From: Caulochytrium protostelioides
Taxonomy: Eukaryota; Chytridiomycota; Caulochytriomycetes; Caulochytriales; Caulochytriaceae
Direction: 5' to 3'
Assembly: GCA_003615045.1 (NCBI GenBank)
Contig: ML014125.1
Location: 124,001-188,000, forward strand
DNA length: 64,000 nucleotides
How positions within the stretch are numbered: position 1 is the first letter of the stretch; every line of letters starts with the position of its first letter. A model generated the notes under the pieces. The model was given only the letters and a program-made list of their open reading frames with translations. It did not search any database and was not told where the DNA came from. This document shows positions 1-64,000 of this stretch, piece by piece. A program made the translations under genes and the position numbers.

Positions 1-98
1 GTACGGACAAGCAGGCAGCCGATCCCCAGAAAGGATATGCATGAATGTCATTCTCACCATTGATATATTCCTCATCCCTTGACGAATGCATACTGATC

Positions 99-1731
99 AT
101 GTCGCAGCGCATCCTGGTGCTGGCCGAACGCAAAGAAGACGCGATTGACGAGCAGCTGGCGCGCACGCATCAAGCAACGATGCGACGAATCAACCACGAA
201 ATGAGCGACATTGCGTCGCAAGTGCAGTCCTTGTCGCTGCTCGCCTCGCAGCTCAGCACGATGGTGCCGAAGAGCTTTGTTCTCGTAAGTCCTTCGACGA
301 CCGGAGAACCATGGTCAGGTGGTCGACCACGACGAAGGTCACTCATCTTTGTCTCTGCTTAACTTCATATCCGCTGCGGATCGCTAGTCCCATCCGGTGG
401 CGCAGACCCTCGTGCCGGCGCACCAGGTCGTCCACGACGGCCTGCGAGCCCTCGAGGAGCAGAAACGCACGCTGCGCGACTTGCTGACGCGCAAACTGGC
501 GCTCGAGACCAAGCTGCGGGCGATGACGGCGGCGCTGCCCGCTATCAAGCCCCTCGCCCGGCGCCATGCCGCCGGCGACGCGCTCGCCGTGCCGCGCTTC
601 TCCCGCGCGGGGCCCCGCACCCTCAGCAGCCACGGCGTCGCGGTTCCCTTCCACCCGGGCCTCTCGCGCCCCTCCACCCACCCCCTCGCCTCGTCCGCAA
701 CCCCGCGCGACTCTGTGGCGCGGCCGCCCGGCGGCTCGGACGGCGGCGTCGGCGGCGGCGGCCATGGCGCCTCGTCGCAGCCGCCCGTGGCTCAGCGGCG
801 GCCGTCCGTCGAGCCATGGCCGTCCACGGTCGCCCACGACCCCTCGGGCCCCGAGGTCCCGTCGATCCGCGTGGACGACGGGACGATGGCGAGCGGCCTT
901 GGCGCAGCGCCCGAGACGGCCAGTCCTCTTGATCGCGCCTCCTCCGCCCCGGGTCGCCACGGACCCCACAGTCTCTCTTCCGCCACCGTCGCGGCCACGG
1001 CCACCGCTCAGGGCGCCGCTGCTCAGGGCGCCGCGGCGCCAGGGCCCGCGGCGGCAGCGACCTCGGGAGTGACCGCGGCGATGCTTCCCGAGGGCGGCAC
1101 GAAGGCGCTGGCGCGAGACACTCCCGCCGACGCCGCCGCTGGCGCCGGCACCGGCACCAGCACGAACGCGGTCATGACGGCGGCCGAGCTCAAAGCCATG
1201 TTCGACGCGCAGCTCGGCGCGCTGCGGGCCGACCACGACGCGCGGATGGCGGCGCAGCGGACCGCGCGGTCGTTCGTGGTGCAGCGGTGGGTGGCGCAGT
1301 TCACGACGCTGAAGCGGTTCGAGAGCGACCCCGCGCGGGTCCGGCAGGTGCTCCGGCGGCAGCAGCAGCTCGCGAAGCTGGTGGCGCAGCAGCCACGCGT
1401 GCGGCCGCCCGCCGGCGCCGGCGCCCGCGCGGGCCTCGATGCCGCGTATCTCCCGAAACCCTTCCAGCACCGCCTGATCAAGCCGCTCGATGCGAAGGAC
1501 GGGCACAGTCGCACGACGTCGCCGCGGCTCCTCGCCGCGGACCGCGTCGTGGCGGTGACGGCCTCGGCCTACGGAGCATCGCGACCGGCCACGGCGTCTC
1601 CGACGGCGTCGCGGCCCGCCACGGCATCGTTGACGGCATCGCTGGCGACGTCACCAACCGCGTCGCCGACCGCGTCGCGGCCCGCCACAGCGACCCCGCT
1701 CGGCACATCCCGATGGACCATCGACGGATGA
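99..1731 (+). CDS. Coiled-coil protein of unknown function, two exons
   Basis: Exons 99..284 and 388..1731 join in frame (phase 0) across a 103-nt intron with donor GTAAGT at 285 and acceptor CTAG ending at 387, giving about 509 residues. Residues 1-110 look helical and coiled-coil (heptad-like LAERKEDAIDEQLAR, then LRALEEQKRTLRDLLTRK after the junction). The middle is a long Ala/Ser/Pro-rich linker. A second basic, helical stretch (WVAQFTTLKRF, VRQVLRRQQQLAKLV) lies near residues 370-400. The C-terminus repeats the unit T-A-S-R-P-A-T-A. I recognise no catalytic or named domain, so no function is proposed. The start is uncertain. The ATG at 99 is used, but CAG at 105-107 follows a branch-point-like TACTGAT and sits on a codon boundary, so this exon may instead continue from an upstream exon outside the window. 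The splice junction is well supported because both flanks stay open in the same frame. Confidence 0.6.
285..387 (+). other. Spliceosomal intron, phase 0
   Basis: GTAAGT donor at 285-290 and TAG acceptor at 385-387. Reading through the intron ends in a stop at 360-362, while excision joins two open frames without shifting phase. Confidence 0.7.
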
Positions 1732-2328
1732 TGATCTTCTGCGATGCGTGTGGGCCTGTGGTCGCCATGGTTTCGCGCAAAGGCGCGAACGTCCTGCTGA
1801 TGCCCAGTGTACAGTGTCATGGGGTCTGCTGATTGCGAAGGGCTATGGCCTTGCTTGGCGGGACCGTCTGGGCTCGTTGCGTTCGTGGTCATGCGCCAAG
1901 GATCGGCACTCGTGGGGCGACGTGGCGCAGCAACCGCCGGGGGGAGGCTTCAGCGTGCATCGCGGCCGCGGGCGAGGCTGATGCTTGGGTGCGCTCCGCC
2001 GCCGCGAGGGCGGCACACTCGGCCCGCGGGGGCGATCGGCCCGCCTGGGGCGATCATGGCCGCGGACCAGCGGACTTGCGCTTCAGCGAGCGGTCGTCGG
2101 TCTGTGGCGCACGTGCCGCGCACGTGGCCGTGGCCGTGGCCGACGCCCTCTTCCGGTGCTCCTCGTTCGGCGAACAGCGCGAAGGACGGCGGCGCGTCCG
2201 GCGCGCCTCGGGCGATCATAGCGCACGCTACCTGTCGGGCGGTCCTGCTGATCTGAACGGCCACAGGTTCCCAGCCACGCGACGCAGCGATCGCATGCGG
2301 TGTGTGTGGCGTGTGCGTGTCCCCGCTC

Positions 2329-2361
<33 letters not shown>

Positions 2362-2538
2362 ATCGATCCGCAGCGATCCGCATCGATCCGTCGCCCGAGC
2401 TCGAGCTCGCTTCGGGGATCCCCAGTCCGGGCCGTTCCGCCGTCTTTGTCCCGCGTCAGCGTCCGTGACGATACAGGCGGCTCCTTGTCCGCCGTCGCCT
2501 CGCGCCGCGGTCCGTGACGCCGCCGTCAGACCGCCGCC
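1732..2538. other. Intergenic spacer with CTG and decamer repeats
   Basis: No convincing gene. The spacer lies between two same-strand genes and should hold the 3' end of the first and the promoter or leader of CFAP44. It contains a pure (CTG)10 run at 2331-2360, followed directly by three copies of a decamer of the form CATCGATCCG at 2361-2390. Confidence 0.6.
2331..2390. repeat. (CTG)10 microsatellite followed by a three-copy decamer
   Basis: Ten perfect CTG units at 2331-2360, then CATCGATCCG, CAGCGATCCG, CATCGATCCG. It lies about 150 nt upstream of the CFAP44 start codon, probably in its leader or promoter. Confidence 0.9.
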
Positions 2539-5500
2539 ATGGCGTCGCCGCCTGAACCTGATGCGGCGCCGTCGCCTACCGCCGCCGATCTGTCTTCGGC
2601 GCCGGTCCTCACTTCCGAGATGGACGCCGCCGCTGCCGCCGTTCACGCCGACGGCGATCCCGACGACGGCCACCACGACGCTCCCGCAGCTGCCGTGAGC
2701 CATACGGCGATCCACGAGGCCACGGCGCCGCCGTCGGATGCCGCGGACGCGCCGCCACCGCACCGGAGCGAGCCGAGTCTGCGCGACACGATGTCGCCGC
2801 CGACGTCCGGGCGGCTGTCCGCCATGACGAGCTCCGGCCGCATCGCGCCCATGCAGAAGAGCGTCTCCATCGTGGACACGCCGCAGGTCGCCGAGCCCCA
2901 CCGCTTGGTAAGTGGTTCGTTGGACCAGTGTACCATCGCAAACGACGCGTTTCCATTCGGGTCGGCATATACTCATCGTTCTGCTGTTGTGATCCCTCCT
3001 GTGCGCTAGTCGACGACCGATTCGTCGGGCGGCTCGACAGACGCGCTCGCGCAAGAACAAGCCGCGGCTCGCGCGGGCATTCAGCCGCCCGCGATGCGTC
3101 CGATGCTCGGGTCAGCGCGGTCGGTCTCCCACTTGCGCGGCTCGATGGGCTCCATGCGCTTCAAGAGCACCGGCGACCTCCATGCGCCATCGCCAGAAGC
3201 GCTGGCCATCACCGAACAGTACGAAGCCGTCGCTGCCGGCGCGCTGCCGACGTCGACGGCATCGGCATCGTTAAAAGAGCCGCGGCTCGCGTCACTGCTC
3301 GCGCTGGACACACGTAAACACGCGAACTTAGTGCCGACGGACGTGCCGCACCAGTTTCTGACGATCACGGGCAGCACGCTCGTGACGATTGACGCAGGCG
3401 CCGGCACGCGGACGCACTTCCAGCTGCCGTCCGGCAAGACGATCGGCGCCTTGGCGCTGCACCCGACGTTCCGCTTCATTGCACTCGCCGAGACCAACAC
3501 CGACGGCCCGCTCATCTACGTGTACCGCTACCCAGAGATGGTGCTGTTCCGCGTGCTGGAAGGCGGCTCGGCGACGGGCTTCGCGTGCCTCGCATTCAGC
3601 CCGGCGCCGCGCGAGGGCAGCCCCAGCGGCCAGGAGCACGAGCCCGGCGCGGTTCTCGCCAGTATCGGCATCGCCCCGGGGTACCTGCTGACGTTGTGGA
3701 ACTGGCGCGATCAGAAGATCACGCTGCGCAGCAAAGCCTTCTCGCAGGACGTGTACAACTTTGCGTTTGCGCCCGACGACCCCACGCAGATCGTGACCTC
3801 GGGTGTCGGGCACATCAAGTTCTGGAAAATGTCGTCGACCTTCACGGGCCTTAAGTTGCAGGGCACGCTCGGTAAGTTCGGCACGAGCGAGCTCTCCGAC
3901 ATCCGCGCCTTCGTCTTCCTGCCGGACGGCACGATCCTCTCGACCAGCGAGCAGGGCAACCTGCTGCTGTGGGACGGCGACAGTATCAAATGCGAGCTCG
4001 CGGCCACCGGGCGCAAGAGCTGCCACGCCGGCGCCGTCACGGGCATGGTGCTTAACGACCACGAGGTCACCACCACCGGCGACGACGGCTGGGTCCGTTC
4101 CTGGGACCTCGAGACCATCCTCAATGCCGACACGGCCCTCGCGGCCGCTGCCGCCGCCGCTCCCGTCGTCAATACGGGCGGCCCCACGACAGCGAACGCC
4201 GCGGGCGCCGGCGCCCCGGGCACAAAGCCCGGCGAGCCGGGCGCGCCGTCCGCCACGGCGCCCAAGGTCGCGTACCTGGAGATGCTCGAGGAAATGAGCA
4301 TCGACAAGGACACCGCCATCCGGCACCTCGTCCGCATCCCCGGCGCCGTCGCCGAGTACTGGGTGCAGACGGCGGGCGCCTTCCTGCGCATCGACACGCA
4401 CAAGCGCGTCGTGGACAAGCTCGTGCCGTGCCACGCGGGCGCCGTTACGGCGCTCGATGTGAGCCATGCCCTCAACGTGCTGGTCTCGGGCGGGCAGGAC
4501 GGCACGCTCCGACTGTATGACTACGCGGCCGACGCAGCGCTCGTGACGCAACGGTGCAGCGCGCCCGTGACCGCGATGCGATACCTCCCGCGGCAGCTCG
4601 ATGCGCAGGGCCGCGCGCTCGCCGTCGGCTTCGAGGACGGGTTCCTCCGGATCTACACGCATGCGATGCCTCAAGAAGGCGTGAACGGCCGCTTTGTGCT
4701 GCAGTACGTGGCGCGCCCACATGCGACCGCCGTCAAGCACCTGCTGATGGACCATGCCGAGGACTCGCGGTCCACGGCACTCATCACGAGCGACGGGCAA
4801 GACCTCTTTGTGTTCTCCATCGACTTGGGACGGCAAGACGCGGCGTCCGCTACCTTCAACCGCAAGACGGCCCGCGTCTACACGCTCGGATTCGTCCGGG
4901 CCCCGGGCCTGATCCGCCAGATCGCGGTGCACCCGTCCGCAGGCAGCGACATGGACGGCCTCGGCGGCATGGGTGGCGGCGGCGACGGCGCGGACGCGAT
5001 GATGCCGCCCAACCTGACCCTGACGATGGCCGACGGTGCCCGCGCCCAGACCCTCACGTGGCGCCGCGCCGTCAAGCGCCGGTACGGCGCTACCTCGATG
5101 GTGCTCACCGACGCCTTCTATGCCCTGGCGCCGCTCGACCTGCCGCCGGCATACGATGTTCGGCACGTGCTCTTTGTGAACGGGATGGTCTCACTGATTC
5201 TGCTGAAGGCGACGACCACGGAGGCCGCGGCCGACGGCGTGTACCAAGTCCGCTCGGTCGAGCTCCGCGACGCGTACCGCAGCGCGCTCCTCCACGCGGC
5301 GCCCGCGACCGACCCGCTCGTGTCCATCGCTCTCTCGGCGGACCAGGCGACGCTGTACGTGGTGGCGGCGAACGACGTGATTCATGCCATCCGGCTGCTC
5401 CGCAGCGACCTGTTTCTGGACGGGCAGTCGGGCCACGAGTCGCTCAAGGCCGCGTCCGACCGCGCGGCCGAGCACCAGCGCCCCGTGCGCCGCTTCATGG

Positions 5501-8500
5501 CCGGCAGCACGCTCAGCCCAGGGCCGGGTGTCCACAGCGGCCTGTTGGTGCGCACGACGGCGACGGGCGACGCCACGTGGGTCGCGGGCCCCGATGGGTC
5601 GATCATGTGCTACCGCGTTCCGGGGACGCCGCTGGCGGGGCCGACGCTCTCGGACGCGGCGCTCCGCGCGGCGGCCGAGACGGGACTGGACGAAGCCGTG
5701 GACGTGACGGACCCGAACACGTATACGATCGAAGTGGCGGCGCTGCAGTCGCAGAAGGATCTGCAGCTGAACGAGTACCGCGAGAAGCGCAAAGCCATCG
5801 AGGAGGACATCGCGCGGCTGCGCCACGAGTTCCAGAGCCTCCAGGACGCCTATGCGTCGCGCGGCGCCAGCGGGCGCGCCGACCCGTTGTGGCGCGTTGA
5901 CGCGGGGCTCGAGCGCGATGTCGCCCAAGCCACGCAGCAGCGTATCCAAGCGATCCTGGACAGCAACGCCTACGAGCAGCGCAAGGCGGCGCTCAAGCCG
6001 CAGAAGTTCCGCGACGCGTTCCTCAACCGCGTTGCCGAGATGGCACCGGGCGTCGCCGGCTGCCTCACCGCGTTGACGGTCACGGGGTTCCGCGTGCTGA
6101 AACCGGATTTTCTGGGCAACGAGGAGGCCCGGGCCCTGTGCGAAGCCGCCGATGCCCAAGCGCGCGGCGAGCCGGGGACGTCGCTTCACGGGGGGTTGGA
6201 GGCGGTGGCGGGCGATCGTTCACCCGCAGCGACGGCGACGGCGACGGCGACGCCGGCGACGGCGACAACAACAGCGACGTCTGGTGCTGGCGGTGGAATG
6301 GTCGCTTCCGCCGCCACGACCCAGCCGCCGGCCGGGAGGACCCACGACAGCAAGACGGCGCCCTCGTCAACGGCGGTCGCAGTCACGGCCACGACGACGG
6401 CGTTCGGGGAACCGTTCAAGCTGCCCGATACGACAGGGATGACGAAGGGCGATGCGCGCAAGAAGATCCGGCAGACCTATCTCGCGTACTGGCAGCAGCT
6501 GATGCGGCACAAGCCGGACGAGGCGACCGAGAACCCGCAAGATCTCGCGCTGATCCAGCACGCAAAGCGCCACGTGGGCGACTACATCCTGAAGACTTCG
6601 GACGAGTATGGCGCCGCGGACGGCGAGAGCATGGAGGTCGAGAACGCGCAAAAGAAATGGATGCAGATCCCGCTGCTGCAGTACTCGATCCAGAAGCTCC
6701 AGCTCGCCCTGAACAACGAGCTGCGGCAGCTCCAAGCGATGCGCGAGGCGATGCTGCAGCGGCTCGAAGCGGCCGTCATCCAGTTCAACCAGCTCGGCGA
6801 TGCCCTCCGGCGCGAGATGCCGCAGCTGAGCGTTGCGGTGATGCCGCCGGCCGCCGAAATTTGCGGCAAGGGTGCTGCGGCGGACCTGGACCACCTCCGG
6901 ATGGCGCCTGCACAGGGCGCCCCCGGTCCCGCCGATGCGCGCTCCCCCGGGGCGGATCGCCCTCGGCGCATCCACAGCTGGATTCACCGGCGCAACCAGA
7001 TCATCGACGGAATCCTCAACGGCTTCACCCGGTTCGACCAGCGACTGTCGGACATTAATCTCGACAAGATCCATCTGGAGCGCGACCTCAAGTTCGCGCA
7101 TCTGCGCCTTATTCTGCTATACCAGGAGTGGCTGCTGCTCAAAGACTTTGATGCGTCCGACCAGAAGCTCTCGGCGAGCATCTCGGCGAAGCGGCAGGAG
7201 CGCGACGCGAACGACGCGAAGCTGCAGGCCTACCAGGCGCGCCTCCAGGACGGCAAAGCGACGCTTGCCACGCTCGCGGAAGCCGACCGCGCGCTCGAGG
7301 TCGAGCTCGCGCATCTGCTCGAGGAGGACCCTTCCAACTCAGGCGAGATTCTGACAAAGATCTACCGCAAGAACATAAAGCGCGAGCGCGCCCGCGGCCA
7401 TGCAGGCCACGGCGCCCACGACGGCGGCGCCGACGGCGCCGCGGGTGAGGGCCGTGGTGATGGCGTGGCGTCCACGTACGCCTCAAGCGATCCGAGCGAC
7501 AGCGACGACGACGACGACAGCGATGCGTCGAGCGTCGTGTCGGTCACGCCCGTGTCGGACGCGTGTCCGCCCGACTGCCCGCGCAAGCTCCATGCAGGCG
7601 TGCTGGCGCTGCGCCAGCGCCGCCTGGACCTGCGCGAGCGCGTCGAGATCGTCAACAAAGAAGCCGAGGCTGTGCGCAAGGAGTATGACGCGTTCGCCAA
7701 GAAGCAGCGCATCATCGAAGCGGCGCTACTCAACTTCCAGAAAGAGCTGCAGGCGCTGCAGCGCCAGAAGCAGCTGAAGCTGAACGAGCTGGACGTCGTC
7801 GTGCCGATCCGTCCGGACCAGGTCTGCGTGTTCCAAAGTACCGCGTGGCCCGACGATTTCTCACCGACTATCGTGTTCCCGGCCAAGAGCCTGACGGCGC
7901 TCCAGAACCGCATCGAGGCGATTGGCAAGGAGAAGCAGCAGGTGCGCCGACAGTACCTCGAGCTCCGCCAGAACCACGTGCGCTTAATCAGGGCCCGCAA
8001 GGAGAAAACAAGCCAGCTGCAGGCGCTCGAGAAGAAGGCGGTCGAGGTCCAGATGCTCAAGTTCGGGCATATCATCGATCTCGAGCAGATGGAGAACGCG
8101 GGGCCCGACAAGCAGGCGGACGAGCTGGCGGCTCATCTCGACGCCGCGTCGAAGGTCTTCTACGGCCAGATGGCGCAGCTCGACGCCGAGCTCGCCTTCG
8201 TTAAGCGCGAGCTGGCGCAGGCTCTTAAGGAGAACACGGACCTCACCGAAACGCTCGCGTCATCCCTCGTCACGAGCCGCTCCATGCGCGAGACCCTGCG
8301 CCGGCTGCCGGGGCCGCAGGTCGTGGAGCAGCCGGGGCCGCGGCCCGTCGAGAGCGCCGACCGCGACCACCTCGTCCAGACTATCGAGGCCCAGGCCCAG
8401 GAAATGGACGCGCTCCGCGCCGAGATCGAGACCCTCCTGCGCAAGCCGGGCAACGAGCACGTGCGCCTGCCGCACACGCGCGACATCAACGCCAAGGGCA

Positions 8501-9456
8501 TCGTTCGTCCCGCCGCCACCGCGGCGCCCGGATCGCTGCATGCGCACACCCACCCGCATGCGCATCCTGCCGACGGCCACGACGCGGCCGCCGGCGGCAT
8601 CGACGGCCATGCGAGCCCGACGGGCCGTGTCCACTTTGAAGCCTCGCCGGCGTCCTTCTCGGCTCACCCGCGGCAGCGACCCATGCCGCCGGTGGCCGCC
8701 GCCGAGCCCAGCCACCGCACGGCTGCTGACGCCGCCGACGCCGACGCCAGTCAAGCGCCGTCGCCCGCGCTCACCACGCCGGCGTCGGTGCTCGCGCCTT
8801 CCACCGCCACCGCCACCGCGTCGCGCCTCAGTCTCGGCGGGAGCCAGACCAGCTCGCGCGCGCGGCTCGCCGCCGCGGGACCCGTGAGCGCTGCCGGCCG
8901 CTCGGGCGCGGCGTCGGGCGCCGGCTCGGCAATCGCCAGCGGCCGCGGGACCCCGCGGACGGCGGGGTCGGCGGCCGCATCATCCCCCGCGTCAGCGACG
9001 GCGTCCCCGCGCGCCTCACAGGGCGGTCTGCGGTCCGCGGCGCATCTGCCGCCGATCCCTGCCGGCGCTGGTGCGCAGGATCCCCGTGACGCCAGTGCCG
9101 CTGGCGTCGACCACGAGGACGGCGAGGACGGTATCGATCACGAGGGCGAGGACGCCGCGTACGACAGGGCGCATACTGCGGATGAGACGGCGGATGCAGT
9201 AGGTTTGAGCACGCAGAGTGGCGGTGCCGAAGAAGAGTCAGCGGAGATCCCCCTTGAAGCGGCTCTGCCTGAGATGGTGCACGGCTCGGATCAAGAGCAA
9301 CACGTCCCGCTGGAAACGGATCACGAGCATGCCGAGCCCACCGAGCTTGTTGAGTTCACTGAGCCCACGGAGGAGATCGATGTTAGCGCCGATACCGGTG
9401 AAGAGGAACTCGAGTCGATTGAGCCGGTTGAGGTGGACGAGTCGCCGAGCCCCTAA
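2539..9456 (+). CDS. CFAP44: Cilia- and flagella-associated protein 44 (CFAP44/WDR52-like)
   Basis: Exons 2539..2907 and 3010..9456 (GTAAGT donor at 2908, TAG acceptor ending at 3009, phase 0) give about 2,271 residues, longer than the roughly 1,850 of animal CFAP44. After a low-complexity N-terminus, WD40-type repeats span about residues 190-700 (for example IKFWKMSS near 391, VRSWDLETI near 485). The C-terminal half is largely coiled coil. The region around residues 1710-1820 carries the family-typical LNELDVVV followed by VQMLKFGHIIDLEQME, which distinguishes CFAP44 from the related CFAP43. The tail from about 1870 is Ala/Ser-rich and ends in an acidic Glu-rich segment. In known organisms CFAP44 and CFAP43 form the tether/tether-head complex that links inner-arm dynein f (I1) heads to axonemal doublets, so this gene implies a motile flagellum. 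Lineage-specific inserts include an Ala-Thr run near 6220-6280 and an Asp run near 7505. Confidence 0.88.
2908..3009 (+). other. Spliceosomal intron of CFAP44, phase 0
   Basis: GTAAGT at 2908-2913 and CTAG ending at 3009, 102 nt. Without splicing the frame stops at 3007-3009. After splicing, 28 additional codons lead into the long second exon. Confidence 0.8.
6224..6280. repeat. Degenerate GCGACG hexamer run inside CFAP44
   Basis: Imperfect repeats of GCGACG/GCGACA encode an Ala-Thr linker between coiled-coil blocks of CFAP44. The reading frame is preserved, which fits a tolerated low-complexity insertion. Confidence 0.75.
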
Positions 9457-9608
9457 ACGGTTTCCATCGTTCACACGTTGGGAAGGGAGTCATCACGATT
9501 GTATCATATTCTTGAGGTCTAAAAAAACATAAGCAACCATTCATCAGACGTCAGCGAACCAGCGAATGAACTAGCGGACGACGGATAATCAACAGATTCT
9601 GTCAAGGT

Positions 9609-12405
9609 TCATGCGCTGTCGAGGAAGCTGCTGATGTCGGACACGTTGCGTTCGAGCTCGTGATGGGTAATCCCGACGTCGTCTATACTCTGGCCATGCG
9701 ATTCAAGGAGGTTGTCGATGCTTTTGACGGACACCATCCCTTGGAGCGGCGGCGGCGGGGCATCGGCCGGCGACGCCGCTGTCATGGGCAAGTTCGGCGG
9801 CACCGTCAGTGTCGTCGGTGTGGCCCCCATGATGGGCACAGTCGCCGCCGACGCCGGCGCCGACGCCTGCAGCCGCCCGCGGCGACGGAACAGCCCTTCC
9901 GCGGCATGCAGCGCCTCCAGCACCTGCAGCACCTCGTCCACGAGCCCCTGCATCGCATGATCGCTCAGTCCGAGCCCGTCTTCGTCCTGCAGCAGACTGA
10001 TCAGCCGCCCTTGGAAGACCTGGACTTCTTCGGCCAGCTGGTCAACGAGGTTGTCCGGCAAGGGCGCCGCGGCGGCCGTGGCGGCGACGACGGCAGCGAC
10101 GACGGCAGCATCAGACGATGGCGACAGCGACACGAGGGGTGCCGTGGCGGCCGCCGCCGCCGCTGCGACTCGGGGCTCTTCGACGAGCATCGCCGTAAGC
10201 ACCGCCGCCGTCTCGCGTGCCGAGACCAGATCCTGCAGCAGCGTCGCCTGCCGCGGCGTATGCAGCGCAGGCGGGATCGCCGAGTAGGCGACGGCCAGCG
10301 GCGTGGTCGCCGTCGTACTCGTGGCGACGGTCGTCGATGCCGATGCCGCCGCCTTGGAGGGCGCCACGGGCAGGTCGTCGTCGTCCGTCGTTGTCGGACA
10401 CCGCCGCGGGAAGAGCCGGGCGAGATCGGTTTCGAGAAGGCTTTCCGTCACGACGCGGAGGTGGGCGCCGCCGGCGCGCGCATCGACATCGACGGCGGCG
10501 TCCGTGGGCGCGCCAAACAACTCGTCCCAGACGCTGTCGTCGCCGGCGCCGGCGCGGGAGGCCAGCAACGCGTGGTACGAGGCTTCGTTGCGCGCGCAGA
10601 TGAGGTCGAGCTCGATGAGCAGCGACGCCGCGTCTGTAGGCAAGGCGCCCACGGGGCTATAGGGCGAAGTGACGGACGCGGAGGTCAGCGACGGCGTCGG
10701 GGCTTCCGACTCGGGGGAGCCCGCCTTGACGGCGGCAGCGGCGACCGGATTCGGGATGCTGCTGCTGGTGATAGTGGCCGCCGCGGAGGGCCCCTTTTCA
10801 GCGGACGATGTCGCGGCCGTCGTGACCATCGCGTCGGCTTCGCTGGCGGTCAGCAGAAGCGGCTTGACGGCGATCTCCTGGACGGACGCGTTCATGCGGG
10901 CCGAGAGGCACAGCGCCATCAGCGCGGCGACGTCGACGGCGTTGTAGGCCAAGCTCAGCGTGCGCAGGCTGGTGGTCAAGGGAAGCGCCTCGGCGAGCGT
11001 GACGACCGAGGCCGACGTCAGGCCGGCGTTATCGAGGACGAGAGTGCGCAGCCGCGGGTGCAGCGCCACGACGTCCTTCAGCGCCAGGATGCCGTCCAGA
11101 TCGTTGCCGGTCTGCTTCGTCGACGCGCGGCACAGCTCGTTGCTGCTCAGGTTGAGGTACGTGAGGCCGGGTCCCATCTGCTGCTGCGAGAGCCGCGTCG
11201 CGAGCTTTTCGAGGCCGATCGACGTGCATCCCGTGCCCGCTAGGTTGAGGCGGCGGAGGCACGACGCCGCGGCGGGGGCGCTGCCCGACGCCGTGGCGCC
11301 CAGAACCGTGTCGGCGAGCGCCGCGGCAAGGACGGCGATACCGTCGTCGCCGAGCGGGTTGAACGAGAGATCGAGCCCGACCAGGCCGGCGCCAAGGGCG
11401 CGCGCCGGCGGCGCCGCCAGCAGCCGCGCGAGCGGCGCCGCGTGCGAGGCCCCCGTCAGCCCGGTCCGGGACACCCCCAAGTACCGTGCGAACGGCGTCC
11501 GTCGCAAGAGATCAAACAAGGACGACGCCACGTCGTCGCCGGTCTGCACATCAATGGTCGGGTGCGGCGCGGCGCGCGCGGCCGCCGCCGCAGCCGTGGG
11601 TGACGCCGCCATCGCGGCATCGGCCGAAGCGGGCGCGGACGGGTCAGCGCGCGAGACGCCCGGCACGCCGCCGGGCGCGCCGAGCATGGCGCGCGTCAAA
11701 TCCAGCACGTAGAGCGCGTCCGACGGCGTGCGCAGCTGCCCGCGGAGCGCACGGCAGTCGAGCTCGGTCGATGAGGCAGACGCCGGTGACGCCGGCGCGT
11801 GTCCGTCTCCGGTGGCCGCGGCAGCCGCCGTCGGCACGAGCGCATACGACAGGAACGCGACGGCGTCGGACGGCAGCGGGCTCCGGCGCAGTCGCAGGAT
11901 GCGCAGCGCCGGGTTGCGTTTCAGGTAGACGGCAAGGTACCGGGCGGCATCCTTGGCGCGGAGATGCGCGTTGGACGAGAGGTCGAGCGCCACGACGCGC
12001 TGGGAGCTGACGTCCGCGGCGCGCAGCAGGTGCTTGAGCGCCGTGGCGTCGGCGGCGGCGCCGTGGGACAGCGTCAGCACGTGCAGCGGCCGCGGCGCGG
12101 CGGCGAGGCGCTGGGCGATTGCGCGCGCCGTCGCGACCGCCAGCAGGTGAGCCGAGAGGTCGAGCTCGGTGTCGTCGGCGCCGCGCGCCGCGAGCAGCGA
12201 CTGTGCCACGGCGGCGGCCGACGGCGGCGACTCGGCCGCCGTCGTGATTGTCAGGCCTGCCGCCCCGCTCGGACTCGACCGCGTCGCGCGTTCCGCGAGG
12301 TCTGCGGTGTCGTTCGCCCCATCGGGATGGATCACGAGCGACTGCTGGCTGCCATCCAGCGGCGTCCCCTCAACCTCGGCGGTGATGACGGCGGCGGCGG
12401 CGGCA

Positions 12406-12458
<53 letters not shown>

Positions 12459-13955
12459 CGCCGGCGTTCCCGCGGCCGAGTCGTCGCCAGCCGTGACGAC
12501 GACACGGCCGGTTGACTCGCGGGAGTCTCGGGAATCCCGGGAGTCCCGAGAGGCCGCCGACGCGGTCGAGAGGCTTTCTTGGGACGAGCGGAGCACCACG
12601 GACCCGGTCGGCGAGAGCCCCGAATCCGGCGACGTGACGGCGATGCTCACGACCGCAGCGGCGGTCGGGGACCGCGCGGCCCACTGCGCCAGCGGCACGT
12701 CGTCCTCGTGCTCGTCGTCCGCATCGCCGTCGTCGGCGTCTTCTTCCGAAGCCTCGCGGTGTGGGCCACCCGCGGCGTCGGACGGCGGCCCGCGGTCGGC
12801 GCCCTCGTCCGCTTCGGAGTCCGACTCTGAGTCCGCGTCGCTGTCGGTGGCCGCCAGCTCGGCCTCCGAGTCCGAGAAGGTCGGCTCAACATCGTAGACG
12901 TCGCGCGGATCGACAAACCGGACCTTCTTGCTGAAGATACTCGGCTGGCGCGTCGGCCCTGACGGCGCCGTCGGCGGCGCCGTCGTCGCGTTCGATACGG
13001 CGGCGACGGCGGCCGCGGCGCCGTTCAAGCGCAGGCTATTGAGCGACCGCGCCAGCCACGGGCGGACCGACGCGCCGCTGAACAGCGACCGGGTGCCCGA
13101 CGGCTCGGGGTTCCCGCGATTCAACGTGCCGGTGCTCACGTTTTTGAGGATGCTCGGCCGCTTGGGCAGCAGCGACCACGCGCCGCGCGCCGCCGGCGTC
13201 GACGGCGACGGTTCACGCGGGGAGGCGGACGGCGCCCTCACCCCCGCAAGCGAGAGCGTCGGCGTGCAGAGGACGGGCGACGCCGGCGCCGGCACCGGTA
13301 CCTGTGCTCGCGGGCCCGCTTCGACGGCGGGCACACGGGGCGGCGAGACCAGGGCGACCGGCGAGGCCTCGTAGTCGTCGTCGCCAATGAACGACGGCGA
13401 GCGCGAGTGCTCGGCGACGGCGGCGGCCGTCTGCGGCGAGCCGAGGGCCGTGCGCACGACGCGGTCGTCGGACTCGGTGGCCGCCGCGCCGTCGGCGAGC
13501 TGAGTCAAGCAGGCGGCCATGACGGTCGCGACGCTGCGTGGCGGCGGCGCCGTCGGCGCCGACGGCGCTGAGGTCGAGGCCAGCACGGCGGCAGCGCCGT
13601 CGTCCATCCCGCCGTCCACCCCGTACAGCACCGCGACGAGCGCCGTGGCGGCGCGGTCGGGGTCGTGTCCAAGCCGCTCCAGCTGCGCCAGGCACGTCGT
13701 AAAGAGGGCGTCCTGCGTCATGTCGCCGGGGTCTGCTGGAGCGCCCTCTGGAGCGCTGTCCTGGACGACGGCGTCGAGGGCGTCGGTGGCGCCGACCGCG
13801 GACGGCGGTGGCGGATCCAGCGTCGCGGTTGCAGGGTCGCCGGCAGCGGCGGGCGTGGCCGTGATCGTCGTGGCGTCCGGCTCGCCAGCCGCCGGCTCAG
13901 GCGGCTCAGGACCCGGGCCGGAACGCGAGGGCGAAGCCGGTTGTGGCGGCGTCAT
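9609..13955 (-). CDS. Leucine-rich-repeat protein with PP1-docking motif, PPP1R37-like
   Basis: Single open frame of 1,448 residues from ATG at 13955, convergent with CFAP44 and only 152 nt from its stop. The N-terminal 600 residues are Ala/Ser/Pro-rich and disordered. They contain a KVRF motif (about residues 345-348) that fits the RVxF docking site for protein phosphatase 1, followed by a strongly acidic Asp/Glu/Ser stretch. Leucine-rich repeats of the ribonuclease-inhibitor type cover about residues 620-1020 (VVALDLSSNAHL, LRILRLRRSPL, LVGLDLSFNPLGDDGI, LTYLNLSSNELC, LRTLVLDNAGLTSASV, LRTLSLAYNAV). The combination of a PP1 motif upstream of RNI-type LRRs resembles PPP1R37 (LRRC68) and fungal relatives. 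That assignment is inference from architecture. A GCG run encodes about 20 consecutive alanines near residue 505. The C-terminus is predicted helical (VKSIDNLLESHGQSIDDVG). Confidence 0.7.
12387..12462. repeat. GCG trinucleotide run encoding polyalanine
   Basis: Nearly uninterrupted GCG/GCA/GCC units within the LRR gene. Read on the minus strand they specify about 20 alanines followed by Thr-Ala. Confidence 0.9.
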
Positions 13956-14330
13956 GGCGCGTGCTCAGAGCAGGCGAGACGGAGCCAACGTGACTGGTGT
14001 GATCGCGGGGAGGCGGGTTACACGGGGCGGCGGGTGGCGAGCCTCCCGCCTCAGCAGCGGTGGCCTGCGCCGTGCGATGGCGTCGATCGTTCTGAAAGCC
14101 GAGGGGACGGTCGTCGGCCAAGTATGATTCCGCCGTCATGAGCATCATACCTGTTGGCGAGGTGGCCGTCGAGGCAGCGGCGGCGGCGGCGGCGGCCAGT
14201 CGCCCATGCCAGGATCTGCCGCGCGGCGTCCGCCACCGCCTGGGCCTGCAGCGTGGCCCCCCGGACCTGGGCACCGTGGATCGCCGCGCGGATCGGCATG
14301 GCTCAGCCACACGGGGCGGGGCCAGCGTCC

Positions 14331-14384
14331 GACAGCGCCGACGGCGCCGACGGCGCCGACGGCGCTGACGGCGCTGACGGCGGC
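14331..14384. repeat. Nonamer tandem repeat (GACGGCGCC type), about six copies
   Basis: Six consecutive 9-nt units: GACAGCGCC, GACGGCGCC twice, GACGGCGCT twice, then GACGGCGGC. It lies in noncoding sequence. Confidence 0.85.
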
Positions 14385-15477
14385 GCCGCCGCCGCCCCCC
14401 GAGCCCGCGGCGGTTTGAGGGGCGGTCGGCCATCCACGCCGACGCTGGCCCCAACGCCGGCGCGCACACGCGCATGCTCCGCCCGCGGAGACTGCCCACG
14501 GCGGCCCGCTCGACGTGGCGGCGCGCTCGAGTACCGGCCGCGCACCACGGGTTCGAGATCTGCGCCGGCGCTTCGGCTGCTGAAGCGGCCGGGGTCGCCG
14601 CGGCGGCGTCGCCGGCGGTGGTGGCGTCGCCGACGGCAGCGGCCGCGGCAGCACGGGCCGGGGAACACGCGCGTCGGTGGCGCGTCCCGAAGGAAAGGAG
14701 AAGCCGATCGCACGGCTCTGTCATTGAAATGGGCGCCGCGGCGCCGTCCGCCGCCGTCGTGTTCGTCGCCTCGGCCGCTGGCACCAACCGCAACGTCCGA
14801 GCGATCGTGCCGTTGGCCCTTCGGTTGGCCCCATTCGGGGGCTGTGCGTGGCCACTTAGGGGCAAGAAACAACCAGCACACAATGGACGGCCCTGAGCAT
14901 CGGCGGCTGTGACGCTGCGCGGGAGGCCCGCTCGCCTCCGTTCTGTGCCCCGATCGGCCCAGCGCTAGGATTCGAATGCCTTCATGCTGCGCAAGAGGCC
15001 TTCGCCGCCAGAAGGGCGAAGGGCTTCATCGGCATTTTGCCCACGAGGCGCCACATCATGCAGGAACGCACCATGAATGTGATCGCTGCCGTGAAAATCA
15101 CCGAGCAAACGACGGAGGCGAGTCGAATCGATCATGGTAGTGCTTGATCGCATGCTTGAGTGACGGTGGGTCGGTTCATTCACGCTCAGAGTCGTTGATT
15201 GGCGTGGGGCATCCGTTCGTCTTCGTGCTACGAAAAGAACGAACCGCATTCACGATGATGGTAATAGCTGTGACGTGGCTTAGTTCCTCAGACGCCGGCA
15301 CCGCCCCCCGCGCCACGAGCCACAGCGGCCAGCCGCCGTGCCCTCCCGGCTTGGTGTGGCTTAGACGCCCTGTGGCGGGCGGCATCGCCGCTCAGAAATC
15401 TCCGACGCTCGCCGCATCGGCCGGGCGCGGGGGCCGCTGAGGCATCGTGCCGCGCACCTGCGCTGCACCTCAGCCCC

Positions 15478-15912
15478 TCACCCGGGCCCAGCGTCCGTGG
15501 ACCGGACACCGCCGCGGCGGACGCGTCGGTGCCCACCGGCGACCCCGCGGGACGGCGCGACGGCGGCGGCGCGTTCCCGTGTGCGCCGGCCGACGACGGC
15601 CACGGCGTGCGCGACGCCGCGGACCGCGGCCAGCGCCCGTGCGGTCGGGTGCACGCCATCCGCGCCGTCGCCGTCGACACCCGGCGATGCCGGCGACGGC
15701 CGCCGGCATCGCGGTGCCTCCGGTCGCGCCGGGTGTGCGCGAGCGCAACGGCGCGAAGCGGAACGGGGACCCTCGGCGACGCCGCGGACGCCCGGGGCGA
15801 GGGGCCCCGCCATGGGTGCGCGTCGCTGGCCCGCTCGGCCGAGAGCGAGGAGCAAGACGACGCCCGCGAGGTTCGCCCCGACCACCGAGGCATACTCGGC
15901 CCAGCCTGGCAT
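15478..15912 (-). CDS. Weak candidate: small membrane protein ORF
   Basis: From the ATG at 15912 an open frame of 144 residues begins with a plausible membrane helix (YASVVGANLAGVVLLLALGR, about residues 8-27) after a short N-terminus. The remainder is Arg/Ala/Pro-rich and looks like noncoding translation. The start has A at -3. However, the bases just upstream read TATAAAA on the minus strand, which could be a promoter element instead. No homologue is recognised. It could be entirely fortuitous. Confidence 0.15.
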   Translation of the reverse strand: MPGWAEYASVVGANLAGVVLLLALGRAGQRRAPMAGPLAPGVRGVAEGPRSASRRCARAHPARPEAPRCRRPSPASPGVDGDGADGVHPTARALAAVRGVAHAVAVVGRRTRERAAAVAPSRGVAGGHRRVRRGGVRSTDAGPG

Positions 15913-16032
15913 TTTATACCGATGGATGCCACGCAATACACGACAACACGGAACCACAGGTTCGTGTCGGACGGGTCGACGCGACGGGTCATGCGTGAGG
16001 AAGACGGCTAGGAGAACAGAAACGCCAACCCG

Positions 16033-16106
16033 TATATACCGTTCCAAGGTCCATCCTCCCTTCCCGTCTCCCCGTCGTTTCACCCCGTCTTTACTTCACC
16101 GTCACC
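16033..16106 (+). promoter_or_regulatory. RPS13 core promoter and pyrimidine-rich leader
   Basis: A TATATA element at 16033-16038 lies 69 nt upstream of the RPS13 ATG. It is followed by a strongly pyrimidine-rich stretch (CCATCCTCCC TTCCCGTCTC and onward) up to CACC-ATG. This resembles the leader style of ribosomal protein genes. The exact start site cannot be read from sequence. Confidence 0.5.
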
Positions 16107-17566
16107 ATGGGTCGCATGCACGCACCGGTATGTTTTTGTTTCCCTGCTCGCTGACTGCGGCGCCTGGATGCTGGGGTCGCATACCCGTTGGCTGAAGGAC
16201 AACGCGCTGGAATCGAGTCTCGTTTCTGTCGCGTCGTTGTGTCCAACGTGTGTGTGGCCTATCACAGCGCTCGGTGCTTGCAGTGCGCGGAGGCCTTCGG
16301 CTTCTTCTCCACACCACTAACATCGATGCACAGCAGACGTCGCGCTCCTTGGGTGAACCAAGACGGCGCGACACGCGCTTCTGCGGTCCCTTTGTTCGTG
16401 GAGAGGCGGCTGGGTCTCCGCGTTAATTGCCGAGGAAACGGGCGGAAACCCCCCCAAGAAAAACACGGCTGGACGTGACATGTTTTCACACCTATCCACG
16501 AAACCGAGATGACCCTCGCTTTGCCGTATTCGATCACGCTACGCCTAGGGCGCGGTATCCAGGTGATTCTGATATCGTGTTTCCTTCCTCGCGTGCCATG
16601 AAAAGAATACGGCGGCGAGGGATGGGGCCGCATCACGCCATGCCCAGCGCGACCTGCATGTCTCTATGCATGTCTTTGGCTGCGCATGCGCTCGGTACGG
16701 TATGCATCGCTTTGCGATGAATTCATCGTCTCGACACCCGACCTCTTCGGCCATTCCCCCATCGTTTCATTGCCGTTTCAACGTTCTGAGCGACGGGCTG
16801 TCCCTTGAGCCCTTCGTCGGCCGTGCCCTTCGTCTCGTTTCTCGTGGTAGAAACATCTCCCTTTCCTTTTCTTGGCCGGTTTTCTGTCTCGTATCGAGCA
16901 CACAGCTGTCGCGCTTCTGTTTCTTCTGTGGCGACGCGCGTAACAAAGACGTCATGCATGCGTCGTGACTGTCCTCCCGCGACCGCCACAGAAGAGACTG
17001 AGCGTGACCGTTGGGTGCTTGTGTTTTTCTCGGTTTGTTGTCTCGCCGCCTCTCAAGGCAAAATCATGTCTCACCATGCTTCTTGCTTGTTTTTTTTTCC
17101 ATGTTGCCAACGTCCCTTTTTGGTACTACAGGGCAAGGGCATTTCCGCCTCGGCTCTGCCTTACCGCCGCTCGCCCCCCTCGTGGGTGAAGAGCACCCCC
17201 GAGGATGTCTCGGAGCAGATCATGCGCATGGCCAAGAAGGGTCTCTGGCCCTCGCAGATCGGCGTCCAGCTCCGTGACTCCCACGGCATCGCCCAGGTCA
17301 AGTCCATCACCGGCAACAAGATCATGCGTATCCTGAAGTCGAACGGCATGGCCCCGGAGATCCCCGAGGACCTCTACTGCCTTGTCCGCAAGGCCGTCTC
17401 GGTCCGCAAGCACCTCGAGCGCAACCGCAAGGACTACGACGCCAAGTTCCGTCTCATTCTCATTGAGTCGCGTATCCACCGTCTTGCCCGCTACTACAAG
17501 ACCTCCGGCATGATCGCCCCGACCTGGAAGTATGAGGCCGCCACCGCCTCCGCCATCGTCTCCTAA
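16107..17566 (+). CDS. RPS13: 40S ribosomal protein S13 (uS15), two exons
   Basis: Exon 1 (16107..16127) encodes MGRMHAP. Exon 2 (17132..17566) starts [13 protein letters not shown] and ends in TAA. The total is 151 residues, exactly the usual eukaryotic S13 length. The sequence follows the family throughout: [79 protein letters not shown], then [15 protein letters not shown]. The protein binds 18S rRNA in the small ribosomal subunit. Codon use is strongly C-ending, as expected of a highly expressed gene here. The split right after the seventh codon (MHAP/GKG) is in phase 0, and the 1,004-nt intron is much longer than the 100-230 nt introns of the neighbours. The window gives no sign of a second copy. 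Confidence 0.97.
16128..17131 (+). other. Long first intron of RPS13
   Basis: Donor GTATGT at 16128, acceptor TACTACAG ending at 17131, with a T-rich tract upstream of the acceptor. The intron contains a perfect 14-nt palindrome (CGATGAATTCATCG, around 16715-16728) and two weak C/D-box-like arrangements. No snoRNA could be recognised with confidence. The many frames inside it look noncoding. Confidence 0.85.
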
Positions 17567-19014
17567 GCGGCTCGCCCGCCTTGGCTGGCCTGGCGTCCCC
17601 GCCGTGCTTCCTGCTCGCGCGGGAAGTCGAGGTTCTGGCATCCTTCTTTTCGTCATGTAACATCTGATAAAAAAACGGTGTGACTCGATTCCTTGGTTGA
17701 CATCGGTCGCCATGCGAGACCATGATCTCTCGGTCTCGACTTGGGCTGGCTAGTCGCCCATGAAAGGGGGCACGTGTTATCTCGCGGGACACGTTGCAGC
17801 GGATGACTGATCGTCTGGGGACATCAACTGAAAAAAGAGCCAGAGCGTTGATTCATCCATCGTTTCCCGCGTGCCTGCGCTTCGATCCAGGGGTGGCCCT
17901 GCATGCCCGTTGCGGAGGCTCGTTGCGGATGGAGCCATTGCAGCTACCAGGTGGACGTCCCACCGGCGTTCGCGGTGTTTCATACCCGTGGCGCCGTGAC
18001 TGTGGCCCATGACGCAGATCATGCACGCAGAGCCGGCGGAAAAGGCAGTGCTGCCGCGATGCCGTGCCGCAGCGCCTTCCCCGCGGCATCATCTGACATG
18101 GCGCTCGCCGCGTCCACCCGCCCCCCTGTCCGACGCTGTCGTGCGATGATGCTTCGATGCGAGCCACCGTCTGCTTTGTGTCCCCCGTCGCCTTCCTCGT
18201 TTTCTCCCTTTCTTTTGCAACTTTTTGGTTGCTTCTGTGGGTTGATGGGGGAGCCCGTGGGATGACGAACTCGGGGACGCACGGCTCCGACATGCCCCAA
18301 TGCCGAACTGCCGTGCCACAGCGAGCACGAACCAGGCGGAGACCTACCGACGCGCGGCGCCCGCGCGGCGCCCAACCGCGGTGAGCTTCGCGGGGCCGAG
18401 CCCGTTCACGCCACGCTGTTGAGTACGGGACCGCCCTGTCGGGCGTGAACGTCCGGAGCGTCCTGAGCGACCGGTATCGGTCGGGCCGGCTCGGTCGCCG
18501 GCGGCGCCCGCTGGGGCGGTGGCGCGCGGACAACGCTACGACGGCGGCCCCGGCCGCCACACGCATCGCGGGTGCCTGGTGGCCCGGGGGCATACCCTTC
18601 GGACGGCGGCAGACCGGAAAAAGGACCAAGAGCGGGGTAGCCCCCGGTCGAATCCGTGAGTGAGGCCGCGACGGGACCGGGGAGCTCGGCCTGAGCTGGC
18701 CCACGCCGCGGCTGTCGCATGCCCTGCTTCCGCAGCATCAGGATGTGCTTGCACCTCAAAAAGTCGTTCCGCGGCGATGCAATGCGCTGGCCAGGCGACG
18801 TGATGCCAAGCGACCGACAGCGGTACCGGTGCGACCGGCCCACACGGCCGGACACCGGCTCCGCGGTGTGCCTCTGCTAGCCCGGGCTGGGCACCTCCCC
18901 CCTCAAAAAAAAATGCAGATGGAGGCTTGATGGCGACCGGGATGATCCAACCCACGGAGGAGCGGGGGCGAGAACCGCAGCGGGAGCGGGCGGGGTGACC
19001 GCCCTAGGGCGTCG
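17567..19014. other. Intergenic spacer downstream of RPS13
   Basis: About 1.45 kb without a recognisable gene. The 3' region of RPS13 probably ends near the A-rich tract at 17667-17675. The rest is GC-rich with frames of noncoding composition on both strands. I looked for tRNA and small nuclear RNA signatures and found none. Confidence 0.5.
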
Positions 19015-19356
19015 ATGGCTCCGAAAGCATATTTGCAGGTCAGAAAGAAGAGTGCAAAAAAAAACTTCAACGACGGGTTAGACGATTGCGCTGTTGACCA
19101 GGATGTTCTGTTTGCTCAGTCGCAAAAAATCAGCAGCGGTTCTGAAAAAACTCAATCAGGCGACCGGCCGGTGGTATCGTGCTGCCAGAGGTTCTGCCTG
19201 CATGCATGCATGCAGGTATGCGCGCGCACGCACGCATGCGCATGCTGTGACGAACACTTCCCAGAGAGCGACGCCCACGATGCTTCGGTTCCGCAGCGAC
19301 TGCCGCCGATCGTGGGGCTCGAGTACATGAAGTCAACTCGAAAAAAAAAGTTATAA
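19015..19356 (+). CDS. Candidate small Cys/His-rich protein
   Basis: A 113-residue frame from ATG at 19015 to TAA at 19354-19356, with AATAAA at 19358-19363 just past the stop. It begins MAPKAYLQVRKKSAKK (basic), then an acidic stretch, then a cluster of cysteines and histidines (residues about 61-85, pattern CCxxxCxxxCxxxCxxxHxCxCC). The C-terminus is basic (STRKKKL). The Cys/His cluster is encoded by an alternating purine-pyrimidine repeat (GCATGCATGC, GCGCGCACGCACGC), so it may be a by-product of repeat DNA rather than a metal-binding fold. No homologue is recognised. The correctly placed poly(A)-type signal is the main argument for a real transcript. Confidence 0.25.
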   Translation: MAPKAYLQVRKKSAKKNFNDGLDDCAVDQDVLFAQSQKISSGSEKTQSGDRPVVSCCQRFCLHACMQVCARTHACACCDEHFPESDAHDASVPQRLPPIVGLEYMKSTRKKKL

Positions 19357-19363
19357 TAATAAA

Positions 19364-19811
19364 ATGCGATAGGCCACGGCGAGGAGCAAGGGTCGCGCGA
19401 TACCATGCGATGCGATGGCTCGTGATTGACGCGATGGGCCGGTTCTGTTTCATACTCGACATAACCTGACGATACTGTACCTCATGCACCCATCTGCCTG
19501 ACGATTTCGCTTGCCTCATCATCGATCCGCACGGCTTCCCGACCTCGCTCGTCGACTTCGGATTCTCCTCTTAACCTTTCAGCCGGATTTTCCGACCTCT
19601 CACGCATGACACATCCTCGGGACGCGTTCAACCACGCCAGCACTGCGCTCTCGTTCGTAGCAGGACTCTCCGGATAACCCCAGAGACGCCGCTCTCACTC
19701 ATCTCTGCCAAAGGAACCTCCCGCTGGCAGCAGCCCTGAGCGGTCCGACGTCATCGGTAGTCTTGGCATCTGGCACCACTCCCATCGGCCTCCTGTGTTC
19801 GAGCGCCGGCG
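19364..19811. other. Short spacer upstream of the low-complexity gene
   Basis: No gene or clear promoter motif seen. It presumably carries the promoter and leader of the gene starting at 19812. Confidence 0.4.
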
Positions 19812-21269
19812 ATGTATCGCCGGGCGTCTCATACGTCGATGCCATGCTACTCGCAGCCCTATGAATGGGCCATGGCCGCCGACGAGCATCTCTGGGAGTT
19901 CGGCGACCCGCGTCTCTCGCTCGCTGACGATTTGGCTTCGCTGCACTCCTCGACAGGCTCCTCCTTGATGGCACCCACGCCGCCGCCGGAAGGTATGGCC
20001 TTCGCGCCGCGCCGCCTCACCGCCTCGGCCTCCTCGGCCTCCCTCACGGCGGCCATGTCGGCCTCTGCGACCATGTCGCCCTCCGCAGCCATGTCGGCGT
20101 CCGCCACCTCCGCGACGTCCACAGCGACGGCGCCGTCCGCCGGCGCGCGGCCGCCCTTACCCGCCATGCGGGCCAAGTCCACGTCGGCGCTCTCGGTGCG
20201 CTCCCACCTCGACCGCCTCAAACGGCTCTTCCGCGACGTCGTCGATGCCCCTTCCCGCGCCGCCTCGGGGGGCGCCGGATCGGTCTCCGGCGCGAGCCAT
20301 ACGAGCGCCAGCGCGATCGCGTCGACGACGGCCGCGTTCACGGCGCCGTGGGGCTCGCTTTCGGCCTCGCCCTCGCTGACCTCGCTCTCCACGGCGCCGG
20401 CATCCACGGCGTCGTCGCCCGTCTCCACGCCGGTCCTCACCCACATGTCCACCGGATCCAGACGCAAGCGCCACCCGTCCATCGCGCTGCCGCGGGCCCT
20501 GCCGGCCTTCGAAGCCGTCGACCCGAGCGCCGCTGTGCTCGATGCTGATGACGGCGACCCCGACGCTGGCTCAGCCTTCGACCGCGGCCTCGCGTACGAC
20601 CTCAACCCATCGCACGTGTTCACCGCGGGTCTCGGGTTCAGCGTGATGGGCGCCGCAGGCGGCGACCCGGCGCTCGCCGACGGCCTCGAGGCCCTCGCTG
20701 ACCACGACGCCCCCTGGGACTACGACCTGCACCCGACGCGCCGCGCCTCCTGCCCCGCCATCGCGCTGCCGCCCTCCCGGCCCAACGCCCACCCGAGCCC
20801 GCTGCCCCCCATGCGCTCCGGCTCCGGCACTCTGGCTCTCGGCGACGCCGCACCCTCGGTATCGGCATCGACCGCCGCCTCGGCATACGCACCCGCGGCA
20901 GCGTCGGGCTACCGGGCCCCCGCGCTGAGCCCCGGCCTTTCCGGCGGGCACGGCTACGTGCCGTCGGTCGGCGCGATCCCGGAAGTCGGCGCAGCCGCCG
21001 CCGGTCCGCGGTCCTTCGCACCGCCCTCGCCGTCCTTGCAGGCCTCGCACCAGGCCGCCGCGGCGGCCTTCATGATTGCGGATCCGGGGGCTGGGCGGGG
21101 GCGCCGCGGGTCCGCGACCTCGCTGAGCGGCGCGGGCGGCGCGGGCGCCTACTCGCGCGCGTCGTCAGTGGCGTCGTCATCCTCGTCGCTCTGGGAGCAC
21201 GTGGCAGCGGCGCAAGCGGCCGCGCCTCGCCGCGGGTCTGCCCAACCCATGAGCCGCCACGAGTCGTGA
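19812..21269 (+). CDS. Ser/Ala/Pro-rich hypothetical protein
   Basis: Uninterrupted 485-residue frame; ATG codons at residues 1, 10 and 21 are all possible starts. Composition is dominated by Ala, Ser, Pro and Gly, with few candidates for folded segments. One is an acidic, aromatic N-terminal patch (WAMAADEHLWEFGDPRLSLADDLASLH). Another is a basic amphipathic helix (VRSHLDRLKRLFRDVV, about residues 133-148). Several basic-Ser motifs (RRASCP, RRGSAT, PRRGSAQ) resemble sites for basophilic kinases. No signal peptide, membrane segment or known domain is visible. It is probably a largely disordered, lineage-restricted protein. Translated length and clean third-position GC bias, with no stop over 1.4 kb, support coding potential, although long random frames are common in DNA this GC-rich. 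Confidence 0.5.
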   Translation: MYRRASHTSMPCYSQPYEWAMAADEHLWEFGDPRLSLADDLASLHSSTGSSLMAPTPPPEGMAFAPRRLTASASSASLTAAMSASATMSPSAAMSASATSATSTATAPSAGARPPLPAMRAKSTSALSVRSHLDRLKRLFRDVVDAPSRAASGGAGSVSGASHTSASAIASTTAAFTAPWGSLSASPSLTSLSTAPASTASSPVSTPVLTHMSTGSRRKRHPSIALPRALPAFEAVDPSAAVLDADDGDPDAGSAFDRGLAYDLNPSHVFTAGLGFSVMGAAGGDPALADGLEALADHDAPWDYDLHPTRRASCPAIALPPSRPNAHPSPLPPMRSGSGTLALGDAAPSVSASTAASAYAPAAASGYRAPALSPGLSGGHGYVPSVGAIPEVGAAAAGPRSFAPPSPSLQASHQAAAAAFMIADPGAGRGRRGSATSLSGAGGAGAYSRASSVASSSSSLWEHVAAAQAAAPRRGSAQPMSRHES

Positions 21270-22155
21270 GGACAGATGCGTTGCGGCGTTGCCAGCCGAT
21301 ACCGTCTGGATCTCTGCCTCGTTTGCATGTAACTCCAAGATGAACGCGACTGTGTTGATTTGACCAGCCCCCCGACGAATGCTCACCATGGACGATGCCG
21401 CGACCCATCGTGCTTGGAAGGTCCCGATGCTTGTTCCTCGACGCTTCATTGGCTTCTGCAGTTCGCACCTAGCAGACCTCCAATGATGGAACCCCTTGTT
21501 TGTAGTCATCGTTTTTATGAATGGGCGGCTCTTCGGATCGGATTCAACGAGTGATCTGCCATTCCGCGTTCAGCACGTGGTCCATGCCTCGCGACTCAGC
21601 CGTGTTCATCGTCTTGCGGTGAAGCGGTTTTTCTCCTCGAATGGCCTCCTGGGCACAGCCCCCTCGCCGCTTGATTCGGTGGGGGGTGTGCGTGGGTGCC
21701 GCCGTGGATCGTTAGGACGGGGGGGATGAGACCTCACGGCGGAGGCGGCGGCGGGGTGCCGTGGCGGGGTCAGGGGACAGACCACACGCCCTGCGGCCGC
21801 GCCGTGATCGCCCCGGAAACTCCGCCGGCGGACCGACCTGCGGCGTTGTCTCCGGGCGTTGGGGGTTCCCGCATCGACGCGGCCGCAGACCCTGGACCGA
21901 GGAGGAGCGGCGACAGCGGCTCCTCGCACGTCCGCTGGCGCGTTAGCCGTCGGCGTACGCAGCGTATGGATACATGTTGATGGAGGGGCAGCACGCTATC
22001 ACGTCTCTAGTTTCCCGTACCCCGGAAGATGCTCCGAGGATGTCGGCATGTTTAGGATGCGACGAGCCGGTCCGGTGTCACTCGGCTTCTGCATCACGCT
22101 ACGTCGTCTGATAAACACTAGACTCATTGTCCAGTTCTGGTTCTTGCATTCTCGT
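21270..22155. other. Intergenic spacer upstream of the DEAD-box gene
   Basis: Nothing gene-like is seen. It probably holds the 3' end of the preceding gene and the promoter of the helicase. Confidence 0.4.
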
Positions 22156-22357
22156 TATTTATATCGTTTCTTTTCCGTGCAGGATCTTGCACACTCGTCA
22201 TTTTTCGTTAATCCACCGTTCCATTTCATTTGTTATCTCCGTTTCACGCTTCCCTGTTTCTCCTTTTGTTCTCGTGCTCCCATTACCGATACCACCTCCC
22301 TGTCCCACTACCACCGCCCTCATTGCTGCTGCCCCCGCCACCATTGCTACTGCCACG
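22156..22357 (+). promoter_or_regulatory. TATA-like element and pyrimidine-rich leader of the helicase gene
   Basis: TATTTATA at 22156-22163, then about 190 nt rich in C and T up to the helicase ATG. The frame stays open upstream of the ATG, but that translation is Ser/Pro/Phe-rich and not helicase-like, so it is treated as leader. Confidence 0.35.
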
Positions 22358-24556
22358 ATGCCTGCTCTGGAAACCGTTGCTCCCGACGCCGTCATGCTGA
22401 AGGCCGAGAAGCCCGAGGCGGCCGACCTCAAGGTCAGCAAGAAGGGCAAGTCTGAGAAGAAGTCCAAGTCCGACAAATCGGAGAAGAAGTCCAAGAAGGA
22501 CAAGTCTGAGAAGTCTGAGAAGAAGGAAAAGAAGGATAAGAAGCGCAAGGCCACTGACTCGGATGCCGAGCCCGAGGCTGACGGGGAGACTGCGTCGGCC
22601 GATGCGCTTCCCAAGGCCGAGAAGGCCGAGAAGGCCGCGCCGGCCAAGAAGAGCAAGCAGGCTGTGATCCAGGTGAGCGAGACGCAGGAGACCCAGGCGG
22701 AGGCCGACAAGCTCCTCATCAGCAACTTTGCCCTTGACCCGATGATTGTCAGCAACCTCCGCGCGCGCGGCATTGAGCGCCTCTTCCCAATTCAGGGCGC
22801 CACGTTCGACCCGATCGTGTCTGGCAAGGACCTGCTCGGCCGCGCCCGCACCGGCACCGGCAAGACGCTGGCCTTCGCCCTGCCCATGATCCAGCGTCTG
22901 CTCCAGCGCCGCGCCGACCTTCCCGGTCAGTACCGCGCGCGTGGTCGCATGCCCTCGATCCTCGTGATGACGCCGACGCGTGAGCTCGCGTCCCAGATCC
23001 ACCGCGAGATCGATACCCTCATTGGCACCAACGCCGGTTTGGTGACGCTCTGCCTTGTCGGCGGTACCGCTTACGACGGCCAGCGCTCGGCCTTCCGCTC
23101 GGGCGTCGACATCGTCGTCGGCACGCCCGGCCGCATCATCGACCACATCGAGCAGTCGACGTTCAAGTTGGCGCAGCTGCTCTTTGTCTGCCTGGACGAG
23201 GCCGACCAGATGCTCGATATCGGGTTCGCCGAGAACATGGAGAAGGTGCTGCAGTGCGTAAAGCAGCAGAAGGACCTCGCGGGCCCCGACCAGTGCCCCG
23301 CCCTGCAGACCCTGCTCTTCTCGGCGACCCTGCCGGACTGGGTCACCAAGACCATCAAGACGTACATGCGTCCGGACATGGTCACCGTCGACTTGATCGG
23401 CAACGACCGCCACAAGACGTCGGCGCTCATCGACCACGTGTCGATCCGCTCGAGCTGGCAGAACCGCGTGTCCATCCTCGGCGACATCGTCTTTATGTAC
23501 GGCCAGGGCGGCACCGGGCGCACGATCATCTTTGTCGAGACGAAGGCCGAGGCGAACGAGCTCGGCTTGAACGAGAAGCTCCAGACCCTTGGCGCGCAGG
23601 TGCTCCACGGCGACATCGTGCAGAAACAGCGCGAGACCGCCATCCAGGGCTTCCGCGAGGGCAAGTTTAAGGTCCTCATTGCCACCAACGTGTGCGCGCG
23701 TGGTGTCGATATCCCCGAGGTCGATCTCGTTGTCAACTGCGACCCGCCTTCGGATGTCGAGACCTACATCCACCGCTCCGGCCGTACGGGCCGTGCTGGC
23801 CGCAAGGGCGCGTGCGTGACCTTCTACAAACCCAACCAGGAATACTCGCTCACGAACATCACGCGCCGCGCCGGTGTCAAGTTCCGCAACACGGGCGCGC
23901 CGCAGCCCATGGAGGTGCTGGCGGCCAAGGCGCAGGGCGTGCTGACCGCCGTCCAGGATGAGCTGGATGCCGCCGTGCTGCCGTACTTCACGCCGGTGGC
24001 GAAGCAGCTGCTTGCCCACTACGACGGCGATGCCGAGAAGGCCCTTGCCGCCGCCATCGCGTTCGGCACCAACACGCTGGCGCCGCTGCCGACGCGCTCG
24101 CTGCTCTCCTCCAACGAGGGCTACGTGACGCTCCTCTTCAAGGCCGACCGCCACATCGGCATCGGCCTCATCCGCTCGCTCTTCCAGAACCAGTACCCGG
24201 GCATCACCTACGACGACACCATTGGCTGGCGCACCACCGCCGATGACTGCGGTGTTCTGGTGGACGTCAAGCAGCACAAGGTCAAGTACGACATGCACGA
24301 CCCGGAGGCCCCCATCCTGCTGGCGGGCAAGCCCTTCCACGACCCGAGCGTCACGGCGTCGGTGCCGTCCTCGCTGCCCGAGATGCACGAGACGCCGCAG
24401 CGCGCTGGGTTCGGCGGCGGCCGCGGCTATGGCCGTGGCGGCGCTAGCGGCGGCGGGTTCGGTGGCGGCCGTGGCGGCGGCCGCGGCGGCGGCCGTGGCG
24501 GCGGTTTCCGCGGCGGCGGTCGTGGTGGCGGCCGTGGCGGCGGCTTCCGTCGCTAA
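22358..24556 (+). CDS. Nucleolar DEAD-box RNA helicase with GUCT domain, DDX21/DDX50-like
   Basis: 732 residues from ATG at 22358 (context GCCACGATGC), chosen over the upstream open frame because the Lys/Glu-rich helicase N-terminus starts here. Residues 20-105 are a Lys-Ser-Glu-rich, nucleolar-type tail. The helicase core carries all motifs: Q-motif region ending FPIQ, motif I ARTGTGKT (about 163), PTRELASQI, TPGR, DEAD (about 280), SAT, IIFVETK, TNVCARGVDIPEVD and HRSGRTGRAGR. A GUCT domain follows at about 575-660 (LLSSNEGYVTLLFKADRHIG to GVLVDVKQHKVKYD). The protein ends in an RGG/GGR repeat tail (about 686-732) of the kind that binds RNA and is arginine-methylated. The GUCT domain is diagnostic of the Gu/DDX21 family, which acts in rRNA processing in nucleoli. 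An ATP-dependent role in ribosome biogenesis is inferred from the family. Confidence 0.93.
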   Translation: MPALETVAPDAVMLKAEKPEAADLKVSKKGKSEKKSKSDKSEKKSKKDKSEKSEKKEKKDKKRKATDSDAEPEADGETASADALPKAEKAEKAAPAKKSKQAVIQVSETQETQAEADKLLISNFALDPMIVSNLRARGIERLFPIQGATFDPIVSGKDLLGRARTGTGKTLAFALPMIQRLLQRRADLPGQYRARGRMPSILVMTPTRELASQIHREIDTLIGTNAGLVTLCLVGGTAYDGQRSAFRSGVDIVVGTPGRIIDHIEQSTFKLAQLLFVCLDEADQMLDIGFAENMEKVLQCVKQQKDLAGPDQCPALQTLLFSATLPDWVTKTIKTYMRPDMVTVDLIGNDRHKTSALIDHVSIRSSWQNRVSILGDIVFMYGQGGTGRTIIFVETKAEANELGLNEKLQTLGAQVLHGDIVQKQRETAIQGFREGKFKVLIATNVCARGVDIPEVDLVVNCDPPSDVETYIHRSGRTGRAGRKGACVTFYKPNQEYSLTNITRRAGVKFRNTGAPQPMEVLAAKAQGVLTAVQDELDAAVLPYFTPVAKQLLAHYDGDAEKALAAAIAFGTNTLAPLPTRSLLSSNEGYVTLLFKADRHIGIGLIRSLFQNQYPGITYDDTIGWRTTADDCGVLVDVKQHKVKYDMHDPEAPILLAGKPFHDPSVTASVPSSLPEMHETPQRAGFGGGRGYGRGGASGGGFGGGRGGGRGGGRGGGFRGGGRGGGRGGGFRR

Positions 24557-25865
24557 AGCCTCGTGGCTTGGCCTGCTTTCTTGCGTCGCGGCCCTGTGTG
24601 TGGGACGCACCTCGCCTCTCGCGTGAATATTTAATATCTTTAAAACTTGCCAACCCAGGTTCTCGATTGGCTCGTAAGCGTTTCTCGCGCCTGCTTCGAT
24701 CTGGCTACGCGGCTTCGTCACATGACTTTCCAGCCGTCGACATGGGCAGTCAAAAGGGAGTTGTCGCGTCGATGACGCAGTCTGATATCGCATGGCACGG
24801 CATGCGATGGTGGCTGGGCGGTGAAGGCGCGTGCTGTCGACGCCGCGCCGTGACCCGGCGGACCCGAGTCCGCCGTCGTTTTCGTGCGTGCCTCCGGCAG
24901 CTGCCAGGACCCCTTCGCTGGCGCATGCATGCCCCATGCGCCGTCCGTGGGTGCCAGAGGCTCGCGCATCGCGCAGTCGAAGCGGCCTTCGCGCGTGAGG
25001 CAGGCTGCAGGCACATGCCACCCATTTGTCATGGTGACGCTGACATATCGCGAGATGTCCCTCCGGGCCTTCCATTTTTCTTTTTGTTTTTGGCATCGCA
25101 GCCGCCGGCTTGGCCACTCCGTGGCCGGAGTCCTTCCGGCTTTTCCATTCTCACCATGGGGCGGTGCGGGGAGAAGCAGGACCACGGTGCGCCGGGGCGT
25201 GGACGCGTGCTGGTCTACCGATAACGCGGTTAGTGTCCGTCACTGTCTCGATGCTGGGTGCGCGAACGGTCGCGGCGGTGGGCCGCGCCGTCGGTGCTTC
25301 ACGACGGCGCCGTCGACCAATCAACTGCGCATCCATCCATCGTCTTCAGGGGAAGGCATCCACAGGCGCACCACCACCCGGTGTTCGCACGAGCATCGCC
25401 GGCCCCGCTGAGCATCGCAGTGCTTCCGGGACGGCCAACCGTCTCCGCTGGTCCGTGCCATGAGCATGGCTGTCGCCATGCCCATGCCCATGCCTATGGC
25501 TGCGTTCCACGACGCGTCGCGTATGCCTCTCGCTCTCGTCGCGGCGCCACCAATGTCGTGGTCGCGACGACCAGGTCAGCCGGCCGATACCTCGTGCCAC
25601 CGCGCGGACGGGACGCCATGTCTCCGGTGAGCTGCTCGTGTCCCGTGTGGGGCCACCGGGGCCGATTGGATGGCGACGGGGACCATGATGGACGGGATTT
25701 CGACGAATCGGCCCCGTTCGTTTCAAGTATGTTTCACGAGGCCGCGGGGCCCGCCGTACGGCCGCGATGGGGCCGGCGGGGGTGTCGCTGCGGCGGCGTG
25801 ACGCGAGCGCCGGTCCGAGGGAGTGCCGAGCCGAGCCGAGCCGAAGCCGAAGCCGAAGTCGGAGT

Positions 25866-25901
<36 letters not shown>

Positions 25902-26145
25902 TGCCTTCGCCGCATCGCGCGCGCCTCAGAAAGAAGAAGCCACAGAGACGACCGACGATCATCCACATCTCACGCCGCCATCACGTGGCCGCACCCGCAC
26001 CCGCGACCCGCGACTGACTCCTGCGGCTGCTTCCGCCTGCGGCTTCCGCGATCCACCGGTTCCGCACGATCTGCCGCGCGCGTGTCGACGCGGTATCCTG
26101 CATCCGCCATTTGGTCCTGCTGACGGCGACGTCTTCTCGTTGATC
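24557..26145. other. Intergenic spacer with hexamer repeats
   Basis: A short AT-rich island (AATATTTAATATCTTTAAAA, 24626-24645) follows the helicase stop and probably marks its 3' end. The remainder is GC-rich with no recognisable gene and carries the repeat at 25825-25902. Confidence 0.5.
25825..25902. repeat. GCCGAG/GCCGAA/GCCGGA-type tandem repeat
   Basis: A run that shifts from GAGCC pentamers through GCCGAA hexamers to GCCGGA hexamers, about 78 nt in total. It is noncoding and about 240 nt upstream of the DHHC start codon. Confidence 0.85.
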
Positions 26146-28108
26146 ATGAGCGGGCACGACGTCTCCGCCGACGCATCGCCCGCGCCGGCCGCCGTCGCGT
26201 CGCCCGCTGCGCCGCTCACGCCCTCCGAGTCGGAGCCCGGCGAATCGTCGGTGATGACCTGCGGATGGGCACGCGTCGCCGTGGGTCTGACGCTGCTGCT
26301 CATCACGGGGATCCCCTTCAGCGTCCACGTAAGTGACTTGATGCTTCCCGCTTGATCGCGCCAGTGACGATGGCATGGCCGCGGCATGACGCTCCGTGGA
26401 GCGGCCGGTATGAACACCAGTGTGGAGCGAATGTGAACGACTCACCTTTCTTACCCCGCTCACCCCCCGCCCGTGGCCCCTTAATGACGAGGTCTCATGG
26501 GATGATCGTGCGGATGTCATCGGTCATACCCGCCGCAACGATCGGGTGGCACAGTACTGGATTTACTGGCCATGGCTGGAATTCCATCCCGAGCGGTCGC
26601 AGCTCCTGTGGCTGGGGCCCTTCCAGGCGGGCGTCGTCGCCATGTGGGTGCACTACGCGCTCGCCTGCTTCACATCGCCCGGGTTCACGCCAGCGGACTA
26701 TGATCCCATCAAAACCCCCGGGCTCTTGATGGGCCCGCCCGCCGAGACGGTGCGCCGCTTGCCGCGGTACACGGCACCCGCGGCCTCGAGTCCGCCGCGC
26801 CAGCCGCGCCGCGGCGCCCGCCACGCGACACTGACGCTCGACCACGGCATATATCGGTATTGCCGCAAGTGCCAGCTGTACAAGCCGCCGCGGTCGCATC
26901 ACTGCTCCATCTGCCGGCGCTGCGTCCTCAAGATGGACCACCACTGTCCGTGGGTTGGCAACAACTGCGTCGGCCACGCCAATCAAGGCCACTTCGTTCG
27001 CTTCCTCGGGTCCATCCTCTACTGCACGCTGTCGTGTATGCTGCTCCTCGCCTTGCGCATGTACGATCTGTTCCGGTACCAGCAGGCGCTGGACGCCTGG
27101 CCGCGCACCATCTACTACACGGCGCCCATCACGACGGCCGAAGTCGTGTGCCTCGTGGTCGTGCTCGTGCTCCTCTTTATGCTGATGCTCAGCGTCGGTC
27201 TGCTCTTCCTGTGGCAGATCATGTTTGCCTGGAACAACACGACGACGATCGAGTCGCAGGAAAACAAGCAGATCGAAGCGCTGTGGACCCGCGGCAAGTG
27301 CGACGCCCACCCCGACGACTACCCGTACGATTTAGGCCCTTTCACCAACTTCCGCGCGCTGCTCGGGCCGTCGGTGCTGCTGTGGGCGTTCCCGCAACGC
27401 ATGCGCGGCGACGGTATCGCGTGGCCCATTGACGAGGACGCCCAGCAGCGGTTGTTGACGGATGACTGTGTCGTGGATACCGTCCCCGTCGACGCCGCCA
27501 CCGCGGCGGGGGAGGTGCCGGCCGCGCCAGCTCGCTTCGAGTGGCCGCCCAAGAGCTACCTGAACCACCGCAAAAACCAGGCCGGCCCGCGCCGTCGCGA
27601 AGTGACGGAGAAGCTGCGGCAGTCGGAAGGCCGGCAGGCCGCGCGCCGCGCCGCCGTCAGCGCTGGTCCCGCGCCCGCCGCGCCGGGGCTCGTGCGCCGC
27701 GGCAGCGAGGGCTACGTCGTGCGCGAGCTGACGCCGGAGGAGCGCGCGCGTATGCTTGCGGTCGCGGACGCCCACCTCGGCGACGGCGACGGCGATGACA
27801 ACGACGACGCGGCGCTCGCGATGCCGACGATGGAGACGGGTATGCCGCGGCCGCTCGTGCAGCTCGACCAGATCCCCGCGAGCGCTCGCCGCGCGCCGCC
27901 GTCGGACGCCGCGCGGTCCGTGACGTCGGGGCTCGACAGCGACTTCGATTCGGACATGTCGACCTCGGCGTCGGACATCGATTCCGACAGCGAGGAGACG
28001 GCCCCCGCGTCCGCGTATGAGGCCGCCGGGGCGTCCGAGCCGGCCGTGATGCCGGTGGCGCCGGCCGCCGCGGGCCGCCGAGGCGCAGCCCTCCGCCAGC
28101 GTAAATAG
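26146..28108 (+). CDS. DHHC protein S-acyltransferase, Pfa4/ZDHHC6-like, two exons
   Basis: Exon 26146..26328 joins exon 26555..28108 across a 226-nt intron (GTAAGT donor, CACAG acceptor, phase 0), giving 578 residues. Membrane helices flank the catalytic loop: [20 protein letters not shown] (about 42-61), [32 protein letters not shown] and [21 protein letters not shown]. The cysteine-rich domain reads [36 protein letters not shown] (cited here in outline), with the DHHC active site near residue 188. Downstream TTIE and the PYDLG-type segment followed by [17 protein letters not shown] match the Pfa4/ZDHHC6 group, which palmitoylates proteins at the endoplasmic reticulum. The roughly 220-residue cytosolic tail is long, Ala-rich and acidic (DSDFDSDMS) and appears lineage-specific. 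Confidence 0.9.
26329..26554 (+). other. Spliceosomal intron of the DHHC gene, phase 0
   Basis: GTAAGT at 26329-26334 and ACAG ending at 26554. Splicing fuses the first membrane helix directly to [10 protein letters not shown], consistent with the family. Confidence 0.75.
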
Positions 28109-29706
28109 ATCTCTCCTTCTCTGTATGCTCGATGACATGGCTTGTTTTTTTTATACAGCTCGCGTGTTGTTGACGCTCCCTCGCTTTGTTCCCAATACTC
28201 TCTATTACGTCGTCGCCTCCACCGTCCCTTAGCCCCAGGCGCCTGCTGCCGCGCGGCACCGCTGGCTCGGCTCTGTGATGATCTGCGTGGCGACGTGATG
28301 ATGATGATGATGGCCAAGGAGGTGGAATGAAGCGGTCGTCGTCGGTCCATCACGCCGCGCGATGCGATGGATTCCATCGCCGGATCCCATCGCGAGCGAC
28401 GCGTGCTTTCACTCGAACGAGTGCTGAGGCCAGAGATGGTCTCCGGAGAGCAAGAAAGCGGGACGGCCGGCCGCCGTCCTTGCGCGGACGGCTAGGCGGG
28501 ATCGCTGGCCGCCCACGCACCGCACCGTCCTCGGCGTCGTCCTGTCGTCGGGACGCCCGCAGCACTCGGCGTCACGGAGGTCGTGACCGTGGCGCTGCCT
28601 GCGCCTCGTCTGTGCCGTGCGCCCTCACGGCGGCGGCGGCGGCGGAACCTGGATTCTTTCTCTTGGGCATGGGCGCCCGCCTCGCCGGGTTTCCCGCGGC
28701 CTCCCGTGGCTGCTGCTGCTGTTGCTGCTGTTGCCGCTGCTGCTGCCGCCGCCGCCGCCGCCGAAATCCTCGCCTCCGCCGGCACGCAAGCCGGCGTGAT
28801 GGATCGCCGCGATCGGCCGTTTGTCGCGCCGCGAGACGGAGCGGACGAGGCGCGTGCGGGGCGGTGCGGTGGGCCATGACAGCGAGGAGCCTGGGAAGTT
28901 AATAGCCTTTGACGCCAACTCCGCTCATGGCCGCGGGGGAAGGGGGCCGCGGGAGGAGGGCCGCGGCTCTCCGGTGGGATCGCGCCGATCGGCGGGAGGC
29001 ACCGCGGCGACGGGCATGCAGCCATGGCGCCCGCGCCTGGCCGGTGGTGGAGCCATCGTGGCCAAGCACCCTCGGGGCTCGTCTCGCCGGACGGCTGCGC
29101 CCGGAACATCCTCCGGCCGATCGAATCGACGCGAAGGGCGTCGCCTCGCCTGGCTGCTGTCATACTGGGAGCGCGTGCCCCTCGCAGGTCCCGGCATTCG
29201 GTCGTTCAGGGGCGGTCGAGGGCCGTGCCGAGGCATGCGCAGCGCCGTCGATCCTTCCCGGTCCGGGTCTCCGGGCTGCTCATGGGCCGCCGACCTGGGC
29301 CGTCGCATCGCATCACATCACATCGGCCCCGGCGGCGGCCACGAGGGCGGCCACGAGGCCTCGCCACGCGAGGAGCATTGAAGCGATGGCGCCGCCGCTC
29401 AAAGACATTGGCGAGGCGTCATACGCATCAGGATCAGATTCTCTCTCATGCGTGCGAAGGAAGCAGGCGTCCGTTCGATGCGCGTCCCCACGGATCGCGT
29501 CGCGGTGCTGAACTGGTCCGCTCGATCCCGCCCTCTGCCGACGGCCATCACCGCTGGACCGTGCGGCGCTCGCCGGCTCTGCTGCGCCCTCCGAGCCCCC
29601 TCCTCCGGCCTGCCTGCCCTAGGCGCGCTGCTGCCGCTGCTGCTGCTGCTGCTCGATCCCTCCTCGGGGTCGCACACGTCTGGGTTCGTCGGCCGTGGGC
29701 GCCGCC
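28109..29706. other. Intergenic spacer with CTG/CCG runs
   Basis: About 1.6 kb without a recognisable gene. It contains interrupted CTG/CCG repeats at 28710-28762 and CTG repeats at 29628-29653, the latter about 55 nt upstream of the kinase start. It presumably carries the kinase promoter. Confidence 0.5.
28710..28762. repeat. Interrupted (CTG)n(CCG)n microsatellite
   Basis: CTG units broken by TTG and CCG, ending in a run of CCG. Noncoding. Confidence 0.85.
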
Positions 29707-32307
29707 ATGGCCTCTTCGCCGTCTCAACAGGTCCGCGCGGTCTTTTCCCAATATGACACCGACCACGATGGATTCTGGGTTTACGAGAACTTTGAGCGGT
29801 TTCTCGTCGCGCTCCGCAAAGACCATCTGAGTCCCGAGCGCAAGCTGCAGTCATGGCGGTTCCTCGATGTCGCCCGCCGCAACAAGATCGACATGGCGGA
29901 GTTTGAGCGGGGCATGGCCATCCTGTGGGACCAGGACTTTGTGATTCCGATGCCGGCCCCGATTGCGCCGCTCGCGTCCCATCCGGGGCACGGCGGTCAC
30001 GACAAGCCGCTGGCGCAGAGCCTCGAGCTGATTTCGGCGAACCGGACGACGATCCGCGGTAAGAAGCTCAACGTCGTCGTGAAGCCCGAGATGACGGACC
30101 CGATGGCGGTCTGGCTCGTCCATGAAAAGGTCGGCGAGGGATCATACGGCGAGATCTACCGAGCAACGCGCCGCGTGCCGCTCGCGACCAGTGCCGAGGA
30201 GAACACGGCGGCTCTCAAAGTCATCGACCTCGAGCGGACGTCCGACGACCTCGACGATCTGCTGACCGAAGTTGATTTCCAAGCCAAGTGCCTTTCCGCA
30301 TATCTGGCGCGGTTCTACGGGGCCTGGATGTGGGAGCGCAAGCTCTATATCGCGATGGAGTTCCTCGGCGGCGGGTCAGCCGAACAGCTGCTGCGCACGT
30401 GCAAGCTCAACGAGGATATCTGCTCCTTCATCCTGCGCGAGGTGGCGCAGGGCCTGAGTTACATGCATACCAACGGCAAGATCCATCGCGACATCAAGGC
30501 GGCCAACATTCTGTTCAGTAGCACGGGCGGCGTCAAGCTCGCCGACTTTGGCGTCGCGGCCCAGCTTACGGCCGACCGCCAGGTCCGCAACACCTTTGTC
30601 GGAACGCCGCTCTTTGTCGCTCCAGAGATCGTGCTCAGTCAGACCTACGACACCGCCGTTGATGTCTGGAGTTACGGCGTCATGGCGATCGAGCTGGCGA
30701 TGGGCGTCGCGCCGCGCGCCAACCAGCACCCCATGGAGGTGCTGTACCAGATCCCGACGTCCCCTTCGCCCCAGCTCGGGCCCGAGTTTTCGGCGGAGTT
30801 TCGCGACCTCGTGGGCCAGTGCTTGAGCAAGATTCCCGAGCAGCGGCCCAAAATGAGCGAGCTGCTCAAGTCGCATCCCTTCCTGCAGCGGCCCGTCGAG
30901 CGGCCGCAGATCTTGGCTTTGCTGCAGCACGCGCGGCAGCTCGAGCCGCGCGCCGCCTCGGCGCCCAAGCATGACATCAACGCATGGTGGCACAATTACG
31001 AGGCCATGCTGGCGCCCATGCTGCCGCCGCACGGCCCGGCCGCGCCAGCTCCGCGGCCCTCGTACAACCACTCGGCCGCCGCCGCCAAGGCCATCCACCC
31101 GCAGCTCGCCCACCTCAACGTCTCCCAGACCATCAAGAAGCGCAACACCTCCAACATGACCGGCGTCAGCATCGAGGGCGTCTGGATCCAGAGCCGTGAG
31201 CACCTGGACGCCGTCATGGCCCTCCGGCCGGGCACCGCAGGGCACGGCACCGCACGCCGCAAGCCGACGCCCAGCGCTGCCGCCATGATCGGCGCCGAGG
31301 TCGCTGTGCCGGCCCCGGCGTCGACGCTGCCCACGGGCGCGTCGACCGCGGCCGCGCCCGCCATGCCACCCGCGTCCCCGGCAGGCAGCCGCCTCAGCGC
31401 CGCCGGTCTCGCCGCGCCGGCCGTGGGGGGGACCGGCGGCTCGTACGGCCCCGCGAGCGGCCGCGTGCTCGGCAGCGTCGGGCGCCACGGCGGCGCGGCC
31501 CTCACGCCCTCGTTGCTGCGCTCCGCCGGCGTCGCGATCCGCGCCGCGCCCATCCCGGAGGCCCAGAGTCAGGCCTCGCTCAACGACGGGTCGGCGCCCA
31601 CGCCGCCGTCGCGCTCGGGGTCGGCGTCGTCGCTGACGCCGGCCTCCGGCGCCGCGGGCCGCAAGTCGCTCGCCGCGCCGGGTTCGTCGTTGCTCGCAGG
31701 GCCGGCGGTCCCGGCGCCCGGCGCGATCGCGAACTCCGCCGCCCGCCTCAGCGCGGCGAACCACGCCAACGCGCCGAGCCCTGGCTCGCAGCCGCGGGTT
31801 CCGCGTGTGTCGACGACGTCGCTGGCGATGTCGGCGACGGCGAGCGCGGTGCTGTCACCGTCGGCGTCGCCGTCGGCGTCGCCGACCGGCCTCGCGAAGC
31901 CGCGGCCGCCGGGCCTCGTCATGGGCGGCGCGCCGCCTCCCGCGATCCCCTCGCTCAAGCCGCAGCCTGTCGTGCGCCTCGTTGAGCCGCCGTCGCCGCT
32001 GGACCAGGCGATGGACGACCTCAACGAAGCGCAGCGCGAGTTCGATACCGTCAAGCTGCTCGAGGAAGACCAGCTGATGCTGATGGCTTCACGGGCGATC
32101 AGTCGCCGCAGCGCGCATGCCGTTACCCTGGGCAGCACGCCCCTGGCCGCGGCGCACGCGGCCGCCGGGGCGTCCGCGCACGGGCACCACTTAGGACCCA
32201 ACGGGCACACCATCCGGGCCGTCAGCATCCCGGCCGCCGTTGCGGGCCTCAGCGCTGCCAACTTTGGCCCGCCGGGCATGCTTCCGCTGAGCATCCCCCA
32301 TGCCACT

Positions 32308-32341
<34 letters not shown>

Positions 32342-33699
32342 CCTCATCGAGCGGCACGCTCTCCAAGCCGTTCCCGGGCAAGCTGCCCTTATCGGGTGCT
32401 CGTGCCGCTGCCCATGACGCGCATCTGCCATCACCGTCCGTCTCGGCGGCGGCGACGACGACGACGAAGCCGATGGCGGCGAGTAGCGCGGCGTTGGCAT
32501 TGACCCCGCGCCGCCTGAAAGCGCACGACGTTGGCGCGGACTTTCAAAAAAAAGTGGCACGCGATGTGCTCGAGACGGCGCGGCCGCTGGGTCCGTGGCT
32601 GTGTGCCCTTGAGTCGTTCTGGCGGCAGAACGCGCAGTTCGTGGCGCAGCTGCATACCTTGTTGGGCGAAGTGGCGCGGCCGCTCGTGTGCAACCAGCGG
32701 TCCTCGGGAACGCCGCTCACGTTTAACGCCGCGATGCTGTTCCCTGAGGACCGCGTCCGGGTCATGTTCCAGGGCCCCACGCTGTTGCACAATGTGTTCC
32801 GTGACGTCGGGCAGAGTCTCGAGGACGTGCTCGCGGATGGCGACCCGGCGACGATCGACCTGGACGTCGCGAAGCTGCTCGAAGAGCGACTCGTCTCGAT
32901 CCGCGCCGGCTATCTGGGCTGGATCAACGAGTTGACCGCCGGGCTGTACGAGTCGATACGCGCGATCCGCGACGTGCCCCGGTTCTGCGAGCTGCTCAAT
33001 GCCTCGACCACGCTGCTGCCGCGCGGCAGCCAGCTGTCCTACTACGACTACATCATGGCGCCCGCGCGACACGTCCTTGCGCTGTCGGGCCGGCTCGACG
33101 ACCTCGCAGCCCAGATCCCGGGACGTGCAGGCGCCGTCACCTGGGCCAACATGGCCGCGCACCTGCGCGAGCTGGCGGCGCTCGTCTCGGACGCCGTCCT
33201 CAACGCCGAAGCCCTGCTTACGCTCTCGCTGTCGATGGAAGGCGTGCCTCTCGCCGCGCTGCTGAAGCACGGGCAGCAGTGCGAGCTCTCGGGCCTCATG
33301 GAGCGCGTCCGCGTGCTGCCGGGCGACAAGCTGAAAGAGCACAAGCCGTTCCAGTTCGTGATGCTTAAGGATGCGCTGATCATTGCCAAGATCGTGAACC
33401 GCGAGGCCGTCGACGACGTCGTCGGGCTGAGCGACCTGCTGGACTCGCGCCGCGCCGCGCCGCGCCGCGCGCCCCGCATCGCGTTCGCATACAAGGAGCT
33501 ATGGGTGCGCGAGTTCCTCGATGCTTCGAGCCAGATCGACCCGCCGACAACGCTGCCGGTGCTGCGCCTCGATGTCGCCGTCCGCAAGGGCAGCAGCGCG
33601 ACGTATCTGTGCAAGAACCACGCGGCCCGCGATGTCTGGGTCGCCGCGTTCACGCCGCAGAGCGACCAGCTCGCCTTCTTGAAGCATCTCCGCTCCTGA
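29707..33699 (+). CDS. EF-hand / STE20-type (GCK) kinase / RhoGEF DH-PH multidomain protein
   Basis: One uninterrupted frame of 1,330 residues from ATG at 29707 (GCCGCCATGG). An EF-hand-like pair spans about 14-72, with loop DTDHDGFWVYEN. A complete GCK/STE20-type kinase domain spans about 136-393: GEGSYG loop (143-148), Lys171 in AALK, HRDIKAAN (Asp262), DFG (280-282), GTPLFVAPE activation segment, and final Arg in PEQRPKMSELL. A disordered Ala/Ser/Pro linker of about 550 residues follows. The C-terminal 380 residues fit a Dbl-homology (DH) domain (about 950-1175) and an adjacent PH domain (about 1190-1320). The DH evidence includes FWRQNAQFVAQLHTLL, IRAGYLGWINELTAGLYESI, PRFCELLN and the CR3-like SYYDYIMAPARHVLALSGRLDDL. 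The PH evidence includes FQFVMLKDALIIAK and the terminal-helix Trp in ARDVWVAAF. Kinase residues look active. A Rho-family GTPase target is inferred. I know of no standard family combining a GCK kinase with DH-PH on one chain. Confidence 0.85.
32307..32340. repeat. GCG run encoding polyalanine in the kinase-GEF linker
   Basis: About 11 GCG codons in a row within the disordered linker between kinase and DH domain. Confidence 0.85.
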
Positions 33700-33859
33700 A
33701 ACGAACCCCATCACTCGAGCGCCCTCCAGGCCTTGGTGGCCATCGAGGCCCTTCCTACCATCATCGTCGTCGCGCGGTGCGCTCTTCCCCCCATCGAATT
33801 ATCCTCAACCCACGCTGTCGGCATATGATATCGAATGATACATTCATGGGGTCGTCTAT

Positions 33860-36238
33860 CTAGTTGGCCATGGCCACACGGGGCTCGAGCGAGGCCGGCG
33901 GCCGCGCCCAGTCCGAGAGCGGCAGGAGCCCCTGCCCGCGAGCCCAGGCGGCCAGCGCGGCCTGCGTCGTGACGCTCTGGTGCGCGGCGAGTGAGGCGAC
34001 CGAGGTCGGGCGGTCCGGCCGGACGGCGCCGCGTCGTCCGCCAAACGAGGCCAGCAGCTGCGGATACCGCGACGGCGCCTCGTCCGCGTCGGAGGCGTGG
34101 ATGCCCGCGATCCAGGCCGCGAGCGCCTCGTGCTTGCCGAGGACATTGAGGACGTGCGCGGCCTGGCAGAGCGCGCTGTCGTACGCAGGCGCGACGAGGG
34201 CGCTGCTGTGGCGCAGCATGTCGGCCTGCAGCGCGGCGACGGGGTCCGGCAGCAGCGCGAGGGCCATGCAGCGGCGGGCTGCGAGCCGGGCACGCCGCGC
34301 GTCGCAGAGGGGCGCCATGGCCGGGTGGGCGGCCTGGAGGTCGCCCAGCAGCCGGGCGGCGTCGTCGGCGACGCGGCGGGCGCGGCAGAGGTCGAAGGGC
34401 GGCGTGGCGTGGCCCGCGGGCAGGGTCAGCCAGCGCGGGTGAAAGACGAGGTTCATGAGCACGGGGAAGATGCGGTGCATCACGACATGCGGGTTGCGCT
34501 CGGCGGCGGGCAGCTGGGCGAGCTTGGCGACGAGGGTTTGGGCCAGCGAATACGAAAGGTCGAGGAAGCCGGCCGACTCGTGGGCGGCGTGACGGCTGGC
34601 GTCGGCGGCGTCGGCGGCGTCGGCCGCCGTGGGTGCCGCGGGGGCCGCGACAACATCGCCGTCGTGGCGAGGCACGTAGCCCTTGCTGAGCGCGCGGCGA
34701 TGGATGAGGTCAATGACATGCGCCAGCATGGCGAACGACGGCATCGAGGACGACGAGGACGACGAGGACGAGGACGGCCATGCGAGGTGGCGAGGCAACG
34801 GCGCACAGAACACGTCGGCCCAGGCCTGCAGCTGTGCCATGGGGATCGTCGTCCGCGCTGCGAGGAACCGCAGGACTTGGACGCGGTCGTGGCCCTTCAT
34901 GTACGCGGGGGCCAGGGGCAGAAGGTACGCCAGCAGGTCCGCGCGGTCAGCCTGGCACATGACCACGCGCATACAGGCGACGAACGAGCGCAGCGCTGCG
35001 TCGTGGGCATGGGCATAGGCAGCGTTCCCCTGAGCCAGGTCATGCGCGGCGTCCCCATGGGCCTTCGCGACGGCGCGCTCGGCCAGGGCGATGACTGACG
35101 ACCACTGCGCCAGCACCACGTCCCACTCGCCGATGCGGGCGCGTGCGCACAGCGACTTGAGGTCGACGACGTCGCCAGGGCGCGCGAGGCCACGCCACCG
35201 CATCTCGGCCGCCAGCGCGAGCACCCAGTGCGGGAACGTGGCCGGGTTGACCCATGCAAACAGGTCCCGCAGCGCGCTGTTCGACCACTGCGTCACGTTC
35301 ATCCGGACCGCGTGCTGGATCATGGGCTTAAAGGCCTCGTGCTGCATGGACAACAACGCCTTCGCCGACGCGTCTGCAGACGCGGACGCAGAAGGGTCGT
35401 CGGGCAGCGATGCCGGCGGCGAGGAGCCCCGTTCTTCCGTCGAGGGGCCATGGCGATGGCCATGGCGGCCGCGGATGGCGAGCGACAGCACGTGGCCCAG
35501 TGCCGCCGCCACGTGGGGTGAGGCATCAGCGTCGGCCTCGCCGACGCAGCGCCGCGTGGCCGCATACAGGTCCAGGAGCAGCGTGCGGCCGGCCTGGAGG
35601 TCCTGCTGGTCGACGTGGCGCTTCGCCACGAGCGTCAGCTGCGCGAGCACGGGCGCCGGCACGGCGTACGGCTGCCGGCTGCACGCGCTCACGATCTTGC
35701 GCAGCAGCAGCACGCGCCCGTTGACGCTGAGCTGCGCCATCGCCGCGGGCAGCTGCACGATCGGCGTCCGCAGCAGCGAGCGCTCGGCCTCGCTCAGGTC
35801 GAGCACGTCGGGGCTCAGCGCGTTCAGCTGCTCCCAGCGCGGCGCGCGGGTCGTCGATGACGGGGCGCTCGCCGGTGGCGGCGAGGCCGGCCCGGGAGCG
35901 GCGGGCGAGCGGTGGCGCTGCAGACTCTGGCCAATGACCTTCGAGTACTGCTGCAGGATCTCGCTCTCGCTGGCGGTGTCGTTGGCCAACGACGCGAGGA
36001 ACGCGTCGGTGAGACGCTCATACTTGGCATGCTCGGCGGCGATCGCTTCCGCCTGCGCGCGCAGCGACCAGGACACGATGCCACGTCGGGCAACACGCAC
36101 CGGCACGCCGGGCCGCGCTGCGCCGCGGCGGCAAGGCGCTACGCCGAGCGCTTGTGAGACGGCCGCAAGCGAAACGGCCGCGAACGTGGCGGCAGACGCC
36201 GCCGCGGGCGGCGGGGGCGGCCTTGTGAACAGGCTCAT
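33860..36238 (-). CDS. Probable mitochondrial alpha-helical protein of unknown function
   Basis: 792 residues from ATG at 36238; the frame stays open 51 codons upstream, but that part is encoded by short repeats and looks noncoding. The first 70 residues are Ala/Arg-rich with almost no acidic residues (MSLFTRPPPPPAAASAATF, then APCRRGAARPGVPVRVARRG), typical of a mitochondrial targeting sequence. The rest is rich in Leu and Ala and predicted helical, with repeated helix-turn-helix patterns (VNGRVLLLRKIVSACSRQP, LQAGRTLLLDLYAATRRC, RVQVLRFLAARTTIPMAQLQ). This is reminiscent of helical-repeat organellar RNA-binding proteins, but I cannot assign PPR, OPR or FAST/RAP domains from the sequence, and the C-terminus lacks an obvious RAP signature. 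It converges on the kinase gene with 160 nt between stops and diverges from the calpain gene. Confidence 0.6.
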   Translation of the reverse strand: MSLFTRPPPPPAAASAATFAAVSLAAVSQALGVAPCRRGAARPGVPVRVARRGIVSWSLRAQAEAIAAEHAKYERLTDAFLASLANDTASESEILQQYSKVIGQSLQRHRSPAAPGPASPPPASAPSSTTRAPRWEQLNALSPDVLDLSEAERSLLRTPIVQLPAAMAQLSVNGRVLLLRKIVSACSRQPYAVPAPVLAQLTLVAKRHVDQQDLQAGRTLLLDLYAATRRCVGEADADASPHVAAALGHVLSLAIRGRHGHRHGPSTEERGSSPPASLPDDPSASASADASAKALLSMQHEAFKPMIQHAVRMNVTQWSNSALRDLFAWVNPATFPHWVLALAAEMRWRGLARPGDVVDLKSLCARARIGEWDVVLAQWSSVIALAERAVAKAHGDAAHDLAQGNAAYAHAHDAALRSFVACMRVVMCQADRADLLAYLLPLAPAYMKGHDRVQVLRFLAARTTIPMAQLQAWADVFCAPLPRHLAWPSSSSSSSSSSMPSFAMLAHVIDLIHRRALSKGYVPRHDGDVVAAPAAPTAADAADAADASRHAAHESAGFLDLSYSLAQTLVAKLAQLPAAERNPHVVMHRIFPVLMNLVFHPRWLTLPAGHATPPFDLCRARRVADDAARLLGDLQAAHPAMAPLCDARRARLAARRCMALALLPDPVAALQADMLRHSSALVAPAYDSALCQAAHVLNVLGKHEALAAWIAGIHASDADEAPSRYPQLLASFGGRRGAVRPDRPTSVASLAAHQSVTTQAALAAWARGQGLLPLSDWARPPASLEPRVAMAN

Positions 36239-37300
36239 CGGGTGTATCGGGTGTATCCCATGTATCGGATGCTTTGGGGTTCGGTCAAAGTCGGCGACCA
36301 GCGGTCTGAGCGGCGCCGCAAAACAAAGCCTGGGCCGCCAAGAAGCTTTGGCGAGAGGGCAATAGGCAACCATGTATGGCACACGCTGCACGATACCTGA
36401 TGTGCAGTGCTCACGTGCAGCTCAATGAACCTAGGACGGTGGGTATGGTGTGCTGGCCCTGTCCCGCTCGATGGATCCATTTGGCTTCCCGCGCCGCCCC
36501 TTCTTGGCTCGAGTCACGAGTCTGTTGGCGACGTCACCTCCGGTGGCGTGGCTCAGCGGCGGCCGAGCCACTCTGGCAAGCGGCGGCGCAGTGACTGCGC
36601 CCCCGTCTCGGTCGCCCAACCTCTCCTGTCCGCGGCGTCCCCTCGCGTGGAACTGAGCAGTCCACGCGGCGATGCGCTGCGGTGCGATGCCGGCGTCATT
36701 GCCGATCTTCCGAGAAATTCAAGAGCCGCTCGGGAAAAGGAAAGAAGCATGCCGTGTCGCGTGGTGGCCGCAGCCCTGCTGGCGCTCTCGTGATCGACGT
36801 GCCTTCGCCGGAACGCGTCGACCCCGTCGTTCACGGCGACCGACGCGTCGCATCGCACACTCTTGCGCTATCACGCGGAGCGATGTCGATGGCTGCCGAG
36901 TGACGCGTGGAAGGTCGTGCGGAGTTTGCCGCCGCCGCCGCCCCCTTTCCCCATGGACCGCCCCGCGTGTCGACACCCCGCGCTCCTGCGTACGCGTACA
37001 TGTCGAGGAAGGCGGCCAACGGTGCGCCGAAAGCCGTCCCGTGCGACGCGTGGTGCTGCGCTGGCTCGCGGCGTGGCCACCGGTGGCGCGGAGGCCATCC
37101 CCCGGCATCGGGGTCACGCACGCCGCTGCGCGGCACATCTCGCACGCCGATGCCGCGGGTCGCACGGATGACTGGTTATGATCGCCATCCAAGGACCACG
37201 ACGATTTCAAGAACGAGAACCCCGCGTTCATGACGACGTTGGAGAGACGAGAATACTCCGGAAGCATACCTCGGCCTTCGTGTGATAATCGTCCACCGTC
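36239..37300. other. Divergent promoter region between the mitochondrial-protein and calpain genes
   Basis: About 1.1 kb without a convincing gene. A 9-nt repeat of the type ATCGGGTGT (four degenerate copies, about 36238-36273) abuts the minus-strand start codon. No TATA box stands out. Confidence 0.45.
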
Positions 37301-37402
37301 ATGCCCCCCGTCAATCAACATCCAGCAAGCCCGCTTCCATCACCCGATCTCAAGGCAGCACCCACTTTGGATGGGATGAGTGCGCGCACAGTCGCGCCAT
37401 GA
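37301..37402 (+). promoter_or_regulatory. Upstream ORF whose stop overlaps the calpain start (ATGA)
   Basis: The first ATG in the leader opens a 33-codon frame (MPPVNQHPASPLPSPDLKAA and onward). Its TGA at 37400-37402 overlaps the calpain ATG at 37399-37401 in the sequence ATGA. Such an arrangement could couple or limit translation of the main frame. No in-frame ATG exists upstream for the main frame, so scanning ribosomes should meet this ORF first if the transcript extends this far. Confidence 0.45.
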
Positions 37403-39999
37403 CGGCGACACGACGCTTCGGCGACCAGGACTACTCGGCACTCAAGCAGCGCGCGTTGCGCCAGCGGCAGCTCTTCTACGATCCGACCTTCACGCCGTAT
37501 CCGTCCAAAACCCAACGTACCGCGCGCGACGGCCACCGACTCTCGGTGCCCCTGGCCACGCTTGAGATCGAGCGCAGCGCGCATGCGGCGCCCGCTGCCG
37601 AGCCCGCGCATGGTGCGCGGTGGTCGATGCCGGCGGCCGCCGCGCCCGCCGCGGTCCCGCCGCCCGCCGCCGCGCCCAACATAGACGCCGTCGTCTGGCG
37701 CCCGTGCCGTGAGATCGCGCTGGCGCCGCGCCTAGTGAGCGACGGCCTCCCGCGCCAGCGCGACGGCGCGACCGCGTGGATCGTCGCGGCCGCCGCCGTG
37801 CTGACCGTCTTCCCGGACCTGCTGGACGCTGTCGTGCCCGACCGCGCCGCCCAGGACTGGCCTGATGACGGCGGCTGCCGGCGGCTGCCCACGGGCCAGA
37901 CGGCGACGCCCTTCCATCCGGGCATTTTCCGGTTCCGCTTCTGGCGGCTCGGCCGGCGCTGCGAGGTGGTCGTCGACAGCGCGCTGCCGTGCCGCGCGGC
38001 CGACGGCGCGCTGCTCTATGCCCGCGGCGTCCGCCGTGCCGGCGCCGTGCTCTGGCCGCTGCTCGAGAAGGCCTACGCCAAGCTCGTCGGTGGCTACGCT
38101 GTGCTGCAGCAGTCGACATCGACCCGCTTCGCGGACGTCCTCGCCGACCTCTCGGGCCGCTGGCCCGAGACCGTCGCGGTCCACTGGGGCCCTGACGCCG
38201 CCGCGCCTCCCCGCTATGGACGGCATCGCCGCCACGAGCCGCGCGATTCCGACGAGGCAAGCACCCTGTCACACGATGCGCAGCAGCAGGGGCTGTCGCG
38301 TCTGCTCGCCGAGCAGCGGAAGGCCGCGTGGATAGCGGCGGTGCTCAGGATGCCGCTGTGGTCAACGGCCCCGAGCGGAACCCCGAAGACCGCCGGCACG
38401 CCGTCCCTGCAGCGCCAAGTCTTTCCGATTCGATGGGCGCGGATCCTGCCTGCCACCGCGCCCGACCATGCCGCGACGGCCATCGTGTGCCTCCGAGACC
38501 CGTGGGGTAAGCACTCGTGGCTGCCGCGCGAGGCCAAGACGCCGTGGGCCGCCGCGGCGTATGCGGCGGCGCCCGTGGCCGTGCAGCACCTGATGGGCGA
38601 CGATGTCATTGGCCCGAACGTCATCATGCTGTGGACCCATTTCGTCAGCATATTTGCCACGTGGATCGTGGCGCCGCCCGCGGTCTCGAGCGCGCCGCCC
38701 GCGTGGTGGTCGCGCTGCTTGCCGCCCCTTCGGTGTGCTGCACCCACGACCACCACGTGCGAAGGATACTGGCCTGGCAACGCGCTCCTCGCGTCGGCCA
38801 GCAGCCCCCCACCGCCGGTGGCATCGCCGACCGCGTCGCCGGCCCCGTTGCCAGTCGCGATCGACCCGCAGACGCCCCAGTACCTGCTGCGCATCGCGCA
38901 GCCGGACGACGTGCTTCTCCACCTCACCCAGATCGGGTCCCCGCTGCGCGACGGACTCGAACGCGGCATGGTCCCGATGGGCCTCGTGGTGGTGCGCGTC
39001 GAGCGGAACCGGCGGCACCGGCTGACGGCGGCGCAGCTCGCGGCTTTCGATGTGCAGCCCGGCGGCATCGCCTGCGCGGGCCGGCGCGCGGGCCGGCGCT
39101 CAGGCCCGGCGGCGAGCTCGTGGCAGACGCGCGTCGGCCACGTGGCGCCCTGCGCCGCCCGCGACATCGACGCCCGCTTCGTCCTCGCGCCGGGCACGTA
39201 CGTCGTGCTCCCGACCGTCGCGTCGCCGTGCCACGTCGGCGGGTTCCGTCTCGGCGTCGCGTCCATGCGCGCCGCCGAGACGCGGCGCGCTGTGCTGCGG
39301 CCGCTGACGCGTGGCCTGCCGGCGCCGTGCTGGTACCGCGCATTCCCGATGGGCGTGCTGCGCCTCGCGGTGCTGCAGGGCACGACGGCGGCGGCGGCCT
39401 CCACGCCGATGGCGGCGATGGCGATGGCGGCCGCAGGATACCACCCGCCGTCCCGCTCAAGCGTGGCGACCAGCGGCGACGACGCCGCGGTCACGGTGCA
39501 TGTGGCGCTCGTGGACGCGGGTCTGCCGCCCGTGGCGCGGCGGTGGGCGTCGACCGGGCCGATCCCCGTCACGCCGACGGCGCATGCCCCCTCCCGCTCG
39601 TCCTCGGCCGGCTCGACGCCGTCCGTCCCCGATGCCGGTATAACCACGGCGACCATGACGGCGACGGAAAGCCCGGAAGCCTATGCGCATGCGACGGCGC
39701 GCGCTGATGCCAACGCAAGCATAAGCGCGGCAAATGCGTTTGTGTGGCTCGTCCGCGATCCGCGCAAAGCGGTCCTGCGGCTGCGGGTGGTGCGGGCGGC
39801 CGCGGGCCACGGGCCGGCGCGCGTCGTCGGCGAAGCGCACGTGGCCTGTGAGACGTATATGACGATGGCGAGGCGCGAGCGCGACTGGGAGATCGTTGTG
39901 CCCGTCGCGTCAGCGCGCGACGCGGAGGCCGTGCCCTTGTTGACGGCGTTGACGTTGCGAATCCGGTATGATGGCTCGTTGGCCGCGCTGACCGAGTAG
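37399..39999 (+). CDS. Calpain-family protein lacking the catalytic triad (pseudocalpain)
   Basis: 866 residues from ATG at 37399. The N-terminus matches classical calpains (FGDQDYSALKQRAL, QLFYDPTF; then VVWRPCREIALAPRLVSDG). The segment that normally reads GDCWLL is GATAWIV, so the catalytic Cys is Ala126. The His motif (GHAY) is not present where expected, and NPWG is DPWG, so the Asn is Asp367. The calpain fold is otherwise retained: LYARGVRRAGAVLWPLLEKAYAKLVGGY, MLWTHFVSIFATWIV, a domain-III-like sandwich (PQYLLRIAQPDDVLLHLTQ to RFVLAPGTYVVLPTVAS) at about 490-640, and a C-terminal C2-like segment (FVWLVRDPRKAVLRLRVVRA to LTLRIRYDG). The layout resembles calpain-5/6, and calpain-6 is likewise inactive. 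A non-proteolytic, possibly cytoskeletal, role is inferred. It ends in an AT-rich region shared with the convergent USP gene. Confidence 0.82.
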   Translation: MTATRRFGDQDYSALKQRALRQRQLFYDPTFTPYPSKTQRTARDGHRLSVPLATLEIERSAHAAPAAEPAHGARWSMPAAAAPAAVPPPAAAPNIDAVVWRPCREIALAPRLVSDGLPRQRDGATAWIVAAAAVLTVFPDLLDAVVPDRAAQDWPDDGGCRRLPTGQTATPFHPGIFRFRFWRLGRRCEVVVDSALPCRAADGALLYARGVRRAGAVLWPLLEKAYAKLVGGYAVLQQSTSTRFADVLADLSGRWPETVAVHWGPDAAAPPRYGRHRRHEPRDSDEASTLSHDAQQQGLSRLLAEQRKAAWIAAVLRMPLWSTAPSGTPKTAGTPSLQRQVFPIRWARILPATAPDHAATAIVCLRDPWGKHSWLPREAKTPWAAAAYAAAPVAVQHLMGDDVIGPNVIMLWTHFVSIFATWIVAPPAVSSAPPAWWSRCLPPLRCAAPTTTTCEGYWPGNALLASASSPPPPVASPTASPAPLPVAIDPQTPQYLLRIAQPDDVLLHLTQIGSPLRDGLERGMVPMGLVVVRVERNRRHRLTAAQLAAFDVQPGGIACAGRRAGRRSGPAASSWQTRVGHVAPCAARDIDARFVLAPGTYVVLPTVASPCHVGGFRLGVASMRAAETRRAVLRPLTRGLPAPCWYRAFPMGVLRLAVLQGTTAAAASTPMAAMAMAAAGYHPPSRSSVATSGDDAAVTVHVALVDAGLPPVARRWASTGPIPVTPTAHAPSRSSSAGSTPSVPDAGITTATMTATESPEAYAHATARADANASISAANAFVWLVRDPRKAVLRLRVVRAAAGHGPARVVGEAHVACETYMTMARRERDWEIVVPVASARDAEAVPLLTALTLRIRYDGSLAALTE

Positions 40000-40339
40000 A
40001 CCAAATTCTGCGACAAAGCATTGCAATGGTGGGTATATCGTGCGGGCACGAAAGCCGACGTGATTGATAAAAAATATATATTTGTTGTAAATGCGGAGCG
40101 ATTTCACGGCTTTGACATGACCGACGTGACGAACCGTGCAACAGTTGTGATCGTATTTTCTGTCTTGCCGTACAGTTCATGATGAGTCTGTTTGGTTTGC
40201 ATATCTGCATACCGGCATCGGACATCTGCACAACGTTCAGTATCATTTCGCATCATCGCTTTCAGCTCGAAAGGCAAACAAAGAAAATTAAAAAAAGGTA
40301 GAACGAAAAAAAAGGAAAGCAGGATAAGATCTCGCGCTA
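40000..40339. other. AT-rich convergent 3' region
   Basis: 340 nt between two convergent stops, much lower in GC than its surroundings. It has A-runs on the plus strand (GATAAAAAATATATA near 40066) and T-runs on the minus strand. It should contain both poly(A) sites. No gene. Confidence 0.6.
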
Positions 40340-43300
40340 TCACAGCGCGGCCCGATCAGCGACCATCGTCTCGGCACCAGCTAGAGCCGGCGCGGCGGCC
40401 GGCGTGGCGATCACCGCTGTTGCGGGATCCGCCGTCGCGGCAGACGCAGCCGAGACGGCGTCGGCGTCTGCGGCGTCCGCTGGCGCGGCGGGGACGGTCA
40501 GGGGCGCCGTCACGGGCGCCGGCGCTCCCGGCTCGCGGCGCACGTAGAACAGCACGTACGCGTAGTGGGTGGCGACGTCGGCAGCGTCGACGCGGGTGAC
40601 GAGGTTATCGTCGAAGTGGTACCACTTGCCGTCTCGCCACGCAAAGCTCGTGTAATGTCCGTTCTCCATGGAGCCCATGTGGTTGCAGACGGAGACGAGG
40701 TCGAAGACCACGTGGTCGGGGCCATACGTCGGCGCGTCGGAGGCGTCGGCGGCGGCCGAGAGCAGCTGGCCGTTCTGGAAGACGAGCACGTGGGGAATCG
40801 CGACGGTATGGTCGACCTTGCACATGTCACCCGTGCTCATGTCAAGCTCGAAGCGCTTGAGCTGAACAATGAGCACGCGCTGCGGAAGCGCATATAATGC
40901 GAGCTGCTTGGTGGCCTCGCCCTTCGTCTTGCACTTCGGACATAGCCAGTCGTCGATCGTTTCCTTGGCGAGGTGGCCGCCCAGGCACGCCTCGAAGGCG
41001 ATCGGGCGGCTCACCACGGCCTGGCGGTGCTTGAAGAGGATCACGTCCTCGAGGGTCAGCGGATCGATGTTCAGCGGCAGGCACGCCTCCAGCGCTGGCA
41101 GGTTGAGGCTCGTTTGTGCGGAGTCCGCGGTCCACAGCAGGGTGGCCATCACGAGCGCGCCCGGGCGCACATACTGGACCGTCGCGTCCTGGGTCTTGAA
41201 GGGCCACTCGAGCTGGATCCCGCGGCGCCAGACAGCCTGGAGCATCGCCTCGGTCTCGGGTAGGCGGCCGACATAGACCTGCGCCTTGAGCAGCGCGCTC
41301 AGCATCATGTAGTAGAAGGTGAAGAAGGAGCAGTGCGACCGCTCGAGCGCGACGGCCTGCGGCCATCCGATCGGCTGTAGAACCTCTTCCATCTCCATCT
41401 CCACCTCCGCCGCGGCCTCAGCATCGGCAGGCGACGCATCCGCCGCGGCACTGGCGAGGCGCGTGCGCGTGCCGGGCACAGCGTTCTCGGCGTCGTGGTC
41501 TCCGTTGTCGTTGTCATCGTCGCCTTCGTCGTCGTCGTCGCCGTCGTCATCGTTCGGCGCCAGCGGCGGCGGCACCGCCGGATCACTCGCGCCGTCTTCC
41601 GCCTCCACCTCGCCTGCCTCACGGACCGGTGATGGCGCCGCTGGCATGGCGGACGCAGCGATGGGCCGCTGCGTCACCAGCGAGTGATGCAGCAGGACGA
41701 TGGGCTTGGTGTCCGAGACTAGGTAAACATACAGGCACGTCGCCAGGTCTTCTTCGATGGCGCCGAGCGTGTCGTCGTCGTCGAGACGCTGGGTGACGCG
41801 GCCATTCACAATGATGAAGGGCAGCAGGTTGGACGCGCTCTTGCGAAGCTTGATCGCGAGCGCCTCGCGGAGCTGCCCGATGGTCGTCGCGGGGCCCATC
41901 GCGACGGGCAAGCGGTAGCGCTTGTGATCCGTCGTGACGAGGGAGATCGAGAACGGCGTGAGGTGCGCCGGCTGCGCGTCGAGCTCGTCGCGCGCGGCCG
42001 CGACGACTTCTTCTTCGACGTCGTCGTCATCGTGACGCCGCTTCGGGATCTCGAGCGAGAGGCACTGGTACGCGTCGAACTTCTTCTTGGTCCAGCCGCA
42101 GCTGCCACAGCGCAGCGTGCTCTTGTACTGGCCCTGAATGAGGTCGTACACGTGGCTGTCGTCGCGCGCGCGGTCGGCGGCAGCAAAGCGCTGGGCGACC
42201 TCCGCGTCGGTCTGCGAGTCGTCAAAATCAGGCATCTCGACCGCCGGCTGCTTGACGTGGACGCGGTTCACGGACTCGTGGAGCTCGTCCAAGCACAGAA
42301 TCAGAAACTCCTGAGCGTCGTGCTGGATCATGGGCGACAGGTGGAACAAGCGCTCGACGGTGCCCTGGAAGCGGCGCGGCAGGAACGGCCGCGACCGCGA
42401 CAGCGTCTGGCACATGATGTGGTTGAACGCTGCCGCGAACTTGCCGCCGGACCGCGAGGCCTTGTTGGCATCCGACACGTCCGGGACAAACTCGTCGGTG
42501 CCGAAGTAGGCCACGAGCGGCTCAAGCGAGCACAGCGACTGCAGCACCGAGATCATGTAGCAGTCGAATCCGTTGTTCGCGAGCCCAATCACGGCGCGCT
42601 TCGCGCGCAAATCCAGTGACGTGACCGCGGCGCCGAGGCTGGTGACGCCCGGCGCGGCCGCAGCCGCGGCGGTTTCGGACGCCGACGCCGTCGCTTCTTC
42701 TGACGACGACGCCGCCGCGGGCGCCGAGGACGCCGCCGTCGTGGCGGACGCCGTCATCGCCGTGGTCGTCGCGGCCGTCCGCGCGGCGATCGCAGCCGGC
42801 ATGACGCCCTTGAGCACATGGAACGCCTCGTCGTCCTGGTCGTCATCGTCCTCCAAGGATTCATACTCGGCTTCCGAGGGCGACGCCATGTCCGAAGCGT
42901 CCGAGGCGTCGGAGCCGGAGAGCTCGGAGCCGGCGTCCGAAGGCGCCTCGATTGCGAAGCTCGAGTCTTCCGCGTCCTCGCTATGCGACGACGTCGTGGT
43001 CATGTCTTCGGCGACGGCGACGTCCGAGACGTCGCTGATCCCCAGAGCCGGCGCGTCAACGGGCAAGCACGGCGGCGACGCCAGCAGCCGCGGGTCCGAG
43101 GGCGCGAACTCGATCGGCTTGCCAAGCGACCGCCAGGGCGCGTTGGAGGTCTTCACGAGCAGCAGCTCGACGATGCCCGGCTTGATGGAGATGCGTGAGT
43201 GGTGCTTGTCGATCGGCCCCGGCAAGGGGTCCCAGCCGAGCGCGAACGGCGGGGTTGCTTTGGGGTTCGGCGACGGCGGCGCCGCGTACACGAGCTGCAC

Positions 43301-44743
43301 GCTGTGGTCCGCGAGGTCCAGGTGCAGCGCGACCTCGTCGATCCCGCTCACGTAGACAGTCACGATAACGCGCGAGTCCGTCTGCACAAAGTCGAACGGC
43401 GGCTCGAACGTCGCCGTCGCGGCTGTGTCTGCGGCGGCCACCATTCCCGTCGTCGGCACGGAAGGCGAGGCCATCGCGCCGGCGTCCTTGTGGTGGGCAG
43501 CAAAGGACTCGGAGGACATATCCATCTTGCTGTCGCGCTGCTCGAGCGGTGACCCGGCTTTCGACCCGGGTGTCGCCGGCGCCCCCGCGCCGTCGGCGGC
43601 CTCCGACGCCGCGGCAGCCGTCTGGCCCGCGGCGGTGGCCGCGGCGCGGGCCCGGTTAGCGGCGTTCATGCAGGCGACGAGTCGCGCCGTCAGCTTCGCG
43701 CGCCGCGGATCGTCCGGGAACGCTTCTTTCACAAAGTAGGCAATGACTTGCATCCGCGCGGCGGGCGCCAGATCGACGGCGCCGGCCACGATCGCGGCGA
43801 TCACGTCGTCAGACGGCTCGTCATCCCCGCCGGCGTCGTCCCGGCCCGATGCGGCGTCCGCTGCTGGAACGGCGGCTGCCACGGCGGTCGCCGTCGCCGA
43901 GCCGCGGCGCAGGGCGGATTTCAAAGGCCGTGAGCCGCCGTCGATGTGCATCAGGGACGCGTCGCTGGCGTCGCTGCTGCCGTCGGAAGCGTTGCCACCG
44001 GCCACGACGATCCGCGACTTTTTGCGCTGCAGCGCCGACGCCGACGCCGACGCCGTCGAGGCCTTGAGCGCCGCGGCGGCGGCGTGCGCCGTGTGCGATC
44101 CCGCCGTGCCGGGCGCGCCGCGGCGCCCGCGCTGCACGCGGCTCGGGCTGTCCTGGCTGCGGAACGAGCGCACCGAGTCTCGCCGCGGGTTGAACGTGAC
44201 GCCGTTGGCGCGGCCGGCGCGCGCCGTCGCCGAAGCCGCTGTGCCGGCGTCGCGGTCGCTATCGCTGTCGCTGTCGCGCGCGCTGGTATGGCCGCTGGCG
44301 CTCGCCGTGTCGGCCGAGGACCCGTTCGCATCGGTCATGGCGACCGTCGGGCCGCACGGGGCAGCGGCGGCGGCGGCCATCGACGAGGCGACCGCCGACC
44401 GCGACGCCGTCGACGGCGACGCCGATCGCGAATCGGGGTCGATGTCGACCATGTCCATGCCGGTGTCCATGCCCATGTCGGCGGCGGCGGCGGCGGACAG
44501 CGGCATCGGCGCGGCGAGCGCCGAGGACGGCGCCTGCAGGGCCGAGCGCTGCGGCGAGGTGGCGGCGGAGCTGACGGCGGAGCTGCCGAGCGGGCTCACG
44601 GATACGGGTGTCGAGGTGGTGCTGCTGATACTGCTGGTATTCCCGGTGGCGGCGGTGGCGGTGGCGGCGGCCGGGTCGGCGGTGCCGGCGGTGGCGGCGA
44701 GGCGCTGTCGTGCCTTGCGCTTGCGTCCTGGTCGCTTGGCCAT
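40340..44743 (-). CDS. Ubiquitin-specific protease with CS domain, USP19-like
   Basis: 1,467 residues from ATG at 44743, chosen because MAKRPGRKRKARQR is a natural basic, NLS-like N-terminus; the frame stays open 400 codons further but looks noncoding. After a disordered N-terminus, about residues 445-545 form a CS/p23-type domain (FDFVQTDSRVIVTVYVSGID, VELLLVKTSNAPWRSLGKP). The USP domain starts near 718. Its Cys box is GLANNGFDCYMISVLQSL with Cys728. HDAQEFLILCLDEL follows, then the zinc pairs CGSC and CPKC, and the His box GHYTSFAW with His1363, then YHFDDN and AYVLFYVRRE. A ubiquitin-like insertion (FSISLVTTDHKRYRLPVAM to LATCLYVYLVSD) and acidic Asp-rich segments interrupt the catalytic fold. 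CS plus USP with a UBL insert is the layout of USP19; no C-terminal membrane helix is seen, so a cytosolic form is inferred. All catalytic residues are present. Confidence 0.88.
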   Translation of the reverse strand: MAKRPGRKRKARQRLAATAGTADPAAATATAATGNTSSISSTTSTPVSVSPLGSSAVSSAATSPQRSALQAPSSALAAPMPLSAAAAADMGMDTGMDMVDIDPDSRSASPSTASRSAVASSMAAAAAAPCGPTVAMTDANGSSADTASASGHTSARDSDSDSDRDAGTAASATARAGRANGVTFNPRRDSVRSFRSQDSPSRVQRGRRGAPGTAGSHTAHAAAAALKASTASASASALQRKKSRIVVAGGNASDGSSDASDASLMHIDGGSRPLKSALRRGSATATAVAAAVPAADAASGRDDAGGDDEPSDDVIAAIVAGAVDLAPAARMQVIAYFVKEAFPDDPRRAKLTARLVACMNAANRARAAATAAGQTAAAASEAADGAGAPATPGSKAGSPLEQRDSKMDMSSESFAAHHKDAGAMASPSVPTTGMVAAADTAATATFEPPFDFVQTDSRVIVTVYVSGIDEVALHLDLADHSVQLVYAAPPSPNPKATPPFALGWDPLPGPIDKHHSRISIKPGIVELLLVKTSNAPWRSLGKPIEFAPSDPRLLASPPCLPVDAPALGISDVSDVAVAEDMTTTSSHSEDAEDSSFAIEAPSDAGSELSGSDASDASDMASPSEAEYESLEDDDDQDDEAFHVLKGVMPAAIAARTAATTTAMTASATTAASSAPAAASSSEEATASASETAAAAAAPGVTSLGAAVTSLDLRAKRAVIGLANNGFDCYMISVLQSLCSLEPLVAYFGTDEFVPDVSDANKASRSGGKFAAAFNHIMCQTLSRSRPFLPRRFQGTVERLFHLSPMIQHDAQEFLILCLDELHESVNRVHVKQPAVEMPDFDDSQTDAEVAQRFAAADRARDDSHVYDLIQGQYKSTLRCGSCGWTKKKFDAYQCLSLEIPKRRHDDDDVEEEVVAAARDELDAQPAHLTPFSISLVTTDHKRYRLPVAMGPATTIGQLREALAIKLRKSASNLLPFIIVNGRVTQRLDDDDTLGAIEEDLATCLYVYLVSDTKPIVLLHHSLVTQRPIAASAMPAAPSPVREAGEVEAEDGASDPAVPPPLAPNDDDGDDDDEGDDDNDNGDHDAENAVPGTRTRLASAAADASPADAEAAAEVEMEMEEVLQPIGWPQAVALERSHCSFFTFYYMMLSALLKAQVYVGRLPETEAMLQAVWRRGIQLEWPFKTQDATVQYVRPGALVMATLLWTADSAQTSLNLPALEACLPLNIDPLTLEDVILFKHRQAVVSRPIAFEACLGGHLAKETIDDWLCPKCKTKGEATKQLALYALPQRVLIVQLKRFELDMSTGDMCKVDHTVAIPHVLVFQNGQLLSAAADASDAPTYGPDHVVFDLVSVCNHMGSMENGHYTSFAWRDGKWYHFDDNLVTRVDAADVATHYAYVLFYVRREPGAPAPVTAPLTVPAAPADAADADAVSAASAATADPATAVIATPAAAPALAGAETMVADRAAL

Positions 44744-45108
44744 CGCGGCAGCCGTTGGCTGAACGGAAGGGGCGGAGGTCGGGAGGGTCGCACCGACGAC
44801 ACGAAGCGGAGCTGACGACGGGTGAGAAGCGGAGCGGTGCGACCAGCCTGTCGCACGCCGCGGGAGAGGCCGAGTCGGGGCCACGGTGTCCGGCGCGAGG
44901 AAAGCGTCGTGGGCAGCCGTGGATGCGTTGCGTGGCGAAAAGCGCTCCGGAGCAGCAATGCGAGCCGCTGGGCAGCCTGGGGTGATGCGGCGAGACGGCG
45001 AGAACGAGAAGCCCGGCGGCGAGATGGCCGTGATCCGAGCGAGATGGCGGGTGGCCGGTGGTGCGTGGCGAGGCCGTATCGCCACGACCGTATGAAGAGC
45101 GAGACGAC

Positions 45109-45148
<40 letters not shown>

Positions 45149-46067
45149 GCAGCGCCCAGAAAGAGGGAAAGGCCGGCGACGCCGCGGCGGCCGGTCAAGG
45201 GTGTCGCGGATGGGTCTCGAGGTGGCGGTCCCCGCTCGAGCCAGCGGGGACCGTGCGCGGGCGGCCGCGGCGGGACGCGGCGTGGTCTCGCCGAGCTGGG
45301 CGGCGAAGGGGTGCGCCGAAACGGCCATTGGCCTGGGCGGCGCCGGCGTCATGACATGCGGACGCCGCCGCCATGGGCCGACGGCGCCTGCCGATCCTCG
45401 GTGCCCACGGACACCGGCGCGGCGGCGGCGGACACCGGCGCGGCGGCGCTCGCGGCGGCGCTCGCGGCGGCGGCGGCGGCGAGGAGGCGTTCCGTGGCCA
45501 GGCCTCGCCGGATCAGGAAGCGCCTCGTCGGCGACCGAACCGGAGGAAGGCCCGTCGCAGGATGCTGGTCCGCGGCCACGACGATGCGCTCCAGGGCGGC
45601 GCGCGGGTCGACGGCGACTACGGCCGACCGATGCGCACGACGGCGCTCGGCGAGGGTCCCGCCCGACGGGGTTGGCGCAGATCCCTGCTGCCGCGCCGCG
45701 TGCGCGTGGGGTTGAGGGGTTCGATCCGTTCCGCAGACGTTGTCGTTTGAATGTCTTTGTGATTTCTTTGTGATGTTCGTCGATCGCAACGGTCATGGCC
45801 GCCATCATGGTCGGTCGTGAGCCGCCAGGCCACGGGGCGAGGCAGCGTTTGAGATGGCGATGTCTCCGCCACGAGAAGCGTCTCATGCTCCAGAGGATGC
45901 GGGGGCGCAGGTATACGATGCATCCACAGACACGTCGCCCCACATCGAAGCTCGTACCCCCCGTTCTGAAGCGCCCTCCCGATCACGCAACGAGCGTGCA
46001 TCGCTGCGAATGTTATCCACATCAGGTTTACATGATCGGCGACGCCACGTCAGACATCGTGCGGCGT
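44744..46067. other. Spacer upstream of the USP gene and downstream of DNAI2
   Basis: About 1.3 kb without a convincing gene. Both strands have long GC-driven frames. It contains (CGG)11(CAG)3 at 45111-45152 and GCG-rich degenerate repeats around 45415-45480. It should carry the USP promoter and leader. Confidence 0.5.
45111..45152. repeat. (CGG)11(CAG)3 microsatellite
   Basis: Eleven CGG units followed by three CAG units on the plus strand. It lies about 370 nt upstream of the minus-strand USP start codon, in its likely leader or promoter. Confidence 0.9.
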
Positions 46068-46284
46068 TTAGGACCGCATGGACTCGGGCACGGCCGCCAT
46101 AAACTCTTCTTCGGCCAAGCGGATGGCTTCGGCACGCGCGGCGTCGATCTCGGCGCCCTCATGGGCGGCGGTCGCGACCATACCGCCCACGCGGTCATGC
46201 GAGCCCGTCGCGCTGCCCTGGCGGCTCGATCCTGCGACCGCCGACGACGCCGGCCGCGCCTTCGCCGACGCCGGACCCTGGCCC

Positions 46285-46326
<42 letters not shown>

Positions 46327-48029
46327 GCCTGCTTGAGCCGCTTCTCGCGCGCCAGGGCCTCGAGCGCCTTTTCGCGCTTGGCTTCGCGCTCGAGCATCTG
46401 GCCAAAGACGTGCTTCTCGTTGGCGGGCCCGCGGACAAAGCTGTCGTTGAGGTCGAGCAGCGTGCAGGCACCCGCGCGGTCGCCGACGGCGAGCAGGCGT
46501 CCACGGTCGTGCATGCGCAGCGACTGGACCGGCGACCGCGAGACGGCGAGGGTGCACGCCGGCTCGTGCTGCTTGAAGAGCCAGTCCCAGACGTCGACGG
46601 CGCCGTCCATACGGCCCGTGACGAAGACCGACGGCCGCGCCGACGACCAGCACCCGTCGGTGAGGTATGTCGGGCGGTAGGCGGTGCTCATCAGCGGCGT
46701 CTTGACGTCCTCGGCCCAGATGCGCGCCGTCCAGTCACCGATCGTCAAAAAGTTCTTGACAAAGAACGGGTTGCGCTGCAGCCCGTAGATGGGCCCGTGG
46801 TGGCCCGGGAATGCATGCGTCAGCTTCTCGCCCGGGTTCTTGGCCTTGCGGTTCCCGAGGAATGTCGTGCCGTTCTCGGCGCCGATCATGAACTTGGTCG
46901 GCAGCGTCGCGTCGAACTCGAGGCGCGTCGCACCGACCGTGCGGCCGTTCTTGTCCGGATCGAGCGTCAGCATTTCCGTCGGCTCCGCCATCTTGCGGAT
47001 GTCCCACCACAGGACCTGTCCGTCGGTCGACGCCGAGAAGAACTCCGACCCCGACTTGCTCTGGATCCACACCACCGAGTACACGGGGTCGCGGTGCGAA
47101 CGCTGCAGCACTGACGTGTCGACCGCGAGCCCGCCCTTGCGTGTGTCCCACACCGTCACGAGCCCGTTGTAGCACCCGCCCGCGAGCACGTGCGGGTCCT
47201 TCGGGTTGTACGCGATGCTCACGAGATGCGACGCCGGCTTCAGCGTCAGCTCGGGCTTCGTCGGCTGCGCGATGTCCCAGATGTACGCGTCCGTCGCGAT
47301 CGGCGCGTGCTGCGCCATGTGCGTCGCGTGCGCCGTGTTCTGGAAGTCCGGGATCGCGTACGCCACGGCGAGCTTCGTGCCGTCCTCGGGATAGAACGCG
47401 ATGCCCGTCGCTGCGCGGCCCTGGTGCGCGTACGGGTCGTGGAAGACGGCCAAGGTCCGCGCGCCGCTCGGCGTCGTGCCGGCCGCGGCGCCCGCCGGCG
47501 CACCACTGCTCCCAGCGGCCGCCGCCGACGCCGACGCCGCCTCCGGGCCCGCGGCGCCTACTGGCCCGCCCGCCGCGGCGTCGCCGCCGCCACTCGCGGC
47601 CGCGGCGCTGCTCGAAGCGGCCGCCGGGAAGTAGTCTTCGTAGAGATCAATGGCGTTGTTCTGGCGGATGCAGTGCTCGACGGCGTCGCCGAGCTGCTTG
47701 ATGGCGCGGACATAGTCGTCGTCCTTTTCGATCTTCTTGCGGTAGCGGATGGTATGCTCGATGTCGGTCGGATCCACGTCCTTGGGCCAGCCGCCCTGGC
47801 GGTGGAAGATGCCGCGGGAGGTCATGGCAGGCGCTTCCGTGTTGACCTCGTGCTCGCTCTTGGCGGGCGCGGCCTGGATGCCCTTCGTCTTGCGCGGCTC
47901 GACGGCCCACTGCCGCAGCAGTGACGGCGTCGATGGGAACGACGCCATCGTCTCGGCTGGCCGGTCCACAAACGCCGGGTGCCGACCGAAGTCGCGGCGC
48001 TTCTTTTGGTACACGTAGACGATCTCCAT
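46068..48029 (-). CDS. DNAI2: Axonemal outer-arm dynein intermediate chain (DNAI2)
   Basis: 653 residues from ATG at 48029. The N-terminus MEIVYVYQKKRRDFGRHPAF and the following block (SEHEVNTE, GWPKDVDPTDIEHTIRYRKK, EKDDDYVRAIKQLGDAVEHC, IRQNNAIDLYEDYF) match DNAI2 closely and fix the start. WD40 repeats follow: SYIWDI-like AYIWDIAQPTKPELTLKP, LAGGCYNGLVTVWDTRKG, FSASTDGQVLWWDIRKM, FPGHHGPIYGLQRNPFFVKN, LTIGDWTARIWAED and GRMDGAVDVWDWLFKQHEP. The C-terminal helix (FGQMLEREAKREKALEALAR) is also family-typical but is followed by a 13-Gln run and an Ala-rich insert absent from animals. Known members form the intermediate-chain heterodimer of the outer dynein arm, which docks the motor to doublet microtubules. 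With CFAP44 this shows that the organism builds a motile flagellum. Confidence 0.95.
46287..46325. repeat. (CTG)13 run encoding polyglutamine in DNAI2
   Basis: Thirteen perfect CTG units on the plus strand, read as CAG on the coding strand, placed after the conserved C-terminal helix of DNAI2. Confidence 0.95.
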
Positions 48030-48555
48030 CGTGGCGGCCAAGGAATGCAATGGCAACGACGCGTGGCCGGCCGCTCTAGTTTCCGGGGGGGCCTGTTGGG
48101 GCTGATGGGGAGGGTCCGCCTCGTCAGGCAAGCAAGCGAGCGAGCACGCAAGCAAGCAATGCGAACGATGAGGGGCAATGAGGACACGCGCCGATGAAGC
48201 TGGCGGGGATACCGCGCTTGCTTGAATGTCACTTTTGGTCGGTCTCTCTCCTTCCCCTCCAAAGCGCGCATCACGAAGCGATCTCTCGATGCACCATCCA
48301 CAGAAGCAGCATCGCTTCCTTCCATCGGATCCGTCCGATCGTATCCGTCGTTGTCGCATCCTACGTCGCATCCTACGATGCCGTGCCGTACCACCATGTC
48401 ATACCGACGTGGGATGCGGAAGCGTCCCTACCGTCAGATCGCGTCCCGTGGCGGCGTATCGCACCGTGCCCGAGACAAAGCTGGGCGATCGCTCAGCCTC
48501 GCGGCCCGCCCAGCCGGTGGGTCGCGCCGCCAGCAGCCGCCACGGTCGTAGCGTG

Positions 48556-48586
<31 letters not shown>

Positions 48587-49112
48587 GCAACAGCAACAGC
48601 AGCAACAACAACAACAACAGCAGCAACCACCGCAGCGGGCCCCCCGCATTCTGCCGGCCGCAACGGCCGACCGACGGCACACAGAAACTGACCGGCACCG
48701 AGCGAACAGGCGCGGCACACGGCATCGGGCCAGATCGAACGGCTCGACGGGGTCAGTGGCGCAGCCATGAAGGGGATGAGGGCGCGGAGGGGCTCGTCGG
48801 GCCACGCCGACCCGCGGCGATGGCGGGCCGGGCGATCGATCGTCCACCTCATCACACGCCTCGTGGTCCATTCGGCGATCCCGCCGCTAATGAGACTCTG
48901 CCCCTGATCCTCATCCGCTAAAGGCTGATCGGCTCGGACGAGGGGCCCGATACATGAGGCCTGACGGATCCTCGGTCTCCGATCAGCGCCCACGCCAGCT
49001 GGCGGGAACGCCGATCCTTGGATGCCCTCGGCCACCCTGTCCTAGTCGCCCTTCCGACCCGTCCTTCCCGTCGTGCCACACACGCTCTGAACGCGGATCA
49101 ACAGGCTCCGTC
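48030..49112. other. Divergent spacer between DNAI2 and the low-complexity gene
   Basis: About 1.1 kb with no recognised gene. It contains the mixed CAG/CAA tract at 48558-48626. In the glutamine frame this tract is open from the stop at 48549-48551 to a TGA near 48770, without an ATG. Confidence 0.5.
48558..48626. repeat. Mixed CAG/CAA tract
   Basis: About 23 consecutive CAG or CAA triplets. In one frame they would encode uninterrupted glutamine, but no start codon precedes it in that frame. Confidence 0.9.
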
Positions 49113-50327
49113 ATGGTCGAGCTGGATCGCATGCCCTCGCCGCAGTCGAGCCCCTCGTCGTTCCAGGTCGACGATCCGTATGCGCAGCTGTCGCAAGCTA
49201 TCAAGGACGAGGATGCCGTCTGGACCCAGCGTCCGCACCACCATGCGCCGCATTCAAGCGCCACGGCCGTCGGCGGTGGCGGCGTCGGCGGCGCAGAAGT
49301 CACCGGCATGCCGCGGCTGAGCACGCCGTCGTCGCCATGCCTCTCGAGCGTCTCCAGCCTTTCGACCTTCGGCACCGCCACGGGCGACTCGACCCCGGCG
49401 AGCGAGCACGCGCCCTCGGTTGCGCATCTGCCGTGGCACACGCTCGACCGTCGGTCCAGCTGGTCCCGGCGGAGCTCCGCCCGCAGCTCCGTCTTCGGCA
49501 CGGCGTCCTCGCACTACCCGTCGCTGCCGCGCTTCCGCACGACGACGTCCCAGCATACCGCCTCGCCGCACCACCACGGCGCGGCCGCCGTTCGGCATGC
49601 CGCGACCCCGACATCCGACTCGGCCTCCGCGACCAGCGCCGCCGCGGGCGGGACGCCGCCGCATCATGCCGCGATTCCTCGGTTCACGCACCGCATCGCC
49701 GCGTGGCTGCAGAAGCACACGCAGGCCTCGCCGGCCCGCGACGACAGCGTCGAGGCGCCGGCCGCCGCACAGGACCGGCTTCACCGGTCCCGCCGCCGAC
49801 GGGGCCATGGCGCGGCCTTGCCGCACGACGCTGCCAGCCAGACCGCCGACAGCTCGACGACGACGACGTCGTTGTCGTCGTCGACATCCCCCGCCGGCTC
49901 ACGATCCGGATCCGGATCAGGCGCCTCAGGACTCGGAGGATCGGGTTCCGCAGGAGTCGGATCCGCCATATCGCCGGAGAGCACCGCCAAGGCGAGGCCC
50001 CTGTCGTCGCACGGCGCATTCCCCGCCGGGTTGCCCATCTCGGGTCCCATCGCCATTCGGCCTATCACGGCGGCGATGCCGCTCGGGTATACTAGCCCCG
50101 AACTCGCCCCGGACGTCGACCGCGAGCGGACGCCACGCTCGGCGGTGCTGGTCGGAGGCTGGTCGCGGCGGGCGCGGCGGCACGACCTCGCCGAGGGCCT
50201 CCTTGGACGCGGGCCGCCGTTATCGCCGTCGGAGCGCGCCCGCCAGGTCGCGCGTCAGATGGCGTGCGAGCCCGAAGCGCCCATGTCGCCACTGCCGCTC
50301 TCGGCCACGGGCCATGCCCTGGCTTAA
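49113..50327 (+). CDS. Ser/Ala/Pro-rich hypothetical protein
   Basis: 404 residues from ATG at 49113 (MVELDRMPSPQSSPSSF); the frame is open 53 codons upstream, but that part looks like leader. The N-terminal 35 residues contain an acidic, more ordered-looking patch (DDPYAQLSQAIKDEDAVW). The middle has Ser/Arg motifs (DRRSSWSRRSSARSS) and one amphipathic basic helix (IPRFTHRIAAWLQKHT, about residues 190-205), then Gly/Ser-rich sequence (SRSGSGSGASGLGGSGSAG). A C-terminal helical stretch is SPSERARQVARQMA. No known domain, signal peptide or membrane segment is seen. It is probably disordered and possibly a phosphoprotein. It is divergently arranged from DNAI2. Coding potential rests on frame length and composition only. 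Confidence 0.5.
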   Translation: MVELDRMPSPQSSPSSFQVDDPYAQLSQAIKDEDAVWTQRPHHHAPHSSATAVGGGGVGGAEVTGMPRLSTPSSPCLSSVSSLSTFGTATGDSTPASEHAPSVAHLPWHTLDRRSSWSRRSSARSSVFGTASSHYPSLPRFRTTTSQHTASPHHHGAAAVRHAATPTSDSASATSAAAGGTPPHHAAIPRFTHRIAAWLQKHTQASPARDDSVEAPAAAQDRLHRSRRRRGHGAALPHDAASQTADSSTTTTSLSSSTSPAGSRSGSGSGASGLGGSGSAGVGSAISPESTAKARPLSSHGAFPAGLPISGPIAIRPITAAMPLGYTSPELAPDVDRERTPRSAVLVGGWSRRARRHDLAEGLLGRGPPLSPSERARQVARQMACEPEAPMSPLPLSATGHALA

Positions 50328-50649
50328 CGGCGGCTGGTTGCGCGCCGGTGGGGGGGCTTCAGTCGGGGTGCTGATCCGCCCAGTATGGGCTGGGACGGCA
50401 CCTGGCTTGCCGGGTCGGCATCACGATATCCCTGGGTTCGGCGTCGCCGGATGGGGCGGCGTGGGCTGGTCGCGGGACAGGGAGAACTGCGCCTCGCCGG
50501 CCGAGAGGGTTCGGCCTGCCCATTCCGACCCGCCTCGCCGCCCTACGAAACCCGAAAGTCCGCTCGCGGGGGGGCTGGCACACGGCTGCCCGCCGCGGTC
50601 CGGGGTCCCTGTGGCGTGCTGCGATCCAAGCCCGACCGAGCTGGTCTCG
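50328..50649. other. Spacer 5' of an orphan TATA box
   Basis: No gene seen. Probably the 3' end of the preceding gene and upstream promoter sequence. Confidence 0.4.
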
Positions 50650-50658
50650 TATAAATAG
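50650..50658 (+). promoter_or_regulatory. Consensus TATA box (TATAAATAG) of an unassigned transcript
   Basis: A textbook TATAAATAG on the plus strand in otherwise GC-rich DNA. A pyrimidine-rich region follows, and AATAAA lies about 500 nt downstream at 51156-51161. No recognised gene begins here. Confidence 0.45.
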
Positions 50659-50763
50659 CGCGCAACGCTTGGGAAGCAGAAGGTGGCCGCCGGGACACCG
50701 TTGCAGCACCGTCATCAGGCCAACGCGCTACCATTCCGTTTCCAGCGCGTCCCCGTGGTACAT

Positions 50764-51096
50764 ATGTCCTCACTATTCCCACTTGCATCGTGTTTCCACA
50801 ACACTTCATCTCCCATCCATTCTCGACTCTTCCTAGTTCGCATCACCTACTTTTTGCATGACCTCTTCTTCACTTGCATTCCCGCTTCTTCTTTCCTGCT
50901 CTCACCCTTTTTTAGTGCCCTAATGCATCGTTTGCATGCCCACGCCAGGACGAGCCCGGGGGCTCATTCTGGTGGCATGACGGCGCTTCCGGGGGGGTTG
51001 TGTTCTTACGGGGCGATGTGCAAACGCTCCTCGGCTCGCGCGTTGCGCGCAGCTGAGTCGGACCGTTCGGCATCGTCTGCGACACGCCCCTTGTGA
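50764..51096 (+). CDS. Weak candidate ORF downstream of the TATA box
   Basis: A 110-residue frame from ATG at 50764, about 105 nt after the TATA box and ending about 60 nt before an AATAAA at 51156-51161. The first half is hydrophobic and Phe/Leu/Ser-rich (LFLVRITYFLHDLFFTCIP), which can also arise from a pyrimidine-rich leader. The second half is Ala/Arg/Ser-rich. No homologue is recognised. Alternatively the region is a noncoding transcript or a leader spliced at the CCACGCCAG near 50948. Confidence 0.2.
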   Translation: MSSLFPLASCFHNTSSPIHSRLFLVRITYFLHDLFFTCIPASSFLLSPFFSALMHRLHAHARTSPGAHSGGMTALPGGLCSYGAMCKRSSARALRAAESDRSASSATRPL

Positions 51097-51155
51097 GGTC
51101 GACGAGGCGGTTGGACGATTCTGCTAATGACGAACGATGGTGTCATCCATCCAAA

Positions 51156-51161
51156 AATAAA
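51156..51161 (+). terminator. AATAAA poly(A)-type signal
   Basis: Perfect AATAAA on the plus strand about 500 nt downstream of the orphan TATA box. It could end that transcript. Confidence 0.3.
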
Positions 51162-51251
51162 CTAGAGTCTCACAGTTGCGGAAATAGATAGCCACGACGA
51201 TGAACGATAACTGCGCTCTTCTCTGATGGCGAATCTCCACCTTTCTTCTAG

Positions 51252-51253
<2 letters not shown>

Positions 51254-51319
<66 letters not shown>
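51254..51319. repeat. (CT)33 dinucleotide microsatellite
   Basis: Thirty-three uninterrupted CT units. The reverse strand reads GA repeats. It is the longest perfect microsatellite in the window. Confidence 0.95.
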
Positions 51320-51321
<2 letters not shown>

Positions 51322-52981
51322 GTGGGTGGTCATGGTGCGCTAGTCTTCCTCTTCGATCGGGGGTCAACGACTACAGCTCGATGGCGGCCACTTCCTTTGT
51401 TCATCGCCCCCCAACTCCCCTCCATGCCTTTCCTCCTTCTTTCCTCGCGAGTCACACCAAGGATCCACTAACCATTCACTGCCGACACGCCGATTAGCAA
51501 CAGACTGCCGATGACGAGCGTTGTGTGGTCTCCCCCAACACTGACATTCGTTGGACGGAGGCTCATGGCGCTACCCTTTTAGCACTGGGCTCAGACCGTA
51601 GGCCTCAGAAACCTGCAAACCCCTGTGGTGAAAACGTGCCGTATTTCCGAGGTTCGCCTGTTGCTTCTCCCGCACGTGGTCGTTGGTGGTTGGAATGGTG
51701 TTCGACGCTTCTTTCTTCTTGGGGTACCGTGATCACGGATAACGCGATTGCTTCACAGCTGTCGACGCGCATGGTATTGTTGGATACCAAGCTTCTCGAC
51801 GCTTGCTTTCGCGCTGGCGTGTTGGCTCCCTCCGCTTTGATTTGGGCCGTGAGCCGCACTGGACGTTTTTGAGATGACACTGACATGCGCATGCAAAAGG
51901 ATGATACCCTTATTTAGATGACGAGTCGTATCCTCGTACTGAGATGCCGACAACAACTAAAATTATACCATTCATGCAACGCTGATTGCTTGCCCATGCT
52001 CTCTGTCTCTCGCGTCACGTGCTCCGCTACTGGCATCCCATTACTACGGCGTTTTTCGCCCTGTCCGATACACACGTCAGGTGGGATACAAGGTATGAAC
52101 GGGGAAGCTGTGAAGGCTGTGACGGGAATGCAATGAAAAGTAATGGACGGCTGCGATGGGTATCGCCATGTAGACAAGTCCGCTTGGCGCTGTTTTGTGT
52201 TGTTTGCGCTACGTTACGCGTCCCTGTGAACGTCCGTCGCTTCGGAAGCCTTCAGGCGCGATTTTCCCTTGTCGGTTGTTTTCTCTTGCTCTTGGCCAGT
52301 CGGGCCCCGCGAGCCGAGGGCGGCGGGCTCCTTTGATTTTCCTTGGTGCCCGGCTTGCTTGTCGATCGGCGCCACGCCTCTGCGCCACCGTCGCAGGCCG
52401 CGGCAACCATCGCTCTCCTTCAGCAGAACGCCGCTGTCGGCAGCCAGGCACGATGCACGCAAAACCATGTCGCGATACCCCCTACCTTGCTTGACATGAT
52501 GGGACATGACGGCCTTGGCTGGGCGAAGGACGTGCCTCGCGTTCTTCGCGCTTGGGGGGGAGAAGCTCTGCGCGAGAGAGAAAAAAAGCTCGAGGCCGCG
52601 CTGCGCTCCGCATGACTTTCACTCGTCTCGCGGGTAGGCGGAACCACGACGACCAGCGAGCGTTGGGACCGAAGAGGCCGCTGACGACACAACACCTGTC
52701 GGCGGGCGGGATAGGGCTCGCGAAGTTTGACGCGATAGCGGAGCTGGGGGGCCGCCGGGATCGGTCGATCATCGCCATGGCTTTCGGTTCGTGCTGCTGC
52801 CAGAATGCTGCGGGCACGCCGCCAGGCCTAGGCTCTGGCAGACAGCGTGACCTTCTTCTCCTCCACCACCCGTCTCGACGGGCATCGCGCATTGCGCTGC
52901 GCAATGACGCGCTATGACGCGCTATGACGGCTAACGCGATGCTGTGCTGTCGAAACAATTTTTCAATGAGGGTCCTAATTG

Positions 52982-52999
52982 TTTTTTTTTTTTTTTTTT
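52982..52999. repeat. Homopolymer T18
   Basis: Eighteen consecutive T on the plus strand, bounded by G on both sides, in a noncoding spacer. Confidence 0.95.
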
Positions 53000-53840
53000 G
53001 CTGCCTCATCATGACGATGGATGCGAACAGCACGGTCTTTTCGTTGGCGAGACGCTCCTCGATCGGGGACGCGGGAAACTGCGGTGCTCGAGATGATACC
53101 TGATGTCGACTCGACTCATTGCTTCACTCGACGTCCACATAGCGCCGTGGCCATTGCTTTCGCTAGCGCTTGCGCTTGCGCGTCTTGTTCGTGGGTCTGG
53201 CCTTCCCGATCACCTGCGCCAACCAGCCCCCTAGACCATCGAGTCGCGCTCGCAATCCTTTCCGCTGCGTGCATGAGCCCTTGGATCCAGCGTCGTGCAT
53301 CGCGCATTGTGGATCCTGCTGACCCCGTCCCTGACCAACCTTCCCACCATCCGTCTATCCGTCTGTCCTCCGGTGTCCGTTTTCGATGCCTCATTCGTTG
53401 CGAACCGTCCACGCAACGACGCTACTTCTCAACCTCGTGGAGGGCCAGACGCGGTCGACGTGCATGCGTTTGCTGTGGTGCCTCGAGCCCTCGAGCGGTC
53501 CACCGGGTCCCGGCATGCATCGGTCCACCTCCACGCGCCTCTCTTGATCCATTACCATTGGATATGCAGCATCCTTGGCGCCTCCACCGCCTGATTGTCC
53601 TCGTTGCATCGCCTCGGATCCACAACAACAGTCTCCGTTGTCTGCATGGTTCCCGACCACCGTTCTGCCTCAACGACCTATCCAACTCGCCGCTGTCGAT
53701 TCCCCCACCATTTTTTGATATTCACCCCTCGTGCCGGCCGGCGAAGGCTGTCCGGACTACTTGTATTTGTCCATTGTACATTCTCGGTGACCACCGCCTC
53801 GGCCACCACGCCCGTCCCGCTCCGCGTGATTCGTGGCTTG

Positions 53841-53925
53841 TATAAACGTCCCGCCGCTCAACGCTTCCCCGCGAGACCCGCCCCTCGACCGGCAACTCCG
53901 CTATTGGCCTGCACCACGTGTAAGT
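53841..53925 (+). promoter_or_regulatory. TATAAA element followed by a GTAAGT donor
   Basis: TATAAA at 53841-53846 and a perfect donor GTAAGT at 53920-53925, about 75 nt apart. This spacing would suit a short first exon. No downstream gene can be tied to it with confidence; the next supported start codon is at 57420. Confidence 0.3.
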
Positions 53926-55565
53926 AGCCCACATCCGCTTCGCGGTCTCCGCCCGTCGTCCGCACCGTCTCCGCACGGGGCATCCACCGCGCCGCCGGCC
54001 GCGTGCCCTCCAGGCCTCACCCGCCATGATCGGCCCTGGGCCCATCGACCGCCCAAAAGACCGCGGGCTCGCTTCGCCCCGCGAGGTCCCTGCGCAGCGC
54101 CTTCCCGGACCCGCTCGCCTTCGCCCGCGTCCCCGACAAGCCTCCGGCCTCCCCTCCCTGCATGCGCCCTCCGGCCACCCGCAGGCGCATCCCACGGGGA
54201 GGTGGGGGGCCGCCGGCCGAGCCTCAACCGGAACGTGCGGCCAGCCTGCGCGACGAGCAGCGTGGGACGGGGCGAGCCCCTCGCGCCGACGTCGGACTTC
54301 CATGCGCGGCGGCAGCCTCAAAGCGTGCGGTCGCGTCCGTGAACGATGCCCGCTGCGTCTTTCGAGCTTCTGTCTTACTCATCGTCATGCGTTCTGCGTT
54401 TTTTTTGTTTGTTTTGTCGGCTGTTGTGTTCCTCACGATGGCTTCTCGGTGGTGCTGCCCTCGTCGTGCGCTTTATTTTGACGGCCATGTTAATGGGTTG
54501 GTGTGGCGGCTTCATGCCCCGGTTCCTGCCACGGGTCCAATTTTTCGCTCGTTGGCTCGTCTGGACTTGCCTGGTCTTGCTGGGCCTGCCATGCCTCCCG
54601 GGGGTTGCCTATTGCCCGGTCCTCGGGACGGACAACGGCCGTCTCCGGTGTGCATGCCTGCTTTGTGTGGCGTTCCCCCCGCGTCGTGACGTCCGGTGGT
54701 GCGTGTTCGACGGTTGCCTTCCAGCGATGCAGGGCACCGCTCGCGCATGCCCGTCGATCGACCGCGCTGACGAGACGCCTCAGCGTCGCCCCGGCACCCC
54801 CTGCAAGCCGTCTGCCCTGTCGCGTTGCCCGAGGGATCTCCGTCTTTGGGGACGAGTGATTCGAGACGGATCCGCCTGGTAAGTTTTTACGCGTGGGATG
54901 GGTCCTCCTCCTCGCCCGCCCCGCCCCGCCCTGTCCGTGTGCCGACGCGGGCCGGCCGAGGGCATGCCGATTTTCCCGCTGTCCCCTTTCGATGCACGCC
55001 TTCTGCAAGGCGCGCCTGAAGCAGCCAAAGGTCCTTGGCGCCGAAGGCCGATGGCGGCGCCGTCCATCGCGGGGTCGAAGCGTGACCCGTACCCCGCGGG
55101 GGAGGGATTCGCCGCGAAGCCAGAGAACGCGAACGCGCGAAAGCGCGAGAACGCCGGGAAGCGCCGTGAACGCGCGAGAGGCGCTTTGGCATCGCGCTGC
55201 GTCCGACGTTGACGGGGACGCCATCCGGCACGAGCGCCGGAGCGACGCGCTGCGCGCGCGCGCGCGACCGCGGCCCGGCGAGAGCAAGCGAAAAATAAAA
55301 ATGCCTGCCACGCCGCCTCCCGGCGCTGCTTCGGGTCCGCCGCCGCCGCCGCCGCCGCCGCCCCGTCCTCCTCGCGGGCCCCGGCCGCCGGCGCCCGGCC
55401 GTCCGCTGCCGGGGTCCCTCTCTCGTGCTGGCCTCGCTGCTCGGGCTCCCTCTCGGCTCGCCGGCGCATGCGGCGCCGGCGCCCTTCTGACGGGGCCATC
55501 GACCTCTTGGCCGGCCGTGGCGTCGCGTCCACCCGCGTGTGAGGCGCTGCGACTGGGCGGGTGTC

Positions 55566-55661
55566 GGCTCCTGCCCTGGCTCCTGCCCTGGTTCTTGCCC
55601 TGGTTCTTGCCAACGCTCCTGCCAACGCTCCTGCCAACGCGCCTGCCTTCGCTCCTGCATG
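55566..55661. repeat. 12-nt minisatellite, eight copies
   Basis: Eight head-to-tail 12-mers related to GGCTCCTGCCCT, drifting to CGCTCCTGCCAA in the distal copies. It is open in all minus-strand frames and at least one plus frame because the period is a multiple of three. Confidence 0.9.
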
Positions 55662-55850
55662 GCCCGGGCTCTGCGGGGCCAAGCAGCGCTTCCAGAAGGC
55701 CCGTCGCAGACCGGACGAGGGCGCGGGGAAGCGACGGAGGGCGGCGCGCTCGATTTAGCAACCGCTCTCGAAGGCCTTCGCCGCGTTCGGCTATTCAGGC
55801 GTTCAGGCGTTCGGGTCCCCGACCCGGTGCAGTGCATCCGCCTGGCTCCG

Positions 55851-55880
55851 CCGAGCCGAGCCGAGCCGAGCCGAGCTGAG
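55851..55880. repeat. CCGAG pentamer repeat, six copies
   Basis: Five perfect CCGAG units and one CTGAG. The same GAGCC-type unit opens the repeat at 25825. Confidence 0.85.
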
Positions 55881-57419
55881 CCGCCGGCCGTGTGCGCTGT
55901 GCGGTGGCAGCGGGAGTCGTGACGGCCGCCGAGCGTTTCTTTTTTCGGGAATGGGCCCAAGGACCCCACGGCCTGGCCGTGGCCATGGACATGGCGGTGG
56001 ACAGCTAACAGCCAACATCCGACGCATCCGACTCACCCGACTGGCGTGTGTATTTTCTTTTTTGGTCCTGATTCGTTCCCATGGGCCACATGGGCTATAT
56101 GATACGGCGGCCACGCCCGTGACCATGATCGTGTCGCACCCGTGCACGGGGTATTCGCATGATTAGGTACGACGCCGACCCGAAACTGGCCGCTCGCGCT
56201 TTCTTCGGATCGCCGCTTCCGTTTCGTGGCCTCTTTCCCCTTTTCCCCGACCCGTGCCCCCCGCGTCCCCATCAGACCCATTGACGGCGACGCGATACCC
56301 CCGCCCTCGACTGCTGGCCGTCCCGCCCTTGGCTCCGACATCCACGCTGCTCCGTCTCCCCTGCGTGGCATTGCACTCCCTGCCTCGCCGACCGGTTGGT
56401 ATTCGTGCTTGGGTCCGTCTGTGGTCCGCCGCTGCTCGCTGCTCGGCTCTCACCCGCGACCTGGTCCGGCGCTCCACGTGGGACGTTGCGAAAACCATAC
56501 GGCGCCTGCTTCGCCGCGCCTGGCCATCATCGTCGGCGCGTGACACTCGGCGCGTGTGGCCCTCGCGCTCTTGATTGCCGTCACGCTCAGGTCCGTCCGT
56601 CCGTACCACGAGCACCAGCGGCTGTCGGAGCCGGCATCCTTTTTCTTTTCCGCCTTTCCTTTTGTTTGGCCACGGGCCCATCACATCGCTCGGGGGGCCG
56701 TTGCACGTCCCGCTCGCTCCCACCGCCGCCGCCGCCGCCGCTCCTGTCGCCGCCGTCCACGCTTGCTAGGACGCCGGTGCTGTGCTCTCGCTACGCCTGC
56801 GGATCACACTGCCGCCGCTGCTGCCAACGAGGTTCGGTGCACGCACGCCCGTTGACCCTTCAGCCGGTTCCGGACACGGCATCGACACGCCCAGGCTCCG
56901 TCGCGACGCGACCGCCGCTCGTGTCCGTGTGTGAGCGCCACGCTCAGGCCCTGCGTGTTTTGAGCCGCGTGCCGTGCGCCGTCGCGGATTCCCGTACGAC
57001 CCGCCCTCGCCAGCGTTCGCTGCTGCTGCCGCTGTCGCGCCTCTGACCGCGCCTCCCGGTCCCGCCTCCCCGGTCCCGCCTCCCCGGTCTCGCCGTCGGC
57101 CATCGACGCATCCTGACGTGGCTTTGTCCTACCTGAGCACCGGAGCGTCTGATCGTCGCCCCTGCTCGTCTCACCCTCGTCCGCCACGACGCGTGGATTT
57201 GAAGGCCCGCGTTTCCATACACCCGCAAGGTCATCCCCGCTTGGATTGGGCTTCGTTGAGATCTTGCTTGGGCTCGCTTTTCCGGCTCCGTCACGACGCT
57301 TGGGCAGACGACGGCGACGACGCCCGAGTCCTGAGTTGCGCCGCGTCGCCGACCACGCCGACGGCTGAGACCGGCACCGTCTCCCCCCTGCCTCTCCCCA
57401 CCACCCGACCGCCGCCAAG

Positions 57420-58265
57420 ATGTCGCTCGTCGTCTCAGGCCCGAACGGTTCCATCACCGTCAGCCAGGGCACCAACTCGGGCCGCGGCTCGGACGCCACC
57501 TTCCTCAACTCGACCGCCGACGATGTCCACGGCCCGAACCTCATCGGCCCCGTCCTCGGCGGCGTCCTCGGCTGGATGTTCCTCTCCGTCGTCGTGATGG
57601 GCCTCATCCGCCGCGCCGGCCGTCGCGAGCCGCGCCGCAACCCCTGGTCCGACGACGTCAAGCCGCCGTCCTCCTCCAAAGACGCCGAAGAGGGCCGCGC
57701 CGTCTTGCCACGATCACGCCGCGGCAGCGGCTACGGCGCCACCAGCAGCGATCCCGCCATCAGCCCGCTCTCGGCCCTCGTCAACGCCGTCCAGAACCCG
57801 GCCTCCGTCGCCCCGTCCGCCACGACCGCCATGGCCACCGCCGCCACCGCCACCACCACCGGCGGGCCTCGACCCCTGTCGAGCGCCAACGCCGGCGCCC
57901 GCCCGCCCTCGCAACCGCCCCGCGCCTCCCGCCTCGGGGGTGCGGTGCCCATGCCGCCCGCCATGTCCCAGGTCGCCAGCCCCCAGCAGCAGCAGCAGCA
58001 GCAGCAGCAGCTCAACGCGCTGCCGCAGTTGAATCCGCCGGCCGCGCCGTCGGGACAGCCGCACAGCGGCGTCGCCATGCCGTCGCCGGCCGCGCCGTAC
58101 GGCGTCGCGCTGCCCGCGATGGCCTACGATTTCCAGCAGGCCGCCGCCGCCTCGGCCGCCGCGCCCCAGCCCGCCGCCGGTGCTCTCGGCCGCCCATTAC
58201 CCTATGTGCCGACCCCGGGCCAGGGCCAGGGCCAGGGCCCCGCCGCGCCGTCGCCCCGCGTCTGA
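57420..58265 (+). CDS. Small single-pass membrane protein of unknown function
   Basis: 281 residues from ATG at 57420 (CCAAGATGT). A short N-terminal ectodomain-like segment with possible N-glycosylation sites (NGSI, NSTA) precedes one membrane helix (LIGPVLGGVLGWMFLSVVVMGLI, about 41-63). The following RRAGRREPRRNPW is strongly basic and would hold the C-terminus in the cytosol by the positive-inside rule. The remaining 210 residues are Ala/Pro/Ser-rich and disordered, with a nine-Gln run and a GQGQGQG element near the end. There is no cleavable signal peptide; a type III (signal-anchor) topology is inferred. This N-out helix plus basic stop-transfer and disordered tail is seen in fungal cell-surface sensors and septum or polarity proteins, but no family can be named. 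Confidence 0.6.
   Translation: MSLVVSGPNGSITVSQGTNSGRGSDATFLNSTADDVHGPNLIGPVLGGVLGWMFLSVVVMGLIRRAGRREPRRNPWSDDVKPPSSSKDAEEGRAVLPRSRRGSGYGATSSDPAISPLSALVNAVQNPASVAPSATTAMATAATATTTGGPRPLSSANAGARPPSQPPRASRLGGAVPMPPAMSQVASPQQQQQQQQQLNALPQLNPPAAPSGQPHSGVAMPSPAAPYGVALPAMAYDFQQAAAASAAAPQPAAGALGRPLPYVPTPGQGQGQGPAAPSPRV
57984..58010. repeat. (CAG)9 polyglutamine run
   Basis: Nine perfect CAG codons within the cytosolic tail of the membrane protein at 57420-58265. Confidence 0.95.
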
Positions 58266-59565
58266 GTCCTCCTGAGGACGAGCGTTCCCCGCGCCGGTGC
58301 GCCTGGCTGAGACGTGCTGGCCCCTCGTCCCCCCCATCGCGACGCCGATCTGGCCGCGCGCCGTTGCTCGCCGCGGAGGCACGCCACGTGGTGGGTGCAC
58401 GTGCCAGGCGCGTGCGGATCTGGCTCCAGCGCGTTCGGTAGTTCGGCTTGTCGCCTCCTTCGCGCTCTCTCTTTCGCTTTGCGCACCATGAAATTCCTCA
58501 TTGTCTCTTGGCCTTTTTTCCCCGAGAATCCCTCTAATCCACCGATGCCATGCGGTTCATGGCCCTTCTTCTTCTTCTGCCTGGCCTGGCGGTTCTGTGT
58601 CTCATCTCGCCATCCAACCTTCCACCCACCCTCGCGGCCGTACTTTTTTCTCGACTAATCATCATACCCCTCCCTCTCTCCATGCTCCCCTCCCATCCCC
58701 GTGGCGTTGTTGTGAGCCGCCGCCGCCGCCGTCCTTTTTTTTCCTCATAGCGCTCGGCTATCTTAATATCTATTCTTTATACTGGCTGAGCGACCCTGCC
58801 GCGTGCCGCGGCCCGTGTCCGGGCTCGAAAGATGATGATGGCCATAGGAGCCCGATGACCCCACCATGGTGATCGAGGGCAGCTGAATGCGGAATCACTC
58901 GATGCTCGCCGCCCTCCAGTGGCCATCATCCATGTCCCCCCCTGGGCTCTCTGTAGGGGATCACGGATGGCCGTTCGCGGATCGCTCTGTTGGTAGCGTC
59001 GCGTACCACGCGCCAAGCGGCCCTGGCACGGGACCGTGGCAGCCCGGGAACAACGCGCCTGCGGGCGTGCGCGATGGCCCCACGCGCGTAGCGCCGACCG
59101 CGCGGAGCCGACGGCGCTTCAAAGCATGCTGCCGCGAGGCGGCCTAGACCGACGGCGGCCCGCCGATGCCGGTGGGCGAGGGGAGGATCGCCGCCGCGCG
59201 TCGCCTTCATGGCCTCGCGCCTTGGGCGAGCGCTGCTCCTCCCTGCGTCCGGTGGCGGGGCGCGCTTCCTTGCTGGCTTGCTTTCTGTTTTGCCGTTCTA
59301 TTTGGCTTCGATGGTGGCGGCGGGGGGGTGGGCGGCACGTGATGGGCATCGGCGATCGGCGGCCCTCATCGCCGACGTCCCCATCGACGAGAAAGCGTGA
59401 TCCGTCGGTCGCCTGATGATGGACGACGGCACAGGCCGCGTGAGCTTATGGTTCTCGTTCGCTGCCCAGAAGTCGCTTCATCATACGTGGTCCCATCATC
59501 ATGCCCATGGTGCCCATCATCATCGCTGTTGTATCCGTGTCACGCGGTGTTTATGGAGCATCGGG
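58266..59565. other. Convergent spacer between the membrane-protein gene and the sorting nexin
   Basis: About 1.3 kb. It contains T-rich stretches and a small AT-rich island (CTTAATATCTATTCTTTATA, around 58761-58780) that may hold the 3' end of the plus-strand gene. A 57-codon frame from ATG at 58488 in good context (CACCATGA) is too short and Phe/Pro-biased to support. No recognised gene. Confidence 0.45.
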
Positions 59566-62500
59566 TCACGCCGGATCGTCGGCATGGACAATGTTCTTGA
59601 CGAGACTCTCGAGCACGCAGCACAAGAGGTGGCGGTTGAGATCGCGCTGCTGCAGCATGTTGAACAATCGCGTCATGCCGACCGTCGTATTGGTCTTGCC
59701 GACGACGCGCTGGACCGTCTCGACGCCCGGGATGTTGCCGTAGACCCAGAGCTGCTTGGCCTCGAGCTTCGTATCGGCCATCTGGGTCTCGGTGCGCACG
59801 GGCCGGGCCATCGCCTCGACCTGCTCCGGCGTCGCCGACGCGCCCAGCGCCTCGCGCGCCGCCTCGCGCGCGACCTCGTGGTACCACGTGTCGCCCGGCC
59901 AGAACATCGTCATCAGCTGCGTCAGGTAGTCCCGCGCCTTCGCCTCGCTGCGCGCGTCCTCCACCGCACGCTGCAGGGCGCCCGCGATCGCGCTGCCGTA
60001 GTTGCGGCGCAGCAGGCCCTTGAGGATGTGCAGCCCCTTCTGGCGGATCCACTGGTTCGGGTCCGACAGATGAAACACCTCTTCGATCGCGCCGAACAAG
60101 CACTCAAGGATGATCTCTGTCTCCTGGTCCGACAGCACGCGCTTCGGCGCGTCGCCTGCGGGCGCCGTCCTGCCGGGGTCGTTCGCCGCCGCCGGGAGGC
60201 CGCTCGTCGTGGCGCTGGTGGCGCGCGGGCCGAAGGCGGCCTCCATCTCGGCGTCGTGCACGCCGCCGGCGCCGCCCGCCGGCGCCGCCAGCACGAGTGC
60301 GCTGGTCTGGGCGCTCGCGAGCATGGCCCGCGGCGTCTCCATGCCTTGACTGCCCCCAGCGCCTGAGCCGCGCGGGTGGTCCGGGGGCCGCGAGGCGGCC
60401 GGCGAGCCGACGGCCGGCGAGCCGACGGCCGGCGAGGCCAGGGTCCCGCCGGTCGCGGGGCCGTGCTCGGCGTAGGGCAGCACCATCGGGGCGGCGCCGA
60501 GCGGGGCGCTGCCGCGGTCTGTGGCGTCCATCACGGCGTACGAGGGCGCTGGCGAGGCGAGCGCGGTCGCCGCGAGGCCGCCGAGCGACGACGCCGACGG
60601 GAGGCCCGACGGGCTCATGTCGGCCATCGCGCTCGCCGTCGAGGCCTTGCGCAGTGCCGCAGCCGTGTATGGGTCGTTCGGATGCGCCGTCGTGCCCCCC
60701 GTCAGCGTCGGCGTGGGCGTGCCGCTGCCGACGGCGGCCGTGAAGCCGGCCTGCATGCCCGCGGCGATGCCGCCCGCGGCCGTCTCGACGCCCGACACGA
60801 CCATGAACGCGGCTTTCTGCGGCGCGACCGCCACCTTGCGCAGCACGCTGCCGGCGTTGCGGAACGCGCCGAGCATCTTGTTCTGCGACACGGGCGCCGC
60901 GGCGCTGTCGATGGCGCGCAGGGCGTCGGTCTCTTCCTCCTGCGAGAAATTCTCGGGACGCATAAAGTCCACGAGCATCGGCGACTGCGCCAGCAGCCCG
61001 TCGGTCACCAGCACGTTGATCCACTTGCCGAGCTCGTTCGCCAGGGCTTCGGCGACGTCGACCGCCATCACCGCGTGCGGCTGCCGCGGGATGCGCGCCG
61101 CCGGCACGGGGAACGCCATCTTGTCGACCTTCGGAAACACGGCGCGCATCTGCTCGTTCAGCTGGTAGAAGTCCTGGTACGTCTTGGTGATCACCCAGCC
61201 CTGCGCCGACCCGTCGGCCTTCTCGACCTGCACGATGTAGTCGGCTTTGGGGAACACTTTGGTCTGGCGCGAGAACACGCTCGTGTTGGCCGCGTCCTTC
61301 GGCAGCGGCACCTCAAAGAAGCCTGATCCGCCGGCGTCGTGGACTTTCACATGCACGTGGTGCAGGTGGAGCGCCGGCGGCACCCGGCCGCCTGCCTGCT
61401 GGCGCTGCTGCGCCGCGAGCTCAGCCTCCTCGGCCTCGGCAATCAGGTCCAGCAGCTGCTCGATCTGAGTATGCAGGCTGATCTTGGTCGCCGCGAGCGC
61501 CTTGATCTGCTTGCTCGACTGCGCCTCCTCCATCGCCGAGTCGACGACCATCAGCTGCTCGCGCAGCGTCGCGACTGCCGTGAACATGAACTGGCGGTCG
61601 CCCGTCTCCTGGGCGCGCGCAAGCGCCGACGCGGTCTCGAGCGAACCCAGCACGTCCGGCTCCGATGCGTCCGCCGCGCTGCGCGTGTCCGCGTGATCCC
61701 TGGCCTGGCTGCCAAGGGCGGTGGCCCGATCCGCCAGACTGAGCGGCTGGAGACTAGGCTTGGACGGCGGGGGAGTCGCCGCGGCGTCGGCACCGTGAGC
61801 GGGCGGCGGACGCGCCGGCGGGGGCGGGGGCGCCGCCGCATGTGCCGCGGCGGCGGGCGCTCGAGCCGGCAAGGCCGGCTGCGCCACGGTCGGCGGTTTC
61901 GGAAAGAAGGGGCTAGCCGCGAACCCGTCCCAGCGCTGCTGCAGCAGCCCGTAGATCTTGCCCTGAATCTTGCGGAAGGTATCGCGGTGCACGTGGCCTT
62001 CCTTCAGCTGCGAGCGCACCAACCCGGCGAGCGTGACGATGGCCGTGTTGGACCGGATGACGTTGGCGCCGGCCAGCGGCTGGCCGAGCGGTCCGGCGGG
62101 AGGCGGCGGTGGCGGTGGCGGTGGCGAGGTCGGGGTGGCGGCGACGTCGTTCGTGGGCGCAGCGCCAAAGAAGGTGTCCAGAATACTCGCCGCGGTGGTC
62201 ATGAGCGATTCGTGACTCGTGGTCGGCGCGCTCGCCGTTTGCCGGAAGTTGTCCAGCGTGATGTACATGTGAATCAAGGCATGCTCGTTCATCGGCTTGA
62301 GATAGGCAATGAGCTGATGCAGCGCATCGGGCTGCGAAAAGACGTTCTGGATCGTCAGTGGCGGCTGGGCCGGCGTCTCAGGCGCTCGCGGAGGGACCGC
62401 CGGTCTGCGGTTCGCGATAGTCGATGCCGACGTTGTTGTCGATGCGGCCGCTGATGCGGTGGCCTCCGGACGCGAGACGGTGCCATGGGTTAGAGCGGCG

Positions 62501-64000
62501 GCGGCGGGTGCCGGGGTCGACGGCGAGGCGGTCGACGGGGCGGCCTGGAGGGCGGTGATGCGGGAGTCGACCATGGCGTCGGCCGCGAGGAGCGTATCGT
62601 CCGGGACGGCGGTCGAGATCAGGATCATTTCGAGATGGATCTCAGCAGTCGTGGCGGCCTCGGCATACCGGCTCTCGGAGGTATCGAGGCGGTACCAGCC
62701 CTTGGTGAACTTGTTGGCGACAAGCTCGCGGGTCGAGACATACGCTGAGCCGATGATCTCGTCGCGGAAGGTCTTGCTGTCCATGACATCGATGACGATG
62801 CCGTCGACGCGGTCGTTGTCGGCGAGCGGCGTCCCGTCCCCGCCGCCACCGCCGCTGCCTCCATCGGTGGGCCGGCCGTCCGGTGACTGCAGCCAGTCAA
62901 ATTCGAATTCCTCCATCCAGAACGGGTTGCTTTCGCCGTTCACCTTCGCCGTGCGATCCTGATCCTTCCCGCAAAACAGGTTGCAGTAGAGCCCGCTGCT
63001 CTGCGTAATGGGCAGCCGTCGGGCCTCGAGGACCTTGATGTAGATCTGGCTGGCGGCGGTCGAGTATCCCTTGCGGCGGCGGCGTTCCTCGAGGGTGAGG
63101 GCTTGGCTGCTGACGCCCGCGGCGCCGACGCCGACGCCGCCGGCGGCGGCCGCCAGCGCCGCGGCTTGCTGGGCCGTCGTCGCCGATTTGGCCGCATGGG
63201 CCTTGACGAGCTTGATGATGAGCCGGTTGATCCAGTCAGGGTCGGCGATGGTGTTGACGAGCGTCGACAGCAGCGACGTGCCGAGCACCTCCTTGATAAA
63301 GGAGAGGATCACCGTGCTCTTGACTTCGTTCTCGGGCAGCGTGCGGCGGGCCAGCAGGTACGCGAGGTGCCGGAGATGCGAGTAGATGGCCTGGTCATCC
63401 ATGTGCAGCGCGAACGAGGACATGGCGTGCGTGGCCAGGTAGTCCTGCAGGGTCTGCGCGCTGGCTTCGAACGCGCGGTACTCGCGGATATGCACGATGA
63501 GGATCTGGACGACGGGCAGCAGCGTGGACGCCGTCTCGACGCGGCCGAGGGCCTGGCCGAGCCGTAGCAGCATGTCCTGCAGCGCGCCTTCGCACGCAAG
63601 CGGGAACTCGGGGACGCCCGAGTAGTTGATGCGCGCGAACCATGAGTGCACGTAGTCGCGCACGATGAGTCCCACGAAGTGCTGCAGGGCCGCGGCCGTC
63701 TCGGGCTCGAGCGCCGACAGGTCCGGATGGTCGAGCGTCTGCAGCGCCGCGCTGTCGGTCCCGTCGAGCGGCCAGTCGGGGTCAAAGCGCTGCGCCCACC
63801 GCGCCAGCTGCTGGTGGTATGCGGTCTGCGAGTCCAGCGTGCTCGCCGGGTGGCGCAGCGCGGGGATCCCGAGACTCCACAGGTACCCGCCGACAAAGGC
63901 GAGGCCCACGAGCCCCGTCAGCAGGAACAAGCGCGGCGAGAAGAGAAAGGCCAGCAGGATGAAGGGCGACTTGTGGTTGACCGCGTTCAGCGCCCGCTGC
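59566..64000 (-). CDS. SNX13/SNX25/Mdm1-family sorting nexin with extra C2 domain, 5'-partial
   Basis: The frame runs off the window end: 1,477 codons are visible and no ATG occurs before 63999, so the N-terminus is missing. Domains, numbered from the first visible codon, follow in order. First is a hydrophobic membrane anchor (SPFILLAFLF, LFLLTGLVGLAFVGGYLW). A PXA domain spans about 55-260 (LIVRDYVHSWFARIN, IREYRAFEASAQTLQDYL). A C2 domain spans about 316-436 (IYIKVLEARRLPITQSSGLY, SNPFWMEEFEFDWL). An RGS domain spans about 550-696 (IQNVFSQPDALHQLIAYLKP, WDGFAASPFF). A PX domain spans about 876-1015 (WVITKTYQDFYQLNEQMRAV, FPVPAARIPRQ). A nexin C-terminal domain spans about 1298-1469 (NQWIRQKGLHILKGLLRRNY). 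PXA-RGS-PX-nexin C is the layout of SNX13, SNX25 and yeast Mdm1, which tether the endoplasmic reticulum to endolysosomal membranes. The interposed C2 is not part of the animal proteins. Confidence 0.9.
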   Translation of the reverse strand, partial: QRALNAVNHKSPFILLAFLFSPRLFLLTGLVGLAFVGGYLWSLGIPALRHPASTLDSQTAYHQQLARWAQRFDPDWPLDGTDSAALQTLDHPDLSALEPETAAALQHFVGLIVRDYVHSWFARINYSGVPEFPLACEGALQDMLLRLGQALGRVETASTLLPVVQILIVHIREYRAFEASAQTLQDYLATHAMSSFALHMDDQAIYSHLRHLAYLLARRTLPENEVKSTVILSFIKEVLGTSLLSTLVNTIADPDWINRLIIKLVKAHAAKSATTAQQAAALAAAAGGVGVGAAGVSSQALTLEERRRRKGYSTAASQIYIKVLEARRLPITQSSGLYCNLFCGKDQDRTAKVNGESNPFWMEEFEFDWLQSPDGRPTDGGSGGGGGDGTPLADNDRVDGIVIDVMDSKTFRDEIIGSAYVSTRELVANKFTKGWYRLDTSESRYAEAATTAEIHLEMILISTAVPDDTLLAADAMVDSRITALQAAPSTASPSTPAPAAAALTHGTVSRPEATASAAASTTTSASTIANRRPAVPPRAPETPAQPPLTIQNVFSQPDALHQLIAYLKPMNEHALIHMYITLDNFRQTASAPTTSHESLMTTAASILDTFFGAAPTNDVAATPTSPPPPPPPPPAGPLGQPLAGANVIRSNTAIVTLAGLVRSQLKEGHVHRDTFRKIQGKIYGLLQQRWDGFAASPFFPKPPTVAQPALPARAPAAAAHAAAPPPPPARPPPAHGADAAATPPPSKPSLQPLSLADRATALGSQARDHADTRSAADASEPDVLGSLETASALARAQETGDRQFMFTAVATLREQLMVVDSAMEEAQSSKQIKALAATKISLHTQIEQLLDLIAEAEEAELAAQQRQQAGGRVPPALHLHHVHVKVHDAGGSGFFEVPLPKDAANTSVFSRQTKVFPKADYIVQVEKADGSAQGWVITKTYQDFYQLNEQMRAVFPKVDKMAFPVPAARIPRQPHAVMAVDVAEALANELGKWINVLVTDGLLAQSPMLVDFMRPENFSQEEETDALRAIDSAAAPVSQNKMLGAFRNAGSVLRKVAVAPQKAAFMVVSGVETAAGGIAAGMQAGFTAAVGSGTPTPTLTGGTTAHPNDPYTAAALRKASTASAMADMSPSGLPSASSLGGLAATALASPAPSYAVMDATDRGSAPLGAAPMVLPYAEHGPATGGTLASPAVGSPAVGSPAASRPPDHPRGSGAGGSQGMETPRAMLASAQTSALVLAAPAGGAGGVHDAEMEAAFGPRATSATTSGLPAAANDPGRTAPAGDAPKRVLSDQETEIILECLFGAIEEVFHLSDPNQWIRQKGLHILKGLLRRNYGSAIAGALQRAVEDARSEAKARDYLTQLMTMFWPGDTWYHEVAREAAREALGASATPEQVEAMARPVRTETQMADTKLEAKQLWVYGNIPGVETVQRVVGKTNTTVGMTRLFNMLQQRDLNRHLLCCVLESLVKNIVHADDPA

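Follow-up and report, generated by a model that had tools for sequence, protein, structure and literature searches.

Kinase and DH-PH modules lie within one chain in Trio, kalirin and obscurin, as they do in the protein described here from the chytrid Caulochytrium protostelioides. Those proteins have a kinase of another family, a different domain order and extra domains. The GCKIII kinases STK24, STK25 and STK26 resemble our protein in the kinase domain, for which they are the nearest in the PDB, but an animal GCKIII protein (P0142) carries a C-terminal PDCD10_N domain (PF20929, E 1.1e-6) where ours has DH-PH, and ours adds EF-hand-like sequence before the kinase. In Dictyostelium, a kinase of the STE group that carries a RhoGEF domain was recorded in 2006 and called unique (PMC1420674, in the part available); it is the same pairing in one protein, likened here by that description only. 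In Ustilago, the Cdc42 GEF Don1 and the Ste20-like germinal centre kinase Don3 are both required for septation (PMC3098242, available sections), and the accessible part of a review states that activation of Cdc42 signalling by Don1 does not depend on Don3, and that the link between Don3 and Cdc42 is incompletely resolved (PMC6386918). A GCK and a Cdc42 GEF thus serve the same septation step there as separate proteins, whereas here a GCK-type kinase and a GEF module share one chain. Because Don1 and Don3 serve the same septation, a shared GCK/Cdc42-GEF pathway is plausible.

The window, that is, the whole stretch of 64,000 nucleotides that was analysed, contains on its plus strand a coding frame of 1,330 codons plus stop (29707..33699), and genome comparisons refer to the 20.9 Mb assembly of 337 contigs. 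The frame opens with the ATG at 29707 (context gccgccATGg), closes with the stop at 33697-33699 and encodes 1,330 residues, uninterrupted as the earlier note had described it and with no intron needed. Its start matches the starts of relatives in the alignment. Behind the kinase is a WWxxY motif (aa 427-431, 30985..30999) that occurs in seven of eight relatives and is missing from P0003. It is followed by a second conserved motif, SAAAAKAIHPQLAHLNVSQTIKKRN (aa 456-480, 31072..31146), recognized in alignments with relatives. A long linker rich in Ala, Pro and Ser then continues in frame (31147..32526) and includes a run of 11 alanines (32308-32340); the family aligns poorly here.

The kinase domain (aa 138-389, 30118..30873) is complete and of GCK type (Pfam Pkinase, E 6.6e-56), with the catalytic residues K171, E188, D262 of HRD and D280 of DFG all present, and its best PDB relatives are STK25, STK24 and MST4 (best E 2.1e-71). 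This bears out the GCK-family assignment proposed earlier. In a tree of 38 hand-chosen rows (27 database proteins, the window protein and 10 of the genome's 37 other kinase matches), the domain forms one clade with eight chytrid proteins and the environmental fragment P0185, with support of 100/100 and a long stem (0.7), and this clade excludes STK24/25/26 and the genome's own GCKIII-like gene (L011, on C141). A wider GCKIII-like group that comprises animal STK24/25/26, L011 and others holds the clade with a modest 91/88, the exact sister not being settled. Kinase domains of the relatives are 53-65% identical to that of the window (BLASTP). The kinase is consequently GCKIII-related. The label of effector-type kinase does not fit it, since a Pfam scan of the window protein revealed no CRIB/PBD, and without CRIB the protein is not a classical Rho effector of the PAK type. 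The same scan revealed no PDCD10_N, a domain for which L011 gives a weak match in its tail (E 0.0038, 17.3 bits against a cut-off of 19.8). Because L011 exists as a separate GCKIII-like gene in the same genome, the kinase of the fusion counts as an additional paralogue and not as a replacement. Mo25 is a partner of GCKIII kinases, and one Mo25 gene is present in the genome. Other kinases of the genome include one with a SARAH domain, as in MST1/2 (L012, on C5), and two kinases judged by eye to be PAK-like (L017 and L018, on C198 and C158), which are close relatives of each other and are paired in the tree at 100/96.

The N-terminal region contains an EF-hand-like pair (aa 9-70, 29731..29916) that exceeds chance to a moderate degree. 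Pfam matches on the whole protein were weak, with PF13405 (E 0.0013) and PF13499 (E 0.0017) both under cut-off. When the first 130 residues were scanned alone, PF13405 rose barely above its cut-off (E 4.6e-6, 26.4 versus 25 bits) and PF13499 stayed under. The region aligns with six of the eight relatives; the P0003 model begins after loop 1, and P0127 is without the N-terminus. A structural model of the EF-kinase part has a helix-loop-helix twice, at a mean pLDDT of 63.4 that is too weak for contacts. Loop 1 (aa 17-28, 29755..29790) retains D1, D3, D5 and G6 and has Asn at position 12, a position occupied by Asn in three and Asp in three of the six relatives having the loop. Loop 2 (DVARRNKIDMAE) is degenerate and lacks ligands at positions 3 and 5, so that the ligands 1, 3 and 5 and an acidic residue 12 of a calcium-binding pair are not found in both loops of the sequence. 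The pair announced earlier therefore stands as an aligned, EF-hand-like region that is likely to be a structural module. Calcium sensing by it appears doubtful given the degenerate second loop, and the calcium input once suggested is weakly supported.

The C-terminus was assigned by family comparison and structure prediction. Profile searches, which the earlier note had recommended together with structure prediction, found the kinase and the weak EF-hand signal described above, and returned no RhoGEF (PF00621) or PH match at E <= 10, either with the whole protein or with the C-terminus alone. A PF00621 search of the genome found 13 RhoGEF loci, a lower bound, and the window gene was not among them. 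Searched alone, the C-terminus had no match at E <= 0.01 among 7,990 scored candidates of the protein database and no other match within its own genome at E <= 1. Because it found no relative by itself, the chytrid intermediates were needed and the DH would otherwise be missed. With a family HMM, the DH (Dbl homology) helical domain (aa 960-1176, 32584..33234) was recognized at E 3e-39, and BLASTP of the C-terminus against P0002 one on one gave 25% identity over 316 residues. The structure model places the DH helices between model residues 3 and 217 and yields DH matches in the PDB. A PH domain follows (aa 1192-1329, 33280..33693), predicted as a beta sandwich plus helix (strands at 233-342, helix at 346-355) with low confidence in the last residues; the best VIA matches cover model residues 1-366. 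The predicted structure is thus a DH helical fold and then a PH domain, as had been claimed, and both the kinase and the DH-PH exceed chance.

Profile scores speak against an ordinary DH at this position. With an HMM of the 13 ordinary DH domains of the genome, the window C-terminus scored like a shuffle (1.6 bits, E 9.2), and 12 of 1,000 shuffled sequences scored higher. The same HMM matched the C-termini of all seven chytrid proteins at 2.1e-11 or better. In the reverse test, the chytrid HMM matched 13 of the 13 ordinary domains at E 0.0058 or better, and hhalign, set between the family profile and the ordinary DH profile, gave a probability of 99.1% (local) and 99.5% (global).

The combination of kinase and RhoGEF is not a one-off. 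One protein holds both in at least eight chytrid species of seven genera and four orders, each predicted separately: P0122 (Rhizophlyctis rosea), P0125 (Spizellomyces), P0002 and P0123 (Synchytrium), P0003, P0126, P0127 and P0128. The sources name them only as STK24/25 or hypothetical protein. Pkinase and RhoGEF occurred together in two of the best 120 of 325 matches of one protein search (7,987 scored candidates) and in eight of the best 120 of 5,790 matches of another (7,988 scored candidates). These searches are lossy, because the first missed six of the eight relatives. The window protein has both the domain order and the kinase clade that define the family, and it is a divergent member of a family that it shares with chytrids. 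Like it, the relatives have a kinase and then a RhoGEF domain, with an EF-hand-like start in 6/8, WWxxY in 7/8 and an alignable DH-PH in 7/8. Unlike it, they keep the CR1 glutamate and seven of the eight exceed the RhoGEF profile cut-off. The environmental protein P0185 (519 aa) joins the family clade by its kinase and has WWxxY, with no DH in the available piece. The kinase of P0128 (Geranomyces) lacks a stretch present in the other relatives, possibly a gene-model error.

The divergence reaches the residues that contact the GTPase. The catalytic Glu of CR1, which we take to be E1047 of Tiam1, is found in all 13 ordinary DH domains of the genome and in all eight relatives (six by pattern, P0003 and P0127 by eye in the alignment), and is Asn975 in the window protein (AAC, 32629..32631). 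A computational study of Tiam1 and Rac1 reports, in the part available, that E1047 hydrogen-bonds switch 1 of Rac1 (PMC7884829). The CR3 position is Lys or Arg in 13/13 ordinary domains, Gln in the 7/7 relatives that reach it, and Ala1125 in the window protein (GCG, 33079..33081). MAFFT and hhalign alignments to ordinary DH domains concur on both positions, and the losses are read from alignment of a single window sequence. A single read error does not explain Asn975, because AAC is at least two bases from both Glu codons. The register is less certain at the third catalytic position, the Asn of alpha6: N1166 does not vary within the family and lies at ordinary DH spacing without gaps (P0002 and P0122), but MAFFT and hhalign favour another register. 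Taken in order, ordinary DH, chytrid family DH and window DH look as if features of exchange had been lost step by step while the fold stayed in place. The DH of the relatives, conserved though without the CR3 Lys/Arg, could have a working but different active site, and a DH without the CR1 Glu might rely on other contacts for exchange. The description of this protein as an exchange factor is nevertheless doubtful in C. protostelioides, with CR1 Glu replaced by Asn and CR3 Lys/Arg by Ala.

The reading that we favour, with little better than even confidence, is that the gene, as a divergent member of the family found in chytrids, encodes a kinase docked to Rho by an impaired GEF, or pseudo-GEF. 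Its DH-PH would bind membrane, a GTPase of Rac/Cdc42 type, or both; the genome has Rac- and Cdc42-like genes (L040 and L041, assigned by eye on the basis of the effector loop). Docking would bring the kinase to places where Rho is active and perhaps unleash it; there it may phosphorylate putative substrates in the cytoskeleton or in septation. The relatives retain the CR1 Glu, and their module is probably still able to exchange nucleotide, with an active site that departs from the standard one. In the window protein most of this activity has probably gone, and the module would act in docking. A wider proposal, which we advance tentatively and somewhat short of even confidence, is that a fungal lineage joined a GCKIII-type kinase to a Rho module, and that here a pseudo-GEF reads the GTPase state instead of setting it.

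In line with the coupling that the earlier note proposed, the same gene could encode an active RhoGEF coupled to its own kinase, in which for example an autophosphorylated linker or DH-PH opens and calcium adds an input. The predicted DH-PH fold, the Ser/Thr of the linker, and the relatives, with their CR1 Glu and seven of eight scores above the RhoGEF cut-off, agree with this. We hold it to be unlikely, however, in view of the replaced CR1 and CR3 residues of the window protein, the ordinary DH profiles that no longer match it, and EF loops of which the second is degenerate and the first lacks Glu at position 12. If instead the DH-PH had become an internal regulator only, one that folds onto the kinase and has ceased to meet GTPases, the two conserved motifs after the kinase and the two altered GTPase-contacting positions would find a place; the CR1 Glu retained by the relatives is difficult to account for if no GTPase is involved, and this explanation seems improbable to us. 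Finally, two adjacent genes or a chance open frame in GC-rich DNA may have been taken for one protein. GC content is 68-71% in the stretch of the gene (window mean 68%), long frames are common at such values, reverse-strand frames (462 aa, 303 aa and others) overlap the gene, and conservation is poor over most of the linker. A scan of the linker for promoters and terminators returned nothing, with models of bacterial type that are uninformative for a fungus. Kinase and DH nonetheless share one predicted protein in eight relatives of seven genera, and the frame, which contains no stop or frame shift, also takes in the conserved linker motifs. This last explanation is accordingly hardly credible.

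Kinase-RhoGEF chains as such are already known. No description of the order EF-GCK-DH-PH and its degenerate DH was found in the open-access literature searched, in agreement with the earlier view that this is not a described standard architecture, and the available portions of PMC4102429, PMC8146680 and PMC6767298 do not describe it. Kinase and GEF module in one molecule make the GCK-Cdc42 link directly testable. The stepwise series, from an ordinary DH to one without the CR3 base and then to one without both the Glu and the base, helps to ask what a DH does after exchange is lost. If the proposal of a pseudo-GEF that reads GTPase state is true, an exchange factor would here have been converted by nature to a sensor, with the intermediate state (chytrids) and the end state (C. 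protostelioides) both preserved.

The surroundings of the gene include a plus-strand frame of 2,120 aa (3094-9456) that combines WD40/EML-like propellers with a match to the CFAP43 coiled coil and is probably flagellar. Because of this match and a Radial_spoke match in the genome (E 3.7e-133), the organism is taken to be flagellate and zoosporic. A DHHC palmitoyltransferase (26420-28108, plus strand, E 6.1e-34) lies upstream of the kinase-DH-PH gene. Beyond the gene are frames for a calpain-family protease (37282-39999, plus strand) and a ubiquitin carboxyl-terminal hydrolase of 1,867 aa (40340-45943, minus strand).
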